Source: Natronosalvus halobius (GTDB lineage Archaea > Halobacteriota > Halobacteria > Halobacteriales > Natrialbaceae). Taken from it: a DNA stretch of 64,000 nucleotides. The position numbers were made by a program, and so were the translations under genes. The notes under the pieces were generated by a model. It was given only the letters and a program-made list of their open reading frames with translations, ran no database searches and was not told the DNA's origin. The DNA lies in assembly GCF_024138145.1 (NCBI RefSeq), contig NZ_CP099998.1, forward strand, positions 186,001-250,000, in the 5' to 3' direction. This document shows, piece after piece, positions 1 through 64,000 of the stretch. Numbering within the stretch: position 1 is the stretch's first letter; each line of letters begins with the position of its first letter.

Positions 1-941
1 TGGCGTTTGAACGTTTGAATCGTCTCATACCATGACATCAATGCGATGTTTCGCCCGTTCGATGACAAGCGGAGTAATCCTCGGGTATTCAGGTCTTCGA
101 GAAACACGGCGTCGAAATCGCGGGTGTATGCCCGAGCGAGTTTCTCGCGGAAGTCCTTGAACTTGTTTCGCAAGTCTTCGTATGCTTCGGCGAGTCGCCG
201 CCGCGCTTTCTCCCAGTTGTTCGACCCGTGGTCTTTGCCTGAGAGTTCGCGGTGGCGCTTGTCAATGCGTTTGATGTCCTCGCTGAACTCTGGCGGCGTC
301 ACAGCGATTCCGTCCGAGTCGTGCGTGAACGCGAGGATGCCAAGGTCGATGCCCACCGTGTCCTCGACGTCAATGGTCGAGGGCTCGGGTGGCTCTGGAT
401 ACTCTGGTTCCGTATCGAGGACGATACTGACAAACCATTTTCCCGATTTCTCCTGCTTGAGAATGACCTGTTTGATGTTGGCGTCGTCGGGAAGTGGACG
501 GTGATATTCGATGTCGAAGGTGCCGATTTTCGAGAGTTCCAGCGTCGCATGTCCATCCCGGCCCGTGTTACTATCCACGTCAAATCCGGATTGGTTGTAC
601 GTGACACTACGGAAATCGTGTGGCCGCTTCCACGTCAAGCCACCCACGTTATGCCCTCGCGTTTCGAGTTCGTCGAGTGCGTCTCTCGCCCAGTAGATGC
701 GCCGCACTGCCATTTGCAGGGCTTTCGAATGCGCTTCGACCCACTTGGGGAATTCGCCCTTCCACTCAGGAAGCTTGTTTTGTAGGGTTGTGTACGTTGG
801 TTTGTCGTGTTCGGGAGCCGGGTTGTAGTACTGGGTGAGCGCATGGTTGTAGACTTCCCGGTTGAGATTAATTTGATAGAGTGCTGACTCTTTGTCTTCC
901 TCAGTTTCAGGGTGCGCTCGGTACTTGACCGTCGGCTCCAC
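1..941 (-). CDS. tnpB: IS1341-type TnpB RNA-guided nuclease, 3' end beyond window
   Basis: About 313 codons read without interruption from a GTG at 941 to the window edge. The visible part carries the first RuvC acidic motif (GIDLGILAFTHDSDG, catalytic D) and the second (VFLEDLNTRGLL, catalytic E); the zinc-finger and last RuvC aspartate would lie outside the window. TnpB proteins are transposon-encoded nucleases guided by an RNA made from the element's end (family knowledge). No TnpA is visible beside it, so the element looks IS1341-type, although the other side cannot be seen. No ATG is available; the frame is closed by a stop about 25 codons upstream, so GTG is the only good start. It overlaps the end of the nucleotidyltransferase gene on the same strand, which suggests insertion into that gene. 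Confidence 0.9.
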   Translation of the reverse strand, partial: MEPTVKYRAHPETEEDKESALYQINLNREVYNHALTQYYNPAPEHDKPTYTTLQNKLPEWKGEFPKWVEAHSKALQMAVRRIYWARDALDELETRGHNVGGLTWKRPHDFRSVTYNQSGFDVDSNTGRDGHATLELSKIGTFDIEYHRPLPDDANIKQVILKQEKSGKWFVSIVLDTEPEYPEPPEPSTIDVEDTVGIDLGILAFTHDSDGIAVTPPEFSEDIKRIDKRHRELSGKDHGSNNWEKARRRLAEAYEDLRNKFKDFREKLARAYTRDFDAVFLEDLNTRGLLRLSSNGRNIALMSWYETIQTFKR

Positions 942-1512
942 TGTACGCAGTACTTCGGTTTGATGTGTCTAAATGCTGTTGGTCGAGGATGCTCTCGCAT
1001 TCATCCCCGGATACGGTGACCCGGGGAATTCTGCTGTTAGATTCTTTAAATCGTTCCTCGAAAGTAAAGTACAAGTGAAGTGCATCTTCGAAATCCTTCC
1101 CACTGAGACTGTCTGAAGCTTGTGCGAGCCGGAGTTTGTATGCAATTTGGAGTTCGAGCGGACTGATCTCGATCTGTCCTTCGTCGGAAGTAATCGTGAG
1201 GGCCTCGCGCTTAACATCGGTTGAGACGAACCATATCTCGAAGTTTGGATACATCTCTCCTTCTTCGGCAATCCAGATTCGGTTGCCTTCGCTCAACATC
1301 GAATACATCTCATCGAGCGGCATCGCCATCCTCCAATACCCATGGTTTTTGAGTTCAGTAACTGACTTCTGAGTCTCCATTTCGGATAACGGCTCCAGAA
1401 TGACGTCGATGTCCTCTGTCGATCGGGATCGCCTTGTAAGGATCGCGACGCTTCCACCGACGATAGCGTAGTCAACCTCGCAAGTGTCGAGTATAGAGGG
1501 CGCATGTAGCAC
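907..1512 (-). CDS. Nucleotidyltransferase-fold protein, C-terminus probably altered by the TnpB insertion
   Basis: The 201-residue product starts with a GTG that follows an upstream in-frame stop closely. Residues 14-40 contain the nucleotidyltransferase signature DYAIVGGSVAI...STEDIDVIL (GGS followed by DID), as in MNT/DUF6036-type enzymes, which in toxin-antitoxin or abortive-infection settings transfer NMP to a target (family knowledge; no activity is claimed here). The last 30 or so residues are encoded by DNA belonging to the TnpB element and look unlike the family, so the original C-terminus was probably lost. It lies 40 nt downstream of the broken endonuclease-like gene and probably shared its transcript. 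Confidence 0.65.
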   Translation of the reverse strand: MLHAPSILDTCEVDYAIVGGSVAILTRRSRSTEDIDVILEPLSEMETQKSVTELKNHGYWRMAMPLDEMYSMLSEGNRIWIAEEGEMYPNFEIWFVSTDVKREALTITSDEGQIEISPLELQIAYKLRLAQASDSLSGKDFEDALHLYFTFEERFKESNSRIPRVTVSGDECESILDQQHLDTSNRSTAYSGADGQVPSAP

Positions 1513-1551
1513 AGACGAAGCATGATTCAGCCGTTCCGATGAACCACCAGG

Positions 1552-2449
1552 TTACAATTCGAACTCTGCGAGGAGCGGGGCATGGTCGCTGTAGCGAAAC
1601 CCCTCGACATCGTAAAAGGCGTCGCATAGATCCAAATCAGTCGATGCGAAGATGTGGTCGAACCTCACTCCACTAACTTCCCCCCTCTGGAACATCTAAT
1701 GGGTCGTCCGTACGAGTCGCGTGGCTCACGTCCAACACATCGAGTTCACCGAACCCATGGATGGCTCGAAACGTATCGATTATTCCAGCGTGGCCCAATC
1801 CCTTGAGAATATTCAACTCGGCATTGCGCCACCGATGGCGAATTCTTGGGTCTTTGTCCTGGATATGCGTAATCGCCTGCCCGTCGCATAGTTCCTCGTC
1901 AGGAGTATTGAAATCACCCGCGAGTAGTCGAAGTCGTTCTTCGGAATCGACAATCCGTTGGAAGACTGTTTCGAGAATCTTGATCTTTTCTTCACCTTTC
2001 ATACTCCCGGGAACGGCTCTGACGTTCCAGCACTCGATCGTCTGACCCTCGACCTCGTAGTCAGTTACTAGAATTTTCTCTGGATAATGTGTGTTCAGAT
2101 TCTTCACATCCACGTCATCGAAGTCCTCCCCAAGGATATCAAGCGGTTTCCAAGTGAGCCCAGCTTCGCCTCGAACGGCGGTCAGATTGCCATTTGTATG
2201 CGAGATATCCTGGTGGGGTTGGACAGTACTGTCGCCCAGTTCCGATGCCCAATCGAGCGTGTCTTCGATTGTATGATAGCCAATCTCAGCGAGGTATTCG
2301 CGGATCTCGGTGCGATATCTGCTGACTTCCTGGAAGAACAGGATATCGGGTTGATCGTCGTATTCAGCAATGAAATCAATTTGATTCCGAACCCGCTCTC
2401 TGGGAGCACCCGGCCACGCACCCTGGATATTCCAGAAGAGGGCGATCAT
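1552..2449 (-). pseudogene. Endonuclease/exonuclease/phosphatase-family protein, frameshifted in a G run
   Basis: From the ATG at 2449 the protein begins MIALFWNIQG, the first EEP motif (N), followed by FFQEVS (E) and LLAGDFNTP (D, N). The frame ends at a TAG after PEGGS. Reading the six-G run there (1676-1681) as five Gs restores the frame, and the rest follows: a G-V-R-F-D-H-I-F-A segment and the final YSDHAPLLAEFEL motif, to a TAA at 1552-1554. So all catalytic motifs of an exonuclease III-like phosphodiesterase exist, split by one base. This may be a real mutation or a homopolymer sequencing error. An ATG further upstream exists but the family motif begins right at 2449. Substrate unknown. 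Confidence 0.8.
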
Positions 2450-2709
2450 AAGTGGTATGTTAAAAAACCAGTGATAATCAAGATTGGTCCGGCATTCTAT
2501 GAATCGTTGACAATAAGTCGTGGTGTACTTGCATCTCTGACCCCTCTCCAAGAAATCGCCGTCTATGGCCTCCCACGACAGAGCTTCCTCGATCCACGGG
2601 GACGAATAACAACGCCGCTGATGGACCGGACGAACGGCTCGAGGGCAACTGTGACGGGATGGAGCGGATTTACCCGAACTTGCGGTAACTGGTGGTCACG
2701 AGGTTGAAG

Positions 2710-3054
2710 CTAGCGAGCGTCGGCTGGCGGGTCGAGATACGTCTCCAGCTCGTCGATGACGGTCTGGACGAACGATTCATCGAGACGACCCTGTCGACGG
2801 ATGAGTGCAGCGTGCTTCGGTGACGCAACCGACCAGGGCGAGGCGTAGCTCTGGCGTGGCATTCCACCTTCCACCCAGTCAGAACCCTCGATTGGGACCG
2901 TTTCGTCGTGGGGAGTGGTCGTCAGCGTGACCGTCATATACTGTTCGTCGCCGAACGGGTGCGTGTCGTTGTTCAGGATCAGCCACGGACGCGGGTTCTC
3001 ACCCGACTTGAACGGATCCGGCCCCCAGACGACGTCCCCACGCTGATAGCTCAT
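2710..3054 (-). CDS. MazF/PemK-like growth-inhibitor toxin
   Basis: The 114-residue protein starts MSYQRGDVVWG and continues with a short beta-barrel layout (PRPWLILNN, EQYMTVTLTTTP, SYASPWSVASPKHAALI), typical of the PemK/MazF fold with its N-terminal RGDVVW strand. Family members cleave mRNA (known for the family, inferred here). The start overlaps the stop of the upstream HTH gene by 4 nt, the usual arrangement of an antitoxin followed by its toxin. Confidence 0.75.
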   Translation of the reverse strand: MSYQRGDVVWGPDPFKSGENPRPWLILNNDTHPFGDEQYMTVTLTTTPHDETVPIEGSDWVEGGMPRQSYASPWSVASPKHAALIRRQGRLDESFVQTVIDELETYLDPPADAR

Positions 3055-3416
3055 TCAGTCGCCTCGTCCTCGTCGTCGACTGCGTGCTCCAACCACTCGT
3101 CCATGTCTTCCTCGCCGAAGCGGTCATTGGCCGCCCGCGTACTCTCGAGCAAACTGATGTGCGCCGCGACGTCGTCATCCTCACCGAGCGCCCAGTAGGT
3201 GCCCTTATGCCGGACGAGTCCCCGATCCTCGAGCCGAGAGAGGACGACGCTGATGCTCCCCGCTTTGACGTCGGTCGCATCCCGAATTTCGCTTTGGGTG
3301 AACGCCTGATCGGGATGGGCAGCGAGAAACTGCATGACGCGATCGGCGTTCGTCTCCCCGGAGTGCTGGAGGCGGTCCTCGGGGGAAGATTCGAACGTCT
3401 CGATGTCGATGGGCAT
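3051..3416 (-). CDS. Winged-helix protein, probable antitoxin for the MazF-like toxin
   Basis: The 121-residue acidic protein has a winged helix at about residues 25-75 (ADRVMQFLAAHPDQAFTQSEI...SVVLSRLEDRGLVRHKGTYWAL), of the MarR-like haloarchaeal type. The acidic tail (MDEWLEHAVDDEDEATE) could bind the basic toxin. It is coupled by a 4-nt overlap to the downstream MazF-like gene. Inferred role: DNA-binding antitoxin that autoregulates the pair. Confidence 0.75.
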   Translation of the reverse strand: MPIDIETFESSPEDRLQHSGETNADRVMQFLAAHPDQAFTQSEIRDATDVKAGSISVVLSRLEDRGLVRHKGTYWALGEDDDVAAHISLLESTRAANDRFGEEDMDEWLEHAVDDEDEATE

Positions 3417-3507
3417 ATGTATTGATTGTCCCTGTATGTATTAGATGTATCGACGTATTCCTGAGCCAATTCGGGCTCGCTGATTTACTGGGAGTGGGCT
3501 GGTCGGG

Positions 3508-3834
3508 CTATTCATCGACGACATGTGTTTCGAGGTCCCGTGTCCAATACGTCACGGGGCCAGTAGGGCTACAGCGAACACACAGCTGCAAGGGCCCTTC
3601 GAGATGCCCGAGTTCAACACGAAATCGCGTGAGTGCAGTGAGCGTGTCGACGACGAGGCCACAGCTATCACAGGCGTGGTGATCACGCTCGCCGAGATTG
3701 GGATGCTCCTGGTCGGCACAGTCGACGCAGATGGGATGCGAAACTTGCTCATCTTTACCCCAGGTAATGGCGATGCCACGCTCCGACCCGGGAAGCGCAT
3801 CGCAGAACGCACATCCCGAAAGCGTCTGCTGCAT
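3508..3834 (-). CDS. Cysteine-rich haloarchaeal zinc-binding protein, unknown function
   Basis: The 108-residue protein has four cysteine pairs: CAFC, CVDC, CDSC and CVRC, with histidines between them (HPICVDC, DHHACDSC). This suggests two zinc sites. No enzyme motif is visible. Its ATG shares one base with the TAA of the upstream gene, so the two are translationally coupled. Small zinc proteins of this sort are common on haloarchaeal plasmids (general knowledge); the role is not known. Confidence 0.65.
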   Translation of the reverse strand: MQQTLSGCAFCDALPGSERGIAITWGKDEQVSHPICVDCADQEHPNLGERDHHACDSCGLVVDTLTALTRFRVELGHLEGPLQLCVRCSPTGPVTYWTRDLETHVVDE

Positions 3835-4124
3835 TACGACGTCTCCTCGTCGGCATCACGGCCAGCTGTCCACCCACGATGGAAGACAGCCAACTGCTGA
3901 ATTGAGTCGAAGGCTTCGCCGCTTGGCTCATGGACCAGCACTCGTTGTTCGGCGACCGCCGTCACGACGCCGACGTCGACGAGGTCACTGACGAGGTGCC
4001 GCGCGGTCATCTCGTCGACGTCCGCTGTCGACACCCGGGCCGTATCCCGGTCCTGTGTGAAAAGTTTGGTTTCGAATCGTTCGTGATCGTCTGATCTGTC
4101 GTCAAGGATGTCTGGATCAGTCAT
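3834..4124 (-). CDS. Small acidic haloarchaeal protein, possible winged helix
   Basis: The 96-residue protein starts at the ATG at 4124 (MTDPDILDDRSDDHERFETK). Residues 35-80 (TADVDEMTARHLVSDLVDVGVVTAVAEQRVLVHEPSGEAFDS) read like a degenerate winged helix. A longer frame exists upstream but is rich in arginine and serine and unlike haloarchaeal coding. It is first in a two-gene unit with the zinc protein; the TTAACCAAC inverted repeat lies 111 nt upstream of the start. I do not recognise a named family with certainty. Confidence 0.55.
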   Translation of the reverse strand: MTDPDILDDRSDDHERFETKLFTQDRDTARVSTADVDEMTARHLVSDLVDVGVVTAVAEQRVLVHEPSGEAFDSIQQLAVFHRGWTAGRDADEETS

Positions 4125-4234
4125 GGAACTCACATCTCGGCACGCTCTCGAGCGCGCCTCGCGCCTCGCGGCGCCGACAGACTCATCGTCGGGAACAGGT
4201 GAGGAGAATGAAGCAGGACTCTGAACTCGAGAGA

Positions 4235-4277
4235 TTAACCAACGGTTTGGGATCCTCTCGCGGGAATTGTTGGTTAA
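4235..4277. repeat. TTAACCAAC inverted repeat, copy 1 (25-nt spacer)
   Basis: The perfect 9-bp arms TTAACCAAC (4235-4243) and GTTGGTTAA (4269-4277) are separated by 25 nt. The same arms occur at 26017-26056 and 54907-54946. The site is in the upstream region of the 4124-3508 gene pair, so it could be an operator for a dimeric regulator. Confidence 0.75.
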
Positions 4278-4704
4278 ACCAGTCGCCCGTCTGCAGTACT
4301 GAAGAAGAGAACACAAACCCCGAAAGAAAGGCTCTGTTGAAACCCTCAGTGAGTGATAGGATTGAACCGCTGTGCTGAATATAGAGGATTAGTGCAGCAC
4401 GACAACTCTGTTTGTTTCACCTCGAAAGCAGTGAACCATCCACTCACAATACGTGCGCAGGAATCGGTACTTCAATACCCGGGATGTCGGCAATCCTGCA
4501 TGCTTTGGAACCGGTTATATGATTTGGTAATACTCATAGGCACGCGGTTGAAGGGTGAATGGCCTTTAAAAACGACGCACCACTGCCACCTCCCATTCGA
4601 GGGACAACCACGCCCTTCACTTCCTCATACGAGAATGGTGACAATAAAATCAGTTATTACTCCGGTGAGTCTTTCGGCCTGAGAGGATTCCACCAGAGTA
4701 CTGC
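4278..4704. other. Non-coding stretch
   Basis: No convincing gene. A short inverted repeat GTGCTGAATATAGAG...GTGCAGCAC at 4372-4400 resembles the end of the 67-nt repeat family found at 44-50 kb. A GGCTCTGTTGAAA sequence at 4330 resembles an IS6-type terminal repeat. An open frame on the plus strand at 4353-4682 has no haloarchaeal composition and is not called. Confidence 0.5.
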
Positions 4705-4869
4705 TTACTGACTGTCCTTAATCTCGACAAACGATCGGCTGCCGCATCGACAATGGGGATAGTTCCCGACGCGTTTTATGTCCCCCTCAGGGAACCGGAT
4801 GGCTGGATAGACGGCTTCACAGTTAGTACAGATCGCAACTATCTCTTCACCAATCCGCTTCTCTTTCAT
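4705..4869 (-). CDS. Short zinc-ribbon protein
   Basis: This 54-codon gene begins MKEKRIGEEIVAICTNCEAV and has two zinc-knuckle pairs, CTNC and CRC, with a histidine (PHCRC) in the second. It runs from the ATG at 4869 to a TAA at 4705. Its size and layout match the small zinc proteins common in haloarchaea. Function unknown; it may bind nucleic acid or a protein partner. Confidence 0.6.
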   Translation of the reverse strand: MKEKRIGEEIVAICTNCEAVYPAIRFPEGDIKRVGNYPHCRCGSRSFVEIKDSQ

Positions 4870-4949
4870 TGAAGGACGTGGCACAACAGCCCAAATACTG
4901 TTTGTGTCTCTCTACGATTCCTGACCTGATACCTATATCACCAGTACTG

Positions 4950-5225
4950 TCACAAATCAACGTACTGAGCTTCCCATTCGTGGCGTTCCTGAATCTGTTG
5001 TATTCCGGCGTCGGCCAGCGCATAGTAATTTGTTCGTCGATCACGTTGCCCTTTCTCGACTAGTTCCCTGTTGACCAGCGTGTCGAGATTCGGGTAGAGC
5101 CGCCCATGATTGATCTCGGTGCTGTAATACTGTCCCACTTCTTCTTTTACCATCGTTCCGGAGGGCTGGTCGGCACCGGCGATCACGTACAACAGGTCTC
5201 GCTGAAATCCTGTGAGGTCGTGCAT
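4950..5225 (-). CDS. PadR-family transcriptional regulator
   Basis: About 91 residues from the ATG at 5225 (MHDLTGFQRDLLYVIAG). It has the PadR winged helix including the hallmark NHGRLYPNLDTLVNRELVEKG, followed by RRTNYYALADAGIQ for the wing. A GTG six codons upstream is an alternative start. Upstream, TTAC-N9-GTAA at about 5242-5258 is a possible autoregulatory operator. A second PadR protein with the same hallmark is encoded at 53961-54341. Confidence 0.85.
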   Translation of the reverse strand: MHDLTGFQRDLLYVIAGADQPSGTMVKEEVGQYYSTEINHGRLYPNLDTLVNRELVEKGQRDRRTNYYALADAGIQQIQERHEWEAQYVDL

Positions 5226-5258
5226 GATACCGAATTCCGCCACTTACCAACTAATTGT

Positions 5259-5605
5259 AATACCGGGCATACACACCCGATTGCACGGGTATCGAAGCGT
5301 CTAACCGATTGTACGAGGAGATGAATAATGGTCGGTATCGCTCTGTGTGCCACTCCAATCCGTTGAATTCGTCGTCGCCTTCACTGAAACTGCTACTCCA
5401 CAGAGCCGTCGAAGCACAGATCGTGGGCGAGGAAGCGTTCGGGTTTCTGGCTGCAAGAATCAGTTCCGACTTCGCTTCTTGACCACTCGAAGCAGTCCGT
5501 GAAATCGGCATTCAACTGGGTAGCGGTACGTTTGAGACAAATACCTAACCATTTGGGACACAGGTTCAAATACAGCGGTGCTGACAGCCACTGTAGTGCA
5601 TTCCG
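5259..5605. other. Non-coding stretch
   Basis: No gene recognised. The short open frames on the minus strand have serine- and arginine-rich translations and no match to a known family. The stretch separates the PadR gene from the divergent HalOD1 gene and probably holds the HalOD1 promoter. Confidence 0.4.
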
Positions 5606-5908
5606 ATGACCCCAGGGTATGAGGAATTCGACTACGATTCATCCACCGTGGTCGAACACAGATGTGGTGAATCGACCCCGGCTAGTATCGCCGTCGTCCA
5701 GGCAATTGGGGCGATTGAAGGGGTTGATCCAACAGAGGCACCGGAAGAGCTTGGCTTCACCCTCTACGACCACGTAGATCCCGAAGCCCTCGATGCGATG
5801 GTCGAAGATGGAAGTCGCACGGGTGGAGTCACCATTGAATTCTCACTCGAAGGCCATCGTGTCTTGATCACGGACACCGGTCTCATCCGGGTGCAACCAA
5901 CGGAGTAA
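5606..5908 (+). CDS. HalOD1 output-domain protein
   Basis: The 100-residue protein follows the haloarchaeal output domain 1 pattern: STPASIAVVQAIGAIEGVDPTEAPE, then LYDHVDPEALDAMVED, then TIEFSLEGHRVLITDTGLIRV. The domain often sits at the output end of haloarchaeal signalling proteins or stands alone; its biochemical role is not known. It is followed 237 nt later by a winged-helix gene. The same pairing occurs at 45283-46172, and a broken HalOD1 copy is at 53387-53657. Confidence 0.85.
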   Translation: MTPGYEEFDYDSSTVVEHRCGESTPASIAVVQAIGAIEGVDPTEAPEELGFTLYDHVDPEALDAMVEDGSRTGGVTIEFSLEGHRVLITDTGLIRVQPTE

Positions 5909-6144
5909 CTAGGGGTCAAAGCCAGACAGTTCCATCCTCACAAGAGACATCTCTCAGCAGCACTATCTTACATTAAGATGGTCTAGAACGGTACACCCCC
6001 TCGTTTTCGTCTTGCCGTGATCGTGTGGTCGAGTAATGGAGCAGGAGTGGATTGTTAATAGGTACCAGACGACAATTATAATTAAGACAACACTTATGTG
6101 GCAGACGCACGTCAGACACGATATCTCATCGGGGGGATAGAAGA

Positions 6145-6480
6145 ATGGGAAATCAACACTCAATCCAGTCCGCTAGAGCAGACGAATTGCTACTAGTAGT
6201 CGCCAACCACTACTGCCGTAGCCTCCTGTTTACCCTCCTCAATTCGTCTGAGTCAGTCATGTCACTTGATGCCCTTGCAATCACGCTTGGTCAGGGGAGT
6301 CACGAAAGCGAAGAACACATCGCCGTTCAATTACGCCATTCAACGCTCCCCCGCCTCAGCGAGAGCGGACTCATTGAGTATGACGCGAGGAGTCAAACGA
6401 TTCGATACTGGGGGAACCCGATGGTTGAGGAGGTGTTAGAGACGATTTCAGAATTCCCCACACAGCACGTCGAGATCTAA
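6145..6480 (+). CDS. Haloarchaeal winged-helix protein (DUF7344-like)
   Basis: The 111-residue protein carries one winged helix (YCRSLLFTLLNSSESVMSLDALAITL...VQLRHSTLPRLSESGLIEYDARSQTIRY), a pattern common in haloarchaeal regulators with HHxHLPxL-type recognition helices, here RHSTLPRL. A strong purine run GGGGGGAT lies about 7 nt before the ATG and fixes the start. Upstream is an A/T-rich stretch (ACAATTATAATTAAG near 6068) that could hold the promoter. It is likely a transcription regulator linked to the HalOD1 gene. Confidence 0.75.
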   Translation: MGNQHSIQSARADELLLVVANHYCRSLLFTLLNSSESVMSLDALAITLGQGSHESEEHIAVQLRHSTLPRLSESGLIEYDARSQTIRYWGNPMVEEVLETISEFPTQHVEI

Positions 6481-6713
6481 CCATTTTAGCACTTTCGGGA
6501 GAGGAACGCAGTTACTTGCTACGAACTCTATTGACCGGCAACAGGAAGTTCCTCCTGTGAAGTGTTCTCTGTTGGTTTCTGAAGATGAGCGAACTACCCG
6601 ACTCCTCTCAGAAGTGACGTGACCGAAGATGCAGTGAATCACCGCTGTTTCTTCTATCAAGTTAGTGCTGAATCATCCGACCAGGTGACCTGCGCATGGA
6701 ACGCTATTAGAAG

Positions 6714-6983
6714 ATGGGTGGGAGTTTTATGGACTCTGTTCGAGTATTAAACACAATGGCTCTTCAGGAGGTTTTGGGACCGGACTCCCTCAATCAAATT
6801 GTCTACGTTATTCTTTTGTGGGCTATCATCGTGTTCGCGTCTACTTTCATCTTCGACGAGCAAATTGTGCGGTTAGAGACGGTCATTGGAACAGCGGTCC
6901 TCCTTGTATGGGTCGTGTGGGGCGTTTATTATCGCCTTGAGCAGGTACAACAGGAGCGATATCGACGAAAAAGAAACCGTTGA
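6714..6983 (+). CDS. Small two-helix membrane protein
   Basis: The 89-residue product has two hydrophobic segments, at about 28-47 (IVYVILLWAIIVFASTFIF) and 57-76 (VIGTAVLLVWVVWGVYY). A basic tail (RYRRKRNR) puts the C-terminus in the cytoplasm. An internal ATG at 6729 is an equally good start. No family recognised; it stands alone between the winged-helix gene and a convergent SnoaL-like gene. Confidence 0.6.
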   Translation: MGGSFMDSVRVLNTMALQEVLGPDSLNQIVYVILLWAIIVFASTFIFDEQIVRLETVIGTAVLLVWVVWGVYYRLEQVQQERYRRKRNR

Positions 6984-7191
6984 CCATACCTTATGGTGAC
7001 CTCCATGAGCAAACTGTTCTGAGCGATCACCAACTTCGCAAATTCGGCTGGATCTCGTGCCGCATTCGCGCTATGAGTTCAGCAGTCGCTGAACAAACAA
7101 TCCGATTCCTGCCAGAAAGGACGTGACCAACTCAGAGATTGTCTGTCCTCAGTTCGGTCAGGAATGACGCAACACCGATGTTCGTGGTAGT

Positions 7192-7599
7192 TCACGCTTC
7201 GAGCGCGGCGTTGAACAACGCGGTGTCAGCGTATGATCTCCACTGAATGATCTTCCCCTCCTCGAAATCGAAGACGTGCGCGTTCGGGTATTCGACTGAC
7301 TTTCCCGTCTTGGTAGACGTACCACTCCAAGTGAGAAGTACAACAACGGTATCATCGTCCTCAACGTACCGCTCTGGGGCGACCGAAACATCCTCCCACT
7401 CAGTTCCTACCCTGGAAAAGACGTTCTCAACAATCTCGTCGAATCCGTGGTGTGTTCCCCCGCCAGCAATCCCCTTTGGTTCGTGTAACTCCACATCTGG
7501 ATCCATGATGTTTCGTATGGCCTCGAAATCACCCTTGCCAAACGAATCGTATAGTTCCTGTACTCTCTCGGTATTGGGCTTCTCTGTCTCTCCAGGCAT
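7192..7599 (-). CDS. SnoaL-like / NTF2-fold protein
   Basis: The 135-residue protein has the NTF2-like layout: VQELYDSFGKGDFEAIRNIMDPDVELHEP, then GFDEIVENVFSRVG, then VVVLLTWSGTSTKTGKSVEYPNAHVFDFEEGKIIQWRSYADT. SnoaL-like proteins include cyclases, isomerases and many without known substrate. No catalytic assignment is possible from the sequence. The start MPGETEK is well placed and the gene appears monocistronic. Confidence 0.8.
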   Translation of the reverse strand: MPGETEKPNTERVQELYDSFGKGDFEAIRNIMDPDVELHEPKGIAGGGTHHGFDEIVENVFSRVGTEWEDVSVAPERYVEDDDTVVVLLTWSGTSTKTGKSVEYPNAHVFDFEEGKIIQWRSYADTALFNAALEA

Positions 7600-7791
7600 A
7601 TCACCATAGACGATAGCCGAACCTATAGCCTCATGGTGGGCATGCCATCATGCGCATCGACCCAGTAATTGGTGGGAACATTGACCGAGTTAACACTGTT
7701 ACCAACACAGATTAGACAGGGAAGCACACCGAGAGGATCCCTGCGATCACTGTCTATATCATTTTTTGACGATTCGCTCCGGCCGACCCTC

Positions 7792-7867
7792 GATGCTGCA
7801 TATGCGCTCTGTATTCAGCACGCAGTTCTTATTAGGATTGAAGAATTTCAACAAAACCGAAAGACAG
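7792..7867 (-). repeat. Degenerate reverse-oriented copy related to the 67-nt repeat ends
   Basis: On the minus strand this reads GTGCTGAATACAGAGCGCAT, preceded by TTGAAATTCTT. Both resemble the region at about 42690-42745 (TGAAATTCTT...GTGCTGAATACACAGCG). It is probably a decayed mobile-element end. The surrounding 7600-7877 stretch contains no gene I can support. Confidence 0.4.
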
Positions 7868-7877
7868 GGATCTGCCT

Positions 7878-8138
7878 CTATCGAGCGACTGCACTGAGTA
7901 CGATGGTTAGCCGTCGCATTTCGGCACTCAGTTCGGTCGAACGCAGGGACGCCTGTGGTCCAAGATTCGCTCCAGTTGGACCTGCGACCGCTTTCGCCTG
8001 CTCGAGTTCGTGGCGTTCTCGCTGGGCCTGTCGTTCGAGGACAGCTGCCCGTCGACGACGATCGATTCTCCGTTCGTCGTCGACGTCGTCGTCTTCGATC
8101 GTGAAGCGCTTGCCACGGTGGTCGATCTGGTCGAGCAT
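7878..8138 (-). CDS. Small charged haloarchaeal protein
   Basis: The 86-residue protein starts MLDQIDHRGKRFTIEDDDVDDERRIDRRRR and has a long charged helix (VLERQAQRERHELEQAK). Its ATG overlaps the TGA of the zinc-finger gene upstream (TGATG), so the two are coupled. No family recognised. The C-terminal part (SLRSTELSAEMRRLTIVLSAVAR) is unusual for a haloarchaeal protein, so the true end may have changed. Confidence 0.5.
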   Translation of the reverse strand: MLDQIDHRGKRFTIEDDDVDDERRIDRRRRAAVLERQAQRERHELEQAKAVAGPTGANLGPQASLRSTELSAEMRRLTIVLSAVAR

Positions 8139-8293
8139 CAGTACGCATCCTCCGGAACTGCGTCTCGAGCGTCCGCCTGCAGGTGCTCGTAGCGGACTTC
8201 ACAGCTATCCGAACAGAACCGGCCAGCGTATCCGGCTCGATCTCGGGTACGTCTCGTACAGGTCGGTACTCGACACTCAGTACACCTGGTCAT
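8138..8293 (-). CDS. Short zinc-finger protein
   Basis: This 51-residue protein begins MTRCTECRVPTC and contains CTEC plus RFCSDSCEVRYEHLQADARD, a treble-clef-like cysteine set. An in-frame stop lies just upstream, fixing the ATG at 8293. It is coupled to the downstream charged protein through a TGATG overlap. Function not known. Confidence 0.6.
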   Translation of the reverse strand: MTRCTECRVPTCTRRTRDRAGYAGRFCSDSCEVRYEHLQADARDAVPEDAY

Positions 8294-8514
8294 GTGGCGA
8301 TCCCTCGCTTCAGGAACCGGGTCGTTGCAGCGTCTGGCGACGCTGGTGCTACGTTGCTTGATCGCATGGATGTCTGCGAGCGGCTTCAGTCGGGCCCCCG
8401 CACCCCTCCCGGGGCGGATAAACTATCTCGAGCGGACGACCTGGTCACCTCTCAGTCACCGGTTGAACGTCCCATTAAATCGCACACTCTCTAACAACCC
8501 CCTCACGTAGAAAG

Positions 8515-8550
8515 AATTATAAGAGATAAATAATACAATTATTTACGCTA
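8515..8550 (+). promoter_or_regulatory. A/T-rich promoter of the beta-CASP two-gene unit
   Basis: The sequence ATTATAAGAGATAAATAATA, then AATTATTTA, lies directly before the ATG at 8554. A TATA box at about 8522-8535 would start transcription close to the ATG, consistent with a leaderless mRNA. Confidence 0.55.
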
Positions 8551-8553
8551 AAT

Positions 8554-9438
8554 ATGGGAATACAAGAGACAAGCGGCGATACAGAACGCACTGCTACTGC
8601 GATCCTTCGAGTCCTTGACCCTATCGAAATCATCGACTCACTTCCTCCAACCGTCTTCCCGGTCAGCGCGAAAATCCAGCTTGATCGTACCAGTCGCGAA
8701 GATCATGCCTATCAAGAGTATCGGCCACCAGACTACCCCGTTGAAGTCCGTGTCCCCGCCGAAGCGCCCTATATCCCGGAAACAACGGTCCATTTTAGCA
8801 ATCCTGCAGAGCGGCCGCCCAAAAATGCACAGCCTGTGAGCACTGCTGAATTCGTCGACGGCCTTGAGGAGATAGCTGATCATCTCGAAGAAGAGACTGC
8901 TACTGATCCTCAGCGTCTATATCTTACTGGGATCTGCGTTGTCGAAGTCCCCTCTCAATATCTTACCGTTGATGATGGTATACACGCTGTGAAACCTGCA
9001 CTGTATGAGGAAAACGCCGAGATGACGATCGCGTATTTCCAAAAGGATAATTCGCTCAGTGCCCACAATGTTCGTGAAGATCTTGATGAGGCACTTCCTG
9101 GCGAGACTCGAACACCGCTCGAACTCATCCGTCTCGATGAGGTTACTGCTAAACCGTCACGCCTTGGAAGAGGGACTACGCGTCGAGCAGGCCGTGCCCA
9201 ATACTTTACTGAAAAAGAAGCTGAAAAAGCTGGCTCAATCGATGCAACACCTGCGATTTGGCAGGTAAAGCGTCTTCGTCGCCCCGGAGATGGTACCCGC
9301 CCTCTCGAAACCGTACTTGATGAATACTACCAGTTTTTACCTAGACTTGCTGAGACCGACCTTATTCGCGAGCTCACTTTTGTTGGCCAGACCCGGACTG
9401 TCGAACGATTCTACGCCGAACAAGTTCTGAGCCGATGA
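8554..9438 (+). CDS. Unknown protein coupled to a beta-CASP nuclease
   Basis: The 294-residue acidic soluble protein has no signal or membrane segment. The first half looks beta-rich (VFPVSAKIQLDR, VEVRVPAEAPYIPETTVHF); the middle has LYLTGICVVEVPSQYLTVDDGIHAVKPALYEE; the C-terminal third is mostly helical (PLETVLDEYYQFLPRLAETDLIRELTF). I do not recognise the family. It overlaps the metallo-beta-lactamase gene by 4 nt, so the two products are made together and may form a complex. Codons are visibly richer in A/T than in neighbouring genes, a sign of transfer. Confidence 0.7.
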   Translation: MGIQETSGDTERTATAILRVLDPIEIIDSLPPTVFPVSAKIQLDRTSREDHAYQEYRPPDYPVEVRVPAEAPYIPETTVHFSNPAERPPKNAQPVSTAEFVDGLEEIADHLEEETATDPQRLYLTGICVVEVPSQYLTVDDGIHAVKPALYEENAEMTIAYFQKDNSLSAHNVREDLDEALPGETRTPLELIRLDEVTAKPSRLGRGTTRRAGRAQYFTEKEAEKAGSIDATPAIWQVKRLRRPGDGTRPLETVLDEYYQFLPRLAETDLIRELTFVGQTRTVERFYAEQVLSR

Positions 9439-11504
9439 GTCATCAACGGACACTCAAACAGCCAGAAGAGGGAAGTACAGCTTCCAATGATGGTAGCCTC
9501 GTTGACCAACCTCTTGTGGTTACTCCATTGGGTGGGGCTAGAGAAGTCGGTCGATCTTGTTATCATGTCCAAACGCCGGAGTTGGATCTCCTTGTTGACT
9601 GTGGACTCAATCAGGGCTCCGGTGGTCAGTTTCCAAAACTGAGGGAGATCGACGAAGGACAGATTGACGCCGTATTTCTCACGCATGCCCATATCGATCA
9701 CTCAGGAGGACTTCCAGTACTGGAGCATCGCGACCTTCTCGCAGCTGATGCCCCTCTTATCACGACACGACCGACAACGGCACTTTGCCATACTCTTCTC
9801 CACGATTCAATTAACATTCATGAGGAACAGGCCCGCCAACAGGGCCGAAAGCAACAATTCACCAGAGATGACGTCCATGACGTTCTTGAGCGGTTTAAAC
9901 CACATCGCTACGGAACCCATACCCTCTCTCGAGATCTCCCTCGAATCGATACCCTCGCTGATTTCGAATACAAACTCGGTGGAGCAGGCCATCTGCTTGG
10001 TAGTGCTTGGCTCGCCATTGAATACGGTGGCCGTCGCGTTGTGTTCTCTGGTGATATTGGGGGTCGATCAGCTCATCTTCCTGATTGGGAGGCGCCTCCA
10101 TCTGCAGATACGCTCTTCTTGGAGAGTACTTATGGGGACCGCCAGCAACACCGCTCGTTAAAATCAGCACGGAACCAACTCTATCAAGAATCCTTGGACG
10201 CTGTGAAGAACGGTATTCCGGTTCTCATTCCAACCTTCGCTGTGGGACGAGCCCAAGAAGTGATGCAGATATTCCGCGAACGCTTTCCGCACGAGCCAGA
10301 TGATATCCAGGAGAAACTGGAGGTTATCTACGATGGGATGGCACGAGACGCCACTGCTGCCTATCATGCCTATTCTATTGGGGAATTCGTCAATGAAAAG
10401 ATCAATAACTGGCGGATGAACGCTCAAGACAACGAGCCCTTTCTTCCGGACTGTGCATGGTACCCAGAAAATAATTCTGAGCGTGCCCCAATCCTCGATG
10501 GTGACAACGCCCCGATTATCGTCGCACCTTCTGGAATGCTTACTGGGGGCACCTCACCGCTGTATCTTACTGCACTTGCGGAAAAATATGATGAGGCACG
10601 TGTTTTCTTAATTGGTCACCAGGCGGAGGGGACACCAGGAAAAGTCCTGCAAGATGCTTCAGGGACCCACGTAGAAGTATCTCTCCCAGTAACACCATTC
10701 ACTGATCTGGATCTTGAGGCCGACGACAGCGGCAATACCACAGTAACGATCCCAACGTCTTGGATCCAAACCATCTCTGGTTTTAGCGGACACTGCGCTC
10801 GTCAAGTTCTGTCTGAGTTCGCTCAGGATGTCGACGCAAAGCATGTCGCACTTGTCCACGGACCAAGTGCTGCTCAGAAAGAGTGCAGAAACTACCTTGA
10901 TAAGAAGCTCAACGCAGATGTCGTAAGTCGGGCTATAATGGGAACGCCAATTCCCGTTTATGGTGCTACTTCAGGGAAACTCACCAATGTTGATCTAAGT
11001 GATGGGGCTGCCACTGCTGCAACCGTCCGCCCCCAAAGTGAGGTTGATACAGACCATGTTACAGATACGCTTGTCGATGACGATGAATCGAGTAGCGAAT
11101 TTGAGACCGAGAACCTAGAGACAGAGCAGGAGGTAGAGCTGAGTGTTGGAGAGCGCATTGACGTATTGGAGGAGAAAATAAAGCAACTTGAAGCAGAATT
11201 GGTGGCTGCCCGTCACGAGGGCCGATGGACTGAGGGCGAACTTCGACGGCTTATTCGCTCGGAACTAGATAGCGGGTCTACGATCCCCGGGAGTGTCAGT
11301 GACCCTCCATTTAAGGAACACACGCTTGATGCTCTCTTAGAAATCGACGGGATAGGGACAAATATCCTCGAGAATCTCAATGAGAACGGGTATCAGTCAA
11401 TAGCTGGTATCAAGAGTGCTTCTATATCAGATCTAACTAACGTTGATGGGATAGGCAAAAAGATCGCCACTAGGATGTTGGAACAAACGCGTAGAGAGTC
11501 CTGA
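9435..11504 (+). CDS. Beta-CASP metallo-beta-lactamase ribonuclease-like protein with coiled coil and HhH tail
   Basis: The 689-residue protein has all motifs of an active beta-CASP enzyme. These are THAHIDHSGG (HxHxDH, residues 84-89), GGAGHLLGS, FSGDIGG, LESTYGD, VFLIGHQAEGTPG, SGFSGH and VALVHGP. Family members (CPSF73, RNase J, aCPSF) cut or degrade RNA using two zinc ions. A coiled coil (RIDVLEEKIKQLEAELVAAR) and a C-terminal helix-hairpin-helix pair (LLEIDGIGTNILENL, NVDGIGKKIATRM) are extra and suggest DNA or structured nucleic acid binding. It has no KH domain, unlike chromosomal aCPSF1. It is the second gene of an A/T-richer two-gene unit. The substrate could be RNA or DNA. Confidence 0.9.
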   Translation: MSHQRTLKQPEEGSTASNDGSLVDQPLVVTPLGGAREVGRSCYHVQTPELDLLVDCGLNQGSGGQFPKLREIDEGQIDAVFLTHAHIDHSGGLPVLEHRDLLAADAPLITTRPTTALCHTLLHDSINIHEEQARQQGRKQQFTRDDVHDVLERFKPHRYGTHTLSRDLPRIDTLADFEYKLGGAGHLLGSAWLAIEYGGRRVVFSGDIGGRSAHLPDWEAPPSADTLFLESTYGDRQQHRSLKSARNQLYQESLDAVKNGIPVLIPTFAVGRAQEVMQIFRERFPHEPDDIQEKLEVIYDGMARDATAAYHAYSIGEFVNEKINNWRMNAQDNEPFLPDCAWYPENNSERAPILDGDNAPIIVAPSGMLTGGTSPLYLTALAEKYDEARVFLIGHQAEGTPGKVLQDASGTHVEVSLPVTPFTDLDLEADDSGNTTVTIPTSWIQTISGFSGHCARQVLSEFAQDVDAKHVALVHGPSAAQKECRNYLDKKLNADVVSRAIMGTPIPVYGATSGKLTNVDLSDGAATAATVRPQSEVDTDHVTDTLVDDDESSSEFETENLETEQEVELSVGERIDVLEEKIKQLEAELVAARHEGRWTEGELRRLIRSELDSGSTIPGSVSDPPFKEHTLDALLEIDGIGTNILENLNENGYQSIAGIKSASISDLTNVDGIGKKIATRMLEQTRRES

Positions 11505-11519
11505 ACGATATTTTGGAAA

Positions 11520-11972
11520 CTACTCGAAAGACAGTTCAGCAAGCTTCTCTGGCAGGCTTTGTAGACGAGTTTCGAAGACTGATAGCGGGTGGGCATCCAG
11601 AAACACAGCCTTTTCTCGATCCACTGAACCATTCGGATAATCGATCTGAAAGTGGCAATGGCCTAAGTCTGTGTGAGTATTATCCTGACGCCATCCGCAG
11701 GAAAAGCCACGTTCTGGTTCGACCCACTGAATCCAGTAGCGGTTCCAATCCTGACGGAATATGAATTCAATTTCGACTCGAGCAGTTGTTGACCGATACG
11801 AGTGATCAAGAAACCGTTCAACGTCGACAACGGCGTGAATCTCGCGAGGGCGGTTTCGAGACGGAAGATACTGGACGTCGGAAAACTCCGGTTGCGTACT
11901 CAGTCGCTGGTGAATTCGTTGATAAACACGTGGCTTGTCGTACGGGTTTCCACCGCTAGTGAACCGTCCCAT
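11520..11972 (-). CDS. Partner protein of the HTH module, copy A
   Basis: About 150 residues from the ATG at 11972, one nucleotide after the stop of the HTH gene. The core includes RVEIEFIFRQDWNRYWIQW...FSCGWRQDNTHTDLGHCHFQIDYP. This corresponds to the partner at 24952-25386, where the same position reads ECRWDRHPNPHNTRDHFHPPP. The conserved W-R-x-D/H...H-FH pattern suggests a histidine-rich active or metal site. This copy is more diverged. It may be a TumE-like toxin or a DUF7718-type protein; neither is certain. Confidence 0.6.
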   Translation of the reverse strand: MGRFTSGGNPYDKPRVYQRIHQRLSTQPEFSDVQYLPSRNRPREIHAVVDVERFLDHSYRSTTARVEIEFIFRQDWNRYWIQWVEPERGFSCGWRQDNTHTDLGHCHFQIDYPNGSVDREKAVFLDAHPLSVFETRLQSLPEKLAELSFE

Positions 11973-11973
11973 C

Positions 11974-12501
11974 TCAGTCGGCGTGTTGAGGTTGGCTGGG
12001 GTCTGAACCGTGGTCTTGTGCCGAAAGATCGTCGTATAGCCCAAGTGCGTTGGTGAGTAGCTGGCGATGGTGCTCGTTTTCCTCCCAGTAAGAGATCACC
12101 TTTCGTCGATCCTGGACCTCTTCTGGAGGGAGCTCATCTCCAAGCGATGCCTCGAGCTCTTGCAGTGAATCAACATCGTATTCGCGCTTCCACTCTGCAA
12201 TTTCTGAGGCGATTGCCTCCAGTTCGTCTCGAAGCTCGTCTTTCGTATTCTCAACGACAAGCTCTTGGATATGATCGAGGTACGCCCGCATTGGATCGAT
12301 CTTGTAGCGTATATCGCCGTCAATCTCGACGGTCGTAAGCTGGCCTGCATCAGTAAGATACTCGAGTTGAGATTTCGTTGTCTCCCAGGATCCAACCTCT
12401 GCTTGCTCTTTGATCCAGTTGACCGACCTCGGCTCGCGGAGTGTGAGGGCAACAGCTTCGATCCGGTCTCGAGCAGTCATCGTTTCAGTCCAGTCATCCA
12501 T
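11974..12501 (-). CDS. HTH protein of the paired module, copy A (DUF7342-like)
   Basis: About 175 residues from the ATG at 12501 (MDDWTETMTARDRIEA). A winged helix covers residues 8-60 (RSVNWIKEQAEVGSWETTKSQLEYLTDAGQL...IRYKIDP), followed by a long helical arm (YLDHIQELVVENTKDELRDELEAIASEIAEWKREYDVDSLQELEA). This layout matches the gene at 25395-25928, which also precedes a histidine-rich partner. An ATG at 12528 is possible but adds residues not seen in the paralogue. Probable DNA-binding autoregulator or antitoxin. Confidence 0.7.
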   Translation of the reverse strand: MDDWTETMTARDRIEAVALTLREPRSVNWIKEQAEVGSWETTKSQLEYLTDAGQLTTVEIDGDIRYKIDPMRAYLDHIQELVVENTKDELRDELEAIASEIAEWKREYDVDSLQELEASLGDELPPEEVQDRRKVISYWEENEHHRQLLTNALGLYDDLSAQDHGSDPSQPQHAD

Positions 12502-12573
12502 GGTCTTGGAAGCAGATATGGGCCCCATACACTTATAGATTGAGAGCGGTTCGCCATATTCGAGATATAGAGG

Positions 12574-13134
12574 TTAGCGAATGAACGTCCCATCTGGGGA
12601 TGGGACCAGTCCAGTCCGAATCTCGAGGTCGACGCGTCTGAGGTGTTTACAGCCACCGGCAGGCTCGCGTTGTTCACAATCCGGACAGGTGCACGTTTCC
12701 ACCTCGACATCGACCGTGTAGGTGTTTCCACTCTCGCTGACGACCTCGTAGGTTGGGCCCACGCTGGCGAAGCGAACGTCCATATTCTCACTCAGTGCGC
12801 GACGGGTTCGTGGTTCGTCGGTCGAGTACCCGCCTGCCTCGAGTGGAGTCGGTGGCTGTGGATCTGCACAGGGGCTGGTGAATTTGTTGCGGCGGTTGCG
12901 TTCTTGCCCGCATTTTCTGCAGCGCCAGTAGCGTGTGCGGTATTCGGAACCCTCTGTGAGGTCGATTTCATACATCGATGGCTCAGTTCCGGGAAGCCAC
13001 TCGTCGATTGCGACGAGTTCGTGTCCGTTGAGGCGGGCAACGTCACCTGGATAGCTTCGGTCCCGGCTGCTCGTGTCCGTCTTGGATTGGTCGTCTCGAT
13101 GCGATTCGCTCTGGAGTTGCTGATCTGTACTCAT
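12574..13134 (-). CDS. SWIM zinc-finger protein
   Basis: The 186-residue protein has a first zinc knuckle pair (YWRCRKCGQERNRRNKFTSPC, with C-x2-C) and, near the C-terminus, a SWIM-type finger. There the segment TYTVDVEVETCTCPDCEQREPAGGCKHLRRVDLEI gives C-x-C-xn-C-x-H. SWIM fingers bind nucleic acid or proteins and are frequent on haloarchaeal plasmids and in transposon-linked proteins. The ATG at 13134 is followed by an acidic low-complexity stretch. It lies upstream of the paired HTH module on the same strand but at some distance. Confidence 0.8.
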   Translation of the reverse strand: MSTDQQLQSESHRDDQSKTDTSSRDRSYPGDVARLNGHELVAIDEWLPGTEPSMYEIDLTEGSEYRTRYWRCRKCGQERNRRNKFTSPCADPQPPTPLEAGGYSTDEPRTRRALSENMDVRFASVGPTYEVVSESGNTYTVDVEVETCTCPDCEQREPAGGCKHLRRVDLEIRTGLVPSPDGTFIR

Positions 13135-13491
13135 TAGTGATCTCGAGACACACTGAGTTGCGCCTCACGCCTATTGGCGCACAAAAAATGGGTTGTAGCG
13201 TCTGTTGTCGAAATTCAGTTTCGAAGAGATCGGGGGTTTCTGAGCAGATTCAGAATTACCCTACGAAACCTATTCTACAAAATTTGTTCTTTCATTGAGA
13301 AGGAAATCACCACCATCTCGAAAAAGAGTGAAACTAGATGCCCCGTGAACTACTGACGTACCCTCAATTAAAGAGAACTGCTGTACGCCGTTCACCGTGT
13401 GCATCTCATATCCTCGACACATTTCGCCACCACGCCGCCGACCTCCCGGAACGCGTTGAGGACGTCGGCCTTTGAGTGGACTGTCTCTACC
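13135..13491. other. Non-coding stretch with a possible gene remnant
   Basis: Mostly unexplained. A short frame at about 13409-13477 on the plus strand ends in acidic, haloarchaeal-looking residues (HILDTFRHHAADLPERVEDV) just before the operators of the PIN operon; it may be the tail of a lost gene. No other support. Confidence 0.35.
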
Positions 13492-13571
13492 ATACACTTT
13501 GTAGTGTATCCGTCCCTTCTCCCCATACACTTTGTGGTGCGCAGACTTATATCGGTTCACTACGTAGTGAA
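13492..13571 (+). promoter_or_regulatory. Operator/promoter of the HTH-PIN toxin operon
   Basis: Three related sites: ATACACTTTGTAGTGTAT (13492-13509), CATACACTTTGTGGTG (13524-13539) and TTCACTACGTAGTGAA (13556-13571). All contain CACT-N4-AGTG or close variants. A TATA-like ACTTATAT lies between the second and third, about 28 nt before the ATG at 13576. This is typical of tight autoregulation by the HTH antitoxin. Confidence 0.75.
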
Positions 13572-13575
13572 GGGT

Positions 13576-13947
13576 ATGAGCCGAAATGACCGAGGTGAGT
13601 ATTCACCGACGGTAACGGACGAGGAGATCCTCGCGTTCATCGCTCGCGAGGATCGCCCAATTCAGACAGCGCAGTCAGTCGGTGATCAGTTCGGTATTGA
13701 TCGCTCGCAGGCCTATCGACGGCTCCAACGCCTCGCCGATGACGGCACACTCGAGAAATCAAAAGTCGGGGGGAGAGCTGTCGTGTGGTGGCTCTCCACC
13801 GGGAGCAAGCGGGCGAGCGAAGCAACGATCAGCGACGTCAACCCAGACGACCCGATATTTGATCGCGAAACCTTCGAAGCGGGGGAGCCGGCCAACACCT
13901 CTGAGAACATCGACGATATCCTCTATAGTGACGCCGAGTCGGCATGA
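13576..13947 (+). CDS. HTH antitoxin of a VapBC-type pair
   Basis: The 123-residue protein has a winged helix at about residues 12-70 (DEEILAFIAREDRPIQTAQSVGDQFGIDRSQAYRRLQRLADDGTLEKSKVGGRAVVWWL). An acidic C-terminal tail (FDRETFEAGEPANTSENIDDIL) probably wraps the toxin. It overlaps the PIN toxin gene by 4 nt. Three palindromes lie directly upstream. Confidence 0.85.
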   Translation: MSRNDRGEYSPTVTDEEILAFIAREDRPIQTAQSVGDQFGIDRSQAYRRLQRLADDGTLEKSKVGGRAVVWWLSTGSKRASEATISDVNPDDPIFDRETFEAGEPANTSENIDDILYSDAESA

Positions 13948-14402
13948 GTCAGGGCACACCCATTCCGTTATTCGTCGACACGGGCGGTTTCTACGCGGCG
14001 TATGTCGAGGACGATGCCAACCATACTCGAGCTTCAGCTGTGTTCGACGCGATTCGGGCCGGTGAGTACGGACCGATTTTCACGAGCCGGTACGTGCTCG
14101 CCGAGCTCGCAACCGTGATCCTTTACCGGAAGAGCCACCACCACGCTGTCTCGACACTCAAGGAGATCCGAGCTTCAGAGACGATCAATGTGGTCCCCGT
14201 GACTGGTGCCATGTTCGACGCAGCATACGAACGCTTCGTCAAGTACGATGACCAAGAGATTGCGTTCTTCGAGCACCTTGGCGGTGCACTCGCTCGCGAA
14301 TATGAGATTGAGTACGTATTCACGTTCGACCCGAGCGATTTCCACACGATGGGACTCACTGTTGTTCCAGACGATCCAGGAGAAGGACCTCGTCACGAAT
14401 GA
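13944..14402 (+). CDS. PIN-domain ribonuclease toxin (VapC-type)
   Basis: The 152-residue PIN protein has the expected acidic residues: PLFVDTGGFYA (first D), YVLAELATVILY (E), KYDDQEIAFFEH (D/E) and VFTFDPSDFHTMG (last D). PIN toxins cut RNA with Mg2+ or Mn2+ and are blocked by their antitoxin (family knowledge). Overlap with the HTH gene shows coupled expression. It looks full length and intact. Confidence 0.88.
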   Translation: MSQGTPIPLFVDTGGFYAAYVEDDANHTRASAVFDAIRAGEYGPIFTSRYVLAELATVILYRKSHHHAVSTLKEIRASETINVVPVTGAMFDAAYERFVKYDDQEIAFFEHLGGALAREYEIEYVFTFDPSDFHTMGLTVVPDDPGEGPRHE

Positions 14403-14678
14403 TGCTCAAGTGTATGCAATGGGTACCCTCGTCTCGAGTTCTCCACCAGAGATGTCTGGGCTTTCCTGTGGTATTCACTGAAGCGACTCAAGCCTACGAG
14501 CGAACTACCCCTCCCTACTCGCTCACGGTTTGTATCGCTCGTTCGTTGAGGGCAGGGAGGGAGTCACTCGTCCCAGAAAGCTTTGATTCGGTCATCAAGA
14601 CAGGTAACCACATCTCATCCTGTGGCTGAGTAATTAGGGATCCCTGAAATGACTGGAGTAGAGTCGACTTCAAATAAC
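14403..14678. other. Non-coding stretch between the PIN operon and an ATPase remnant
   Basis: I see no gene. There is an imperfect inverted repeat around 14500-14560 (CGAGCGAACTACCCCTCCCT... AGGGAGGGAGTCACTCGTC) that could form a terminator-like hairpin after the PIN gene. Confidence 0.35.
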
Positions 14679-14763
14679 GTACTCTAAAGTACGATACTCT
14701 GAGGTATGATTATAGCAAGTATTATATTTGGTTCTACAATATCAGAGAATATTTGGTTCTACA
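14679..14763. promoter_or_regulatory. Tandem palindromes and 15-bp direct repeats before the DUF234 remnant
   Basis: GTACTCTAAAGTAC (14679-14692) and ATACTCTGAGGTAT (14694-14707) are adjacent 14-bp palindromes. They are followed by ATATTTGGTTCTACA twice, at 14724-14738 and 14749-14763, with a 25-nt period. The palindromes look like operator boxes. The direct repeat may mark the junction where the front of the ATPase gene was lost. Confidence 0.5.
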
Positions 14764-15367
14764 TATCGATTACAATCAACTTTCAAAATACATAAACCGC
14801 CTCTCTCGGCTGCGACTGGTCGATCAACACGTTCCAATTACCGAACGAAAGGAGCGAACCAAGCGAAGTCGCTATCGTATCCGTGATCAGTTCTTCCGAT
14901 TTTGGTTCCATTTCGTCTATGGGAGCGGTGACAGATACGAGGACTTTGGAGATGAAGCATACGAGACGCTCATCGAGCCGGAACTCGCAGACTTCGTAAG
15001 CGACTCGTTCGAGGATCTCTGTGGTTCCGCTCTTCGAACGCTCTATCCCGAGTATATGATCACGGACGTCGGACAATGGTGGTATCAGGACCACGAGGTT
15101 GACGTTGTGGGTCTAACAAACGAGGACGCGCTGGTCACTGGCGAGTGCAAATTTCAGCGATCACCGTTGGATTACGATGCGTTCTCGAAGCTTCAAACTC
15201 ACGTCAATGAGCTTCAATGGACGCCATCCGGAGGGGGAGAGCGGAAGCACGAATACGCGTTGTTCTCTCGAAGCGGATTTACACAGGCCGTAGAGAACGC
15301 TGCCGAGAAACGGGATGATTTGCGACTGTTTACCGTTGAGGACGTCTTGACAGCGCTGAAATCGTGA
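14753..15367 (+). pseudogene. C-terminal part of a DUF234-type archaeal ATPase
   Basis: The 204 residues match the C-terminal half of archaeal ATP-binding proteins: a winged-helix end (NQLSKYINRLSRLRLVDQHVPITE), the DUF234 core (RSRYRIRDQFFRFWFHFVYG) and a nuclease-like end (HEVDVVGLTNEDALVTGECKFQRSPLDYDAFSKL, a D...E-x-K pattern). The P-loop domain, normally some 200 residues before this, is absent. There is no proper start codon context. It is therefore a 5'-truncated gene. Confidence 0.8.
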
Positions 15368-15550
15368 ATCGCCTCGAGTTCCATAAGCAAGGGTATCCTT
15401 TCGAACCTCGAAAAGACTTGACCAGGATGAACTCAAGGACTCAGAACAGGATGTTGATCAGCGGATTATTGAATGATAAGAAAGTATTGATCGTTTGCAG
15501 TATAGGAATCTAACCAGAATTCTTTTGGTGAATAATTGGCTGCAGTCCAT

Positions 15551-15915
15551 ACCCCCCACTTTTCACGAGTGTTTTGATCACATTGTGAAGACAGACAATC
15601 ACTCGGACCCCCCACATTTCATGAGTGTTTGGAAGAGTATGTCTATCGGCCAAATTGGCTGAGGTTAGAGATCAAGGAGATTAGGGAAATAGCACCCCCA
15701 CCCCCCACTTTTCACGAGTGTTTGGGGCAGAAGTGAATACGGAAACAATGTCTGACGTTCCGCTAGAAGATCAATGGTGTGAATAGAACGTCTCTAGCTC
15801 CATTGCGGATTTTGTTATGGCTAGAGTGACTTATAGTTTCCCCAGCTAGTAGTCTCCGTCAGAGATCCCCACCCACCTCTTCTCAAAAACTCTCGTGAAA
15901 TATGGGGGGAGGGGG
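15551..15915. other. Replication origin region with ORB-like repeats
   Basis: Three direct copies of a repeat like CCCCACTTTTCACGAGTG occur at 15551-15577, 15607-15632 and 15700-15726. An inverted copy (ACTCTCGTGAAATATGGGGG) is at 15889-15908, just before the Orc gene. A fifth copy lies after that gene at 17299-17322. A G/C-rich end with TTTCACGAGTG is the usual haloarchaeal origin-recognition-box pattern. The stretch between the third and fourth repeat (15727-15888) is A/T-richer and may be the unwinding element. Confidence 0.82.
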
Positions 15916-16006
15916 TTCTGTTCTATTAGATACTGAGGAATCTTATGAAACCCGTGAAACTCGTGAACTAGTGGTTTTATGACCCATTGGTTGAATGTGA
16001 CTTGCA

Positions 16007-17209
16007 ATGGGGTTGGAACCGTTTACCAAAGACTCGACGATCTTTCGTGACGAGAACGTCCTTCGGGATAGTCACACTCCAAAGACACTGATCGAACGGG
16101 ATGAGGAGTTGACGGCCTATCAATCCGCCCTTCGTCCCGTGGTAAATGGTGCACAGCCAAAGAACCTCTTTTTGTACGGTCAGACAGGTGTTGGAAAAAC
16201 GCTGGCGACCAAATTAGTCCTTGAACGGCTCTCTACTGACCTCGAGCCGATGGCCGACGTCGATCTTCACACTGTTTTCCTGAACTGCAAATCGCTCTCC
16301 TCGAGTTATCAGGTGGCAGCCAACCTCGTCAACGAGTTTCGCGAGCCTGACAACCAGATCAAGACCACTGGCTACCCATCTGGAATGATCAACCAAATGC
16401 TCTGGGACCATTTGAACGACCTCGAGGCCTCTCACTGTCTCATCGTGCTTGACGAAGTTGATTCGATTGGGAACGACGATGACATTCTCTACCAGGTTCC
16501 TCGATCGAACGATAACGGTCTTGTCGATGGCACTCAAGTTGGAGTGATCGGCATCTCCAACGATTTTACGTTCCGGGATAACCTCTCCGCCCGAGTCAAA
16601 GATTCACTCTGCGATGAGGAGATCCTGTTTTCGCCGTATGACGCAAACCAACTTCGACGGATCCTCGAACAGCGTGCTGAACAGGCGTTTCATGATGATG
16701 TCCTCGATGACAATGTGATCCCACTAGCGGCGGCCTTTGCAGGCCAAAGTAGCGGGTCTGCACGGCAAGCCCTTCGTCGGTTATACAAGGCAGGCGACAT
16801 CGCTCGAGATCAGGGTGCAACTCTCGTCACTGAAGGGCATATTCGTCTCGCTGATCGTGCGGTTGAACGCGATAAAGTATGGGAGGAGTTACTTCGGGTG
16901 CCTTCGCATTCGAAGCTCACCCTGTATGCGTTGTTGATGCTTGAAGCCGAGGGGGAACTCCCAGCTAAACGGTCGGCAATCTACAAGCGATATCGTATTG
17001 CTGCTAATCGCATTGATATCGATCCGCGGACGGATCGAACGGTACATGACCGGTTATCTCAGCTCACGCTCAAGGGATTCCTTGACGTTGAAGAGAAAAA
17101 CAAAGGCCCAAAGGGCGGCTCTTACTACCAGTATCAGTTCTCGATTCGGCCCGAACTCGTTACTGAGGCACTCTCTGAAGACTCTCGAGTAGGCGAGTTA
17201 TTTGATTGA
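16007..17209 (+). CDS. cdc6: Orc1/Cdc6 replication initiator
   Basis: The 400-residue AAA+ protein has Walker A (GQTGVGKT, residues 58-65), Walker B (LIVLDEVDSI) and sensor 1 (VIGISNDFTFRD). A sensor 2 arginine lies in SGSARQALRRLY. A C-terminal winged helix follows from about residue 300 (SKLTLYALLMLEAEGE...RTVHDRLSQLTLKGFLDVEEKNKG). It is full length for the family and binds ORBs to start replication. ORB-like repeats flank it on both sides, and a TATA-like TTTTATGAC at 15974-15982 would give a leaderless transcript. Haloarchaea have many such genes; this one probably serves an accessory or integrated-plasmid origin. Confidence 0.95.
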   Translation: MGLEPFTKDSTIFRDENVLRDSHTPKTLIERDEELTAYQSALRPVVNGAQPKNLFLYGQTGVGKTLATKLVLERLSTDLEPMADVDLHTVFLNCKSLSSSYQVAANLVNEFREPDNQIKTTGYPSGMINQMLWDHLNDLEASHCLIVLDEVDSIGNDDDILYQVPRSNDNGLVDGTQVGVIGISNDFTFRDNLSARVKDSLCDEEILFSPYDANQLRRILEQRAEQAFHDDVLDDNVIPLAAAFAGQSSGSARQALRRLYKAGDIARDQGATLVTEGHIRLADRAVERDKVWEELLRVPSHSKLTLYALLMLEAEGELPAKRSAIYKRYRIAANRIDIDPRTDRTVHDRLSQLTLKGFLDVEEKNKGPKGGSYYQYQFSIRPELVTEALSEDSRVGELFD

Positions 17210-17298
17210 TTCCCCAAGTTGAGGTTCTTGTTAACTCCTGTTTTAACTGCAAAAGTTGCGGCGGAAATTACGGCTCCATTCGTTCGCTCTTGACCGAC

Positions 17299-17322
17299 AC
17301 CCCCCACATTTCACGAGTGTTG
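17299..17322 (+). repeat. ORB-like repeat downstream of the Orc gene
   Basis: CCCCACATTTCACGAGTG with a leading C run, in the same orientation as the three repeats upstream of the Orc gene, 90 nt after its stop. Confidence 0.75.
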
Positions 17323-17605
17323 TAAGCATACAACTAATGAATATGGCTTTGTTTAAGTATAGGCTGGTGCGCTGATTGGTCAATTGCTGGGAGCGCATGA
17401 TATTGTGAGATCTGAAGTACAGAAAGCGATACTGGAGGTTGTGAAAAGCGGTCCTGGAGGATCGTAACGGGTTTTTCTAACTCTATACAGCGGCATTTAG
17501 GGGGCCCTGCTCACAATGTATGTATCGCGACGACGGTCAGTCGCAAAATTTCCTCAATGCATTCGATGAGTCCTTCGCATCGATGGCCCCAATTTCAAAC
17601 TCTCG
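17323..17605. other. Non-coding stretch after the origin
   Basis: No gene seen. No further ORB-like copy was found in this stretch. Confidence 0.4.
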
Positions 17606-17639
17606 ATGCGAGTGCCAATCCAGCGTGCCTGTGACAATG

Positions 17640-18345
17640 GGCAAGATATTTTCGAACAGGAAGATGCGAACGGTCAGCAAATAGAGCGCGCGATATCTTC
17701 CTCGAGATTGCAGAGACGATGGGAGGGGCGTTCGACAAAAAGCAGGTGGAGTGTACGTATGTCTCGAGGAATGGATGAAAGATTCAAGGATTCTTCAGAC
17801 GAGAGGGAAGAGGAGGACGCGGTCATAGACGAGGACACCATGTAAATGTTGGTAGAATCAGAAGGACAGGGGCGTGAAACTGCGGCGGCGACCGAAAATC
17901 GATCAGACCAGTCGAGGACCGCATCCACGTCCGATACTGATTCACTAACCAGTGAGGCAGGAGAGGTAGATGACGAAACGTTACACATCCGTAAGGATTG
18001 GGATTCAGCCACGATATACGTTGAGTCAAGCAAAGCGAGGACATCGAGATCACGTTTACCCGTCTGAAAAAGCAGCTCAAACGAGAGGATATCCCGCTGG
18101 AGGAAACAAGCACTTCAACTGTTCTGTGACGAGTTCAACCGATTAGCGTGGTGCACGCATCACTGGCGGATACATGCCTCGTGACGACACCGACCGTCCT
18201 CACAGCGCTTGTCCGAAACGACGTACTCTCCCCAGACGTTGCCGAGGAATTTCTGGACGATGTGAGCAACGCCCGTAGTTGGCCAGCGAATACCTACGTT
18301 ACGCGGGCGAAATCCACGCTTCAACAGCAACGAAAAGACGAGTGA
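17640..18345 (+). pseudogene. Decayed locus ending in a PIN/DUF3368-like fragment
   Basis: Coding pieces change frame several times. One piece at about 17690-17777 reads DIFLEIAETMGGAFDKKQVE. A second from 17846 reads MLVESEGQG...DDETLHIRKDWDSATIYVES and is followed in another frame by EDIEITFTRLKKQLKREDIP. A last piece at 18148-18345 reads HASLADTCLVTTPTVLTALVRNDVLSPDVAEEFLDDVSNARSW, like the C-terminal part of PIN-related (DUF3368-type) toxins. No single frame joins them, so the locus is broken by at least two frameshifts. The original gene content is uncertain. Confidence 0.5.
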
Positions 18346-18503
18346 GACGACCCGTAGCCGCACGTCTCAGAAGGCATTAACGGGATTCTACTCCACATTC
18401 ACTCTGAGTACTCGTTCATCCGTCCTCGCCTGTGAACCCGGCTTTACCCCCAAGGAGGTATCCTTAAGCGACTCGATACGAAAGAGACAGGTACGAAGAC
18501 GAG

Positions 18504-18767
18504 ATGAACGACAGCACCGATCCACGACCGCCGCTTTCGGAGTGGATTCTTGATGCGTACGACGTCCTTTGCACGCACAGTCTCAATTCGGACGATGAGG
18601 AAGATGTGCAGTCGGTCCCCAGAGAGCAAGCGCTCGAGTTCCTTCTTGGAACCGATGAACTGGCCCTTGGACCTGAAGACGCAAACTATGCGCTCGCCCG
18701 GCTACTCGAGCGAGGCTACTTCTACGAAGTCGACGATGAACTTCGTGTGACGACGCCGGAAAACTGA
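18504..18767 (+). CDS. Small acidic haloarchaeal protein
   Basis: The 87-residue protein (MNDSTDPRPPLSEWILDAYD...) has a helical body and a C-terminal ANYALARLLERGYFYEVDDELRVTTPE that reads like the last helix and wing of a winged-helix fold. Composition is typical haloarchaeal. No family name is claimed. A paralogue was not seen in the window. Confidence 0.6.
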   Translation: MNDSTDPRPPLSEWILDAYDVLCTHSLNSDDEEDVQSVPREQALEFLLGTDELALGPEDANYALARLLERGYFYEVDDELRVTTPEN

Positions 18768-18826
18768 CTTTAGGGTTGCGGTCTGAGACGTACCGCTCAC
18801 GACATGTACTAATTGACCGCTGAAAA

Positions 18827-19087
18827 TTAGCTGATCGCTTGGAGAAATTCATCTAACGTATCGGTGAGTTCATCGACCTGTTCTCCATTGATTTCAGCGG
18901 AGTAGCGGACGATGAACACGTTCTTCTCATTGGTGTGACGAGCCTTGTCTACTTGTTCGACTCCTTTCCAAATTCCCGTGACTTTGACCTGGCCGTGTTC
19001 AGCGTGGTCGTAGGATTCACCTCGCTCGATAGCCAGATCAGACTTAGGGCCCGGTAAATCGTCAGAATCGTCCATATTACCGCTCAT
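18827..19087 (-). CDS. Small haloarchaeal protein, paralogue of the 44728-45081 gene
   Basis: About 86 residues from the ATG at 19087 (a second ATG at 19075 is also possible). The core GESYDHAEHGQVKVTGIWKG...NVFIVRYSA...LTDTLDEFLQAI aligns with GETYSHRVHGLVEVSRIWEG...SMIIVRFSR...LTDTLTDFVRGL of the protein at 44728-45081. The pattern looks like a small beta-rich domain followed by a helix. Function unknown. Confidence 0.65.
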   Translation of the reverse strand: MSGNMDDSDDLPGPKSDLAIERGESYDHAEHGQVKVTGIWKGVEQVDKARHTNEKNVFIVRYSAEINGEQVDELTDTLDEFLQAIS

Positions 19088-19187
19088 AATGTCCCTCGAC
19101 CCTTGTCTCTGTTGGTGGGGGCGGTATCTACTTCCCCTGTCTTGACCGACCTGTTCTATCTGATCGACCATCAACGCCTGCCACATT

Positions 19188-19764
19188 CCGTCCTGTATTC
19201 AACAGACCGTGATCAAACTACCGAGGCGCTGTCAAAAGTGACATACAAGATACGGGGGAGAAGTTCATCACGACAGGTTCGTTTGTGGAACGCGATTCCG
19301 CTGAGTTCTGCCGCTCAGTACCCGCATTTACTGTTCGCTGAATGCAGAACTCTGAGTGCAGGCGTGGCAATAATGGACACGGCGGTATAGCTTTATACGA
19401 ATTCGGGCCGGTATCATCACCCGTCCTGGAGACTTACCGTGGCATCCTGCATACGACCCAACGGCTCTCCAGTGACGTACTCAGCCATCGCCGGCAAAAC
19501 CCTGTCTTACGCCAGGGTTTTTCGATCGGCTGGAAATGTGCAGAGTGATCAATAACCATCCTGTACTGAGCGATGCGTGCTTGCCCTGTATTGATATTTT
19601 TTAGTGTCTGAAGAAATCACAAGCGACCGGTTTCCCGTCACCCTCAATGCTGTGGCAGTCGTTCGAGCGGGGACCTCTCGTGTCTGGCACCAACTGCTTG
19701 ACTGTCTAGGGGATCGATTCTGGTATGGAAATACTCATGGGACTCAGGAACGGTCGTCCCGAAT
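19188..19764. other. Non-coding stretch before the MFS gene
   Basis: No gene recognised on either strand. CCTGTATTCAACAG at about 19193 resembles the 67-nt repeat end but no full copy is present. The promoter of the MFS gene is probably in the last 100 nt. Confidence 0.4.
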
Positions 19765-21000
19765 GTGAGAATTCGGCTTCGTGGGGCGAAAGACGAGGGA
19801 AGGTTCGTTCTCGGAGCGGTCATCGTCAGTACGTTTTTCATTGGCTTCGGCGGCGGCGTGATTTTCCCCATCCTGCCAAATCTCGGTGCTGTTCTCGGAA
19901 TCTCTCCGTTTCTCGTCGGTATTATCCTGAGTGCGAACCGGTTTTCACGGCTATTTGCGAACGCACCGGCTGGGAGCCTCGTGGACCGGTTCGGGACGAG
20001 GAAACCATTCGTCATTGGGATGTTCATCCAGGGTCTCTCCACGTCCGGCTACGTTATCGCCATGATCGCACCACTTCCCGAAGTGTGGTTCATGGCTGCG
20101 CGCCTCTTCTGGGGTGTCGGGAGTGCGCTCGTCTTTGCGACTGCGTACACGATCGCGGACGATATCAGCGACGGTGGATCGCGGGGTTCGAATATGGGGC
20201 TCATCAGAGGCGGCGTCCTTTTCGGGTTCCCGACGGGGGTAGTCCTCGGTGGGCTCGTCAGTGAATTCGCCGGAAATGTCGTCGCGTTCACCGTCGCTAC
20301 TGGTTTCGCGTTCTTTGCCAGTGCCGTCGCGTACCTGACGGTGCCCGAAACACACGTCGAAGGAGGAGCGAATCAGTCAGTCAAACCGTGGGACATCAAT
20401 ACGAGTCTCCCCGCGGTCACGGTTGGCCTGGTGAACTTTGCCGTGTTGTTCGTCTACATCGGTGCGTTGTTCGCAACGTTAGTCGTGTTTCTCGACCAGA
20501 ACCAACTCAGCGTCTTCGGCTTCGATGCTCAGGGCTCCTCGGGGCTGTTCATGGGGCTCACCGTCATCGCTGCGGGTCTATCGATGTATGTCGGTGGGTA
20601 CGTCAGCGATCGGAACCAGTCGCGTGTCCCGGTTTTACTCGTATTCCTGGTCGTTACGTCGATCGGGTTCGTACTGCTCGCGCTCGCGAATTCGGTACCG
20701 ACGCTGGCGATCGCCTGCCTGTGTATCGGACTCGGGCAAGGCGGAACCAGCGGGCCACTGATGGCACTGTTAGGTGACCTCGTCGCCGATGGCGAGATGG
20801 GCCGTGCTGTGGGGACGAACAACGTGTTCGGGGATATCGGCGGTGGGTTCGGCCCCATTGTCACGCTCCCAGTCGTCGATATCGTCGGATTTTGGCCAGT
20901 TTATCTCTGCTGTGCGGCCATGCCGCTCGTCGCAGCCTCGATCCTCTTGGGCGGTGTCCGACGCGAAACTGGGGACTTCCTCCCGAGCGTCGGGTCCTAA
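19765..21000 (+). CDS. MFS transporter
   Basis: The 411-residue protein has about 12 membrane segments, starting with FVLGAVIVSTFFIGFGGGVIFPIL. The loop after helix 2 carries the MFS motif A equivalent (AGSLVDRFGTRKPFVIG), and a second version (GGYVSDRNQSRVPVLLV) follows in the C-terminal half. Likely a proton-coupled exporter of the drug-resistance type; the substrate cannot be read from sequence. Translation seems to begin at a GTG (VRIRLRGAKDEGRF); no ATG lies before the first helix in frame. It stands alone. Confidence 0.88.
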   Translation: MRIRLRGAKDEGRFVLGAVIVSTFFIGFGGGVIFPILPNLGAVLGISPFLVGIILSANRFSRLFANAPAGSLVDRFGTRKPFVIGMFIQGLSTSGYVIAMIAPLPEVWFMAARLFWGVGSALVFATAYTIADDISDGGSRGSNMGLIRGGVLFGFPTGVVLGGLVSEFAGNVVAFTVATGFAFFASAVAYLTVPETHVEGGANQSVKPWDINTSLPAVTVGLVNFAVLFVYIGALFATLVVFLDQNQLSVFGFDAQGSSGLFMGLTVIAAGLSMYVGGYVSDRNQSRVPVLLVFLVVTSIGFVLLALANSVPTLAIACLCIGLGQGGTSGPLMALLGDLVADGEMGRAVGTNNVFGDIGGGFGPIVTLPVVDIVGFWPVYLCCAAMPLVAASILLGGVRRETGDFLPSVGS

Positions 21001-21076
21001 CGTGGTGTCCGCTGTGGCTTCCATAGCAATTTCTTGAGACGAGGCTCCCGATCACGAAACGTGCACACGACAGTTC

Positions 21077-21108
21077 CTCTATATCTCGCACGACGTTCTT
21101 GACAGATG
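21077..21108 (+). repeat. 5' half of a 67-nt repeat
   Basis: CTCTATATCTCGCACGAC... with TTGACAG at the same offset matches the first 30 or so positions of the copies at 46346 and 49143. The expected ATACACAG end is missing. Confidence 0.45.
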
Positions 21109-21182
21109 CCGAGTGAATCAATGGGCTAATCGGTACGTGAGTCCCCTTTACTGATCGATACCTGCACCACCTGTATTGATCG

Positions 21183-21700
21183 TTAGATGGTTCGGTCGAG
21201 ATTATGGGCGATACACGCGGGCGAGTTCACGACACTGCTTCCACCAGCGTCGTGAACGGACGAACGCACCGTATTTTCGCTTGAGTCGAGAGTTCACCGT
21301 TTCGATCTGACTCCACTAGCCGTAAAGTTCGGCATCTAGCCGACCATTCCACGCTTTCTGCAGTGATGAGAACTCACGGTGTTTGATGAGCGGACGAATC
21401 CGTTCTCGTGGGCCATTCTCGAATCTGCTGGTCGTCGTACCCTTTGTCTCCAAGCAACACTCGGACTTTAGATGCGTTGCGGTTGATGAGCGATGGCACG
21501 ATCCGTGTGTCGTGTTTCAGAGTCGTTGTGACGTGAAAATCAAGGATCGCGTTTACTCTCGTATCGACTAAAAGCGTGATTTTCAGCTGTTGAATCGTCA
21601 GCTTCGCCCGTTTCGTGTAGTGCTTTGAGGCGTGAGTTCGGTCGAAGCCCGAAGCGTCGATCCCCGCAACACCGTTAGTTGGAAGCAGTGAAACAGAGAG
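21183..21700 (-). pseudogene. Dead IS5-family (ISH-type) transposase
   Basis: Minus-strand pieces read NGVAGIDASGFDRTHASKHYTKRAKLTIQ, LKITLLVDTRVNAILDFHV and LLGDKGYDDQQIR (the second DDE aspartate). In another frame they continue RPLIKHREFSSLQKAWNGRLDAELYG, stop, WSQIETVNSRLKRKYGAFVRSRRWWKQCRELA. A frameshift near 21405 and at least one in-frame stop make it inactive. The same signature GIDASG/AIDATG is found in the intact transposase at 43573-44403. Confidence 0.8.
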
Positions 21701-21928
21701 ATTGGGTTCTGTTTAAATCCTATTTGCCAGATACTATTTGCGGTGAAACAGCCGGTAGGTAGGGTGCAATCTTCGGTCTCAGAGGGACGTATCTTGGTCG
21801 CATGGGTGAGTAAACCGTAGTATCTCTTGTTACGTTTCGCCTCGATCTAAGGGATAGAGAACTCATAGGGTTATGGGTCACAGGGACGGATGCCAACAAT
21901 AATCAATGGCGGATGACGACCTTCATTA
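21701..21928. other. Non-coding stretch, probable promoter of the PH-domain pair
   Basis: No gene seen. The end of the dead IS is probably inside this stretch. Confidence 0.35.
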
Positions 21929-22522
21929 ATGTCAGAACCATTCCCATGGTTATCACTTGATACCGATGAGGAGGTCGTGTGGTCTGGGCGTCCTCGCCTT
22001 CACGTTGTCGGCTGGCTCGCCGTTCCCGCTCTCGCTATTCCGGCTTTGCTCGTGGTTGTATGGCCGTCATTGTTGAGTGCAGTTGTCGGCGTCCTCGCCT
22101 GGGCTGTTATTAGTTATCTCGGTTACGTGTACGTGACAAACATCGACTACGTCATCTCGACAAAATACGTCTACACAAAATTCGGGATACTCGGACGTTC
22201 CGTCACGCAAATTGGCCTCCACAATATTCAGGACACTACACTCAGCCAGGGGATCTTCGGGACGCATTCGAACTATGGAACGATTTCGTTCAGCACCGCT
22301 GGTGGGGAAGGCGCGACGCTTTCGTTTTACTTGGTCGATGAGCCGTCAACAGTAAAGTCGACGATTGACCGGCAGATCACGAGAGCACGTAAAGGGACGA
22401 AAGACAGAGAAGAACACTCGAACGAGAGGAATCTCGATGACCTTCTTACGGAGCTTCGTGCGACACGAAAAGCCGCTCAGCGAATTGACCAACTGTTTGA
22501 GCATGGAGGGAACCGACCATGA
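21929..22522 (+). CDS. bPH2-domain membrane protein, first of a pair
   Basis: The 197-residue protein starts with an acidic head (DTDEEVVWSGRPRLH), then two membrane helices (VVGWLAVPALAIPALLVVVW and LLSAVVGVLAWAVISYLGYVYV). A bacterial PH (bPH2/YdbT) domain follows: NIDYVISTKYVYTKFGILGRSVTQIGLHNIQDTTLSQGIFG...YGTISFSTAGG. A C-terminal helix LDDLLTELRATRKAAQRIDQLF may pair with the same helix in the next protein. It overlaps that gene by 4 nt. Role unknown; related bacterial proteins have been linked to envelope stress or antimicrobial resistance. Confidence 0.85.
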   Translation: MSEPFPWLSLDTDEEVVWSGRPRLHVVGWLAVPALAIPALLVVVWPSLLSAVVGVLAWAVISYLGYVYVTNIDYVISTKYVYTKFGILGRSVTQIGLHNIQDTTLSQGIFGTHSNYGTISFSTAGGEGATLSFYLVDEPSTVKSTIDRQITRARKGTKDREEHSNERNLDDLLTELRATRKAAQRIDQLFEHGGNRP

Positions 22523-23079
22523 GTGTCAACGATTACGAATGGCTGGTACTCGAATCGGACGAAGAAATACTCTGGTCCGGCGAGCCGGAGTTGTTCGGAT
22601 ATGCTTGGCTGTTTGCCATGGGAATCGTGTTGATCCCGATGTTTGGAATCGGGTTCGTGATTATCGCCTTGACCTACCTGAGCCTGAAAAACACCGCATA
22701 TGTGATCACGACCGAGAGTGTTTTTAAAAAGACGGGAATACTCTCTCGGAAGATCACCGACATTGGCCACGAGAACATCCAAGACACCGGGTACAAACAG
22801 GGAATTGTTGGCCGATACTATGAATTTGGAACCGTTCAAATCAGCACGGCTGGCGGCAGCGGCGTGGAAATGTCGCTCGCGTACGTACCTGATCCGTTGA
22901 ACGTCCAATCACAACTCGATGCAGTGGCAACCAGGAGATCGTCCGCGGAGGATACCAGCGCTCCGGATGCACACGAGCGGGTTGAGATAATGGGTGCCAC
23001 GCTCGACGAACTCATCACAGAAATGCGGGCGACGCGAGAGGCACTGGAGTCAATCGAAGAGCGGTTGAGCGAGGACTGA
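22519..23079 (+). CDS. bPH2-domain membrane protein, second of a pair
   Basis: The 186-residue paralogue of the upstream gene has the same order: ESDEEILWSGEPELFGY, two membrane helices (LFAMGIVLIPMFGIGFVIIA and following), the PH core (NTAYVITTESVFKKTGILSRKITDIGHENIQDTGYKQGIVG...FGTVQISTAGG) and the C-terminal LDELITEMRATREALESIEERL. The PH hallmark IQDT is kept in both. The two probably act as a heteromer. Confidence 0.85.
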   Translation: MSVNDYEWLVLESDEEILWSGEPELFGYAWLFAMGIVLIPMFGIGFVIIALTYLSLKNTAYVITTESVFKKTGILSRKITDIGHENIQDTGYKQGIVGRYYEFGTVQISTAGGSGVEMSLAYVPDPLNVQSQLDAVATRRSSAEDTSAPDAHERVEIMGATLDELITEMRATREALESIEERLSED

Positions 23080-23148
23080 TCCAACGTTGAGACTAGAGGC
23101 CCTGATTCGAACATAGCCTCGTACAGATACGGTATTGCAGCACAGACG

Positions 23149-23439
23149 GTGTCTCTGGCACGAACAATTTTAGGACTCGTGGGAGTCGTCATGGTATTGG
23201 TTCCTGAACGGGGTCTGGAAACCGTTGAGCAACTTGCGCTCGAAAACCCTGACGACTGTACCATACGGAAGTCATCCACCCCCAGAATTCGAGCGGAAGG
23301 CGCTCTGTTCGCACTCACAAGTCTCATTGGCGGGAAGGCTCATGCACGGGTCAGCCGAATTACCTCCAGAGAAATCACGCTCGACTCTCGTAGATCACCT
23401 CTCTATCTTTCACCCCCTACCAGCAAGCTCATGACTTGA
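23149..23439 (+). CDS. Remnant of a small haloarchaeal membrane protein
   Basis: The first 60 or so residues from a GTG read SLARTILGLVGVVMVLVPERGLETVEQLALENPDDCTIRK then RIRAEGALFALTSLIGGKA. This looks like a haloarchaeal membrane family with repeated helix-ENPD-C units. The rest (ARVSRITSREITLDSRRS...) does not look haloarchaeal and lacks the expected second helix, so a frameshift or deletion probably occurred near 23340. Confidence 0.4.
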   Translation: MSLARTILGLVGVVMVLVPERGLETVEQLALENPDDCTIRKSSTPRIRAEGALFALTSLIGGKAHARVSRITSREITLDSRRSPLYLSPPTSKLMT

Positions 23440-23853
23440 GATGCGGTTTCTGACTACACAGCGTGTGTCACGTATGCCAGAGAGTTACCATTAGGTTCCC
23501 TACAGAATCGGGTCGTCCACTGATGCTGGACGAATGCCAACTGAATCGCCAGCATAGTGTACTGGGCACAACGCACAATTGTAAAGTGTTTCATGCCTGT
23601 GCAACGCAGTCGAACAGAATACTAAGGGGGTTCCTGATTATATATCAGGTCGTGGACGACTGGCGTTCTGTTCGTCCTGTTTCGATCGACTCGCGCTAAT
23701 CGACCTGAAGGCTCGGTTGAAATGCAAGTCTTCAGATGTGTTCCTGAACATGGAAGCTGTACCCATCAAGGAGGTCGCCTCTACCGGCTAACTCAACATT
23801 CCAAACTACGGTGTACCTGGTGACATCGCCGCTACCGGCAGTTCGAGGAAAAC
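23440..23853. other. Non-coding stretch
   Basis: No gene supported on either strand. Composition is mixed and no repeat was recognised. Confidence 0.4.
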
Positions 23854-24771
23854 TCACGATTCGTTCTGTTCCCCTGCTCTGTAGGAGAGACGGCCTCCGG
23901 TAAAAACAACGAGGAGTACTGCGATTATGGAAAAAACGAGAGCACCTAATACACCACCATCGATGACGGTGGCAGACCAACCACCGTAGGGTAACTCATC
24001 GAAGAGACCTCCGAGAAGCGAACTACTTGCGTTCCCAGCAGCGTGAAGGAGAATAACGATTAGCAGGCTCCCACCACTCCCGTTGAACACCCATGTGTAG
24101 ATAAACGAGGCCCCAATGGCAGTCATCATGAACGCGCCGAATTCTCCGACCGTGACTGGACCAAGGATGGGCGTGAAAAATGCTGGTATGTGATAGAGGC
24201 CGACAAGCGTTCCCAGAACGAGTGTCCCCCAGACTGGCCCGTAGCGCTCTTCTAACCGTGGGAGTGCAAAGCCCCGCCAACCAGGTTCTTCACCAATCGA
24301 TGGGATGAGAATCCCCGCCAGTACAAGAGGGAGGAAGACGGTGAAGAACTGGGTCCAGTTCTCGACGAGCGCTGTGAGCGGGTCAGCCCCGAGAACAGCG
24401 AAATAGCCGAGAATCCATGCAAACAGGAACCCAAACAGAGCGACGACGTACCAGCGAAGGCCCACTCGCCACTGTTTGATCCGCCCCAACAATCGACGTA
24501 CGCCCGCCCGCCCCTCTACCACAGAAGTCACGAGAATAGCTGCGAGTGCGGGTCCTAGTGTTGCAAATACGAACATCACGACCCCAATAGCATCCGGCAA
24601 CGTATACGGTAACAAGCCCAGGCCAATGGGAGTCTCACTGACCGACCACGGAAGAATCAACAGCCACGAAATAGCGTACGCTAACCCAAAGAATGCCCAC
24701 AGTGGTGAGGAGCGGACCGAGGACGCTACCGTTCGTCTCGCTCTTCCTTGGCCTTCCTCTGGTGTTGCCAT
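23854..24771 (-). CDS. CPBP-family intramembrane protease
   Basis: About 305 residues from the ATG at 24771 with eight or so membrane helices. The CPBP (Abi/CAAX-type) motifs are present: GEEPGWRGFALPRLEERYG (EExxxR), GLYHIPAFF (second H) and ILLHAAGN (third H). Such proteases cut proteins inside the membrane; some give immunity or process signal peptides. Upstream residues available in the open frame are unlikely coding. It has no operon partner. A second CPBP protein is encoded at 47958-48893. Confidence 0.88.
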   Translation of the reverse strand: MATPEEGQGRARRTVASSVRSSPLWAFFGLAYAISWLLILPWSVSETPIGLGLLPYTLPDAIGVVMFVFATLGPALAAILVTSVVEGRAGVRRLLGRIKQWRVGLRWYVVALFGFLFAWILGYFAVLGADPLTALVENWTQFFTVFLPLVLAGILIPSIGEEPGWRGFALPRLEERYGPVWGTLVLGTLVGLYHIPAFFTPILGPVTVGEFGAFMMTAIGASFIYTWVFNGSGGSLLIVILLHAAGNASSSLLGGLFDELPYGGWSATVIDGGVLGALVFSIIAVLLVVFTGGRLSYRAGEQNES

Positions 24772-24951
24772 GCAGTACCGATGAGGAGAAAACAAATAAA
24801 ACACGGATAGTCTCGCCATCTCAAGCACAGCATATGAAATCTCTACGGCAATTCAGAGCAAATGTGATACATACTCACCTCTACTGAGAAAAGTGATGGA
24901 GGCACACATCGACGGCCTCATCTGGAAAGACTAGGATTCCAACGGCGCTTC

Positions 24952-25386
24952 TTACTTGTACCACAGCTCCGTAATCCGGTCTTCAATCTCGTCGAGGGCA
25001 AGCGCAACTACGTCGCGATGATCGACTGGCCACGATGCGTCCTCGCCGGGCGTCGGGGCGGTCGGTGGGGGATGAAAATGGTCTCGCGTATTATGGGGGT
25101 TCGGGTGGCGGTCCCACCGGCACTCCCAGGCGCTTTCGGGATGCACCTCTCGATAGTGGATTTTGAAATCGTCGTTCGTGTACCAGCGGACAGTCAGGGT
25201 CGCCTCAGTGACGGTCGCTGGATAGTACGGCGATGCGAACGAGACATGAAGTTCGAGATGGCCGCTGGCGTCTGTGATGGTTGCTTGTTCGACCTGGTTC
25301 GTAGCCTGGAAACGTGTCTGTAGAAACTCGAGGATTGGACGGTCGATAGGGGCAGGGCTGCTCCCATCGCCTGCTGGCGGCACCAT
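24952..25386 (-). CDS. Partner protein of the HTH module, copy B
   Basis: The 144-residue protein starts at the ATG at 25386, 8 nt after the stop of the HTH gene. It has a beta-rich core (HLELHVSFASPYYPATVTEATLTVRWYTNDDFKIHYREV), then WECRWDRHPNPHNTRDHFHPPP with an H-N-x-R-x-H-F-H cluster, then a C-terminal helix (HRDVVALALDEIEDRITELW). The cluster suggests a catalytic or metal-binding centre. TumE-like toxins have a similar arrangement, but I cannot confirm it. Copy A (11520-11972) is its diverged counterpart. Confidence 0.65.
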   Translation of the reverse strand: MVPPAGDGSSPAPIDRPILEFLQTRFQATNQVEQATITDASGHLELHVSFASPYYPATVTEATLTVRWYTNDDFKIHYREVHPESAWECRWDRHPNPHNTRDHFHPPPTAPTPGEDASWPVDHRDVVALALDEIEDRITELWYK

Positions 25387-25394
25387 CGCTGGTC

Positions 25395-25928
25395 TTACCC
25401 GGAGGCTTGTTCGCCGTCGGCGCCGACACATTGCTGGCGGGCGCGTTCGTAGCGCTCGCGCTCCTTGCGGGCGGTCGTCCAATCGGCGAGGTCGCTGTAC
25501 ACGTCGTCGATTGTCCGCTCGTCGCTGCCCTCCGCGGCGGCGACGGCGTCGACTGCGGCCGGTGACGCGGCGTCGTACGTCGCCTCGTACTCGGTGATGC
25601 GCGTCGTCAGCTCACGAACGCGTTCCTGCAGGTCCTCGACGGAATGGTCGGCTGCGAGCTGGTTGATGCGTCGCCACTCAAAATACGCGTCATTCCGTTC
25701 GTAGGTGGCCGGATGGCCATCGTGCCGGGTGACGATCCCCAGATCATCGAACCATCCCAGATACTTCCGGGCCGTCTTGGGATCACAGTTGGCGGTGTCG
25801 GCGATCGCACTCGCTGTCGTTGGCTCACGGGTTTGGAGGATGGTGCCGTAGATGCGCTGTTCGACGTCGTCGCTGGCGAACACGTCCTCGAATGGGGGAG
25901 GTCCATCGGTGGCGTCTGTTTCGGACAT
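25395..25928 (-). CDS. HTH protein of the paired module, copy B (DUF7342-like)
   Basis: The 177-residue protein has a winged helix at about residues 20-75 (VEQRIYGTILQTREPTTASAIADTANCDPKTARKYLGWFDDLGIVTRH), then a long helical arm (EDLQERVRELTTRITEYEATYD). This is the same design as 11974-12501. It is followed at 8 nt by the histidine-rich partner. The TTAACCAAC inverted repeat copy 2 lies about 90 nt upstream of its ATG and may be its operator. Confidence 0.75.
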   Translation of the reverse strand: MSETDATDGPPPFEDVFASDDVEQRIYGTILQTREPTTASAIADTANCDPKTARKYLGWFDDLGIVTRHDGHPATYERNDAYFEWRRINQLAADHSVEDLQERVRELTTRITEYEATYDAASPAAVDAVAAAEGSDERTIDDVYSDLADWTTARKERERYERARQQCVGADGEQASG

Positions 25929-26016
25929 ACTTGGAGTTGCAGCGCGAAGGATTTAATTCTTCCTTCGGGGAATAGTTTCCTGTGCCGATGTGTTCAGGCC
26001 ACGACCGCTACAGACG

Positions 26017-26056
26017 TTAACCAACAACCGGGACTGTGTACCCCAATGTTGGTTAA
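26017..26056. repeat. TTAACCAAC inverted repeat, copy 2 (22-nt spacer)
   Basis: Arms TTAACCAAC (26017-26025) and GTTGGTTAA (26048-26056) with 22 nt between. It lies upstream of the HTH/partner pair at 25928-24952. Confidence 0.75.
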
Positions 26057-26878
26057 TTCCGTCTACCCCTCGTGGGGGTGACAGACATCTCGTCGTCGAG
26101 ATAAACTCTCAGAGAACACAGCAGACCCACAAGCCATGATACAATGCTGATAAGAGTCGACGAGGGAACGCAGTCCTGGTGCCAGCACCAGCCGTCATCA
26201 CCGCAACTCACGTTTGTGGCCACCACCGATCAGAATGGCGCAGAGACCAAGCACGTACAACTCACCTATCGGAATGGTGGTATAAATCTCAATGGAAAGA
26301 CGTCGGCTGTATGTCGCTCGTGTCCGGCTGCCATTTCCTCTGCACTTCTTTGGATTTCGCCTCCCCTACCACCTACAGTCCAGCTTCACATCTCGTCGCT
26401 TCAGTTTAGATACGGCTACTGATAGGTCTGTGATTTCAGTCGCCGCCACCTGGTTGATTCGTACTCCTTGCACACACCATCCATTCCACCCCCTGTACCC
26501 CACCTTTTCTTTGGACGATTTTCGAGGTGCAGGTGGAGTGATGGCGGGCGTAGAATACTGAAGACGTGCTTAGAGCTGTTCTCTCCTCCTCAAATCGTGT
26601 TTGCAAACGGCTTCGAACCACGGAATGGTATATGCACCGTATTCAACGCTCTCGCCGGGAGATTGTGGAGTTGCGGTCAGATGTTCGAATCATGTGCCAA
26701 TCGTATATGAAAATCATTACTCATCCTATATGAAAACGGAGGGTGGTGAACGGCTCATGTTGCTATTATCACCGGATAGAACGTCTAAATCGTGTTTGCA
26801 AAACGGGTGACCCGGGTAGCAAACTAGCTAGTAGTAGCGTGAGTTTGAATTGTGATAGATAGGGTGGTTCCGCTCCGG
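26057..26878. other. Non-coding stretch at the downstream edge of the conjugation-like cluster
   Basis: No gene is supported. A plus-strand frame from 26144 has a CRSC motif but changes to non-coding composition. AAATCGTGTTTGCAAA is present twice as a direct repeat, at 26592-26607 and 26788-26803. Two TATATGAAAA repeats sit at about 26704 and 26731. This may be a boundary of the mobile cluster. Confidence 0.4.
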
Positions 26879-28384
26879 CTACTGCGGCGAGTGTTTCGAC
26901 TGAGCGTCGATCTGCTCGTACATCTCTTCTGGGAACGGAAGGCTCCCATATATCGAGTAGGGGCACTGGTCGCGCCCGATGCAGTACCGCTGAATATCAT
27001 CATTCGCACAATTCATTGGGAGGGGGATTTCACCGCCGATGTCGTTGTCGAGCTCGTAGCGAATCTGGTACTGGGTCACCTCCTCGTCATACCAGGGCCA
27101 CCGCGAGAACAGGTCTTTCACGTCGCTGATGAATTCGTCTTTACTTGTGTCTCGATACTGGGGAAGCCACCATGCCATGCGTACCAGATTGAACAGATCC
27201 TTTCGGACGGGCTTCTTCTCCTGGAGGCGGTCGTCCATTGCCGCCATACAGGGCAGTTCGAACAGATTCTCGAGAGTGTCGACGTGTATAGGGCGTGCCC
27301 CATCGCTGTACTCGGTGAGTGTATAGCGATTCTCCCACTTGTGTTCGACAGAGACACTCTCGTGATTCTGCATCGCAGTCAGGGTGTTCCCCAGACTCCG
27401 TGGCGTTAAAAAGGAGTCACAGGCACGCTGTTCCCACGTCCGGTTAGGCTCGTACGCCTCCAGCGCCTCGTATAAATCTCGGGCTGTCTGAGGCTCATCA
27501 AGCTGTGCAGTGTCGGCGTCCGTGGCTTTGACGGCGTTAATGATCGTCCGGATATCACGCTTCTGCCGACTCCAATTCTCCCACACGCGGTGGGTCTGTC
27601 CGGCCTGGAAAAAGCGGTCAATGCGCTCCGTAATCGCGGATTCGTTCACGATGAGCCAGCTCCGCTGTTCCGCCGTCAACGCCTCTTCTTGAACCGCGAG
27701 CAGACGTCCGAACGCGTCCTCTGCGTACTCACGGTACTTTGCCATGAAATCCGAGACGGGAACGTATAGATTGTTGTCCGCGACATGGGCCTGGATTTCG
27801 CCCTGCTTCCCCTCGTCGCTATCCGTACGTGCCAGACATTTCCGTGAGGCGGCGACGAGTGGGATTTCGAGACAGTACCCCTCGCCAAACTCGGGACGAG
27901 TCGTGATGTCCGTACAGACACGTCCTGGGTGGACACCGTCCTCGCCGGGCGCTTTCGCGTAGAGCGTTTCGGCGATCTCCTGGTGGAGCGACCAGTCCTC
28001 GTACTCGCGAACGAGCGACCCGATATTGTTGACGTAGAGTTCGCGAAGATCACCGAGGAGAGCGAGATGACGGGGCGGGGTATCCTCGAGTTTCGGATGG
28101 TCCATGATACAGACCGCTCCGAGCGTTGTGAGGACAGCCAGCACTCCCGGATCGTCAACATAGGGGCGTTCGGTTGCCTCCTCTCGCGTGCTCGGTGCGA
28201 ACGCTTCGGTGGTGAACCGCTCGATATCTGCAAGCATCTTCTCTGTTTTCTGCTCGCCATCGACTGTCCACCGCTGATACCCACACTCGAATAGCTGTGT
28301 GAGTTGGAACTCGCCTTCCTCCCGGGGGAGTGCCGCGACTCGATACGCCGTGTACTCGTCGTCTGTGGGTGTGTCTCGGCTCAT
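26879..28384 (-). CDS. PriL-like primase large subunit of the mobile cluster
   Basis: The 501-residue protein ends in a region that matches the Fe-S domain of archaeal/eukaryotic PriL. It contains LFELPCMAAMDDRL (first Cys), NLVRMAWWLPQYRDTSKDEFISDVKDLFSRWPWYDEEVTQYQIRYEL, MNCANDD (second Cys) and RYCIGRDQCPYSIYG (third and fourth Cys). The first 360 residues are longer and more diverged than a chromosomal PriL. It overlaps the PriS-like gene by 4 nt. Inferred role: partner of that subunit in RNA or DNA primer synthesis on transferred or replicating DNA. It is the last gene of the ten-gene unit. Confidence 0.75.
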   Translation of the reverse strand: MSRDTPTDDEYTAYRVAALPREEGEFQLTQLFECGYQRWTVDGEQKTEKMLADIERFTTEAFAPSTREEATERPYVDDPGVLAVLTTLGAVCIMDHPKLEDTPPRHLALLGDLRELYVNNIGSLVREYEDWSLHQEIAETLYAKAPGEDGVHPGRVCTDITTRPEFGEGYCLEIPLVAASRKCLARTDSDEGKQGEIQAHVADNNLYVPVSDFMAKYREYAEDAFGRLLAVQEEALTAEQRSWLIVNESAITERIDRFFQAGQTHRVWENWSRQKRDIRTIINAVKATDADTAQLDEPQTARDLYEALEAYEPNRTWEQRACDSFLTPRSLGNTLTAMQNHESVSVEHKWENRYTLTEYSDGARPIHVDTLENLFELPCMAAMDDRLQEKKPVRKDLFNLVRMAWWLPQYRDTSKDEFISDVKDLFSRWPWYDEEVTQYQIRYELDNDIGGEIPLPMNCANDDIQRYCIGRDQCPYSIYGSLPFPEEMYEQIDAQSKHSPQ

Positions 28385-29277
28385 GAGTCAAGGAAGTCGG
28401 GCGTCGCCTCGGTTCGGAAGTCGAACGCCGGGCTGTCAATGGGCTGGACGATTCGCGAGACATCAGCGTGTAGTGAGTACGGCAACCGTATCACGCGACG
28501 CCGGTCAGCGGTGACCACCGGGTCAATGGGGATCTCATATTCGTTGAGGAGCAGGTCGTTGATGACCTCGCGGCTTTGCTCGTCGTAGTGGTGTTCGCGA
28601 TCCGTATCGAGCAGATAGACGTGACAGCCCTGTCCCGAGTAGACGACCATCGTCTCTTCAGCTGCGAAGTCGTCCTCGAAGATCTCCTGAACTATAAAGC
28701 CGTACTCGAGGGCCTGCTCGATATCGTCGAACGCGTAGGGATAGCCCTCAGGCGGACTGTCGAGAATCCCGGCGGTTCGAAGCGGCTCAGTCTCGACATC
28801 GTCGGTCGGTTCACCAGCGGTGGTTTCACGGGAAGCGCGCTGTGCGGCGATGTCTTTCGCATCGATATCGACTGCGAGCACCCACGGTCGCTTCCAGTGA
28901 TCGAGCGCATAGTAGACTGCGTCGGGGCGTGGCTCCGGACGATTCAGGAGGTTCGGATCAGCGAGTGCGTAGGCACTTCCCTGAGCGGGGTCGTGCCGTG
29001 CGGGGTACTGGATGAACTCGACGAGGTCCTCAATCACTTCGAACTGCTGTACTGTCCGGTCGCCTGATCCACTCGTGTGCCACGTATCGCGACGGATGAA
29101 CGACCGATCGGGAGCGTTCTGTTTCCGAGTTGGGTAGGCCTCACGAAACGCGATGGCGTACTGCTTCGGCCCATCGACGGTAACGAATGACGGCAGTGCG
29201 TCGACGTACTCGGGAAACGTCTCCGTGTAGTAGGTATGCAGTTCCTCTCGTGTTGTCTCTCGCCAAGAGAGGGTCAT
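28381..29277 (-). CDS. PriS-like primase catalytic subunit of the mobile cluster
   Basis: The 298-residue protein has the archaeo-eukaryotic primase hallmarks: WVLAVDIDAKD (DxD, residues 137-139), MVVYSGQGCHVYLLD (S-G-x-G-x-H) and RRVIRLPYSLHADVSRIVQPI (the R-L-P-x-S-L-H segment with basic residues, then a late acidic site). It is somewhat shorter than chromosomal PriS. It begins 2 nt after the stop of the coupling ATPase and overlaps the PriL-like gene. It probably makes primers on single-stranded transfer DNA or for plasmid replication. Confidence 0.85.
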   Translation of the reverse strand: MTLSWRETTREELHTYYTETFPEYVDALPSFVTVDGPKQYAIAFREAYPTRKQNAPDRSFIRRDTWHTSGSGDRTVQQFEVIEDLVEFIQYPARHDPAQGSAYALADPNLLNRPEPRPDAVYYALDHWKRPWVLAVDIDAKDIAAQRASRETTAGEPTDDVETEPLRTAGILDSPPEGYPYAFDDIEQALEYGFIVQEIFEDDFAAEETMVVYSGQGCHVYLLDTDREHHYDEQSREVINDLLLNEYEIPIDPVVTADRRRVIRLPYSLHADVSRIVQPIDSPAFDFRTEATPDFLDS

Positions 29278-29279
29278 CG

Positions 29280-32200
29280 TTACTCCGACACCTCCGCTTC
29301 GAGACTTCGGAACGTGTGGAGGGCCATCATCCCTGGGTCGTCATACTCGCCGATTGCTGCACGAAGTGAGCTAATCGTCCGCCGCTGGGTCGAACTCAGC
29401 GAGAAATCGACTTTCCCGGCGTCGGTGAGTATCTCGATCGCGTCCAGAATGAATGCCTTATCTTCACAGGCCCAGACAGCAGCCGCGTCGACGTTCGCAA
29501 GCTTCTCGTAGTCTGCGAGCAGCGCCTCGGGATTATTGCTCGGGGTTTCCACTTCGCCAACCCAGGTGAGGTTGTCTGTGGTATCGAAGCCAGCGACGTC
29601 GAAGACTGTGTCGTCCCTATGCTGATAGTAGATCTCCGTTCGACCGACGTCGTCCTGTTGGGTGAGCCAGGCTTCAAGGAAGACGACGCCAGCTTTGTGT
29701 GGGGTTTTCTCACCGAGATCGCCGACGCCCGGATTGGCCTCAAGCGAGCGATCCAGAAACTCACGGCCAGCCGGTAACACAGTGTAGTACTTCTGGCGGA
29801 ACGAGCGGTGTTCTTCGAGGAACCCTTTCTGTGTGAGCGTCTCGACGTCAAGATTGGAGAAGGGCTCTTCGAGCACAGTCATACTCTCCGTGAGCGAATA
29901 CTCCTCGAGCCGGTGGTTCATCGCATCCAGCACGAGACCGAGGAATGCCGCCTCATCACGTGTGACACCTTCCTCGCGGAGCGTCTCATCCGGAATGGTC
30001 GCCGTTGCCTCTTGAAACCGAGTCGAGGGTGAGTTGTCGGGGATCGGGTCCTGCTCTGGTTCAGGTGATGCTTCTGTCCCGCTGTTGGGTGCTGTGGCAG
30101 CCTCGTCACCGGATGCATCTAACGACGCGAAGTCCTGGATCGTCACCTCGATACCGTACGTCTCGGCATGTTCGGTGATATTCCCAAGTCGTGTGAACAG
30201 TTCGCTGGAGCTTTCGGCGGTGGACCGTGCTCGGCGGGCTGCGATGAAGACGTCGTCTTTTGACGCAAACTGACAGCACGCGCTGGCCTTCCGGTCCTCC
30301 GACGAGGTATACTCGGCTCCACAGAGGTCACAGACGTAGCAATCGGCATCCGCATCATGGTGTACGTGCTCGGGCAGTGACGCCCCACCCGATGCTTCCG
30401 TCGTTTCCGACGTATCCGCTGTATTGTCGTTCCGTTTTTCTTGAGTCGCCATACCTGCCGGCTCTGGAGTCGAAGACTGTGGGCCTGCCTCGACATCCTG
30501 TGACTCGTCGGCAGCTGCGCCGAACATGGGTGCGCTACCGATGGTTCGCTCCTCATTCGATGGCGTTTGGGCCTCGTTCATTGTGGCCGTTGTCTCGCGG
30601 TCCGCAGACGCGCCTGAATCGCCGCTTGTGCTACTTGCACCGAAGAAGGTGGTCTCCAATGAGTTGCCACCGGCAGCCGCTTCAGCGGCGGCTGTGCTTC
30701 CGCTCGCCGTCGCAGGCTCTCCGTCGACGTCATCGCCCACCTCGTCTAACGTATCCCGAACCTCCTCGCGAGCAAACTGACTTGTCCGGCCCGGCAGACT
30801 ACACTCCTCTTGCGTTCGCCGCATCACCTGGGGAATTTGCTGTTCCTCGAAGAGGTGCCGGTCGTCGCCCGACAGTGGGGTCTCGCTCTCTGGGTGCCCC
30901 TCTGGAATTGGCAGCGACGCGAGCGAGAACGGCGCCGGGCCCGTCTGTCCAAATCGGGGGCTCGGTAGCTGGGCGATCCACTCACCGGCTGGCAGACGAC
31001 TCACACGATTGCGGAACTCGGACGGGCTCAAATTTTCGTGAGCCATCGACTCCGCGAGCTTCGCATCGGTCGCGATATTCCCGATGAGCTTCGTCTTGAC
31101 GTTATTCAGAATCTCCGTGTACGGCCGGTCGGACGTGCTGTACTGCGCCACCTGTTCGGGGTACTGGAGAACCAGGCCGAGACTTACGCCGAACGCTCGC
31201 CCCTGTGGGATGAACTGCTCGTAGACCAGCGAAGACGTCGCGATCGCTGCGGCCTCCTCGATGATCATGTTCACAATTGTGTCGTCGTCGTCACTCTCGC
31301 GCTGACGACTACCGCCATTCAACGATCGCCCACCGCCACGGCGACCTTGCACGGCGTCCCAGAGATTGCTCAACAGGATCATCGTCAGGGCGTGCTGGGA
31401 TTCGGCGCGGAACTCACCCAGATCGAGTAAGATGACGGCGTCCTTGTCGAGGAACTCGCGAAAGTCGAACGCGTTTCCGACGTACGCCTCAGCTTCATCG
31501 TCCCACCGAGGGACGTGAGTGAATATTTGGTAGAGGTGCTCGTGCTCGACGAGTTTGTCGAGGCGATTCGCCGCCGCACCCATCGTCTGCTGGAACTGGC
31601 GCTCGTCGACCTGGCACTTCTGGATCAGTGACTGCTCGATGTGCGCGTTCGCGTCGCAGAGTTCGGGCACTGTCTTATCCCGGCTCATTCGGAAGACCGC
31701 CTGAATCAGGTCCTCGAGGCTGAACGCGTCCTGGCCGTACTCCTGGTCGAACAGCGCCTTGATGAGAAAGGTGAGGATTTCGTTGGCGACGTATGCCTGC
31801 TCGTGGCGTTCTTCGCCGAGAATCAGTCGCATAATCTCGTGGAAGTGCTCGACCTTATCCTGGACGGCGTCCTCGCGAGGTCGCCCCATCGCGATTGCAG
31901 GGCGAATATCGAAAAAGGAGACGGCCGGCAGCATCTCCGGCGCGTTGAAGTAGTAGACCTCGTCCAGACGCCCGTATTTCGCGTAGTGGGCGCGGAGATA
32001 GTTCTCGGCCATCCCGTCACCCTTCCCGTCGAGGAGAACAGTCGGGCCGTCGACGTGCTCGTGAAGGGAGAGCATCTCAGCTTGAACTGCGGTAGATTTC
32101 CCACTCCCCGTCGACGCTGCCCGAATGTAGCTCGTGGTCAAGAGATCCGGTGGAATACGAACCGGCTCGTCTAGGGGTTCGCTCCGATTCCGGAGGGGCT

Positions 32201-33473
32201 TCCCGACCGCCATGCCTGCCCCCGAAAACGCCTCGAGGAGATCTGGATCGGGCAATGGAAGCGGCTGGCGGAGTCGTTCCTTGCCACGGGCGCCTCGCGA
32301 TCCCTCAGTGGTCAGCGTCTGGCCGCTCGGCACCGCCACAAAATTCGCGAGTTCGTCCGCGTTCAACACGAGCTGGGGACGGCGTTTCCCCATCCAGGAC
32401 TGGTTGAACGACCGAGTCAGCAGTCGGGTCAATTCCTTCCGAGCTGGGTCGCGAATGTTCGTCAGGCTCTTCGAGACATAGCTGCCGTCGAGGTGATAGA
32501 AGTAGCCGTCGAGGTGGTTGAAGGCGTTCGCGAGCGTCTTGATATTGTTCGAAGCCTGTGCCCTATCTACATCTTCGGGCTCCTCGGGAAGGACGGAAAC
32601 AGCGCGGAGGTTCACAAGAAACGTCTGTGAGGGGCCTTTCTGGTCGATGAGCGCCTGTCTGGATGCGACCTCCCCACTGGCTGCACTCGACGTCTGCTGG
32701 GTACTCTCACCGACATGAGGTGGGTCACGACCACGTCGACGATCGCGAATACGCTCCTGATCGGCGCCGTAGACCATATCGGCGAGACTCGTTCGAGCAG
32801 ACTGGAGGGCACCATCGTGTTTGGTCTCGATCTGCTTTTTCCGGGCTTCAGCCGCTCGCTGCCAGCTGCTATACCGGGTAAACAAGACCTGCAACGCGGT
32901 GGGTGCTGTGGCCTCTGTGAGCCGTTCGACGGCCGCCGCAAGTGGTGCCCGTGCCGGGTTGCCCGACTGAGTGGCCTCCTCCTGGGCATGCGAATACTGC
33001 TTGATCGGTGTCATCCAGTCGCGGCTTCGCTCGCCGACGCCGTTCCAGCGGGCAGCGAGCGGCGTTCGATCGAAGAGTGAGACGTCACCTCCATCGTCGA
33101 CAGCCGTCTCTCCTCCCTCAGCATTCATGCTCGAGTCGTTCTCAGTGCCGCGACCCTCGTAGTTGGCGAGTTCGGTTCGGAGATCGACGGCTTCCTCGTA
33201 GATATCGTAGCTCGCTGGATAGGCGGTCTGCAGCTCGGACTCGAGCGTGGGGAGCAGTTCCTCGTCTTCGACGCCGAGATAGAACCGGACCGGCGCGTCG
33301 TTCCCCTGCGTGAGCACCAGAAATTCGAACGCCGGTGGACTCTTCCGGGGGTCGTATTTGATTTTCCATCCCGTTCGAAGCTTCCGCAAGCCAGCCAGTC
33401 GGGAGACGATATCAGATGGGTCGACGCGTTCCCGCGACGGCTCAATGCGAATATAGCGACGTTGCTCAGTCAT
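29280..33473 (-). CDS. VirD4/TraD-type coupling ATPase with zinc, winged-helix and nuclease-like tail
   Basis: About 1397 residues from the ATG at 33473 (MTEQRRYIRI), which overlaps the end of the VirB4 gene by 8 nt. Walker A is AASTGSGKST (about 452-461) and Walker B is NMIIEEAAA with the coupling-protein-type context. A disordered acidic linker follows. Next come a zinc knuckle (CYVCDLCGAEYTSS...ACCQF), a winged helix (LGLVLDAMNHRLEEYSLTES...TQKGFLEEH) and a last domain with DVAGFDTTDNLTWVGEVET...ADYEKLANVDAAAVWAC. That last domain resembles the D...E-x-E core of PD-(D/E)XK nucleases. Inferred role: pump bringing DNA to the transfer channel. The tail could process DNA, since no relaxase gene is seen. 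Confidence 0.85.
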   Translation of the reverse strand: MTEQRRYIRIEPSRERVDPSDIVSRLAGLRKLRTGWKIKYDPRKSPPAFEFLVLTQGNDAPVRFYLGVEDEELLPTLESELQTAYPASYDIYEEAVDLRTELANYEGRGTENDSSMNAEGGETAVDDGGDVSLFDRTPLAARWNGVGERSRDWMTPIKQYSHAQEEATQSGNPARAPLAAAVERLTEATAPTALQVLFTRYSSWQRAAEARKKQIETKHDGALQSARTSLADMVYGADQERIRDRRRGRDPPHVGESTQQTSSAASGEVASRQALIDQKGPSQTFLVNLRAVSVLPEEPEDVDRAQASNNIKTLANAFNHLDGYFYHLDGSYVSKSLTNIRDPARKELTRLLTRSFNQSWMGKRRPQLVLNADELANFVAVPSGQTLTTEGSRGARGKERLRQPLPLPDPDLLEAFSGAGMAVGKPLRNRSEPLDEPVRIPPDLLTTSYIRAASTGSGKSTAVQAEMLSLHEHVDGPTVLLDGKGDGMAENYLRAHYAKYGRLDEVYYFNAPEMLPAVSFFDIRPAIAMGRPREDAVQDKVEHFHEIMRLILGEERHEQAYVANEILTFLIKALFDQEYGQDAFSLEDLIQAVFRMSRDKTVPELCDANAHIEQSLIQKCQVDERQFQQTMGAAANRLDKLVEHEHLYQIFTHVPRWDDEAEAYVGNAFDFREFLDKDAVILLDLGEFRAESQHALTMILLSNLWDAVQGRRGGGRSLNGGSRQRESDDDDTIVNMIIEEAAAIATSSLVYEQFIPQGRAFGVSLGLVLQYPEQVAQYSTSDRPYTEILNNVKTKLIGNIATDAKLAESMAHENLSPSEFRNRVSRLPAGEWIAQLPSPRFGQTGPAPFSLASLPIPEGHPESETPLSGDDRHLFEEQQIPQVMRRTQEECSLPGRTSQFAREEVRDTLDEVGDDVDGEPATASGSTAAAEAAAGGNSLETTFFGASSTSGDSGASADRETTATMNEAQTPSNEERTIGSAPMFGAAADESQDVEAGPQSSTPEPAGMATQEKRNDNTADTSETTEASGGASLPEHVHHDADADCYVCDLCGAEYTSSEDRKASACCQFASKDDVFIAARRARSTAESSSELFTRLGNITEHAETYGIEVTIQDFASLDASGDEAATAPNSGTEASPEPEQDPIPDNSPSTRFQEATATIPDETLREEGVTRDEAAFLGLVLDAMNHRLEEYSLTESMTVLEEPFSNLDVETLTQKGFLEEHRSFRQKYYTVLPAGREFLDRSLEANPGVGDLGEKTPHKAGVVFLEAWLTQQDDVGRTEIYYQHRDDTVFDVAGFDTTDNLTWVGEVETPSNNPEALLADYEKLANVDAAAVWACEDKAFILDAIEILTDAGKVDFSLSSTQRRTISSLRAAIGEYDDPGMMALHTFRSLEAEVSE

Positions 33474-35703
33474 CGGCCTCTTGTGGTGCTGTTGATATAC
33501 CGGCCTCCTCGAGCAGCGAGTCCGGGATCTCGTAGTCGTCGACACGCCCTTCCTGGGCGAGATACTCGACATCGCCGGCGTCGATATAGCGCTGATCGAC
33601 GAGATACTCCCACGGGTCGAGGCCGTCGTCCAGCACGTGAATCTCGTAGTCGTTCACGTGGAGAGCGAGCGACTTCGTCCAGTCGTTGACGGCGAGCAGA
33701 CACTCCGAGTAGCCGCCGTCCTCGCCGGTTTGGGCGGTCGCAATGAAGTTCTGCTCGGAGGGCGTGAGGCCATGGAAGTCGATCATAGCGTTGCTGACCG
33801 ACTCGTGGTGGAAGATCTGCTTGATGTCACAGAGATTGTAGACGTTTCGTGCCTTCTCGACGGCCTCCTCGGACTTCTTATCGGACTTCGCGATGAACTC
33901 GTCGATCGTCTGTGAGATGAGTGTAATCGCCGTGTTGAAGTGGCGACTGTGGCGGATGAACAGGTCGATCATGTCCGTCGTCGCCGCCCGCCGTAGCAGG
34001 TAGTGGGCTTCGTCAATGGTGACCTGCGTTCGTCGGTCGCTGCTCTGGGCGCGTTGATAGATCCAGTCGAACATCACATGCATGAACAGCGGCGCCTGCC
34101 CCGTGTCGGCGAACATCGACATGTCGATGGCGACCAGCCGATTGTCGAGTTCGACGTTGGTTCGCCCGTTCAGATTGTCGTTCTCGCCGCCGTGCTGGAA
34201 TGCCTCGAGCCCGAGGAGGAGCTGGTAGGCATACTTCTCGTCGGCTTCTCTGAACCGCGTCTCGAGCTGTTCGATCTCAGGCCGAACGCGCTCCTCGTCC
34301 GCATCCTCGTGAAGCTCGAGGAACTCCGACGGCTGGTCACCGTCTGTGAGTGCGTGCAGGATCTCGAGGACGTCCTGTATCGTCGGACTCGTATTCTCGT
34401 GGGTCGACGGGTTAGGGGTAATTCCGTATTTGAGATAGGCAAGCCGAACTGCCCGCCGAAGGATGCCCTCCTGTTCCTTGCTCAGCGATTGGTCGGCGAC
34501 TGCCGAAAAGTGAGTTCGAAATAGCTCCATCACCGACCGGAACTTCTTCTTGAACGGGTCGTCCGCGACGTCGTCGATGCCGCGCCGGATTTCGAGAGGA
34601 TTGACCGTGTTCTGCCCGCCAAAGCGGATGACCTGTCCACCGAGGTCGTTCGCGAAGTCGACGAAGTCCCCGAGCGGATCGAGGACGAGCATTTCGATCT
34701 CGGGATCCATCATCAGGCGATGGTACATCTCGTGCTTCTCCGCGAACGTCTTCCCCGATCCCATCTTCCCCGCAATCGCTTTCGAATACGACGAGAGCCG
34801 GTAGCGGTCCAACAGAACGGGTGTGTTCGTGCCGTCGAAGCCGTAAAAGACACCCTCCGGGTCAGCCACAGCGGGCTCGATGAACGGGAACATCGTCCCG
34901 ACGGCCGTCTCCTGCATAAGTTGAGTCGCCTTGATCGGGTCGTCGCCCAGTGGGGCTAGCGCGTCCTGAGATTCGATCTGGCGTTTCTCCAGCGTGACGG
35001 CTTTGGCATTTGCGGCACCCACCGTTTCGATGACGCGTTCGGTCGCATCATCGAGCTCCTGCTTGGTATCCGCAATGACCTCGATGTAGATCGCGAAGTC
35101 GAAGAGTTTCGTCTCACCGAGGATAATGTCCCAGATGAGCTCTTTGACCATGTCGCGGTCAGCCTCGGCTTCGTGAGTGTTGGTCTGATTCTTCTCGTAT
35201 TTCTTGTGCAGTCGGGCTCGCAGCTGCGTGAGGCGTTTCTGGAGCTTGCGGAGGACTGACCCCGTATCGCGGGGGCTGATATGCTGGGTGACGCGGACGT
35301 GGTCGTTGGTCGTGTACAGATCCTCGAGCCAGCCCAGTGGCACGCGTTCAGGATAGCCGTGGATGGTCAGGGTGCGGACGAACTGGTCGTTGCGAACCAT
35401 GTAGCCCGACTCGAAGAGGTTCGAGACTTCCTGAAGCTGTCGTGGGGCGATGACGTCACGGTCGGCCAGCGTCTGTTCGGTCTCGTCCTGGATGACGCCA
35501 AGCCGGAGTTCTCCGTCGTCGACGTCCTCGACTTCGAGCAAGTACCCGGCCTGCTTGCGGATGTTCTCCTTCGTGAGGTCATCGCCGTTCGCCTCGAGAA
35601 TCTCCGCAGCGCGGTCGAACGTCTCGTCGTCGATATCATCGATGCTGGGTTCGCTACTCCCTACGGGCAGCCACGACCGGAGGCGGTCGAATCGGCCTGC
35701 CAT
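33466..35703 (-). CDS. VirB4-family ATPase
   Basis: The 745-residue protein has Walker A GKMGSGKT (312-319), Walker B MLVLDPLGDF and the later VTIDEAHYLL, and the TraC/VirB4 C-terminal sequence FIRHSRHFNTAITLISQTIDEF. VirB4 proteins energise assembly and transport in type IV secretion systems at the inner face of the membrane (family knowledge). Its ATG shares a base with the stop of the upstream gene, and its own end overlaps the coupling ATPase by 8 nt. It looks intact. Confidence 0.93.
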   Translation of the reverse strand: MAGRFDRLRSWLPVGSSEPSIDDIDDETFDRAAEILEANGDDLTKENIRKQAGYLLEVEDVDDGELRLGVIQDETEQTLADRDVIAPRQLQEVSNLFESGYMVRNDQFVRTLTIHGYPERVPLGWLEDLYTTNDHVRVTQHISPRDTGSVLRKLQKRLTQLRARLHKKYEKNQTNTHEAEADRDMVKELIWDIILGETKLFDFAIYIEVIADTKQELDDATERVIETVGAANAKAVTLEKRQIESQDALAPLGDDPIKATQLMQETAVGTMFPFIEPAVADPEGVFYGFDGTNTPVLLDRYRLSSYSKAIAGKMGSGKTFAEKHEMYHRLMMDPEIEMLVLDPLGDFVDFANDLGGQVIRFGGQNTVNPLEIRRGIDDVADDPFKKKFRSVMELFRTHFSAVADQSLSKEQEGILRRAVRLAYLKYGITPNPSTHENTSPTIQDVLEILHALTDGDQPSEFLELHEDADEERVRPEIEQLETRFREADEKYAYQLLLGLEAFQHGGENDNLNGRTNVELDNRLVAIDMSMFADTGQAPLFMHVMFDWIYQRAQSSDRRTQVTIDEAHYLLRRAATTDMIDLFIRHSRHFNTAITLISQTIDEFIAKSDKKSEEAVEKARNVYNLCDIKQIFHHESVSNAMIDFHGLTPSEQNFIATAQTGEDGGYSECLLAVNDWTKSLALHVNDYEIHVLDDGLDPWEYLVDQRYIDAGDVEYLAQEGRVDDYEIPDSLLEEAGISTAPQEADD

Positions 35704-36764
35704 CAGTACTCGTCCTCCGTTTTCGTCGCGTGCGAAAATTTCTCGAACTTCGGATCGACGTGGTTGTAGTAGTGATAGAGAATCTCCATCGTCTCCTGGC
35801 GGTCGGTGACTCGTTCGATGGAGACGTCAGTCCGACCGAGTGTGTTCGTGATCCGACGTTGGCGCTGCCGGACCTCGCGGATACAGAGTTCGGTTCGAAC
35901 CTCCGCATGAGAGCCGCCCAGTGGTGTTCGATTGACGATTCCCGAACAGACCCTACCGATGATCGGAAGCGTCCTGAGCTGACTCAACACGCTTCCTGTA
36001 TCGAGATCCTTGTGGACCTGGTCGGCCTTAACGCGCGTCACGATGTAGAAATCGCGCTGTTTGAGGTCCTCGTCTTCGATGTTGGTGTTGGCCCACTGGA
36101 TGTAGAATTTGCGTCCGTACTGGAGGATTGGCGTCTGGCCGCGTGAAGCTCTGCTCGCGCCGGCTGTATAGAACCGCTCGAGATGACCAGTCAGATCGAA
36201 CGTCTTTGGATAGCAGGGGACGGCAACGCTGGACTCGAGCGACATGAGGAACGACACGTACGCACTCATCGTGTCGCGTTTCGCCTGGTCACTGAGCGAG
36301 AGCCAGTTTTGGGGATGAACTTTCAGCAGGCCGATGTAGCTGTTCCCGTCGACAGCGATTCCATCATCACGGACGTAATCGAAGCCGAGTTTCGCCTGAG
36401 TGGTCGTGGGCTCGCCGAGTCGATTCTCGAGGTCGAAGTGGTCGCGAGCCCGAGCCCGTTCGCGAGCGGTCGGGAGATCGGTGTCGATATCGTCGAGGAA
36501 TCTATTGAGTGCCCGAAGAACTTCGAGGTCGGACTCGGGTGCTGTCGACGATGCTCCGTTACGGGTCGCAGCAGTCGGATGGTCACCGTTCTGTAACTCA
36601 GAATCCGGCCTCGAGTGTGACTCGGTCGCTGACATGCTCGTCGTCGATTGTCCGGCTGAAGTATCGGGTGAAGAGTTCTCGTTGGCTGTCTCGTCAATTT
36701 CGTGTTCCCCATCGCTGCCGGCGACGGTCCCATCAGTAGTCTCGTCGGAGGAGGCAGATCCCAT
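35703..36764 (-). CDS. VirB4 N-terminal-domain-like accessory protein
   Basis: The 353-residue protein starts with about 90 low-complexity acidic residues, then a folded part. That part (FDYVRDDGIAVDGNSYIGLLKVHPQNWLSLSDQAKRDTMSAYVSFLMSLESSVAVPCYPKTFDL...DFYIVTRVKAD) resembles the N-terminal CagE/TrbE region of VirB4 proteins. No P-loop is present. It lies one base from the VirB4 ATPase, so it is likely a separate subunit that caps or anchors it. It has its own start and acidic head, so it is not just a frameshifted front half. Confidence 0.7.
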   Translation of the reverse strand: MGSASSDETTDGTVAGSDGEHEIDETANENSSPDTSAGQSTTSMSATESHSRPDSELQNGDHPTAATRNGASSTAPESDLEVLRALNRFLDDIDTDLPTARERARARDHFDLENRLGEPTTTQAKLGFDYVRDDGIAVDGNSYIGLLKVHPQNWLSLSDQAKRDTMSAYVSFLMSLESSVAVPCYPKTFDLTGHLERFYTAGASRASRGQTPILQYGRKFYIQWANTNIEDEDLKQRDFYIVTRVKADQVHKDLDTGSVLSQLRTLPIIGRVCSGIVNRTPLGGSHAEVRTELCIREVRQRQRRITNTLGRTDVSIERVTDRQETMEILYHYYNHVDPKFEKFSHATKTEDEY

Positions 36765-36770
36765 ACGCGG

Positions 36771-37157
36771 TTACCTCGATTCGGTCTCCTGGTCAGCTTC
36801 GATCGTCTCGATGTCGAGGCCCTCTTGCCGGACGCCGACGACGTCCTGGACAACAGCCGTCTCTGCCTTGGTTCGAGTGCGGCGGTTATAGTACGAGTTC
36901 GACGAGAGATAGTAGTCAGCGGCGGCACGGGCGTAACTGATCGGTCGCTGGCCAGCGGGCGCAACGAGGAGGATGAGGATTCCGAGTGTGAGACCGATGC
37001 CGCCTGCAATCAGGAAGAGCGTGCCGGTGAACCCGAGGCTCTGGGCGATACCGAGGGCGAGAAACGGGATGACGAGAACCTCGCCGGCTTCGCGGGCGGT
37101 GAGACCGAATAGCAACTTCGTGTTGATGATCCGGCCTGCGATAGGGAAGGTCTCCAT
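36771..37157 (-). CDS. PrgI/VirB3-like membrane protein
   Basis: The 128-residue protein has two membrane segments (AGEVLVIPFLALGIAQSLGF and TLFLIAGGIGLTLGILILLV), then a cytoplasmic tail (ISYARAAADYYLSSNSYYNRRTRTK). This is the usual PrgI-family layout. PrgI and VirB3 proteins anchor VirB4 at the membrane. It is placed directly before the VirB4-like genes, as in bacterial systems. Confidence 0.78.
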   Translation of the reverse strand: METFPIAGRIINTKLLFGLTAREAGEVLVIPFLALGIAQSLGFTGTLFLIAGGIGLTLGILILLVAPAGQRPISYARAAADYYLSSNSYYNRRTRTKAETAVVQDVVGVRQEGLDIETIEADQETESR

Positions 37158-37233
37158 GTAATCATTACCTTACAAAGATAGATAGTTAATCGTTTCTCTA
37201 CTATGTCGGTTTTTCCATAGCATTCACGATTTG

Positions 37234-38661
37234 TTAGGTATCTTTGCCCGTAGAGCGGTCTGGGAACGCCTCGTGAATATCCTCGAGCGTGATTGCCTCA
37301 GCATCGCGCTCAGCTGCGTGCATTGCGGCGTCGTCGACGATTCCCACGACGTCAGCACTGCTGAGCCCTTCAGAGCGCTCGGCTAACTCGTGATAATCGT
37401 CTTCGTCAAGAGCGGTCGGAAGTTCCCGGAGTCGTACGCGGAAGATCGCCTCACGAGCGTCGTCGTCAGGGAGGCCGATTTCGTACTGCTGGTCAAACCG
37501 TCCTCGGCGTGTGGCTGCCTCATCGAGGAGATCAGCTCGATTCGTCGCTGCGATGACGAGGTAATTCGGGTTCTCGTCATCTAAGTGTGTGAGGAACTCA
37601 TTGACGACCTGGGCGTGCTCTCGGTGGAGGTCGTTACCGCGACCAGCGAGGAGGGCGTCGATTTCGTCGATGAAGATGACGCACCGGTCGAACTGTTCAG
37701 CTTCGGCGAAGAGCTGGTTGACCTGCTCGGTTGACTCGTTGATCCACCGGGATTTGATATCGCCCGCAGATAACTCGAGATACGGATGGCCGAGTTCGCC
37801 GGCGATTGCTCGAGCGAACAGGGTCTTCCCGGTTCCGGGTGGGCCGTAAAGGAGAATTCCATTCGGTGGTGAGACGTTGAACCGCTCGTAGGCTTCGTCA
37901 ATCCGGGTAAGTGGTCGAAGGACGGATCTCTCGATATTTGTTTTCAGCGACTCCATCCCACCAATATCTGCAAACCACGTCTCTGGTGCAGGCTCCCATT
38001 GATACCTGCGATTTCTCTGCAAATCATCGTTCTGTAGCGCCTTTCTGTCCTGACCATCCGTTCCATTCATGGATGTAGGTGAATTCACAGACTGTGTACC
38101 TGACTGGCTGCGCTGCTCCTCCTTTGTTTGCGAGCTATAGCTATCTGGGCTAGTGTCCGTGAGCCCGGAAAGATTAGCATACGTCATCATCGGCACGCTA
38201 ACGAGCCAACTCAAGCCTACAAGCAAAGTGTCATCAAACAGGGCAGCAATTCGTAATGGCTGAAAGATTCTTCCGAACGATGGCCAGAGACCCTCTAAAA
38301 GCGGAAGGAGCCAGACAGCAGTTAACATGACGGACCCAACGATTATTCCTAAAAACCATCCTCTCTCCACATCCTCGTCGTCCTGCCCAACTACGAACTC
38401 TATCATTGTAGTCGCGACTATGGCAATAACACTCGGTACGAACCAAATAGCAGGCACACTAAGGATTGTTGCAATCCACCCGATTGAGGTAGGCATCTTG
38501 GCTGCTACCCAAATTACGCCTAACGGCACCAGAAGGTAACACGCAGACAGTACAATAGCTGAGAAAAGAGAGGTGAAAATGGTCTTGAATATCTCATCGA
38601 AGTTCCGCTGACTATTGGTCCCCTCCTCTTTTGTGGACGTAGTGTGTTCTTGTTCGTCCAT
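37234..38661 (-). CDS. Membrane-anchored AAA+ ATPase inside the transfer cluster
   Basis: The 475-residue protein begins with four to five membrane helices (residues 27-90 and 103-165), then a low-complexity linker to about 215. A single AAA+ module of the Cdc48/FtsH class follows: Walker A GPPGTGKT (273-280), Walker B CVIFIDEIDAL, AATNRADLLDEAATRRGRFD (sensor 1 and arginine finger region). There is no FtsH protease motif after it, so it is an unfoldase-type ATPase. The front half of the gene is visibly richer in A/T than its neighbours, suggesting later insertion. Its job may be to remodel the transfer complex. Confidence 0.85.
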   Translation of the reverse strand: MDEQEHTTSTKEEGTNSQRNFDEIFKTIFTSLFSAIVLSACYLLVPLGVIWVAAKMPTSIGWIATILSVPAIWFVPSVIAIVATTMIEFVVGQDDEDVERGWFLGIIVGSVMLTAVWLLPLLEGLWPSFGRIFQPLRIAALFDDTLLVGLSWLVSVPMMTYANLSGLTDTSPDSYSSQTKEEQRSQSGTQSVNSPTSMNGTDGQDRKALQNDDLQRNRRYQWEPAPETWFADIGGMESLKTNIERSVLRPLTRIDEAYERFNVSPPNGILLYGPPGTGKTLFARAIAGELGHPYLELSAGDIKSRWINESTEQVNQLFAEAEQFDRCVIFIDEIDALLAGRGNDLHREHAQVVNEFLTHLDDENPNYLVIAATNRADLLDEAATRRGRFDQQYEIGLPDDDAREAIFRVRLRELPTALDEDDYHELAERSEGLSSADVVGIVDDAAMHAAERDAEAITLEDIHEAFPDRSTGKDT

Positions 38662-38709
38662 TATTATCCTTAAGCTACGGAATTCCGTTGTATATGCATT
38701 CGGTCAACC

Positions 38710-40191
38710 CTACTTTGACTGGCCCTTGTTAGAAGAGGTGTCAGACCAGTCGTTCAGTTCATGTTGTTTCGGCCCGGAATCATCTGACGTATCGACAACC
38801 GGGTTTTCTCGGTAGCGCTCAAGGCCTGCCTCAGCCCAGTCGACCGGAGATTGGTGGAGATTCCGCGTAGCATAGTCCGCACCTGCATGTGCATCGTTGA
38901 TCACTCGTTTCCCACCTTTCTTTCCGGAGTGTCCGATTCGCTTCCCCTTCTCAACCTTTTCTTCGGAAACAACGCTCGTAGCAACGTTCCCAATCGTACT
39001 TTTTGTTCGTCCTGCAGCAGAGCCTGCCTTCCCAACAGCGGTGCTACCCACTCCTTTAGTTCGTTTATCGATCCCTCGCAGCCCCTTCGACGTCCCATGC
39101 CTCGCCTGTTCGACCAGAGCAGTACGAGTCGACTTTCCGCTGGACTGGTTTGCCGACGAGCTCTGAGAACTCGACTTACTCTTCGCACCCTGTCGACCGG
39201 AGATCCGCCGCGGTGACAGTCCGGCCATCGCCGCTGATTTGATGCCAACGAGTGCGGGAGCGACGAGTCCGATCAACCAGAAGAGGTACGCCTCGAGGAC
39301 TTCCCCGAATCCGGGATCACTCGCTTGCTGACTCTGGGCAGCGGTCGCCCCCTGACCGGCCATGTCCGCGTATGCCCCGGCGGCTGCAGCACCAGTCTGT
39401 AGGAGGCCAGCCATCACAATTCCGGCGAGGAGCATGTACGCGGTCGCTCGAAGGACGGTTTTCGAAATCTCCGACGCGTAGCGAAGCGGCCCGAAGTCCA
39501 GGAACAACATTGCTCCGAGCACAGGTAGGAGGATGAACGTCGCATTGAACAAGAACTCCCGCAGGATGAAGACACCAAGCGCGAGGAGGATGCCTGCCAC
39601 GGACACCATACTCAGGATGAGTCCACCGATGATCGCACCAGCGCTCGACGCCGCAGCTCCGTCGAGGCCTGATTGCAAGACCTCCGGGCCGAATGCAGCG
39701 CCGTAGTCGGCAGTGAAGATATGGCGAATAAGCGCGTTCGTCAACAGCAGACTGAAGTGCATGATCTGCCGGGCCACGGCGACGAAGATAATCACCTTCA
39801 GCGCTTTCCACACCAGCATGAAGTTCGTCACTTCGATCTGGTCGGCGAACGGCTTCGTCGCAACACCCGCCATGAACATGATCACGAGCAGCTGCGGGAA
39901 GATATCCAGATTGTGCTGGAAGGCTGCCTGCATCCCAGGATCTGAGTAGGGACTATCGAAGATGATGAACGTGAGTATCCCGTTGGCGACGAGTTCACCA
40001 ATGAACCCGAGAATCCCGGTCAAGATGTAGGTGAAAAAGTCGGCAATCCAGTCGGAGAACACGGCGGCGGGTGAAACTATGGGTGCGTCAGGCAACAGAA
40101 TCGCAATGCTGTGCAGACTGGCCGATAGTATTTCGGGACCGATGCTGTCATGAGTGACGTCGGTTGGGACGTGGTATTTCGAGCCAATCAT
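38710..40191 (-). CDS. TrbL/VirB6-like polytopic membrane protein
   Basis: The 493-residue protein has several long membrane helices between residues 45 and 320 (FFTYILTGILGFIGELVANGILTFI, LLVIMFMAGVA, AIIGGLILSMVSVAGILLALGVFILREFLFNATFILLPVLGAML, AYMLLAGIVMAGLLQTG). A basic, serine-rich cytoplasmic tail follows (SSQSSSANQSSGKSTRTALVEQARHG). This matches TrbL/VirB6 proteins, which form part of the inner-membrane channel. Position between a secreted protein and VirB4-type genes supports this. Confidence 0.75.
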   Translation of the reverse strand: MIGSKYHVPTDVTHDSIGPEILSASLHSIAILLPDAPIVSPAAVFSDWIADFFTYILTGILGFIGELVANGILTFIIFDSPYSDPGMQAAFQHNLDIFPQLLVIMFMAGVATKPFADQIEVTNFMLVWKALKVIIFVAVARQIMHFSLLLTNALIRHIFTADYGAAFGPEVLQSGLDGAAASSAGAIIGGLILSMVSVAGILLALGVFILREFLFNATFILLPVLGAMLFLDFGPLRYASEISKTVLRATAYMLLAGIVMAGLLQTGAAAAGAYADMAGQGATAAQSQQASDPGFGEVLEAYLFWLIGLVAPALVGIKSAAMAGLSPRRISGRQGAKSKSSSQSSSANQSSGKSTRTALVEQARHGTSKGLRGIDKRTKGVGSTAVGKAGSAAGRTKSTIGNVATSVVSEEKVEKGKRIGHSGKKGGKRVINDAHAGADYATRNLHQSPVDWAEAGLERYRENPVVDTSDDSGPKQHELNDWSDTSSNKGQSK

Positions 40192-40261
40192 TGTGTTTTC
40201 TGAGGTTGTTGTGGGGCTGTTGTGTGCGTGTTAGAGTCACCACTCGAGCGTCTCATAGGCT

Positions 40262-42097
40262 CTATCCCCCCTCCTTTCGCATGTACGCGAACGGTGCGAA
40301 AAAGATGACAAACGCGATCACCGAAACCAGCGCACCCGCGAGGCTGGTCAGGAGTTGATAGATGTCGAACGGATCCGGCTGGAACGCGACTCGAGCCTGT
40401 ACTGGCCCGTAGTAGACGTTTTCGGAGGCGTCAGCCATACCTGCAAAGGAGGCGGTGACGTAGAGGTCTCGCCGCTCGACGACGATGGCGCCGTCAGCGT
40501 TGGTCGTCTCTCGCCCTTGGGCTGCCCCTCGAAGCCAGAGCGTTTGGTTCGTCAGCGGTTGACTAGTGGCCGTGTCCGTAAGCTGGATTTTGGCATGGGT
40601 CTCGTTGAGAACCGTGGTGGAGAGGCTCGTGTTCTGCTCGCGAACGGTTTGGGTCGTCAGTGGAATCGAATCATTATGGATATCGCGAACCTCCGTGATC
40701 GGCTGGTCGACGTTCGTAATGACGATCGTCGTATAGCCACGAGGGGGCACCGAGGTGAGATTGACATGGCGGTCGAGCGGAGCCGCGCTACCGGACAGAT
40801 TACTGCCATCCAGGTGCGTGATCTCTGGACCAGATGTGGCGTCCGTCTGTTGGGTCCACTCGAGCGTTGGCTGCCGACGGTTCGCGATAAGCTGGACCTC
40901 GAGGACGTTCGGGAACGCGACGGTCTGCTGTCGGGTCTGTGCAGTTTCGAACTGCTCGGTAAGCGTCTGGGCGAGACGTGTCTCGTTTCGGGGTGATACT
41001 GAGGGGATGGTGTACGATTCCGGAAACAGACGGTGGCCACGTGTCGCGTTCACGTACTGGCGCTGTGAGTAGACGCCCCAGACGTTCTGGATGCGTCCCT
41101 CTGCGTCGTCGAACTGCGCATAGCTCCAGAGTCGACGCTCAGAGAGGGATTGTGACCCTTCGAACGTGAGGACGATTCGGTCGATATCCTCCTCAGTGCG
41201 AACGATCGTCTGGGTGACGCTGAGGTCCTGGTTCGTCGTGACAGTGATACGCTCACTGTCCTGGACTGTGTGCGAGAGTCGAAGCGTTTCATCGGTTGCA
41301 TTCGATAACTGCCAGCTGCCGCCGTCACGGACGTAGGTACTCGTCGTGACGGCAACTGTCGAGTTGATCGTCGCACGAACCTGCATCATCGTTGGCTCGC
41401 TCGCGTTCGCGCCGTCGTACTCGAGTTGTCCTGGTGACTCCGAATCACTGGCCCAGGTCTGTTCCCCAATTCGAACGCTCCGATCGACCTCCTGATCGAG
41501 GAGGTCGTAGGAGAGACAGGTCCTGGTGTCGCCGGTGACAGTGCATGTCTGATTCGGGAGGCGGGTCGAGTAATCGAGGTGAGTCAGGACGGTCCCGTTT
41601 CGGGGGATGAGTAGCCGCTCGCTTTGGTTTGCAGTGCGGGTTTCCTCACCGGCACCGATGCGAGTACGCGCTCCGTCCGCTGTACCGAGAATCGTGATAT
41701 GGGCGTCTTTGATGACGGTTCCGTTCGAGCGCTGTGAGTCGGACAGCCAGAGACTCGTCGAGTCGTTGCGCTGGATGGATTCCAACTGGGCAAGCCGATA
41801 CTCGCTGAGTGTCTGTTGGTCCGGCCCAACACGATAGGGTGGCTGTGTTGTCGTGTAGGTAAAATCGCGCGTCCGGCTGATGTTTGCCAGGGAGGAGTTC
41901 TCCTCGCGGACGACGTCGTCAATGGTGGGAAGCACGAACGGAGGAAGCGATCCGGAATCTGGATCTCGATCATCGGAGAGAAACGCTCGTGTTGCGTTGT
42001 CCGGCGCGATACTGGCTGGTGTTGTGACTGCACTCACGACGGGGAGCGTGAGGAGGGCGACAAGCACCAGACCGGTGAGGGGACGACTGGCCGTCAT
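40262..42097 (-). CDS. Large secreted protein with C-terminal membrane anchor
   Basis: The 611-residue protein has an N-terminal signal sequence (PLTGLVLVALLTLPVVSAVTT), a long polar extracellular region with many N-x-S/T sites, and a C-terminal membrane helix (LLTSLAGALVSVIAFVIFFAPFAYM) with a short basic tail (RKEGG). The outer part reads as repeated beta strands, including an Ig-like stretch near the end (TTVLNETHAKIQLTDTATSQPLTNQTLWLRG). It may be an adhesin or cell-contact component of the transfer machine. No named family recognised. Confidence 0.7.
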   Translation of the reverse strand: MTASRPLTGLVLVALLTLPVVSAVTTPASIAPDNATRAFLSDDRDPDSGSLPPFVLPTIDDVVREENSSLANISRTRDFTYTTTQPPYRVGPDQQTLSEYRLAQLESIQRNDSTSLWLSDSQRSNGTVIKDAHITILGTADGARTRIGAGEETRTANQSERLLIPRNGTVLTHLDYSTRLPNQTCTVTGDTRTCLSYDLLDQEVDRSVRIGEQTWASDSESPGQLEYDGANASEPTMMQVRATINSTVAVTTSTYVRDGGSWQLSNATDETLRLSHTVQDSERITVTTNQDLSVTQTIVRTEEDIDRIVLTFEGSQSLSERRLWSYAQFDDAEGRIQNVWGVYSQRQYVNATRGHRLFPESYTIPSVSPRNETRLAQTLTEQFETAQTRQQTVAFPNVLEVQLIANRRQPTLEWTQQTDATSGPEITHLDGSNLSGSAAPLDRHVNLTSVPPRGYTTIVITNVDQPITEVRDIHNDSIPLTTQTVREQNTSLSTTVLNETHAKIQLTDTATSQPLTNQTLWLRGAAQGRETTNADGAIVVERRDLYVTASFAGMADASENVYYGPVQARVAFQPDPFDIYQLLTSLAGALVSVIAFVIFFAPFAYMRKEGG

Positions 42098-42155
42098 AGA
42101 TCAGTGTAATGGGGTGGAGCGGCGGCCCACTCTTGGTTCACCTCAAGTGGACTGC

Positions 42156-42491
42156 TCAGGGGATGACTGGAACGATCATCCCCGGGGCGAGGTTCTCGAA
42201 AAGACTGACGAACACGTTGTAGCTCACCGAGAGGATGATCATCCCGGCGCCACCCCACATGCCGCGCCAGCCCCATTGGGCGCGATCGGCGCTGCGCCTG
42301 GAGACAAACCAGACAGCGGCGCCGACGAGGAAGACGATCACGCCGATTTGACCGAGGGTTGTGGCGACGAACTCCTCAATCTGCGTGAGTGAGTTGTTGA
42401 TTTCGTTTTGTTGGGCGGCAGCGACGCCTGTACTTGCGGTGAACACGATCAGAACGACCAGGGTTCGTGCGATACCTTGTCGATAGTGCAT
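42156..42491 (-). CDS. VirB2/pilin-like small membrane protein
   Basis: The 111-residue protein has a signal peptide ending at ASTGVAAAQ. Two hydrophobic segments follow (TTLGQIGVIVFLVGAAVWFVS and GAGMIILSVSYNVFVSLF) separated by a short basic loop (RRSADRAQWGW). This is the size and layout of VirB2/TrbC pilins. It is the first gene of the ten-gene unit. A pilin role is inferred from layout and position only. Confidence 0.65.
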   Translation of the reverse strand: MHYRQGIARTLVVLIVFTASTGVAAAQQNEINNSLTQIEEFVATTLGQIGVIVFLVGAAVWFVSRRSADRAQWGWRGMWGGAGMIILSVSYNVFVSLFENLAPGMIVPVIP

Positions 42492-42560
42492 GATTCATCC
42501 ATCTTACCGACGGTACTAATAACCTTAGATTATCTTATTGAAGTATTTCCCTTGGATGCT
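42492..42560 (-). promoter_or_regulatory. Probable promoter of the conjugation-like cluster
   Basis: On the minus strand the A/T-rich stretch AATAAGATAATC lies about 30-45 nt before the ATG at 42491, with ATTAGTACCGTCGG after it. This is a plausible TATA region for the whole minus-strand unit; no other clear promoter was seen inside it apart from the gap at 37158-37233. Confidence 0.45.
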
Positions 42561-42860
42561 AGATAGCGATTTTAATACATAGAAATAGTAAGGAGATTGT
42601 ATTCAGCCGAGTATTAACGCCGCGAGGAGATTGTTTTCATCACTCTAATTCGCTGGAAAGCCCTGACACAATGACTCTAACAGCTATGCTGAAATTCTTG
42701 ACCAATGATAAGTGTCTGTGACCGTGCTGAATACACAGCGCGTATCTCGCAATAAAAGGGCGTTCAAATCGAACACTCCCGGTTCGCTCAATACAGGCGG
42801 TTCACCGGGCGTCCAGATGCGAATTGAACAGGTCTGGTGGACCACTGAGAGACTCGGATG
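42561..42860. other. Non-coding stretch with a degenerate repeat end
   Basis: No gene seen. GTGCTGAATACACAGCGCG ends at about 42742 and matches the right end of the 67-nt repeats, but the left end is not conserved. Confidence 0.45.
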
Positions 42861-43412
42861 CTACTTTGAAACGTAGTTCTCATCGAGAGCGACGACTTCG
42901 TTCCGTTTCCGATCGACGAAGAGCGCATCCTGCCATTCAGTCTCGTCGGTATCCGTCGCATCCGTGTCCGTAACGTCTTCAAGAGCTTCGAGTCGGGCGA
43001 CGTTATCGAATTTGGCCGCAGAGAGTGATTCGTGACACTGCTCGCCGATTGCCTCGATTTTGTGCCGAGCTCCACCCGGCACGTAGACGAACTCCATCGG
43101 CCCGATTTCGAGCGTTTGATGGCTCCCATCTTCCCGTTCGAGGGTATACCTGGCCCGCCCATCAAGACACATATTTACCTCGTCGAGACCCGGGACGTGT
43201 GTATGCCAATCGATCTTTTTGGAGGGCTCCATCTCGAAGTAGAGCAATCTGAACTCGTTTGTTCTGATAACCAGTGGAGTACTCCTAACACCTTCGGAAT
43301 CCGTATCCTCGGGATTCTCGGTCCCAATCTTGTACATCGTTTGGTCGGGAAGGTGAGTACGGGCAAGTTCCTCGGGGGTCAGTTCTGATTTAGGAACCTC
43401 GTCCTTTGTCAT
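42861..43412 (-). CDS. Cupin-domain protein
   Basis: The 183-residue protein has a single cupin barrel: WHTHVPGLDEVNMCLDGRARYTL (motif 1, with H-x-H and E) and GPMEFVYVPGGARHKIEAIGEQ (motif 2, with the late H). It probably binds a metal. Many cupins of this size are dioxygenases or sensors; none can be chosen here. It has no operon partner and lies beside a complete IS5 element. Confidence 0.82.
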   Translation of the reverse strand: MTKDEVPKSELTPEELARTHLPDQTMYKIGTENPEDTDSEGVRSTPLVIRTNEFRLLYFEMEPSKKIDWHTHVPGLDEVNMCLDGRARYTLEREDGSHQTLEIGPMEFVYVPGGARHKIEAIGEQCHESLSAAKFDNVARLEALEDVTDTDATDTDETEWQDALFVDRKRNEVVALDENYVSK

Positions 43413-43549
43413 AACTGGCCATTATGAAGAATGACCTTATACTTATACATACAGAAGAAAAATGATATAGTGTTTGCAGAGTCTGCGAACATATAATCTA
43501 CGCCGTGCCAACGAGAGACAAAGGAACCGACTTGCTGCATAGAGCCTCT

Positions 43550-44530
43550 GGGCGTTGTTTAGACGCCTGAATTTACTGGTTTGACCCCTCGATTGCGCGT
43601 TCGATGTTTCGCACCGCTGATTTCATGACAAGTTCGCGGAATTGACCGAACCACGTTCTAGCCCACAGCGTCTCACCGTATCGCTGCCGCAATCCGAAAA
43701 ACACTGATTCAGCATTCGAACGCTGGTTATACGCCCGATCGTGGATGAGTAAGTTTCTCGCCCATCCTCGGAAACCTGGGCCGCGTTGCGGAATCAGCGG
43801 TGTGATACTTTCAGCACGTAACCTCGTGCGAAGTGCTTCCCAGTCGTATCCTTTATCCGCCGCCACAGCCGTCAAATCGTCGAGATTCCGCACCAATACT
43901 TGCCAACCAACCTGTGTATCGTGCGGTTGTTTCATCGAACAGTGTATATCTAGAATCGCACTCGTTTCACAATCGACTAGCAGCGTGGTTTTCACTGCCT
44001 CGAACGTGTAATCCGTCCGTTTCGCATAGTGCTGGCTCGCTTGGACACGATCCACGCCAGTTGCGTCGATTGCTTGTACATCTCCGAGTTCGTACAGTTC
44101 GATCGATGCGTCGAGCATTGCTCGCCACCGCTTCATCGGAATCGCTTGCTTCCGCGCACAGATCGTGGAGAAATGAGGGAGCGTTTCAACGGTTAAATCG
44201 AGTGATTCTGTAACTCTCGGCATTTCTCGCAGAACATCCATCAGCTTCCTGTAATCGTGATTGAGATACTCTTTGAACCCCTGAACGGCGAGAATTACCC
44301 AGTCGGCATACCCGTCTTTTCCGGGTCGGTATGCCGGAGCTGGCTCGCCAGCGACGGCTTTTTGGGCGAGCGATACAACCTTCTCTGTGAAGCGGGAGGT
44401 CATCGTGTGCACAACGAACCCGTCCCGCTTCACTTCCTAGTAAATTTGGTATTTTCTCCGAGCTACTAGCACGACGATATGAGTTCGATCGGTTCTACAC
44501 TGCCAACGTTTGAGCGTCTAAACAAGGCCT
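43550..44530 (-). mobile_element. Complete IS5-family insertion sequence
   Basis: Terminal inverted repeats TTGTTTAGACGC (43555-43566) and GCGTCTAAACAA (44514-44525) flank the transposase gene; the match continues imperfectly on both sides. No clear target duplication was found. A 67-nt repeat begins 9 nt beyond the right terminal repeat. Confidence 0.8.
43573..44403 (-). CDS. IS5-family transposase
   Basis: The protein is about 276 residues long from the ATG at 44403 (MTSRFTEKVVSLAQKAVAG). DDE residues are seen in VQAIDATGVDR (first D), AVAADKGYDWEAL (second D) and RSNAESVFFGLRQRYG (E). A YxxxR-like context near the glutamate fits the IS5 group. Codons are intact throughout, so the enzyme may be active. 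It is related to the dead copy at 21183-21700. Confidence 0.9.
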   Translation of the reverse strand: MTSRFTEKVVSLAQKAVAGEPAPAYRPGKDGYADWVILAVQGFKEYLNHDYRKLMDVLREMPRVTESLDLTVETLPHFSTICARKQAIPMKRWRAMLDASIELYELGDVQAIDATGVDRVQASQHYAKRTDYTFEAVKTTLLVDCETSAILDIHCSMKQPHDTQVGWQVLVRNLDDLTAVAADKGYDWEALRTRLRAESITPLIPQRGPGFRGWARNLLIHDRAYNQRSNAESVFFGLRQRYGETLWARTWFGQFRELVMKSAVRNIERAIEGSNQ

Positions 44531-44533
44531 ATT

Positions 44534-44600
44534 CTCTGTATTCAGCAGCCCCGAACTGACAGTGTCACGGTAGTCTGCTAGGCTGGTGCTGCATACACAG
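44534..44600 (+). repeat. 67-nt repeat, copy 1
   Basis: Begins CTCTGTATTCAGCA and ends TGCTGCATACACAG, with CTGAC at position 23 and GGTAG at 36. The ends pair with each other at 12 of 14 positions. Confidence 0.75.
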
Positions 44601-44727
44601 CGCGAATGTTGCACGGGACGAAGGCCGATCTACAAGAGTCGATGATCGTTCAGTACAGTAGTTAGACGGACCCCATCGGCTCCCAAGACACACGGGGTGA
44701 CACAGACGAAGTGGACGAGTAGGAGGG

Positions 44728-45081
44728 TTACAACGGCGACTCCGTCTCTTCGAGTCCTCTGACAAAGTCTGTTAGCGTATCGGTGAGTGTACTTGCGCGT
44801 TCATCAGATTTGAGTCTCGAAAAGCGGACGATGATCATGCTCTCCCCACCCGTGTAACGAACCCTCTCGAGGGTTTCGGTTCCTTCCCAAATCCTGGATA
44901 CTTCGACCAGTCCATGCACCCTGTGACTGTATGTCTCGCCTTGCTCAATTTCCCGACCCGAATCTGTTGCCTCCGTAGATCTGGACAGATGCCCGATAAT
45001 ATTCCCCGCCGGTTTCTGTTTCGCCTTGTCCACGGGCGGTCTGCTCTCGGTCACCCGAATCGGTTCCCGCGGGTTTCTCAT
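44728..45081 (-). CDS. Small haloarchaeal protein, paralogue of the 18827-19087 gene
   Basis: The 117-residue protein has the same core as the 18827-19087 product: GETYSHRVHGLVEVSRIWEGTETLERVRYTGGESMIIVRFSR, then LTDTLTDFVRGLEE. The first 45 residues are basic and may not all be translated; an internal ATG is not available near the core. Function unknown. It is followed on the left by an IS and 67-nt repeat. Confidence 0.6.
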   Translation of the reverse strand: MRNPREPIRVTESRPPVDKAKQKPAGNIIGHLSRSTEATDSGREIEQGETYSHRVHGLVEVSRIWEGTETLERVRYTGGESMIIVRFSRLKSDERASTLTDTLTDFVRGLEETESPL

Positions 45082-45282
45082 AGGGGCGGTACCTTGAACC
45101 CATATTTAAATTCCGAGAACGATGGCAAGCGTTTCCGTTCACTAATGCTACCTTTCATCTGCTGACACAGTTTTAGGGCTGGTTGAAACGATTCCCATTC
45201 TCCCAACTGGGAGGATAGGCCGAGCGGAGCGTGCAAAATACACGGCACGAATCGTGCACGATTAATCGATGCTGCGTCCGTC

Positions 45283-45705
45283 TTACTCGCCGTCAGCCGC
45301 TGCGTCCTCGGAGCGCTCGGAGACTGTCACCCAGCCGTCCGCCTCCACGCTTACTTTGTAGCCGTGATACCGAAACTCGACCGTCGAATCCGTGCCGTTC
45401 CGGTTGGCCTCGGGGCGCCCGAACAAGGCGTCGTCGATGCCCGCAATGTCCACCACCTCGTAGAGGGGCGGGTTCGTGATCTCAGTGATGGGGACGTCCT
45501 CGGCTTCCGCGACTGCGCCGATGATCACTGTAGTCAGATCGCGGGATTCGTCGGGATTGTAGTGGGCTTGCGTCACGAATGTCCAGCTCCCATCTGGTGT
45601 ACTCTCCCGCCCTGATGCGCCATGCGTGTCGTCGTCGTCGGGAATCTCAGTGCGGTTCTCCTTGGTCTCGGTTGAGGGATTTGAATCAGATCGCTTCTCA
45701 TCCAT
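45283..45705 (-). CDS. HalOD1 output-domain protein
   Basis: The 140-residue protein has an acidic head of about 35 residues, then the HalOD1 fold. This comprises DLTTVIIGAVAEAEDVPITEITNPPLYEVVDIAGIDDALF, STVEFRYHGYKVSVEADGWVTV and an acidic tail. Its ATG overlaps the stop of the winged-helix gene. This repeats the HalOD1/winged-helix pairing seen at 5606-6480, in reversed order. Confidence 0.8.
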   Translation of the reverse strand: MDEKRSDSNPSTETKENRTEIPDDDDTHGASGRESTPDGSWTFVTQAHYNPDESRDLTTVIIGAVAEAEDVPITEITNPPLYEVVDIAGIDDALFGRPEANRNGTDSTVEFRYHGYKVSVEADGWVTVSERSEDAAADGE

Positions 45706-46172
45706 CAGTGGTCACTCCAGTTCGTACTCACTCCGTGCGTGTGTTTCTCCTGTAACGCGTCAATACTCGCCCCGGCGCCTTGCAGGACCGCGAGCACCTG
45801 CGGGGCGTTTGCGCTCGCGATGATGATCGCCTCGTCACCAGTCTCGTACTCGATGATGTCTAATTCGACCAACTTCGGGACGTGGGCGTGGTGAAGCGAG
45901 ACGTACATCTCGTCGCGGTCGAACCCGGCGACGTCCGCTTCGGGAATGTCCCGCTCCCAGGCGACGAGTTTAGTCGCCAATTCCGGGAGCGTCCAGCGAG
46001 AACTGGAGAGGAGCGAGTAGCAGAGATAGCGTCGTCTCGGATGAGCCAGCGCCTCGTACACGAACTCTAACTCCAGGATTTCCGCCGGCGGTGGATGTGA
46101 TTTCCGGATGTAGGCCTCGACGTTTCGGCGCAGGTCATCGCCAGCGTCTGGTCGCTCCGATTCGTCGCCCAT
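45705..46172 (-). CDS. Haloarchaeal winged-helix protein (DUF7344-like)
   Basis: About 155 residues from the ATG at 46172 (MGDESERPD). The winged helix is VYEALAHPRRRYLCYSLLSSSRWTLPELATKLVAWE...EMYVSLHHAHVPKLVELDIIEYE, with the H-H-x-H-x-P-K-L recognition helix typical of these regulators. It is transcribed with the HalOD1 gene (one-base overlap), so the two likely form one signalling unit. Confidence 0.8.
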   Translation of the reverse strand: MGDESERPDAGDDLRRNVEAYIRKSHPPPAEILELEFVYEALAHPRRRYLCYSLLSSSRWTLPELATKLVAWERDIPEADVAGFDRDEMYVSLHHAHVPKLVELDIIEYETGDEAIIIASANAPQVLAVLQGAGASIDALQEKHTHGVSTNWSDH

Positions 46173-46345
46173 GGCGTGTGTTAATCCCACACACGCTTAA
46201 CTCCTCTCAACGCCTATCGAACTGGACGGTCTGGGTTCACTGACAAAGAGGTTCAGCACTGATTCGCGTCAAGCCACGGTGTCAGCAACGCCTCGACTGG
46301 GAGCAAATTGGTTCAATCTCCCGGGAGCACGCTGCTGAACCCATC

Positions 46346-46412
46346 CTCTGTATCTCGCACGACGGTCCTGACTGTATTCTGGTAAGACGTTCAGACAATG
46401 CTGAATACACAG
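46346..46412 (+). repeat. 67-nt repeat, copy 2
   Basis: CTCTGTATCTCGCACGAC... to TGCTGAATACACAG. Identical over all 67 positions to the copy at 49143-49209 by eye. CTGAC is at position 23 and GGTA at 36. Confidence 0.8.
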
Positions 46413-46540
46413 AGCGTATAGTGCGGAGTACCTGCCGACGAAACTGGCGTTAGCTATCCATGCGAACCGACCGTGATGTGATTCTGAAAATAGTTGAACG
46501 ATCTTCTATCACACTGTTCGACTCCAATCTGCACCGAGAT

Positions 46541-46720
46541 CTATACCATTGCCATACCGATACCGATCCCCATTGCCAAATCGTTCATCGCAACTCCCAG
46601 GGCTACTCCAACTCCTGCCCCAACTGCGATGCCTTAACCCATTTTATTCTTGGTTCCGTTTTCTCCTTGTTTTCCGGATATATAACCCGCCTCACTTTAC
46701 TGCATGATAAGTCCCAAGAA
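46541..46720 (-). pseudogene. Short glycine-rich membrane protein with a premature stop
   Basis: On the minus strand the frame reads ISGKQGENGTKNKMG, a TAA at 46634-46636, then GIAVGAGVGVALGVAMNDL and a second glycine-rich run to a TAG at 46541. Without that TAA it would be a small glycine-zipper protein of about 60 residues of a type common in archaea. CAA to TAA is the simplest explanation. No start is clear. The remaining 46413-46915 sequence shows no other gene. Confidence 0.4.
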
Positions 46721-46915
46721 TACTTGGTCAAATCTCAAAGGAAACCCAATGGGTCCCCCTTTGTTTGCTGTCTCAGTCGAGCCAGTGGCCATGGGTTCGG
46801 CAGATTTTGCTGGCTACGTTGTCTCCGTGGTCGGTCTTTTCGGTGACTCACGGGCTTGATGAGTACGATAAATAACTTCGAAGCGAAGCCGCTAAACTCA
46901 TCGAAATCGGTCGAT

Positions 46916-47203
46916 TCATCGATCGAGTTCCTCGATGAGTGCTTCGAGCGACTGGATGTGGGTTTCGAACAGCTCTTCGCCACGGTCGGTCAATCGATAA
47001 CTCGTCTGTGGGCTCCGATCCACGAACTGTTTGGTCACGGTAACACAATCAGCGTCTTCCATCTTCTGGATGTGACTGGCCAGATTTCCCTCGGTAATGC
47101 CGAGTTCGGTTTTCAGGTCCGTAAAGGTCGTCTCACCGTTCGCATACAGGTGTGCGAAAATTTGCAATCGTGTTTGTTGGTGGACAAGCTTGTCGAACTC
47201 CAT
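46916..47203 (-). CDS. Winged-helix transcription regulator
   Basis: The 95-residue protein starts at the ATG at 47203 (MEFDKLVHQQTRLQIFAHLYANGETTFTDLKTELGITEGNLASHIQKMEDADCVTV). It has an ArsR/MarR-type winged helix followed by FVDRSPQTSYRLTDRGEELFETHIQSLEAL. It begins 1 nt after the stop of the membrane-protein gene; the two form one transcript, divergent from a CPBP protease gene. It probably regulates both. Confidence 0.85.
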   Translation of the reverse strand: MEFDKLVHQQTRLQIFAHLYANGETTFTDLKTELGITEGNLASHIQKMEDADCVTVTKQFVDRSPQTSYRLTDRGEELFETHIQSLEALIEELDR

Positions 47204-47204
47204 A

Positions 47205-47822
47205 TTATACCCGTGAAAGGACGACGTACGAGCCGATGTTATGTGTAGCAAAACCGATTCCGAGCACGGCGAACTCCCACCCGGTGAGGAGAGGGACGTG
47301 TGGGATAATCGCGGCTAACACGAGCAGCCAGCCGCCTCCGATATAGAACGCATAGCGGTCGGCTGTCCGGATGTTGTAGGCAGCGAGCAGCTGGCCCATG
47401 TACAGATAGGCGATGCCGCTGATTGCGCCGCCAGCGACTACCCCCACTACGATCAAGTCTTCAAATGCGAGCTGTTCTAAGATGGGGAGGAGTCCGACGG
47501 CGAGGGCCAAGGCTCCCGCACCAGACGTGATATTCCACGCGGTCCAACTCGGAATGCCGGTCGTCGGTCGATCGTATTCGTGGAGAATCCGCCACGCCAC
47601 GAGTTGATGGGCGGAAAACACGCTGACGAGGAAAACGACGAGTAGCGGAGAGAACCCTTCGCGGAGTCCGAGTTGTACGATTGGGAGGGCAATCCCCAAG
47701 CCGATGCCTTCGACGAGCCAAAAGCGCCACCAGTAGGGGTATTCCTCCGCCAATCCCATCGCTTCCTTGATCTGGCCGAGTTCCTCCTGAAGTCCCTCGG
47801 CACTTGGTTCTGTCTCGGTCAT
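47205..47822 (-). CDS. Membrane protein of six helices, unknown
   Basis: About 205 residues from the ATG at 47822 (MTETEPSAEGLQEELGQIKEAMG). It has five to six membrane segments (LVEGIGLGIALPIVQLGL, LLVVFLVSVFSAHQLVAWRIL, AGALALAVGLLPILEQLAF, LIVVGVVAGGAISGIAYLYM, GGWLLVLAAIIPHVPLL). No transport motif seen. The upstream frame to 47978 is not haloarchaeal in composition. The gene order membrane protein - regulator // CPBP protease suggests a joint role at the membrane. Confidence 0.7.
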   Translation of the reverse strand: MTETEPSAEGLQEELGQIKEAMGLAEEYPYWWRFWLVEGIGLGIALPIVQLGLREGFSPLLVVFLVSVFSAHQLVAWRILHEYDRPTTGIPSWTAWNITSGAGALALAVGLLPILEQLAFEDLIVVGVVAGGAISGIAYLYMGQLLAAYNIRTADRYAFYIGGGWLLVLAAIIPHVPLLTGWEFAVLGIGFATHNIGSYVVLSRV

Positions 47823-47957
47823 GCAGATTGGCACCCACCCACTACTCGAGTGCGTTTCGTGTAGCGGTTGAAGCAGTTGGTGTCCGTCGATTCCGGTGGC
47901 ATGGATCACAATACACCACACAATGCAAAATAATTTCCGATAAAAAGTGAGTTTGCA

Positions 47958-48893
47958 ATGCAAAGTACTATGTCTCATCCTCTCAGTAGTACAGCCGTAA
48001 TGTCGAAAAAAGTCAATTCTCGGTCGCCTCGACTCGGGCGGATCGGCGTCTTCGTTGTAGGCCGCGAAATAGTGGCCTTCTTCGTGCTGACGCTGGTCCT
48101 TTCGTGGACGGTATGGGCACCTGGAGCATTGGGGCTCGTCGATTTCGATTCGCTCACGCTGCTTGTCGTTGTCGTCGGCGGCTTCGGTCCGTTGGTCGCG
48201 GCGGCGCTCGTGACGTGGCTCGTCGGTGGGTCGCTACGAGCCTGGATCGGGCAGGTGCTCCGCTGGCGCGTCCGTCCTCGGTGGTACCTCGCCGCGCTCG
48301 GAGTTCCACTCGTCGTGTTTGCGGCGACGAGTATCGTCTATCTCGCGCTCGGGAATGCAATCGAGCCGTCGGATGTTCTCCAGCAGGTGCCGGTCTACGC
48401 GCTGCCGCTCATCTTCGTTTTCAATATGGTGTTCGTGTTCCTGCTGGGTGGTGGGCAAGAGGAACTGGGGTGGCGTGGGTTCGCCCTGCCGCGACTGCTC
48501 GACCGGTTCGACGCAGTGACCGCGAGCCTCGTAATCGGTGTCGTATGGGCGATCTGGCACCTTCCGTTGTTCATGATGGAAGGAACGAGCCAGTACAGTG
48601 GCCAGTTCGTTCCGTACGCGACCACCGTGCTGGCGCTGTCGATTCTGTTCACGTGGCTCTACCGGGCCACCGGACGCAGCGTGTTGCTGGCGATGATTCT
48701 CCACGCCAGCTACAACAGCGCGCCGGTGGTGATTCCGTTCCAACCGGCCCAGACCGGTACTGTGGACTGGCTCCTGGCAGCGAGCGTCTGGGTGCTTGCG
48801 CTCGGTCTGGTGGCCGTCTATGGCCGCGACCTCCGTTTTGGTGACTCCGAGGGCTCTGAGACGGTGGATGGCCGTGTCCCACCGACTACCTGA
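47958..48893 (+). CDS. CPBP-family intramembrane protease
   Basis: The 311-residue protein has the CPBP motifs GGGQEELGWRGFALPRLLDRF (EExxxR), WAIWHLPLFMM (H) and ILHASYNS (H/N), on about eight helices. The start could be 47958, 47970 or 48000; the last (MSKKVNSRSPRLGRIGVF) leaves the first helix intact. A near palindrome TTTGCAATGCAAA lies just before or within the start region and could be the site of the divergent regulator. It is related to the CPBP protein at 23854-24771. Confidence 0.88.
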   Translation: MQSTMSHPLSSTAVMSKKVNSRSPRLGRIGVFVVGREIVAFFVLTLVLSWTVWAPGALGLVDFDSLTLLVVVVGGFGPLVAAALVTWLVGGSLRAWIGQVLRWRVRPRWYLAALGVPLVVFAATSIVYLALGNAIEPSDVLQQVPVYALPLIFVFNMVFVFLLGGGQEELGWRGFALPRLLDRFDAVTASLVIGVVWAIWHLPLFMMEGTSQYSGQFVPYATTVLALSILFTWLYRATGRSVLLAMILHASYNSAPVVIPFQPAQTGTVDWLLAASVWVLALGLVAVYGRDLRFGDSEGSETVDGRVPPTT

Positions 48894-49142
48894 CTGGGTT
48901 TCGGACAGTCTGAAGGGTGTCGGAATACGGACGATTCGGCTGTGGTCACCGGGAGATCACCCGAGTATAGTTCAATGGAGTGGTCCCCAGCGTAGTGTAT
49001 GTCTGTGAACTGAATTGGCACTGATAATCTCGTTCTGTGAGGACGAGGTTCAACATTGTCTCCAGTAACTACGCATGTCTACTGAACGGCTGTTTCGTTT
49101 CGAATGTCCTGAAACGAACGATGACTGTCTGCTGCACACATC
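48894..49142. other. Non-coding stretch
   Basis: No gene seen. Together with 49210-49329 it makes an intergenic region of 480 nt that holds a 67-nt repeat. Confidence 0.4.
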
Positions 49143-49209
49143 CTCTGTATCTCGCACGACGGTCCTGACTGTATTCTGGTAAGACGTTCAGACAATGCTG
49201 AATACACAG
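49143..49209 (+). repeat. 67-nt repeat, copy 3
   Basis: Identical by eye to the copy at 46346-46412, 2.8 kb away, including the CTCTGTAT start and ATACACAG end. Confidence 0.8.
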
Positions 49210-49329
49210 CGCGAATGGGGCAGGGCTGAGGGTTGATCTGTAAAGGGTTGGTCGGTTAGTACAGGCGGGGTACGCCCTGTCCAGCCAAGACTACGCATCT
49301 CTCACAGGAGTACCTACAACTCCTCTTTT

Positions 49330-49372
49330 AGTTATCCAAATAACTATTTCCGGGCGAGTCTAAATAATTCAA
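49330..49372 (+). promoter_or_regulatory. Promoter and palindrome before the Tat lipoprotein gene
   Basis: AGTTATCCAAATAACT (49330-49345) is a perfect 6+4+6 palindrome, followed by CTAAATAATTC about 12-20 nt before the ATG at 49376. It could be an operator plus TATA region. Confidence 0.45.
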
Positions 49373-49375
49373 CAA

Positions 49376-50164
49376 ATGAGACGACGACGGTATCTACTTG
49401 GATTGCTCACGGTACCAGCTGCTGGCGTAGCGGGGTGTCTTTCACGTGATTCAAGTCCGGATGACGGAACTGATTTGACCCCCGAGGATGACCGAGACGT
49501 CGAGACGGTTGCCACGGAGACGTTCGACGACGATTTCACCCCAATCTGTGCCGAAGGTGAATCTCTCGAATCGGATATTGAGGGATTATACGCGGAACTC
49601 GTGACGGATCACGAGTTTTTCAGAGACACAGAGAGCGGTCGATACGGCGTTCGTGGTCGAATTGCGGCGAGGGAAGATGGGAGTTTTCCGGAGGTCCAAG
49701 CAGAATTTTCCGACGAGTCCCATGCAAAGGATACAGGATTCCGCGTTGCTGAGGACGAGACGTATTTGTTCACGGTGGTGACTTCTGAAGGCGAGCCCAA
49801 CGCGATAGATGGGTATTCGCTCACCGTCGAAGAAGGCGGGGTTGACGATATCGGGACTGTCCCTGAGGAGTACGCAACGATTGATGGGGAGTGGGGCCAG
49901 ATTGGAACGTACGCTGACGTTTCGGTGTATGGATACGCTGGGACAGTTACCAATGATCACACGAAGGATGTCAGGCTATACCCACACCTGAAGGCGTACC
50001 TCGATGAGACGACAGTGGCATACGCTGGCAAAAGTACTGAATTTTTTGACGATCTCGCTCCGGGAGACACGCAAACAGTCTACTTCCCCTATCCACGATG
50101 CGATCCCGCGAAAATTGACCACGTTGAGGGATGGCTCGAGTGGTCGACGATGAATAACCCGTAG
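49376..50164 (+). CDS. Tat-exported lipoprotein with FxLYD-like domain
   Basis: The 262-residue protein starts MRRRRYLLGLLTVPAAGVAGCLS: twin arginines, a hydrophobic core and a lipobox (AGC), so it is probably exported folded by Tat and lipid-anchored, as is common in haloarchaea. The mature part is acidic. The C-terminal third (YGYAGTVTNDHTKDVRLYPHLKAYLDET...FDDLAPGDTQTVYFPYP) matches the FxLYD/DUF3426 type beta sandwich. Function unknown. Confidence 0.82.
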   Translation: MRRRRYLLGLLTVPAAGVAGCLSRDSSPDDGTDLTPEDDRDVETVATETFDDDFTPICAEGESLESDIEGLYAELVTDHEFFRDTESGRYGVRGRIAAREDGSFPEVQAEFSDESHAKDTGFRVAEDETYLFTVVTSEGEPNAIDGYSLTVEEGGVDDIGTVPEEYATIDGEWGQIGTYADVSVYGYAGTVTNDHTKDVRLYPHLKAYLDETTVAYAGKSTEFFDDLAPGDTQTVYFPYPRCDPAKIDHVEGWLEWSTMNNP

Positions 50165-50357
50165 CTCGCTTCGCGGAAGAAACGAAGAATCTCTCTTGAA
50201 GCCAGCAAATCCAATCAGTCTCTCGCAATAGTGTTGATCACTGGCCATAATTCAAAGCCAGATATAATTGGGTGACACAACCAGTAAGCACCCGTATGTA
50301 GCGGTTGGTTCCGGGCTGAGTGTGTGAAATAAACAGTGCTACCGTGCTGCATCCATC
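50165..50357. other. Non-coding stretch
   Basis: No gene seen between the lipoprotein and the next repeat. Confidence 0.35.
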
Positions 50358-50424
50358 CTCTGTATCTTGCACACCACTTCTGACAGCAGCTCGGTAGTTC
50401 GTTGTGCCTCTGCAAGATACAAAG
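50358..50424 (+). repeat. 67-nt repeat, copy 4
   Basis: CTCTGTATCTTGCA at the start and TGCAAGATACAAAG at the end pair at 13 of 14 positions. The interior is strongly changed against the other copies but keeps CTGAC at 23 and GGTAG at 36 with no gap. Confidence 0.75.
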
Positions 50425-50702
50425 TGTGGATCTGTCACGGGATTGTGCCGCCGTACGACGAAAATGGGAGCAGACCGGCACGTTTAGGATGATTCAGTTC
50501 GTTTCGAGTAAAATGACCAGGCTCCCGAGCGTCGAGTCAATCGCTGTCATCGGGCCGGTGCTGGAGGCAGTCGTCACCGTCCGACCGATACTGGCGACCG
50601 TTGGAGCGTTCTCGAGGATTGCGGGGCTTCTGGTCACGGGCGTGAGCGCCCCAGAACGACGACGGAGACGACGAGCCTGTCGCCGGGAACAAGCTGCCAG
50701 CG
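50425..50702. other. Stretch with a possible membrane-protein fragment
   Basis: A plus-strand frame from about 50490 reads TRLPSVESIAVIGPVLEAVVTVRPILATVGAFSRIAGLLVTG and then turns arginine-rich. It could be the remains of a membrane gene. It is not strong enough to call. Confidence 0.3.
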
Positions 50703-51692
50703 ATGATTGAAACCAGAGAGATGCGGGCCGTCGTCATGCGTGGCTTTGGCTCGCCCGACGTCCTCGAACTCACGGCGGTCGAGAAGCCGACACCCGCGGA
50801 CGACGAGGTGCTGATACGGACCCGTGCGACGACCGTGACCGCGGGCGACTGCGAGTTCCGACGGCTCGACCTCCCGCTCTCCTTTCGGCTCCCAGTCTGG
50901 CTCTACGTGAAGCTCTGGAAGGGGAATCGGGTCGTCCCCGGGCAGGAGGTCGCCGGGGAGATCGAATCGGTCGGCGACGACGTGACGCGATTCGTGCCGG
51001 GCGACCAGGTGTTCGCCGCGACGTCGTTCCGGTTCGGCGGGGCTGCCGAGTACGTCTGTCTCCCCGAGTCGTATCCCATCGCGAGGATACCGGAACCCAT
51101 GACCGTCGAGGAGGCCGTCACGCTGCCGACGGGCGGACTGAACGCGATGCACTTCCTGCGGAGCGCGAACGTGGAGGACGGCGACGCGGTCCTGATCAAC
51201 GGGGCCGGTGGCAGCATCGGCACGTACGCCGTCCAGATCGCTACGGCCTGGGGAGCCGACGTGACGTGTGTTGATAGCGGAGAGAAGCTGGACGTGCTGC
51301 GCTCGCTCGGGGCGAACTACGTCGTCGATTACACGCGAGAGGAGTTCACCGACCGCGGCGAGCGCTACGACGTCGTCGTCGACGTCGTGGGTACGAGTCC
51401 GTTTTCGCGCACACTGCGCTGTCTGTCGATCGATGGTCGCTACGTCCTGGGCAATCCAACGCTGCTCGGGCGAATCAGGGGTGGTTGGACGAACTTAACC
51501 GGCGAGAGAATCGTCATCTCGTCCCTCGCCGGGTACGCGCCCGAGGACGTGGAGGCCCTCGTCGAACTCGTCGAAGCGGGCGAAGTGAGAGCGGTCGTCG
51601 ACAGGCGATATCCGCTCGACGAGATCGCCGACGCTCATCGATACGTCGAGAGTGGACGGAAAACGGGTAACGTGGTCATCGACGTGGTGTGA
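50703..51692 (+). CDS. Zinc-independent MDR-family NAD(P)-dependent oxidoreductase
   Basis: The 329-residue protein belongs to the medium-chain dehydrogenase/reductase superfamily, quinone-oxidoreductase branch. An N-terminal GroES-like part (AVVMRGFGSPDVLELTAVEKPTPADDEVLIRTRATTVTAGD) is followed by GAGGSIGTYAVQIATAWGA, the Rossmann nucleotide-binding loop. The structural-zinc cysteines are absent. ATGs at 50703 and 50721 are both possible starts. It is followed by a convergent Bat-type regulator. Confidence 0.88.
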   Translation: MIETREMRAVVMRGFGSPDVLELTAVEKPTPADDEVLIRTRATTVTAGDCEFRRLDLPLSFRLPVWLYVKLWKGNRVVPGQEVAGEIESVGDDVTRFVPGDQVFAATSFRFGGAAEYVCLPESYPIARIPEPMTVEEAVTLPTGGLNAMHFLRSANVEDGDAVLINGAGGSIGTYAVQIATAWGADVTCVDSGEKLDVLRSLGANYVVDYTREEFTDRGERYDVVVDVVGTSPFSRTLRCLSIDGRYVLGNPTLLGRIRGGWTNLTGERIVISSLAGYAPEDVEALVELVEAGEVRAVVDRRYPLDEIADAHRYVESGRKTGNVVIDVV

Positions 51693-51738
51693 TACGGTCC
51701 GATTGGGCGCCCACCGGGAAGTGTCGGTCGACCGACTC

Positions 51739-52413
51739 CTACTTTAGGGGACCGAACTCGTCGAGCGCCGCGGTGATCACTTTTCCCTCCGCCTTCTGGA
51801 GGTGATCGCTCGCCGTCTGTGGCGCACAGCCGAGCTCGGCGGCGATCTCTTTCAGCGTGGCACCGCGGGGCTGTTCGTAGTATCCGAGGTCGGCGGCGAT
51901 CTCGAGAGCTTCGCATTGGCGAGCGCTGAGACTCGCCCATGCGGTGTCGATGTTTCCGCGGAATTCGCCGATCTCCTCGATGGTGACCACCATGTCCACC
52001 GGATCATGCTCGAACATCTCCTGGAGCTGGGCGGGGTCGCCGATGACGCGGGCACGCATCATTCCGTCGCGGTAGACGACCGGCATCCGCGGGATCACGC
52101 CGTGAACGCCTGTTTCGTGGCGTTGAGCTTCGACCAGTGGCTCCCCCTGCGGCTTGATGACGACGAGGACGTAGCCGGCGTCCTCGCCTACGTGGACGGT
52201 CTCGACGGCCTCAATCGCTTGAATGTCCGAGGCCTCGGCAGCCAGGGCGGTCACGTCACCGTCGATTGCCACGAAGAACGTCTTGTAGTCATCGAGCGCC
52301 GTCATCATCTCTAGGACGCGCCCTTCCTCGATGGACGGCGAATGCGCGAGCAACGCGAAGATGGGCGGTGCGTCCTCTCGGTCCGCCCGGACGGTGGCCC
52401 GAAGGTGTTTCAC
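51739..52413 (-). CDS. Bat-type HTH-10 transcription regulator
   Basis: The 224-residue protein ends in an HTH-10 (bacterio-opsin activator) domain: LSARQCEALEIAADLGYYEQPRGATLKEIAAELGCAPQTASDHLQKAEGKVI. The first 150 residues are the usual haloarchaeal N-terminal sensing region (APPIFALLAHSPSIEEGRVLEMMTAL...). It is convergent with the oxidoreductase and divergent from the DUF4386 gene, which it may regulate. Confidence 0.88.
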   Translation of the reverse strand: MKHLRATVRADREDAPPIFALLAHSPSIEEGRVLEMMTALDDYKTFFVAIDGDVTALAAEASDIQAIEAVETVHVGEDAGYVLVVIKPQGEPLVEAQRHETGVHGVIPRMPVVYRDGMMRARVIGDPAQLQEMFEHDPVDMVVTIEEIGEFRGNIDTAWASLSARQCEALEIAADLGYYEQPRGATLKEIAAELGCAPQTASDHLQKAEGKVITAALDEFGPLK

Positions 52414-52498
52414 GCCAAGCTATCGCGCCACGCCACGATAAATGGAACGGCTATATCCTAAAAAACGCTCTTCGACGCCGCGTGCGTCTACATTACCG

Positions 52499-53266
52499 AT
52501 GAACTTCATACCGGAGGCATCAGATGCGGTACCGGGCGGCGACAGAACAGATCGATCGGTGCGGTCGGCGAGCGTAATCGGCGGCATCGGTCTCATATTG
52601 ATGCTCGTCCCCGCGCTCTTTGGCACGCTCGTCGTTGTGAAGGGGCTCGTGACGCCCGGCGACGCCACGGCGACCGCCCTCGCCATCCAGGACGCCGCGG
52701 GGATGTTCCGTCTCGGGATCGCAGGCTTGCTCGCCGTCGCGATCCTCGACGTGATCGTCGCGTGGGCGCTGTACACCGTCTTCGAGCCGGTGAACAGGCG
52801 CATTTCGCAGCTCGCCTTGCTCTTTCGCGTCGTCTACGCCGGCGTCTTCGTCGTCGCAATCAGCCAGCTCGTCGGCGTAATCGGGACGCTGACCGACCCC
52901 GACGCGCCGGCCGCCTACACGACTGACCAACTCCATGCACAGGCCATGCTCGACATCAACGCCTTCAACGACATTTGGAACGCCGGCCTGCTGCTGTTCG
53001 CCGTGCACCTGCTCCTACTCGGTTACCTAGCGTACCGGGCGGACTATGTGTCGACGCTCATTGGAATCCTCCTCGCTATCGCCGGGTTCGGTTACGCCAT
53101 CGACAGCATTGGTGCCGTCCTTGTCGCCGACTACTCGCTCCAGGTGACCATCGTGACCTTCGTCGGCGAGATCGTCTTGATCGGCTGGTTGCTGCTCAGG
53201 GGCCGCCGCGTGTCAGTGGACGCCGAGGATGCCACGTTGAACCCTCGGAGGGATTATGGCCGGTGA
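52499..53266 (+). CDS. DUF4386 membrane protein
   Basis: About 255 residues from the ATG at 52499. It has six to seven membrane helices (ASVIGGIGLILMLVPALFGTLVVV, GIAGLLAVAILDVIVAWALYTVF, LALLFRVVYAGVFVVAISQLVGVI and more) with the DUF4386 pattern ALYTVFEPVNRRISQLALLFRVVYA...LFAVHLLLLGYLAYRA. The earlier in-frame ATG at 52442 precedes a TATA-like CTATATCCTAAAA, so 52499 is preferred. Function unknown. Confidence 0.82.
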   Translation: MNFIPEASDAVPGGDRTDRSVRSASVIGGIGLILMLVPALFGTLVVVKGLVTPGDATATALAIQDAAGMFRLGIAGLLAVAILDVIVAWALYTVFEPVNRRISQLALLFRVVYAGVFVVAISQLVGVIGTLTDPDAPAAYTTDQLHAQAMLDINAFNDIWNAGLLLFAVHLLLLGYLAYRADYVSTLIGILLAIAGFGYAIDSIGAVLVADYSLQVTIVTFVGEIVLIGWLLLRGRRVSVDAEDATLNPRRDYGR

Positions 53267-53386
53267 ATTGAAGCGACAGGCCTGCAAGGCACCCGGCAGT
53301 ACCACCCCACTTCGTGTGTAAGGATTATGAGTTACTCATAGTATCCCCCGAAAAATCCCACCCCCTCTGAAGAGACAGATGCCTCG

Positions 53387-53657
53387 ATGCGTGTTGAGCA
53401 TCAATACGACGGAGATACACCGGCCAGCATTGCAATCTTGGAAGCCATCGCTACCATTGAGGACGTCGATCCAACGGACTCGCCAACTGACCTTGGGACC
53501 ACGCTCTATGATCAAATTGATCCACAGCACTTGACCAATTCGTCACCGGGAACAACGGTGACAGCGCTGTTACTGTAGATTTGACGGTTCACAACGCTAT
53601 CAGTACGATGTGCGAGTACATGATTCCGGTCAGCTCGTTACTGAGCGGATCACGTAG
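53387..53657 (+). pseudogene. HalOD1 gene broken by two frameshifts
   Basis: The first frame reads RVEHQYDGDTPASIAILEAIATIEDVDPTDSPTDLGTTLYDQIDPQ. A shift near 53528 continues with LDQFVTGNNGDSAVTVDLTVH, and another near 53595 with YQYDVRVHDSGQLVTERIT and a TAG at 53655-53657. Together these rebuild a normal HalOD1 domain of about 85 residues that aligns with 5606-5908. Confidence 0.8.
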
Positions 53658-53960
53658 CCAAGAGCAGGAATTTGAAACCGCACAGTAGGCACTTCTACTG
53701 GGAAATACATTCATTCCACACGAGGTGAAACAAACAATTCGATCGTGCTAAACTCATTCTTTGGATTCATCAGGCACCTCCTATCAATTTCCAAGGCCTT
53801 CAACAGAGCCACTCTAACCCAATAGAGACAACGAAAATATTTCGTGAAACGAAGAATCTCAGCAAATCGCTTTGCTTTTTCTATGTGAAACATGATAATT
53901 ATCGAGTCCAATCTGGATTGAAGCATAGAATTTTAAGCATTGGTACTAGGATGGAAGCAT
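53658..53960. other. Non-coding, A/T-richer stretch
   Basis: No gene seen. TTCAACAGAGCC at about 53800 resembles an IS6-type end. Contains the probable promoter of the PadR gene near 53930. Confidence 0.35.
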
Positions 53961-54341
53961 ATGGCTGATTCAAACCCACCAGACGAGGAGGGGGCAAGCG
54001 GCCGAAACCCTCCATCGGCAGGGCCAATGGAATTTTCGACGTATAATATTCCGACAGACCTCACCGCCTTCCAGACCCATCTCCTCTGTCTCATCCACCG
54101 ATTCGGTCCCGTCGAAGGAGTAACTCTCCAGAACGCCCTCGAAGACCTCTACCCTGAAGACATCAATCATGGACGGTTGTACCCGAGCCTCGACCGGATG
54201 GTCGACTCTGGACTGATCACCAAGCAGACGAAAGAAAAAGACAAACGCCGGAAGGAGTACGCCCTTACTGGTCGAGGCGAGTGGGTTGCAGAGGAATATC
54301 TCCTGTTCGTACGGGAGATGATTGCTCCTCCTGCTGAATAA
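53961..54341 (+). CDS. PadR-family transcriptional regulator
   Basis: About 126 residues from the ATG at 53961 (MADSNPPDEEG). After an acidic head, the PadR winged helix is DLTAFQTHLLCLIHRFGPVEGVTLQNALEDLYPEDINHGRLYPSLDRMVDSGLITKQ. The hallmark NHGRLYPSL is shared with 4950-5225. No obvious target gene follows on this strand; the small minus-strand gene at 54513-54617 and the repeat at 54907 are its neighbours. Confidence 0.85.
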   Translation: MADSNPPDEEGASGRNPPSAGPMEFSTYNIPTDLTAFQTHLLCLIHRFGPVEGVTLQNALEDLYPEDINHGRLYPSLDRMVDSGLITKQTKEKDKRRKEYALTGRGEWVAEEYLLFVREMIAPPAE

Positions 54342-54512
54342 ACAACCTGTAAATCCAATTTGTTCGAAAACGCGATAATCGAGGGATTATTTCGAGCGTC
54401 CGGTTCTCACAGGAACCTAAGGATTTCCTCGAGGAATTGGGGGCGAAAGCAGGAGTTCATCGACTATTTGGAGTTTGGACTCGTCGAACGGGATTTCAGA
54501 GAATTGTTTTGA
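54342..54512 (+). pseudogene. Short decayed coding fragment
   Basis: Plus-strand frame pieces KDFLEELGAKA and, after a one-base shift, QEFIDYLEFGLVERDFRELF with a TGA at 54511-54513 look like the acidic C-terminus of a haloarchaeal protein. It ends convergent to the small minus-strand gene. Original family not recognised. Confidence 0.35.
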
Positions 54513-54617
54513 TCAGTCGCGAAGCTCTGCGACCGACTGACCGACCTCTCGGACGTGATCACTTCGCTCGAGATCGAGTTCCTCGGCGAGGTAGTCGACT
54601 GTCTCTTCGAGGCTCAT
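54513..54617 (-). CDS. Very small acidic protein
   Basis: The 34-residue frame (MSLEETVDYLAEELDLERSD then HVREVGQSVAELRD) has strong haloarchaeal codon and residue choice and one amphipathic helix. It may be an antitoxin-like fragment or a complete microprotein. Confidence 0.4.
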   Translation of the reverse strand: MSLEETVDYLAEELDLERSDHVREVGQSVAELRD

Positions 54618-54906
54618 ACGTGAAGGAAGCGCTGCGAGCTGTATAAACCTAGTGCTGTACCATGACTACGGAAAAGAGTTCCATCGATACGGCTGTGAAA
54701 ATTGCTGAAACGTTATTCTACGCTTGAATCGCTTACCTAAGCAGAGAGAGACTCAACTTCGCAACGATTCCCGGTGAGTGCGATAAACAAGTCGATAGGG
54801 GTGTGTCCCTGCCGACTCGGGCTGCTCTGAACAAATCGACAGAGGTGCTCCTTGTAACTCCTCTCAGTAATTTAGATCGCACATAAGGTGTGTTCAACCC
54901 ACGCAA
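54618..54906. other. Non-coding stretch
   Basis: No gene seen. Confidence 0.35.
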
Positions 54907-54946
54907 TTAACCAACATGCACGAGGCAACCATCCTGTGTTGGTTAA
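54907..54946. repeat. TTAACCAAC inverted repeat, copy 3 (22-nt spacer)
   Basis: Arms TTAACCAAC (54907-54915) and GTTGGTTAA (54938-54946), spacer 22 nt as in copy 2. No HTH/partner pair is adjacent here, so this copy is an orphan. Confidence 0.75.
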
Positions 54947-55266
54947 CCATGTCTGGTAATTCTGTGAATTCGTCTCTATAGTCATCTCCAGATGTTTCTG
55001 CTCACCCATTTTGGCATACTATCGAAAACCAACGGAAAACACCTGTCTCCTTCAGTTGCCCCTCCAAAGACTTCCAGGTTCCACTTTAGCGTGTCGTGGG
55101 AGCTGTCCTTCCCCGCGTTCTGCACTTGCTTCCGATCGTGAAATAGCGTGCGCTTGCGCTGGATATCGGGGAAGTCGATGGAAATACGCGCTCCGGTACC
55201 CGCTAGCCTTCGACGCTGAGCGGGATAGTCCACAGTGGAAACTGCGTCCTCTGCGCCGTGCTCGTC
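54947..55266. other. Non-coding stretch, start of core-like region
   Basis: No gene seen between the repeat and ahcY. To the right the base composition and gene types become those of a haloarchaeal chromosome. Confidence 0.35.
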
Positions 55267-56511
55267 TCAAAAGGCGCTATCAGCGTGTTCCCAGTCCTCG
55301 TAGTACTCGCGCTGGTGTTCGGTGAGATCGTCGATTTCGACGTCGAGCGTCTCGAGTTTGCGGTTGGCGACGGCCCGGTCGAGGCGGTCGGGCATCGCGT
55401 ACAGTCCTGGTGTCAGGTCTTTCCCCTCGCTCGCTAACATATCGCGGGCCGCTTCAAACATCATCGCAAACGTCGTGTCCATCACCTCGGCAGGGTGTCC
55501 ATTGCTGTGCGGGCCGGTGAGGTTGACGAGACGGCCGTCTGCGAGGACGTTGATCCGGCGACCGTCGGGGAGGTGATAGCGGGTGACTCCGTCGCGCGGT
55601 TCGGTGACCCGGTCGGCGGCAGCCTCGATATCCGCGACGACGATTTCGACGTCGAAGTGGCCGGCGTTCGCGAGGATCACGCCGTCGGGCAGCGCGTCCA
55701 GGTGGTCCCCGCGAACGACGTCGCGATTCCCGGTGGAGGTGATTACGTAGTCGGCCTCACGGGCAGCCTCAGCCATTTGTGCGAGTCGGTGGCCGTCCAT
55801 GTGTGCCTCGAGCGCCTTGCGCGGGTCGACCTCGGTTACGATCGTCTGGGCGCCCATTCCCCTGGCCTTTCGGGCGATGCCACGCCCGCAGTAGCCGTAG
55901 CCGGCGACAACGACGGTCTTCCCCGAGAGCATCGTGTTCGTCGTGATCATCACGTTCGACAGCGAGGATTCCCCGGTGCCATGGACGTTGTCGAAATAGT
56001 GTTTCATCGGCGTGTCGTTGACGCCGTAGACGGGAAACGAGAGCATGTCGTCGGCCTCCATCGCCTCGAGGCGGGTGATGCCGGCGGTCGTCTGCTCGCC
56101 ACCGCCGAGTACCGTTTCCGCGATTTCGGGGTGGTCGGCGTGGACTTTCACGATCAGCTCACAGCCGTCGTCGAGGATGAAATCCGGCTCGCGCTCGAGT
56201 AGTTCGTGTTGACCGGCGGCCCACTCTTCGTCGCTCATCCCGGCCTCGACGAACGTTTCGATACCGTCCTGGTCACGGAGGGCGTCGACGACCGCCGCCT
56301 TCGTGCTGTGGGGCTCGCTTCCGGTGACGAGTACCGTTGCGCCGGCGTCCCGAAGCGTCTCGACCAGCACGCCCGTCTTTTGCTCGAGGTGGGAGGCTAA
56401 CGCGACGCTGTAGCCGGCCAACGGCTGCGTCTCGCCGTACTCGGCGGCCAGCGATCGGAGAATCGGTGTGTAATCGCGCGTCCATGCGAGCGGATCGGTG
56501 TCGTCCGTCAT
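55267..56511 (-). CDS. ahcY: Adenosylhomocysteinase
   Basis: The 414-residue protein hydrolyses S-adenosylhomocysteine to adenosine and homocysteine and so keeps methylation reactions running. It contains GYSVALASHLEQKTGVLVETL, VYGVNDTPMKHYFDN (substrate site), the NAD-binding loop VVVAGYGYCGRGIARKARGMGA and LTGPHSNGHPAEVMDTTFA. Length and motifs match the archaeal enzyme, so it should be functional. It is a core gene and appears monocistronic. Confidence 0.96.
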   Translation of the reverse strand: MTDDTDPLAWTRDYTPILRSLAAEYGETQPLAGYSVALASHLEQKTGVLVETLRDAGATVLVTGSEPHSTKAAVVDALRDQDGIETFVEAGMSDEEWAAGQHELLEREPDFILDDGCELIVKVHADHPEIAETVLGGGEQTTAGITRLEAMEADDMLSFPVYGVNDTPMKHYFDNVHGTGESSLSNVMITTNTMLSGKTVVVAGYGYCGRGIARKARGMGAQTIVTEVDPRKALEAHMDGHRLAQMAEAAREADYVITSTGNRDVVRGDHLDALPDGVILANAGHFDVEIVVADIEAAADRVTEPRDGVTRYHLPDGRRINVLADGRLVNLTGPHSNGHPAEVMDTTFAMMFEAARDMLASEGKDLTPGLYAMPDRLDRAVANRKLETLDVEIDDLTEHQREYYEDWEHADSAF

Positions 56512-56616
56512 ATCCTACTCACGGTACCGCCGACGCATAAACGCTGGCACCCCGCCCGTCGGTTACCCGTTTTTCGTCCGAGCGCCGACCAACTGATAAA
56601 CTATCTCGAGATATGG

Positions 56617-56772
56617 ATGCTAAAACTCCTTGTCGTGATCGTGGTGACCTCGGGCTGGATTCGCGCCGGTACGTCCTGCGCCCGGGGGGTGTACTTCACG
56701 GGGCTCATTCCCGCGGTTGACGCGTTCACGTACGCGGGGACGCCCACCTGGTTCGGCGGCAAGTGGATCTAA
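56617..56772 (+). CDS. Possible small hydrophobic protein
   Basis: The 51-residue frame (MLKLLVVIVVTSGWIRAGTS...) has one hydrophobic N-terminal helix and ends TPTWFGGKWI. The frame is open upstream without a better start. It ends convergent with ecfT, overlapping by 4 nt. Coding status is uncertain. Confidence 0.35.
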   Translation: MLKLLVVIVVTSGWIRAGTSCARGVYFTGLIPAVDAFTYAGTPTWFGGKWI

Positions 56773-57554
56773 ACCGTCCCGTAGCCCTGTAGACGCAGGG
56801 CAATCGCGCCGACCGCGAGTGCGATGCCAAACCCAGCTGTCGCCCAATCGGCCGCCGTGAACGGCTGTTTGTTGTAGAACGAGCGCTCGCCACGTGTGTC
56901 GAATCCGCGGGCCTCGAGGGCCATCGCCTGGGTCTGGACGTTACGAATCGCGGTCATGAACACTGGAATCATAAGCGGGATGTAACTCCGCAGCAGGGTG
57001 ACGGGGTTGCGTCCGCCGGGTTCGTGGCCGCGGGCGGCCTGGGCCTGCCGGACTGTGTTGGCCGACCCCAGAAACGTCGGGAACAGCCGCAGGGCGGTGC
57101 CGACGGCGAAACAGAACGCGTAGGGCAGGCCGAGCGAGCGCATCCCGGCGACGATCTCTTCGTTGGAGGTGGTTGTGACGAACAGCAACCCGCCAACGAT
57201 GAACGCGGCGATCCGCTCGGAGCGCCCGAGTGCGAACAGCACCTCCCGTTCGGTGAGGGTGCCCAGGGGCGTCTCGAGAAGGGGCGCCCCGCCTCCATGG
57301 GTGAACGCCGGCCAGACGGCAAAGCCGATCAGGAAAAGTGCGACGACGATGAACGACAGTCGCTTGAAGTTCGGCCAGCCACCGACGGCTACGAGTGCGA
57401 GAAACGTTGCCGCAAGCGGAACGAACACCCAACGCGGGTCGCCGAAGACGTACGCCGCCACAAACACGCCCGTGATGAGCGCGAGCTTCGAGCGGGCGTT
57501 CAGCCGGTGGAGGAACGTCTCCCGGTCGACGTACAGCGACGGCGAGGCGCTCAT
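56769..57554 (-). CDS. ecfT: ECF transporter T component
   Basis: The 261-residue membrane protein has the two EcfT coupling motifs, QAQAARGHE and ALEARGFDT (A-R-G in each), which contact the ATPases, and about six membrane segments. It transmits ATP hydrolysis to the S component. It overlaps the fused ATPase gene by 4 nt. The N-terminus LYVDRETFLHRLNARSKL is typical. Confidence 0.93.
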   Translation of the reverse strand: MSASPSLYVDRETFLHRLNARSKLALITGVFVAAYVFGDPRWVFVPLAATFLALVAVGGWPNFKRLSFIVVALFLIGFAVWPAFTHGGGAPLLETPLGTLTEREVLFALGRSERIAAFIVGGLLFVTTTSNEEIVAGMRSLGLPYAFCFAVGTALRLFPTFLGSANTVRQAQAARGHEPGGRNPVTLLRSYIPLMIPVFMTAIRNVQTQAMALEARGFDTRGERSFYNKQPFTAADWATAGFGIALAVGAIALRLQGYGTV

Positions 57555-59470
57555 GACTCCTCACCCCCGAGATCCTCGCCAAGTGGTGGTTCGGACCGTC
57601 TGGCCACCCGCGGTTCGCCTGTTTCCTCGCCCCCGAGACCGTCGACGACTTCGGCGACCGAGAGGGCGGGGAGGGCGTCCGACTGGCCGCTCTGACGGGC
57701 CAGTCGGTTCGAAAGGGCGACCGACTGGGGTGGCTCGAGTTCCCAGCGGCCGAGCAGCGACTCGTCGGCGAACAGTTCCCGCGTCGTGCCATCGAATACC
57801 TTCTCCCCGTCGGCCATCACGACTGTCCGAGGCGCGTAGCGCGCGACGGTGTGCATGCTGTGGGTAACCATCACGACGGTGAGCCCCTGCTCGCGGTTGA
57901 GCCGGGCAACGAGATCCATGAATCTCGCGCGTTGAGTCGCATCGAGGCCGGTCGTCGGCTCGTCGAAGACGATCACCTCGGGATCAGTCGCCAGAATCGA
58001 CGCCAGGGCGACCCGCTGGCGCTGGCCCTTCGAGAGAGTGAACGGATCTGCCTCCTCGAGGCCGTCGAGTTCGACCGTCGCGAGCGCCTCGGAGACGGCA
58101 GCCTCGAGTTCCTCGCCAGTCATCCCGAAGTTCTCGGGGCCGAAGGCGACCTCGTCGGCGACAGTGTCGGCAAATATCTGGTGGTCCGGGTTCTGGAAGA
58201 CGTAGCCGATCGACCGTCCGATCTCGCTCATCGAGCGGTCACCGACCTCCAGACCCCGCCAACGCGCGCTACCAACATCGGGGGTGAGCAGCCCGTTGAG
58301 GTGCTTCGCAAGCGTCGTCTTCCCGCTGCCGTTGTGGCCGACGATCGCGACGACCTCTCTGTCGTGAATCGTGAGGTCAACGTCGTCAACCGCGCGAATC
58401 GTCTCCCGGTCGGTCTCGTACTCGTGGACGACCCCCTCAAGGTCGAAGACAACGTCGCCGGGATCAGTCCCGGTGCCGGCAGGAGCGCCGATCGGGGCGT
58501 CTCCCTTCCTTGCGGGGGGCGTCCACTCGAGGTCGCTGTCGGCGACCGCGGGGACTGCCTCGTCGACGAACAGCGGGCGGTCTTCACGGGGCCAGCCGAG
58601 GCGGTCGAATACGTCGACAACCGGAGGGACGGCGACGCGAGCGGTGCGCAGCGCCTCGGAGTCGGTGAACACCTCCCGGGCGGGCCCCTGCCGGAACACC
58701 CGGCCGGCCCGCAACAGAACGACGTGATCGGCCAGTAGCGCCTCCTCAATCTCGTGGGTGACCAAGACAATCGTCTCCGGGCCCTCCCACCCGCCCGGTC
58801 CACTCTTCCCGTCGTGAGTGGCGAGAGAACGGATCACCTCCAGGGTGTCGCGGCTTCCGGCCGGATCGAGGTCGCTCGTCGGCTCGTCGAGCAGGAGCAA
58901 CTCGGGCTGGTTGGCAACGACGCCCCCGAAGACGAGACGCTGTTTCTGTCCGCCAGAGAGAGCGTCCGGCGGCCGTCGGCGATCGAGTTCTTCGAGACCG
59001 ACGGTCTCGAGGGCATGGGCGGTCCGCGGGCCAATTTCTTCGGGTGGAACCGCGAGGTTCTCGGGGCCGAAGGCAAGTTCACTATCGACGCTCGTCCCGA
59101 ACAGTTGTGCCTCGTAATCCTGAAGGACCATACCGACGGTGGCGGCCATCTCGGGGACGCGTGCGGCGGTCGCATCCCGGCCAATCACTTCGACGTCGCC
59201 GGCGAATGAGCCAGTGATGAAGTTGGGGATGATCGCGTTGAACGTCCGCAACAGCGTCGATTTCCCCCCGCCGCTGGCGCCCATTACGACGGTGAACGTC
59301 CCCGTGGCGATTTCAAGGTCGAGCCCCCTCAGGACCGCCCCGTCCCGCTTGTCGGGGTCGTAGGCCGCGTCGTCGGTGAACGACTCGGCTGGTGGAAGTT
59401 CGAACTCCCGATCGTAAGAGAAGACCACCTCCTGGAGCGTGGCCGCCGTCGCGTCAGAGTCGGTGTCCAT
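57551..59470 (-). CDS. ECF transporter ATPase with two fused ABC domains
   Basis: The 639-residue protein carries two ABC modules. The first has Walker A GASGGGKST (about residue 65), signature LSGGQKQRLVF and Walker B LLLLDEPTSDLDP. The second has GHNGSGKTT (about 378), LSKGQRQRVALA and VIVFDEPTTGLDA. This is a fusion of EcfA1 and EcfA2 in one chain, as seen in many haloarchaea. It drives vitamin or metal uptake together with EcfT and the S component. It lies between them, on the same strand. Confidence 0.94.
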   Translation of the reverse strand: MDTDSDATAATLQEVVFSYDREFELPPAESFTDDAAYDPDKRDGAVLRGLDLEIATGTFTVVMGASGGGKSTLLRTFNAIIPNFITGSFAGDVEVIGRDATAARVPEMAATVGMVLQDYEAQLFGTSVDSELAFGPENLAVPPEEIGPRTAHALETVGLEELDRRRPPDALSGGQKQRLVFGGVVANQPELLLLDEPTSDLDPAGSRDTLEVIRSLATHDGKSGPGGWEGPETIVLVTHEIEEALLADHVVLLRAGRVFRQGPAREVFTDSEALRTARVAVPPVVDVFDRLGWPREDRPLFVDEAVPAVADSDLEWTPPARKGDAPIGAPAGTGTDPGDVVFDLEGVVHEYETDRETIRAVDDVDLTIHDREVVAIVGHNGSGKTTLAKHLNGLLTPDVGSARWRGLEVGDRSMSEIGRSIGYVFQNPDHQIFADTVADEVAFGPENFGMTGEELEAAVSEALATVELDGLEEADPFTLSKGQRQRVALASILATDPEVIVFDEPTTGLDATQRARFMDLVARLNREQGLTVVMVTHSMHTVARYAPRTVVMADGEKVFDGTTRELFADESLLGRWELEPPQSVALSNRLARQSGQSDALPALSVAEVVDGLGGEETGEPRVARRSEPPLGEDLGGEES

Positions 59471-59512
59471 GATATCAGCTACAGGGTGGGTCAGTGACTA
59501 AAGTGACCCGGG

Positions 59513-60355
59513 TTAGCCTAGCAGCTTCGAGAGACGTTCGCCCGAAATTGCCGTCAGACCGAGCACGATCAGGAACGCAATCGCGCCGAGGGCGATCTGG
59601 AGGGTCGCCCCACCTTCGCCGAAGGTTTCGGCCTGATCAGCGGCGAACGGGACGTCCTGAAGCCCCAGCGAGATGGCGATCCCGACGGCTAACCAGGCGA
59701 TCGCGACCAACAGGAGGCCGACAGCGGCGGTCTGAGCGCGTGTCGCCCCTGCCTCCGGAAGATCATCGGCGTGGAGGAGATCAGGGTACAACAGTCCCAT
59801 CGACTTGATCCGCGGGTAAGTCAGATACAAAAGCGGCGGTCCGAGGATGAGTGCGGCGATCGTGTTGTTCAGGAAGATGATCGTCCCGAGCACCGAGAAG
59901 GGGAACAGTCCCAGCAGTTCGAGTCCCCAGGCGATGATTGCCGCACACACGGCGGAGGCGGCGACGGCGATCAGGACGAACTCGACGAACTGGCGGACAG
60001 GACGCTCACGGAAGTCGGGTTCGACGTTGCTCGAGAGCGGGCCAAGGTTCCCCCAGAGCTTGTAGCCGATCAGGCCGAAGAAGAAGTTCCCAACGAACCC
60101 GAACGCGCTGCCGGGGCCGAACTGTCCCGCGAAGATGTCGTTGATCAGATTACCAATGGCCGACCCCCACGCGGCCGCTGGGCCGAACATAAGTCCGAAG
60201 ATCACTGGAATAACGTTTCCTGGCCGGACGGCCGTTATGCCGGGGATGATGACGAACCCGGCGAAGGGAATCAACAGTGCAACGTACACCGCCGCGACGA
60301 CCGCGACGAGCATGATCATCCGCGTATCCCGCCACATCGTGACAAGCTCTCGCAT
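59513..60355 (-). CDS. ECF transporter S component
   Basis: The 280-residue membrane protein starts with MIMLVAVVAAVYVALLIPFAGFVIIPG, then ITAVRPGNVIPVIFGLMFGPAAAWGSAIGNLINDIFAG, a pattern of QueT/ThiT-like S components in which such loops bind the substrate. A second half with four more helices is longer than most S components. It is the first gene of the S-A-T unit. The substrate cannot be decided; a queuosine precursor or another vitamin is possible. Confidence 0.85.
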   Translation of the reverse strand: MRELVTMWRDTRMIMLVAVVAAVYVALLIPFAGFVIIPGITAVRPGNVIPVIFGLMFGPAAAWGSAIGNLINDIFAGQFGPGSAFGFVGNFFFGLIGYKLWGNLGPLSSNVEPDFRERPVRQFVEFVLIAVAASAVCAAIIAWGLELLGLFPFSVLGTIIFLNNTIAALILGPPLLYLTYPRIKSMGLLYPDLLHADDLPEAGATRAQTAAVGLLLVAIAWLAVGIAISLGLQDVPFAADQAETFGEGGATLQIALGAIAFLIVLGLTAISGERLSKLLG

Positions 60356-60413
60356 TGGAGTACATGCCGCACACCCACTACTTAACAGTAGCTAATTGAA
60401 AATCGTGACTACC

Positions 60414-60433
60414 CCCACGACTGAAGTCGTGGG
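60414..60433. mobile_element. Solo end of an IS200/IS605-type element
   Basis: The perfect hairpin CCCACGACTGAAGTCGTGGG is followed by CTTTCTCC. It is the characteristic end of haloarchaeal IS605/IS1341 elements, here without a transposase or tnpB gene. It lies 91 nt before the truncated DUF429 gene. Confidence 0.7.
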
Positions 60434-60524
60434 CTTTCTCCTCGAATCTGTGAAACTGGCGTACAGCGTGAATTGCTCAAATCGATTGTATCCCAACAGT
60501 CTGGGTTGATACCCCGAATGCGAG

Positions 60525-61229
60525 ATGCATCTTCATCGCAAAACAAACATCGCCACCACGAATCAGATGCTCGTTGACGTCCCGATTGGGCTTTATGATG
60601 AAAACGACGACGAAACTGGTGAGCGAGGCCGCGACTGTGACACGTTCGCACGCCGCGTTCTCGGATCAAGGTCCTCGAGCGTATTTACGCCGCCAGCACG
60701 GCAGGCCGCGCAGGAAGCTACCCAAGATCGATCACACGAGACGGTTTCGAACACGAACCGAAAAATCGTTGAGAAGGGCCTCTCGATCCAGGCGTACCAC
60801 ATCGCCCCCGGTATCGACGAAATCGACTCATTTCTCACGCCTGATGACGACGATGAACGGCAACTCCGGCGCGAACGAATAGATGAAGCACATCCAGAAG
60901 TGTGCTTCGCTGCGTTCGCTAGTGATCAACTCCAGTACTCGAAAGCGAGCGCAATCGGATTCGGAGAACGCCTTTCAGCTCTGGAGAACGTTATTGATGA
61001 GCCTGGCGAGATGTTCCGCGCAATCAGCCGCGACCTCGTAGACCGTGCGGAGGATTTCAAAGTTAGCGCTATTGACCCCGATGACGTCCTTGATGCGATG
61101 GCTTTAGCCGTCGCAGCCTCGGCGGACGAGTACGAGCGACAGACGCTCCCTGAGGACCCGCCAACTGATTGTCTTGGTCTCCCGATGCAGATCGTATATA
61201 GAGCCGAAAACTCGTTCGAAAGTAGCTAA
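60525..61229 (+). pseudogene. DUF429 protein lacking its N-terminus
   Basis: The 234-residue frame matches DUF429 proteins from the VDVPIGL motif on (QMLVDVPIGLYDENDDETGERGRDCDTFARRVLG...IAPGIDEIDSF...EAHPEVCFAAF...DDVLDAMALAVAA). DUF429 proteins belong to the RNase H-like superfamily; the usual first 50 or so residues, including the glycine-rich start and first acidic residue, are missing. The leading MHLHRKTNIATT is not family-like. The IS605-type hairpin just upstream points to an insertion that removed the front. Confidence 0.7.
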
Positions 61230-61464
61230 TCAAGCGAGACCGTGACTGGTATTGTAACGAGAGCGTTCGTGTATCTCGGGAGTATGATATCAGTAGCTCA
61301 ATGGCAGTATCTAGTTAGGCCAGTTTGAGGAACGAGCAGGTCGTGGAAGTAGTTTGGAATGATGCTCACGGACCTGCTCAGCGGTCATACGCAGCGGAAT
61401 TTGATGAATGGTGGGAGCGCGAGCGGACGGCGATTGCGCCAGGGTGTTCATCATCCACCTTCAC

Positions 61465-62034
61465 ACGACCGGTTGTTCACTTTGAGAGATACAAGCGATT
61501 CTCCGCTTACTCGGCGTTGAACGGTTTCACTAGGTCATCTGTCAGTGGGTGAATCGACTGGCTGACAGCATACCAGACCCGCCGAGGGCGAAACTCTCAC
61601 GGGTCGCGGTTGATGAGACCGCTGTCGAGATCAACAGCGACTTGTATTGGGTGTATGATGCAATAGAAATCGACTCTCGGTCACTCCTCAATGTCGCAGT
61701 CTTTGGACGACGAAGCACCGATCCAGCCGCTGCGTTCCTGTACCGATTGACCGAGAACCACGAGCTCACTGACGTTCTGATTCTCATCGATGGCTACGGC
61801 TATCTCACTGCCCTTTGCCGATCTGGATTGAGCGATCACCTCAACTACGTCAAGCAGAACCCGATCGAGAAGTGGGTTCACACGTTGAATATATGGATTG
61901 ACCGTTTTCATAACACGTGGGCAGGAAGTCGGGTGAGCGTCAAAAGATAGATTGAACAGTTTGTACACTACTATAACAATCAACGACCATATCAATTACT
62001 CAACGAACAGACGCCAACGGAGGTGCCAGAGTAG
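61465..62034 (+). pseudogene. Dead IS6-type transposase with three in-frame stops
   Basis: One frame runs through the whole gene: EIQAILRLLGVERFH, NRLADSIPD, RVAVDETAVEINSDLYWVYDAIE, LILIDGYGYLTALCRSGLS, NYVKQNPIEKWVHTLNIWIDRF and IEQFVHYYNNQRPYQLLNEQTP, to a TAG at 62032. It is broken by TGA before EIQ, TAG after ERFH and TAG at 61948-61950. All three can arise by single transitions from CGA, CAG and TGG. The DDE pattern is that of haloarchaeal IS6-like transposases. Confidence 0.8.
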
Positions 62035-62082
62035 ACGGTGCCTATGGTGACATTTTATCAATCCAAATCACTAGTCCAATCT

Positions 62083-62557
62083 TCTACACATTCGGTGTTG
62101 AACTGGTATACTCGACTATCCATAATTGGACCCGCAAAGCAGACTTAGAGCTCGAGTCTAGAAGAAGCACAGATCACGCTTCAGTTGATGAGACGTCGAT
62201 ACGATTCAACGATGGACAATGGTGGCTGTACGTCTCTGTGATTCAGCCCCAAACGATTTCCTGCATACGAAGCTCGATCCGACCAGAAACAAGGCTCTTG
62301 CGAGTACCTTCCAGTAGGAACTATCCAAGAAACACGGCGCAGACGACGCTGTGGCTATCGTTCGTAGCGACCGATCGTTGAACTACGCCTGTCAACGATA
62401 TGGTCTCGATTTCAGAAACGAACGGCACGTAAATCGAGACAGTAGCGATCGTATCAACCACCAGGTAAAACGACGTACCTCTTTGTGTTCAAACTGTTTT
62501 AATCATGCTCTCACGATTGAGTGGTTGGTTCGACTGAAATTTTCGATGGCGTAGGAC
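62083..62557 (+). pseudogene. Second dead ISH-type DDE transposase
   Basis: Pieces read FYTFGVELVYSTIHNWTRKADL, ASVDETSIRFNDGQWWLYVSV, then (shifted) DSAPNDFLHTKLDPTRNKALAS, then KKHGADDAVAIVRSDRSLNYACQRYGLDFRNERHVNRDSSDRIN to a TAG at 62555. This is a DDE transposase of a haloarchaeal IS6-like group that is different from the one before it, broken by a frameshift near 62240 and a stop near 62316. Confidence 0.75.
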
Positions 62558-63724
62558 CAGAACGCACGACATGAAATTACATCAATTCGACTTCAAAATG
62601 ACCTGTGAAAGATATTGGAATGCGTCTCACTTCAGATATACCCAGCAGACCGCGTTTCAATGTCTCGAACAGGGGCGTGTACGTTCAGTCTCCGTATACA
62701 GGCCAACGTAATTCTCGAATTCAATCGATGTCCTATATGGGTTACAAACATAACGTTGTAATAGTTGGTTAGGGAGGAGATGAGAACAAATCCGACGTGA
62801 TCGCAGCAATGATGGTACTGTTCAACGACCGAATCTACTGATCGATAGCGATTGTATCGAGCGTGATGCAGACAAGATCCAACGAATACCTATGTCCTTC
62901 TCGCAAGACCCGAGGATGGCACTCACAACGATTTCGAACCACGATTGACCGCTCAGAATAGACCGACGTTGCGTCGGTTACGGACGGTAGAATCGAATTG
63001 ATTCTACGATCCATCGAACCAGGGCACACCTGACGATAACACCAGTACGATTGTTATGCTGTATTACCAGCGATCAGTAGAAATGTTAGTACTCCCACTA
63101 CCTTCCCTGCTCAAATGCCCTATCCTATCGGAGCGTCAGTTGCGGCATATGTGGGATGTTGGCGAATACCGTTCCACATCGTCGCATATGGGTACTAGTC
63201 CTATTGATGCCGCGATAGTGTTCTTCATATTCACGGTTTTTAGATTTGAATCGGACGTTCGTGGTGAATTTTGGCTAATACAGCTAAGCACAGAAATCAA
63301 CAGTGGTAACTACCTATACAGGTGTTCCGAATTACGGAACGACTTTCGAACGTGCTTCTACGTTCCGTTCGAGGCCGCGTTACCATGTGGTTCGGTACGA
63401 GTTACCGACTCCCCGATTGGCCGAGAACGACCTGAAACAAGCCACGAAGTGGCAAACTTGCTCGTCTCGATACGTTGTGACAATACGAACCCGCTTGTCG
63501 ATCCGAACCGGTGTCCTCTAGGCTGGGACAGGAAATTCATCCTCTCAGGAGGACGCTAGCAGCGCAGGACGTTATCGCTCCGAAACCGTTGCGTGTGCTC
63601 GGTGGGCACAGGTCGCTTTGCGAGGTCTCTAGAATTCGCCCGGTGGTCGCCCGTATTCGACAATAGCGAACTGACGCGTCATCTCAGAACGCATCCAGCG
63701 GAAATCCACGCGAGACGTGGTTCC
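62558..63724. other. Non-coding stretch, 1.2 kb
   Basis: No gene recognised. A frame near 62880-62998 reads DPTNTYVLLARPEDGTHNDF and LRRLRTVESN and may be another decayed transposon-related piece. A plus-strand frame at 63056-63559 lacks haloarchaeal character. The stretch looks like decayed mobile DNA. Confidence 0.4.
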
Positions 63725-64000
63725 TCACGTGTTGGTCGTCCAGGTGAAGACGGATTCGAGATCATGCGGGATGTGTCCGCGTCCGCAGTCGGCTCGCTTC
63801 AGATAGGCCGATAAATCGTCACGGAATGTCGGGTCTGCACACTCATCAACGAGAACCTCCGCACACTCGCGGGGCGATAGCGCGCGCAGGTCCGCGACGC
63901 CATGTTCAGTCACAACGATTCCGAAGTCGTGCTCTGTATGATCGACGTGCGGAACCATCGGCACGATTCGGGAGATGCTTCCGTCGGCGGCGGTCGAGGA
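63725..64000 (-). CDS. Acetyl-CoA hydrolase/CoA-transferase, C-terminal part
   Basis: About 91 codons from the window edge to a TGA at 63725. The sequence SRIVPMVPHVDHTEHDFGIVVTEHGVADLRALSPRECAEVLVDECADPTFRDDL is the conserved C-terminal part of the acetyl-CoA hydrolase / CoA-transferase family, where the V-T-E-x-G-V-A-D-L-R segment lies. The front and the catalytic glutamate region are outside the window. It would act in acetate or propionate CoA metabolism. Confidence 0.9.
   Translation of the reverse strand, partial: SSTAADGSISRIVPMVPHVDHTEHDFGIVVTEHGVADLRALSPRECAEVLVDECADPTFRDDLSAYLKRADCGRGHIPHDLESVFTWTTNT

Follow-up and report, generated by a model that had tools for sequence, protein, structure and literature searches.

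The four 67-nt repeats found in a 64,000-nt stretch of Natronosalvus halobius DNA (the window) are best read as spacer modules of a haloarchaeal gene-cassette array, similar to dif modules or integrons, in which paired sites would be served by a tyrosine recombinase acting in trans. We place the probability of this reading at about 0.6. The copies (44534-44600, 46346-46412, 49143-49209, and 50358-50424) align without gaps, all on the forward strand, and copies 2 and 3 do not differ at any of the 67 nt while their flanks differ on both sides. The initial annotation had these positions, the length, and the identical pair right, and it also placed the copies outside genes; none lies in a gene called here. 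It proposed a structural DNA or RNA element, either a very short MITE or a small RNA. A structural DNA element fits the data; the role as punctuation between cassettes was missed, and neither of the two narrower proposals is upheld.

Distribution of the repeat family

The pattern CTCTGTATN{45,57}ATACA has exactly four matches in the window and none in 100 shuffles. Patterns and models were used to search the genome itself, and a fifth exact-pattern copy was detected on the chromosome (C1:2002915); two genomes of the same genus contain 15-16 pattern matches each. A class-wide model of the joint described below recovered the family in 280 of 391 sampled Halobacteria genomes, representing 69 of 86 genera; about 165 genomes sampled from the rest of the phylum gave no match. 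Hundreds of copies exist, so the objection anticipated by the initial annotation, that a genome search might return no further copies, falls away. Carriage by viruses was rejected, as 2.9 million viral contigs gave no exact match to the pattern, and no description of such cassette arrays was found in the open-licence literature.

Anatomy of the joint

Each 67-nt copy forms the central part of a longer joint. Conservation extends beyond the 67 nt in both directions, each end being one half of a 27-nt palindrome, and the complete order is box1 (27-nt palindrome), a 39-nt core, and box2 (27-nt palindrome), with box centers 66-67 bp apart. Both boxes are imperfect palindromes with arms of 10-11 bp (TGCTGMATACA and TGTATNNNGCA in the joint alignments) around a spacer of 5-7 nt; judged by sequence, this layout is that of a tyrosine-recombinase core site. 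The box arms are conserved in 69 genera whatever the cargo, and the boxes are degenerate in some copies. The core (TGACAG..GGTAG) is conserved as well, the 67-nt length is fixed across genera, and joints are rigid in length, 193 of 217 full ones having exactly that of the model. Reverse-complemented box2 is a site of the same type and layout as box1, and the two alternate along arrays; their spacers differ.

Cassette arrays and transposon-like ends

Gene cassettes are separated by joints in same-strand arrays, the longest of about 30, and 144 of 150 adjacent joint pairs share a strand. The intervals between joints (181 in number, median 894 nt) mostly hold one ORF. The encoded proteins are diverse (194 proteins form 133 clusters with no dominant family), and gene direction relative to the site is random (95 same vs. 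107 opposite). Whole arrays sit within units that resemble transposons: their ends are IS6-like (GGCTCTGTTGAAA), and 8-bp target duplications flank them. In 10 of 38 candidate end pairs the duplication matched at 7 or more of 8 bp, against 0.014 expected, and single-gene elements with perfect duplications were identified at C1:1347727-1348987 and C1:3124530-3124978. The 8-bp duplication and the GG..TGTTGAAA ends would fit use by an IS6 transposase. No autonomous copy with the ends of the arrays was found, and IS6 transposases were rejected as the autonomous partner because the full IS6 copies found in the genus end differently (GGCACTGTCTAGTT, GGCGGTGTTCAGATAA). A shared palindromic insertion target, GGCTCTGTTGAAA-N-TTTCAACAGAGCC, was also discarded, being present in none of eight genus genomes or the fetched loci.

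In the window, the array is an 11.1-kb unit (42682-53810) flanked by the target duplication ACTCTAAC, identical at 42674-42681 and 53811-53818. The array start "S" (42682-42751, forward strand) comprises the IS6-like terminal repeat AGCTATGCTGAAA, which has three mismatches to GGCTCTGTTGAAA, a subterminal region, and a lone box2 (42725-42751), and is detected as a half-joint (m52-96, 24 bits). Cassette 1 (42752-43532, reverse strand) carries a Cupin_2 gene (42861-43412, PF07883) and is missing from the version of the element in N. rutilus. Box1 of copy 1 (43533-44533, reverse strand) is split by an insertion sequence at about 43551-44529, which leaves the left arm at 43533-43541 and encodes a transposase (43573-44433, PF01609); the same type of IS end adjoins box arms at 16 of 22 places. 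Box2 of copy 1 lies at 44587-44613. Cassette 2 (44601-46332) has genes on the reverse strand at 44728-45081, 45283-45705 (HalOD1), and 45705-46190 (DUF7344), and also a degenerate half-site at 45213-45260. Joint 2 (46333-46425, forward strand; box1 46333-46359, box2 46399-46425) scores 71 bits against the joint profile. It is followed by cassette 3 (46426-49129), with a winged-helix gene (46916-47251, reverse strand), a membrane protein gene (about 47205-47838, reverse strand), and a CAAX-type protease gene (47958-48893, forward strand). Joint 3 (49130-49222, forward strand; box1 49130-49156, box2 49196-49222) precedes cassette 4 (49223-50344, forward strand), in which the ORF list gives a lipoprotein-like gene (49376-50164) with no Pfam match. 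Joint 4 (50345-50437, forward strand; box1 50345-50371, box2 50411-50437) scores 80 bits against the joint profile and has an E-value of 6.2e-22 against the class-wide model. Cassette 5 (50438-53745) encodes a zinc-type dehydrogenase (50703-51692, forward strand), an HTH_10 regulator (51739-52413, reverse strand), and a DUF4386 protein (52442-53266, forward strand). The array end "T" (53746-53810, forward strand) consists of a degenerate box1 (53746-53772) and the terminal repeat CTTCAACAGAGCC, inverse to that of S.

Apart from the inserted IS, no transposase was recognized in this element; with terminal inverted repeats and a target duplication, the whole element has the structure of a non-autonomous transposon. 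A second transposon-like cassette element with S/T-type ends is located at 4330-7858 in the window (target duplication GAAAGAAA/GAAAGACA, 7 of 8 bp). The terminal repeats and the 8-bp duplication thus belong to the array as a whole. The 67-nt unit itself has a constant setting, with a palindromic site on either side, and inspection of 25 listed copies revealed no direct repeat at its borders, which speaks against the very short MITE of the initial annotation.

Cassette exchange at the box centers

Where cassettes are common to unrelated arrays, homology ends at the center of box1 or box2 and rarely in the core. Among 33 independent breakpoint events, a position could be given to about 23; the posterior assigned 9.5 to box1, 10.2 to box2, and 3.3 to the 39-nt core, with about a third of the events out of register owing to indels. 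The peaks (m11-22 and m80-88) surround the box centers m17 and m83. Two complete cassettes shared by unlinked genomes span the distance from box2 center to box1 center (418 nt, 95.9% identity; 430 nt, 93.5%), and each is bordered by T or S in one genome and by a full joint in the other. Ordinary recombination in the only stretches that different cassettes share would yield similar breakpoints, although these stretches measure no more than about 8-20 nt.

An element of N. rutilus (L046:8584-18067) is the same insertion as the window array, with the same ACTCTAAC duplication. The two are about 95% identical up to the box2 center of S, identity resumes in T, and no cassette is common to both between these ends. 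By their sequences, they are one ancestral insertion within which the cassettes have turned over. The anatomy and spread of the joints, the target duplications, this turnover, and the position of breakpoints at box centers can all be read from the genomes compared.

It is conceivable, though we consider it unlikely, that the arrays are merged transposons: within long terminal inverted repeats, the boxes would be the subterminal repeats bound by transposase, side-by-side insertions would build the arrays, and the 67-nt joint would be the scar of facing ends that lost their tips. The long inverted repeats and 8-bp duplications at array ends suit this explanation, as do the single-gene elements with perfect duplications, and the 67-nt unit can be read as a T end plus an S end minus their outer 15 and 24 nt. 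However, the joint is a distinct conserved module of fixed length with its own core, not a variable scar, joints within arrays share one orientation, and swaps occur at box centers while the ends stay in place, as in the window and N. rutilus elements.

Less probable still is homologous recombination or gene conversion, with boxes kept for some other reason and serving host machinery as the sole homology for swapping unrelated cassettes. In the alignments the boxes are indeed the only stretches common to different cassettes, so breakpoints are expected there, but about 8-20 nt of identity is short for general recombination, the breakpoints gather at the less conserved box centers, and the arms are maintained regardless of cargo.

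We see little room for the 67-nt unit as a tiny mobile element entering palindromic sites. The identity of copies 2 and 3 up to their exact borders would agree with it, and so would the precedent of the small mobile repeats of Haloquadratum walsbyi, which have inverted ends, cause no target duplication, and prefer palindromes (PMC3119063); against it, no empty box1-box2 hybrid site was recognized among the loci read, orientation in arrays is fixed, and cassettes switch at the same points, which makes the 67-nt unit one partner in an alternating pair of modules.

An intergenic small RNA or regulatory RNA structure is very improbable: base pairing between the ends is possible and covariation is seen at a few arm positions, but Rfam has no match for the 67-nt element, on the given strand copies 1 and 2 fold no more stably than shuffles (only copy 4 does better), and the neighboring genes are unrelated and in both orientations. 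The joint change of the arms reported by the initial annotation is clear within the genus (GCAGCA/TGCTGC, CTTGCA/TGCAAG, TCAGCA/TGCTGA) and weak across the class, where 8 of 14 pairs are invariant and only 3 of 14 changed on both sides (paired cells 88.1% vs. 84.6% in shuffled alignments; covariation score 0.150 vs. 0.100). A hairpin defined by covariation was rejected on these grounds, although copies from the genus pair well.

Proposed mechanism and candidate recombinases

An array runs S, box2, cassette, box1, 67-nt module, box2, cassette, box1, and so on to T. Since box1 and reverse-complemented box2 are the same kind of site, cassettes and 67-nt modules alternate between inversely oriented sites. 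Under the cassette-array reading, the difference between the two spacers would restrict recombination to sites of like type, box1 with box1 and box2 with box2. Excision or insertion would then involve a circle made of a cassette and one 67-nt module, or a single cassette could be exchanged through two crossovers; its orientation would remain fixed. These crossovers would be site-specific, with circles as intermediates, and a tyrosine recombinase probably acts on the paired sites in trans. Lying between IS6-like terminal repeats with 8-bp duplications, the whole array could also move as one non-autonomous transposon.

No recombinase or transposase could be tied to the system in the loci scanned, and the window replicon has no PF00589 match. 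Tyrosine recombinases adjoin some arrays, and most scanned recombinase loci have no joint nearby. The recombinase gene of one locus (L054) stops at the terminal repeat, which means that part of this adjacency may reflect where elements insert. As proven partners, the small and the IntA/IntB recombinases beside arrays were rejected, with a joint nearby in only 4 of 30 loci per family; among some 17 convergent IntA/IntB loci that were read completely, 5 contain joints, which is no more than suggestive. A 223-aa integrase (L085) that adjoins a single-gene element was also rejected, as its relatives in the same genome do not.

Haloarchaea exchange genes heavily between genera, and the route taken by single accessory genes is poorly understood. 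A cassette format conserved in about 70% of sampled genomes would supply such a route. It would mean that archaea came to stockpile exchangeable cassettes using sites that bear no relation to attC, and many "hypothetical gene islands" would become predictable cassette pools. Tentatively, haloarchaea may possess a cassette-capture system independent of integrons, with a class-wide cassette pool, a dedicated tyrosine recombinase (perhaps of an array-adjacent family), paired sites 66-67 bp apart, a gene-less 67-nt module obligatory for each cassette, and transposition of whole arrays between replicons. The system is directly testable in culturable strains.

Comparison with known systems

Like the IS6 family (PMC7986276), the elements have 8-bp target duplications and a terminal repeat with GG at its tip and TGTT in its core; unlike it, they contain no internal transposase. 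They share terminal inverted repeats, direct repeats, the capacity to carry genes, and, as proposed for the arrays, mobilization in trans with TIMEs and IS101-type non-autonomous elements of the Tn3 family, in which a built-in resolution site was demonstrated for IS101 and is suspected for TIMEs (PMC4133298). Those elements differ in their Tn3-type 38-bp ends, 5-bp duplications, and occurrence in bacteria, and have no cassette arrays or alternating spacer modules. The MITEs, PATEs, and small mobile repeats of H. walsbyi are likewise transposase-free haloarchaeal repeats, but they are about 110 bp or longer, mostly non-coding, and not described as separating cassettes.

In plasmid dif (pdif) modules of Acinetobacter, small gene modules are bounded by two-armed XerC/XerD sites of about 28 bp with a short spacer; two module types (C and D) alternate owing to inversely oriented sites, and excision requires sites in direct orientation that share a spacer, so neighbors leave in pairs, with the recombinase supplied in trans (PMC13141974). 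The haloarchaeal arrays show the same alternation of modules between inversely oriented two-armed sites. Their site sequence is unrelated to the pdif arm types (NTTTCGTATAA, TTATGTTAAAT; PMC13141974) and does not match the XerC/XerD dif consensus, every second module is a conserved gene-less 67-nt unit, the arrays have transposon-like ends and are flanked by 8-bp duplications, and they are confined to Halobacteria.

Archaeal integrons have so far been reported from 75 metagenome-assembled genomes in nine phyla, in a study whose main text mentions neither Halobacteria nor haloarchaea (PMC9668308). Unlike integrons, the haloarchaeal arrays carry a pair of complete palindromic sites at each joint in place of a single folded attC, and their genes face both directions. 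The attC core (RYYYAAC ... GTTRRRY) is not represented, with no conserved GTTRRRY in alignments of 50-63 joints, and no IntI relative was identified, other tyrosine recombinases being found beside some arrays. As in integrons and in attC clusters lacking an integrase, small, diverse, mostly single-gene cassettes are set between palindromic separators, exchanged, and ordered differently between genomes; the lone half-site at the array start recalls attI, and many arrays have no recombinase nearby, as in the integrase-less clusters. The arrays thus look like a previously undescribed counterpart of bacterial integrons.

Joint structure

Each of the four 67-nt copies described in the initial annotation (44534, 46346, 49143 and 50358) is exact in position and length, aligns without gaps and lies on the + strand; two are identical. 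Shuffled sequence gave nothing comparable. The replicon that carries them is the second of this Natronosalvus genome (294 kb). Further copies occur on the chromosome (C1) of the same assembly and in sister species, nearly always of 67 nt.

Alignment of the flanks revealed that conservation extends beyond the 67 nt on both sides. The real unit is larger, each end of the 67-nt repeat being half of a 27-nt palindrome. The whole unit, here termed a joint, consists of box1 (consensus TGCTGCATACACC followed by CTCTGTATCTCGCA), a 39-nt core that bears the motif TGACAG..GGTAG, and box2 (consensus TGCTGAATACASRG followed by CGCGNATNNNGCA). Both boxes have 10-11 bp arms around a 5-7 nt spacer. The model length was matched exactly by 193 of the 217 full joints. 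It had been proposed that paired arms change together; this holds within the genus for the arms facing the core, but class-wide the signal is weak and comes from no more than three arm pairs that vary; the data can thus be explained without a folded hairpin. Next to the boxes, the cassette ends in Natronosalvus are conserved over ~60 nt (e.g., 49079-49271) and form an outer inverted repeat, with GTGAAACAAAC.. on the 3′ side and GATCGCTCAGTACAG on the 5′ side.

Cassette arrays, cargo and distribution

Joints are clustered, and 144 of 150 neighbouring pairs share the same orientation. The largest array read (~30 joints) lies at ~55-92 kb on contig C1 of genome G061. The median interval between joints is 894 nt, and an interval usually holds one ORF, which may point either way (95 vs 107). 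The cassette proteins are very diverse: 194 proteins fell into 133 clusters, no Pfam family occurred in more than three of 104 representatives, and few representatives were defence-like. Among the cargo of the arrays, neither transposases nor recombinases were recognised, except inserted insertion sequence (IS) elements and a small recombinase beside the L051/L139 array. A degenerate joint (19179-19272, − strand) and a lone half-joint of the array-end type (21075-21126) flank a gene for a membrane transporter (19765-21000); this may be the remnant of a cassette.

A model of sequence alone, trained on 50 joints and with only ten candidates scored per genome, detected the family in 280 of the 391 genomes of Halobacteria (69 of 86 genera) and had no match in ~165 genomes drawn from the phylum outside Halobacteria. 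Scanning 84,980 species for the exact pattern returned 34 stretches, all haloarchaeal but one in a bacterial bin; 2.9 million viral contigs contained none. No description of these arrays was found in open-licence papers, and the annotated plasmid records checked mark no feature at the joints.

Array ends

Arrays begin with a half-joint, S, and finish with its inverse, T. Both bear an IS6-like tip, GGCTCTGTTGAAA, which lies ~45 nt beyond the box. Of the 38 candidate end pairs, ten are flanked by duplications that agree in 7 or 8 of their 8 bases, six of them perfectly (0.014 expected). The window array (42682-53810) has ACTCTAAC on both sides, and a second cassette element in the window (4330-7858) has S/T-type ends and a 7/8 target duplication. 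Two single-gene elements on the chromosome carry perfect duplications, C1:1347727-1348987 of ATAAATTT and C1:3124530-3124978 of GCAGATGA. Whole arrays and single cassettes alike are thus transposon-like units that lack a transposase. A less likely rival reading would take the arrays as merged transposons.

Breakpoints and cassette turnover

Some cassettes are common to arrays that are otherwise unrelated, and these were compared. An initial comparison had no end of homology between model positions m35 and m64, and nucleotide alignments located the switch of homology within a box centre. With more loci and likelihood placement, 33 independent events gave posterior weights of 9.5 for box1, 10.2 for box2 and, for the core, 3.3; the other ~ten events were out of register because of indels. 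The weight peaks at m11-22 and at m80-88, around the box centres (m17 and m83). Two complete cassettes (loci L134/L146 and L148/L136) span exactly box2 centre to box1 centre, and abut T or S in one genome and a full joint in the other. Exchange by general recombination is an unlikely rival reading.

A related plasmid of N. rutilus holds the same insertion as the window, at the same place and flanked likewise by the ACTCTAAC duplication. The two are ~95% identical up to the S box2 centre, and homology returns in T around its box1. The interior measures 11.1 kb in the window and 9.5 kb in N. rutilus, with no gene cassette in common between the S box2 centre and T; the joint units alone resemble each other (mostly 84-96%). 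No other observation shows as clearly as this pair that cargo is exchanged while the platform stays. Copies 2 and 3 in the window share an identical 67-nt unit with different flanks on both sides, and show the converse, a 67-nt unit moved or copied as a module. A free 67-nt mobile repeat would be an unlikely rival reading of such copies.

Recombinases and insertion sequences

Recombinase genes adjoin some arrays (genomes G002 and G306, loci L051 and L054); none is encoded on the window replicon. The recombinase gene of L054 stops at the terminal repeat, and part of this adjacency may therefore be an insertion effect. In ~15 haloarchaeal genomes, two convergent genes for tyrosine recombinases (types IntA and IntB, ~54% identical) enclose variable cargo of ~0.1-9 kb (loci L252-L266, L269 and L271, e.g., G379:C1:1908879-1913188; C1:2941584-2944233 in the present genome). 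Some pairs hold joint arrays (~5 of 17 loci) and most do not; most recombinase loci lack joints.

An IS (43551-44529; transposase 43573-44433, PF01609) with ends GGCC(G/T)TGTTTAGACGC interrupts the box1 that belongs to copy 1. Of 22 such IS ends in the loci retrieved, 16 are no more than 30 nt away from a box arm, where 1.3% would be expected by chance; this IS therefore seems to target the recombination-like sites. Elsewhere in the window, an imperfect 33-nt repeat (CCCCCCACTTTTCACGAGTGTTTGG) occurs four times (15544-17324) around a 400-aa ORF (16007-17209) resembling an Orc1/Cdc6 initiator; the region is possibly the replication origin of the replicon.

Proposed mechanism and comparison with known systems

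Tyrosine recombinases are the obvious candidate enzymes for the putative crossovers, given that the dif sites of archaea are built of 11-nt arms around a 6-nt spacer (PMC8371274). Because their spacers differ, box1 would pair only with box1 and box2 only with box2, which would explain the fixed joint orientation. Integrons of archaea are on record for nine phyla, from metagenome bins; Halobacteria are not named in the main text of that paper (PMC9668308). The haloarchaeal system would be like dif modules and integrons in its working, yet fails the sequence tests of both. Acinetobacter dif modules have two-armed sites, and two module kinds with inverse sites alternate obligatorily; excision requires two sites in direct orientation whose spacers match, and a module therefore leaves together with its neighbour (PMC13141974). 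Their layout equals that of the haloarchaeal joints and cassettes, in which the gene-less 67-nt unit serves as the second module.
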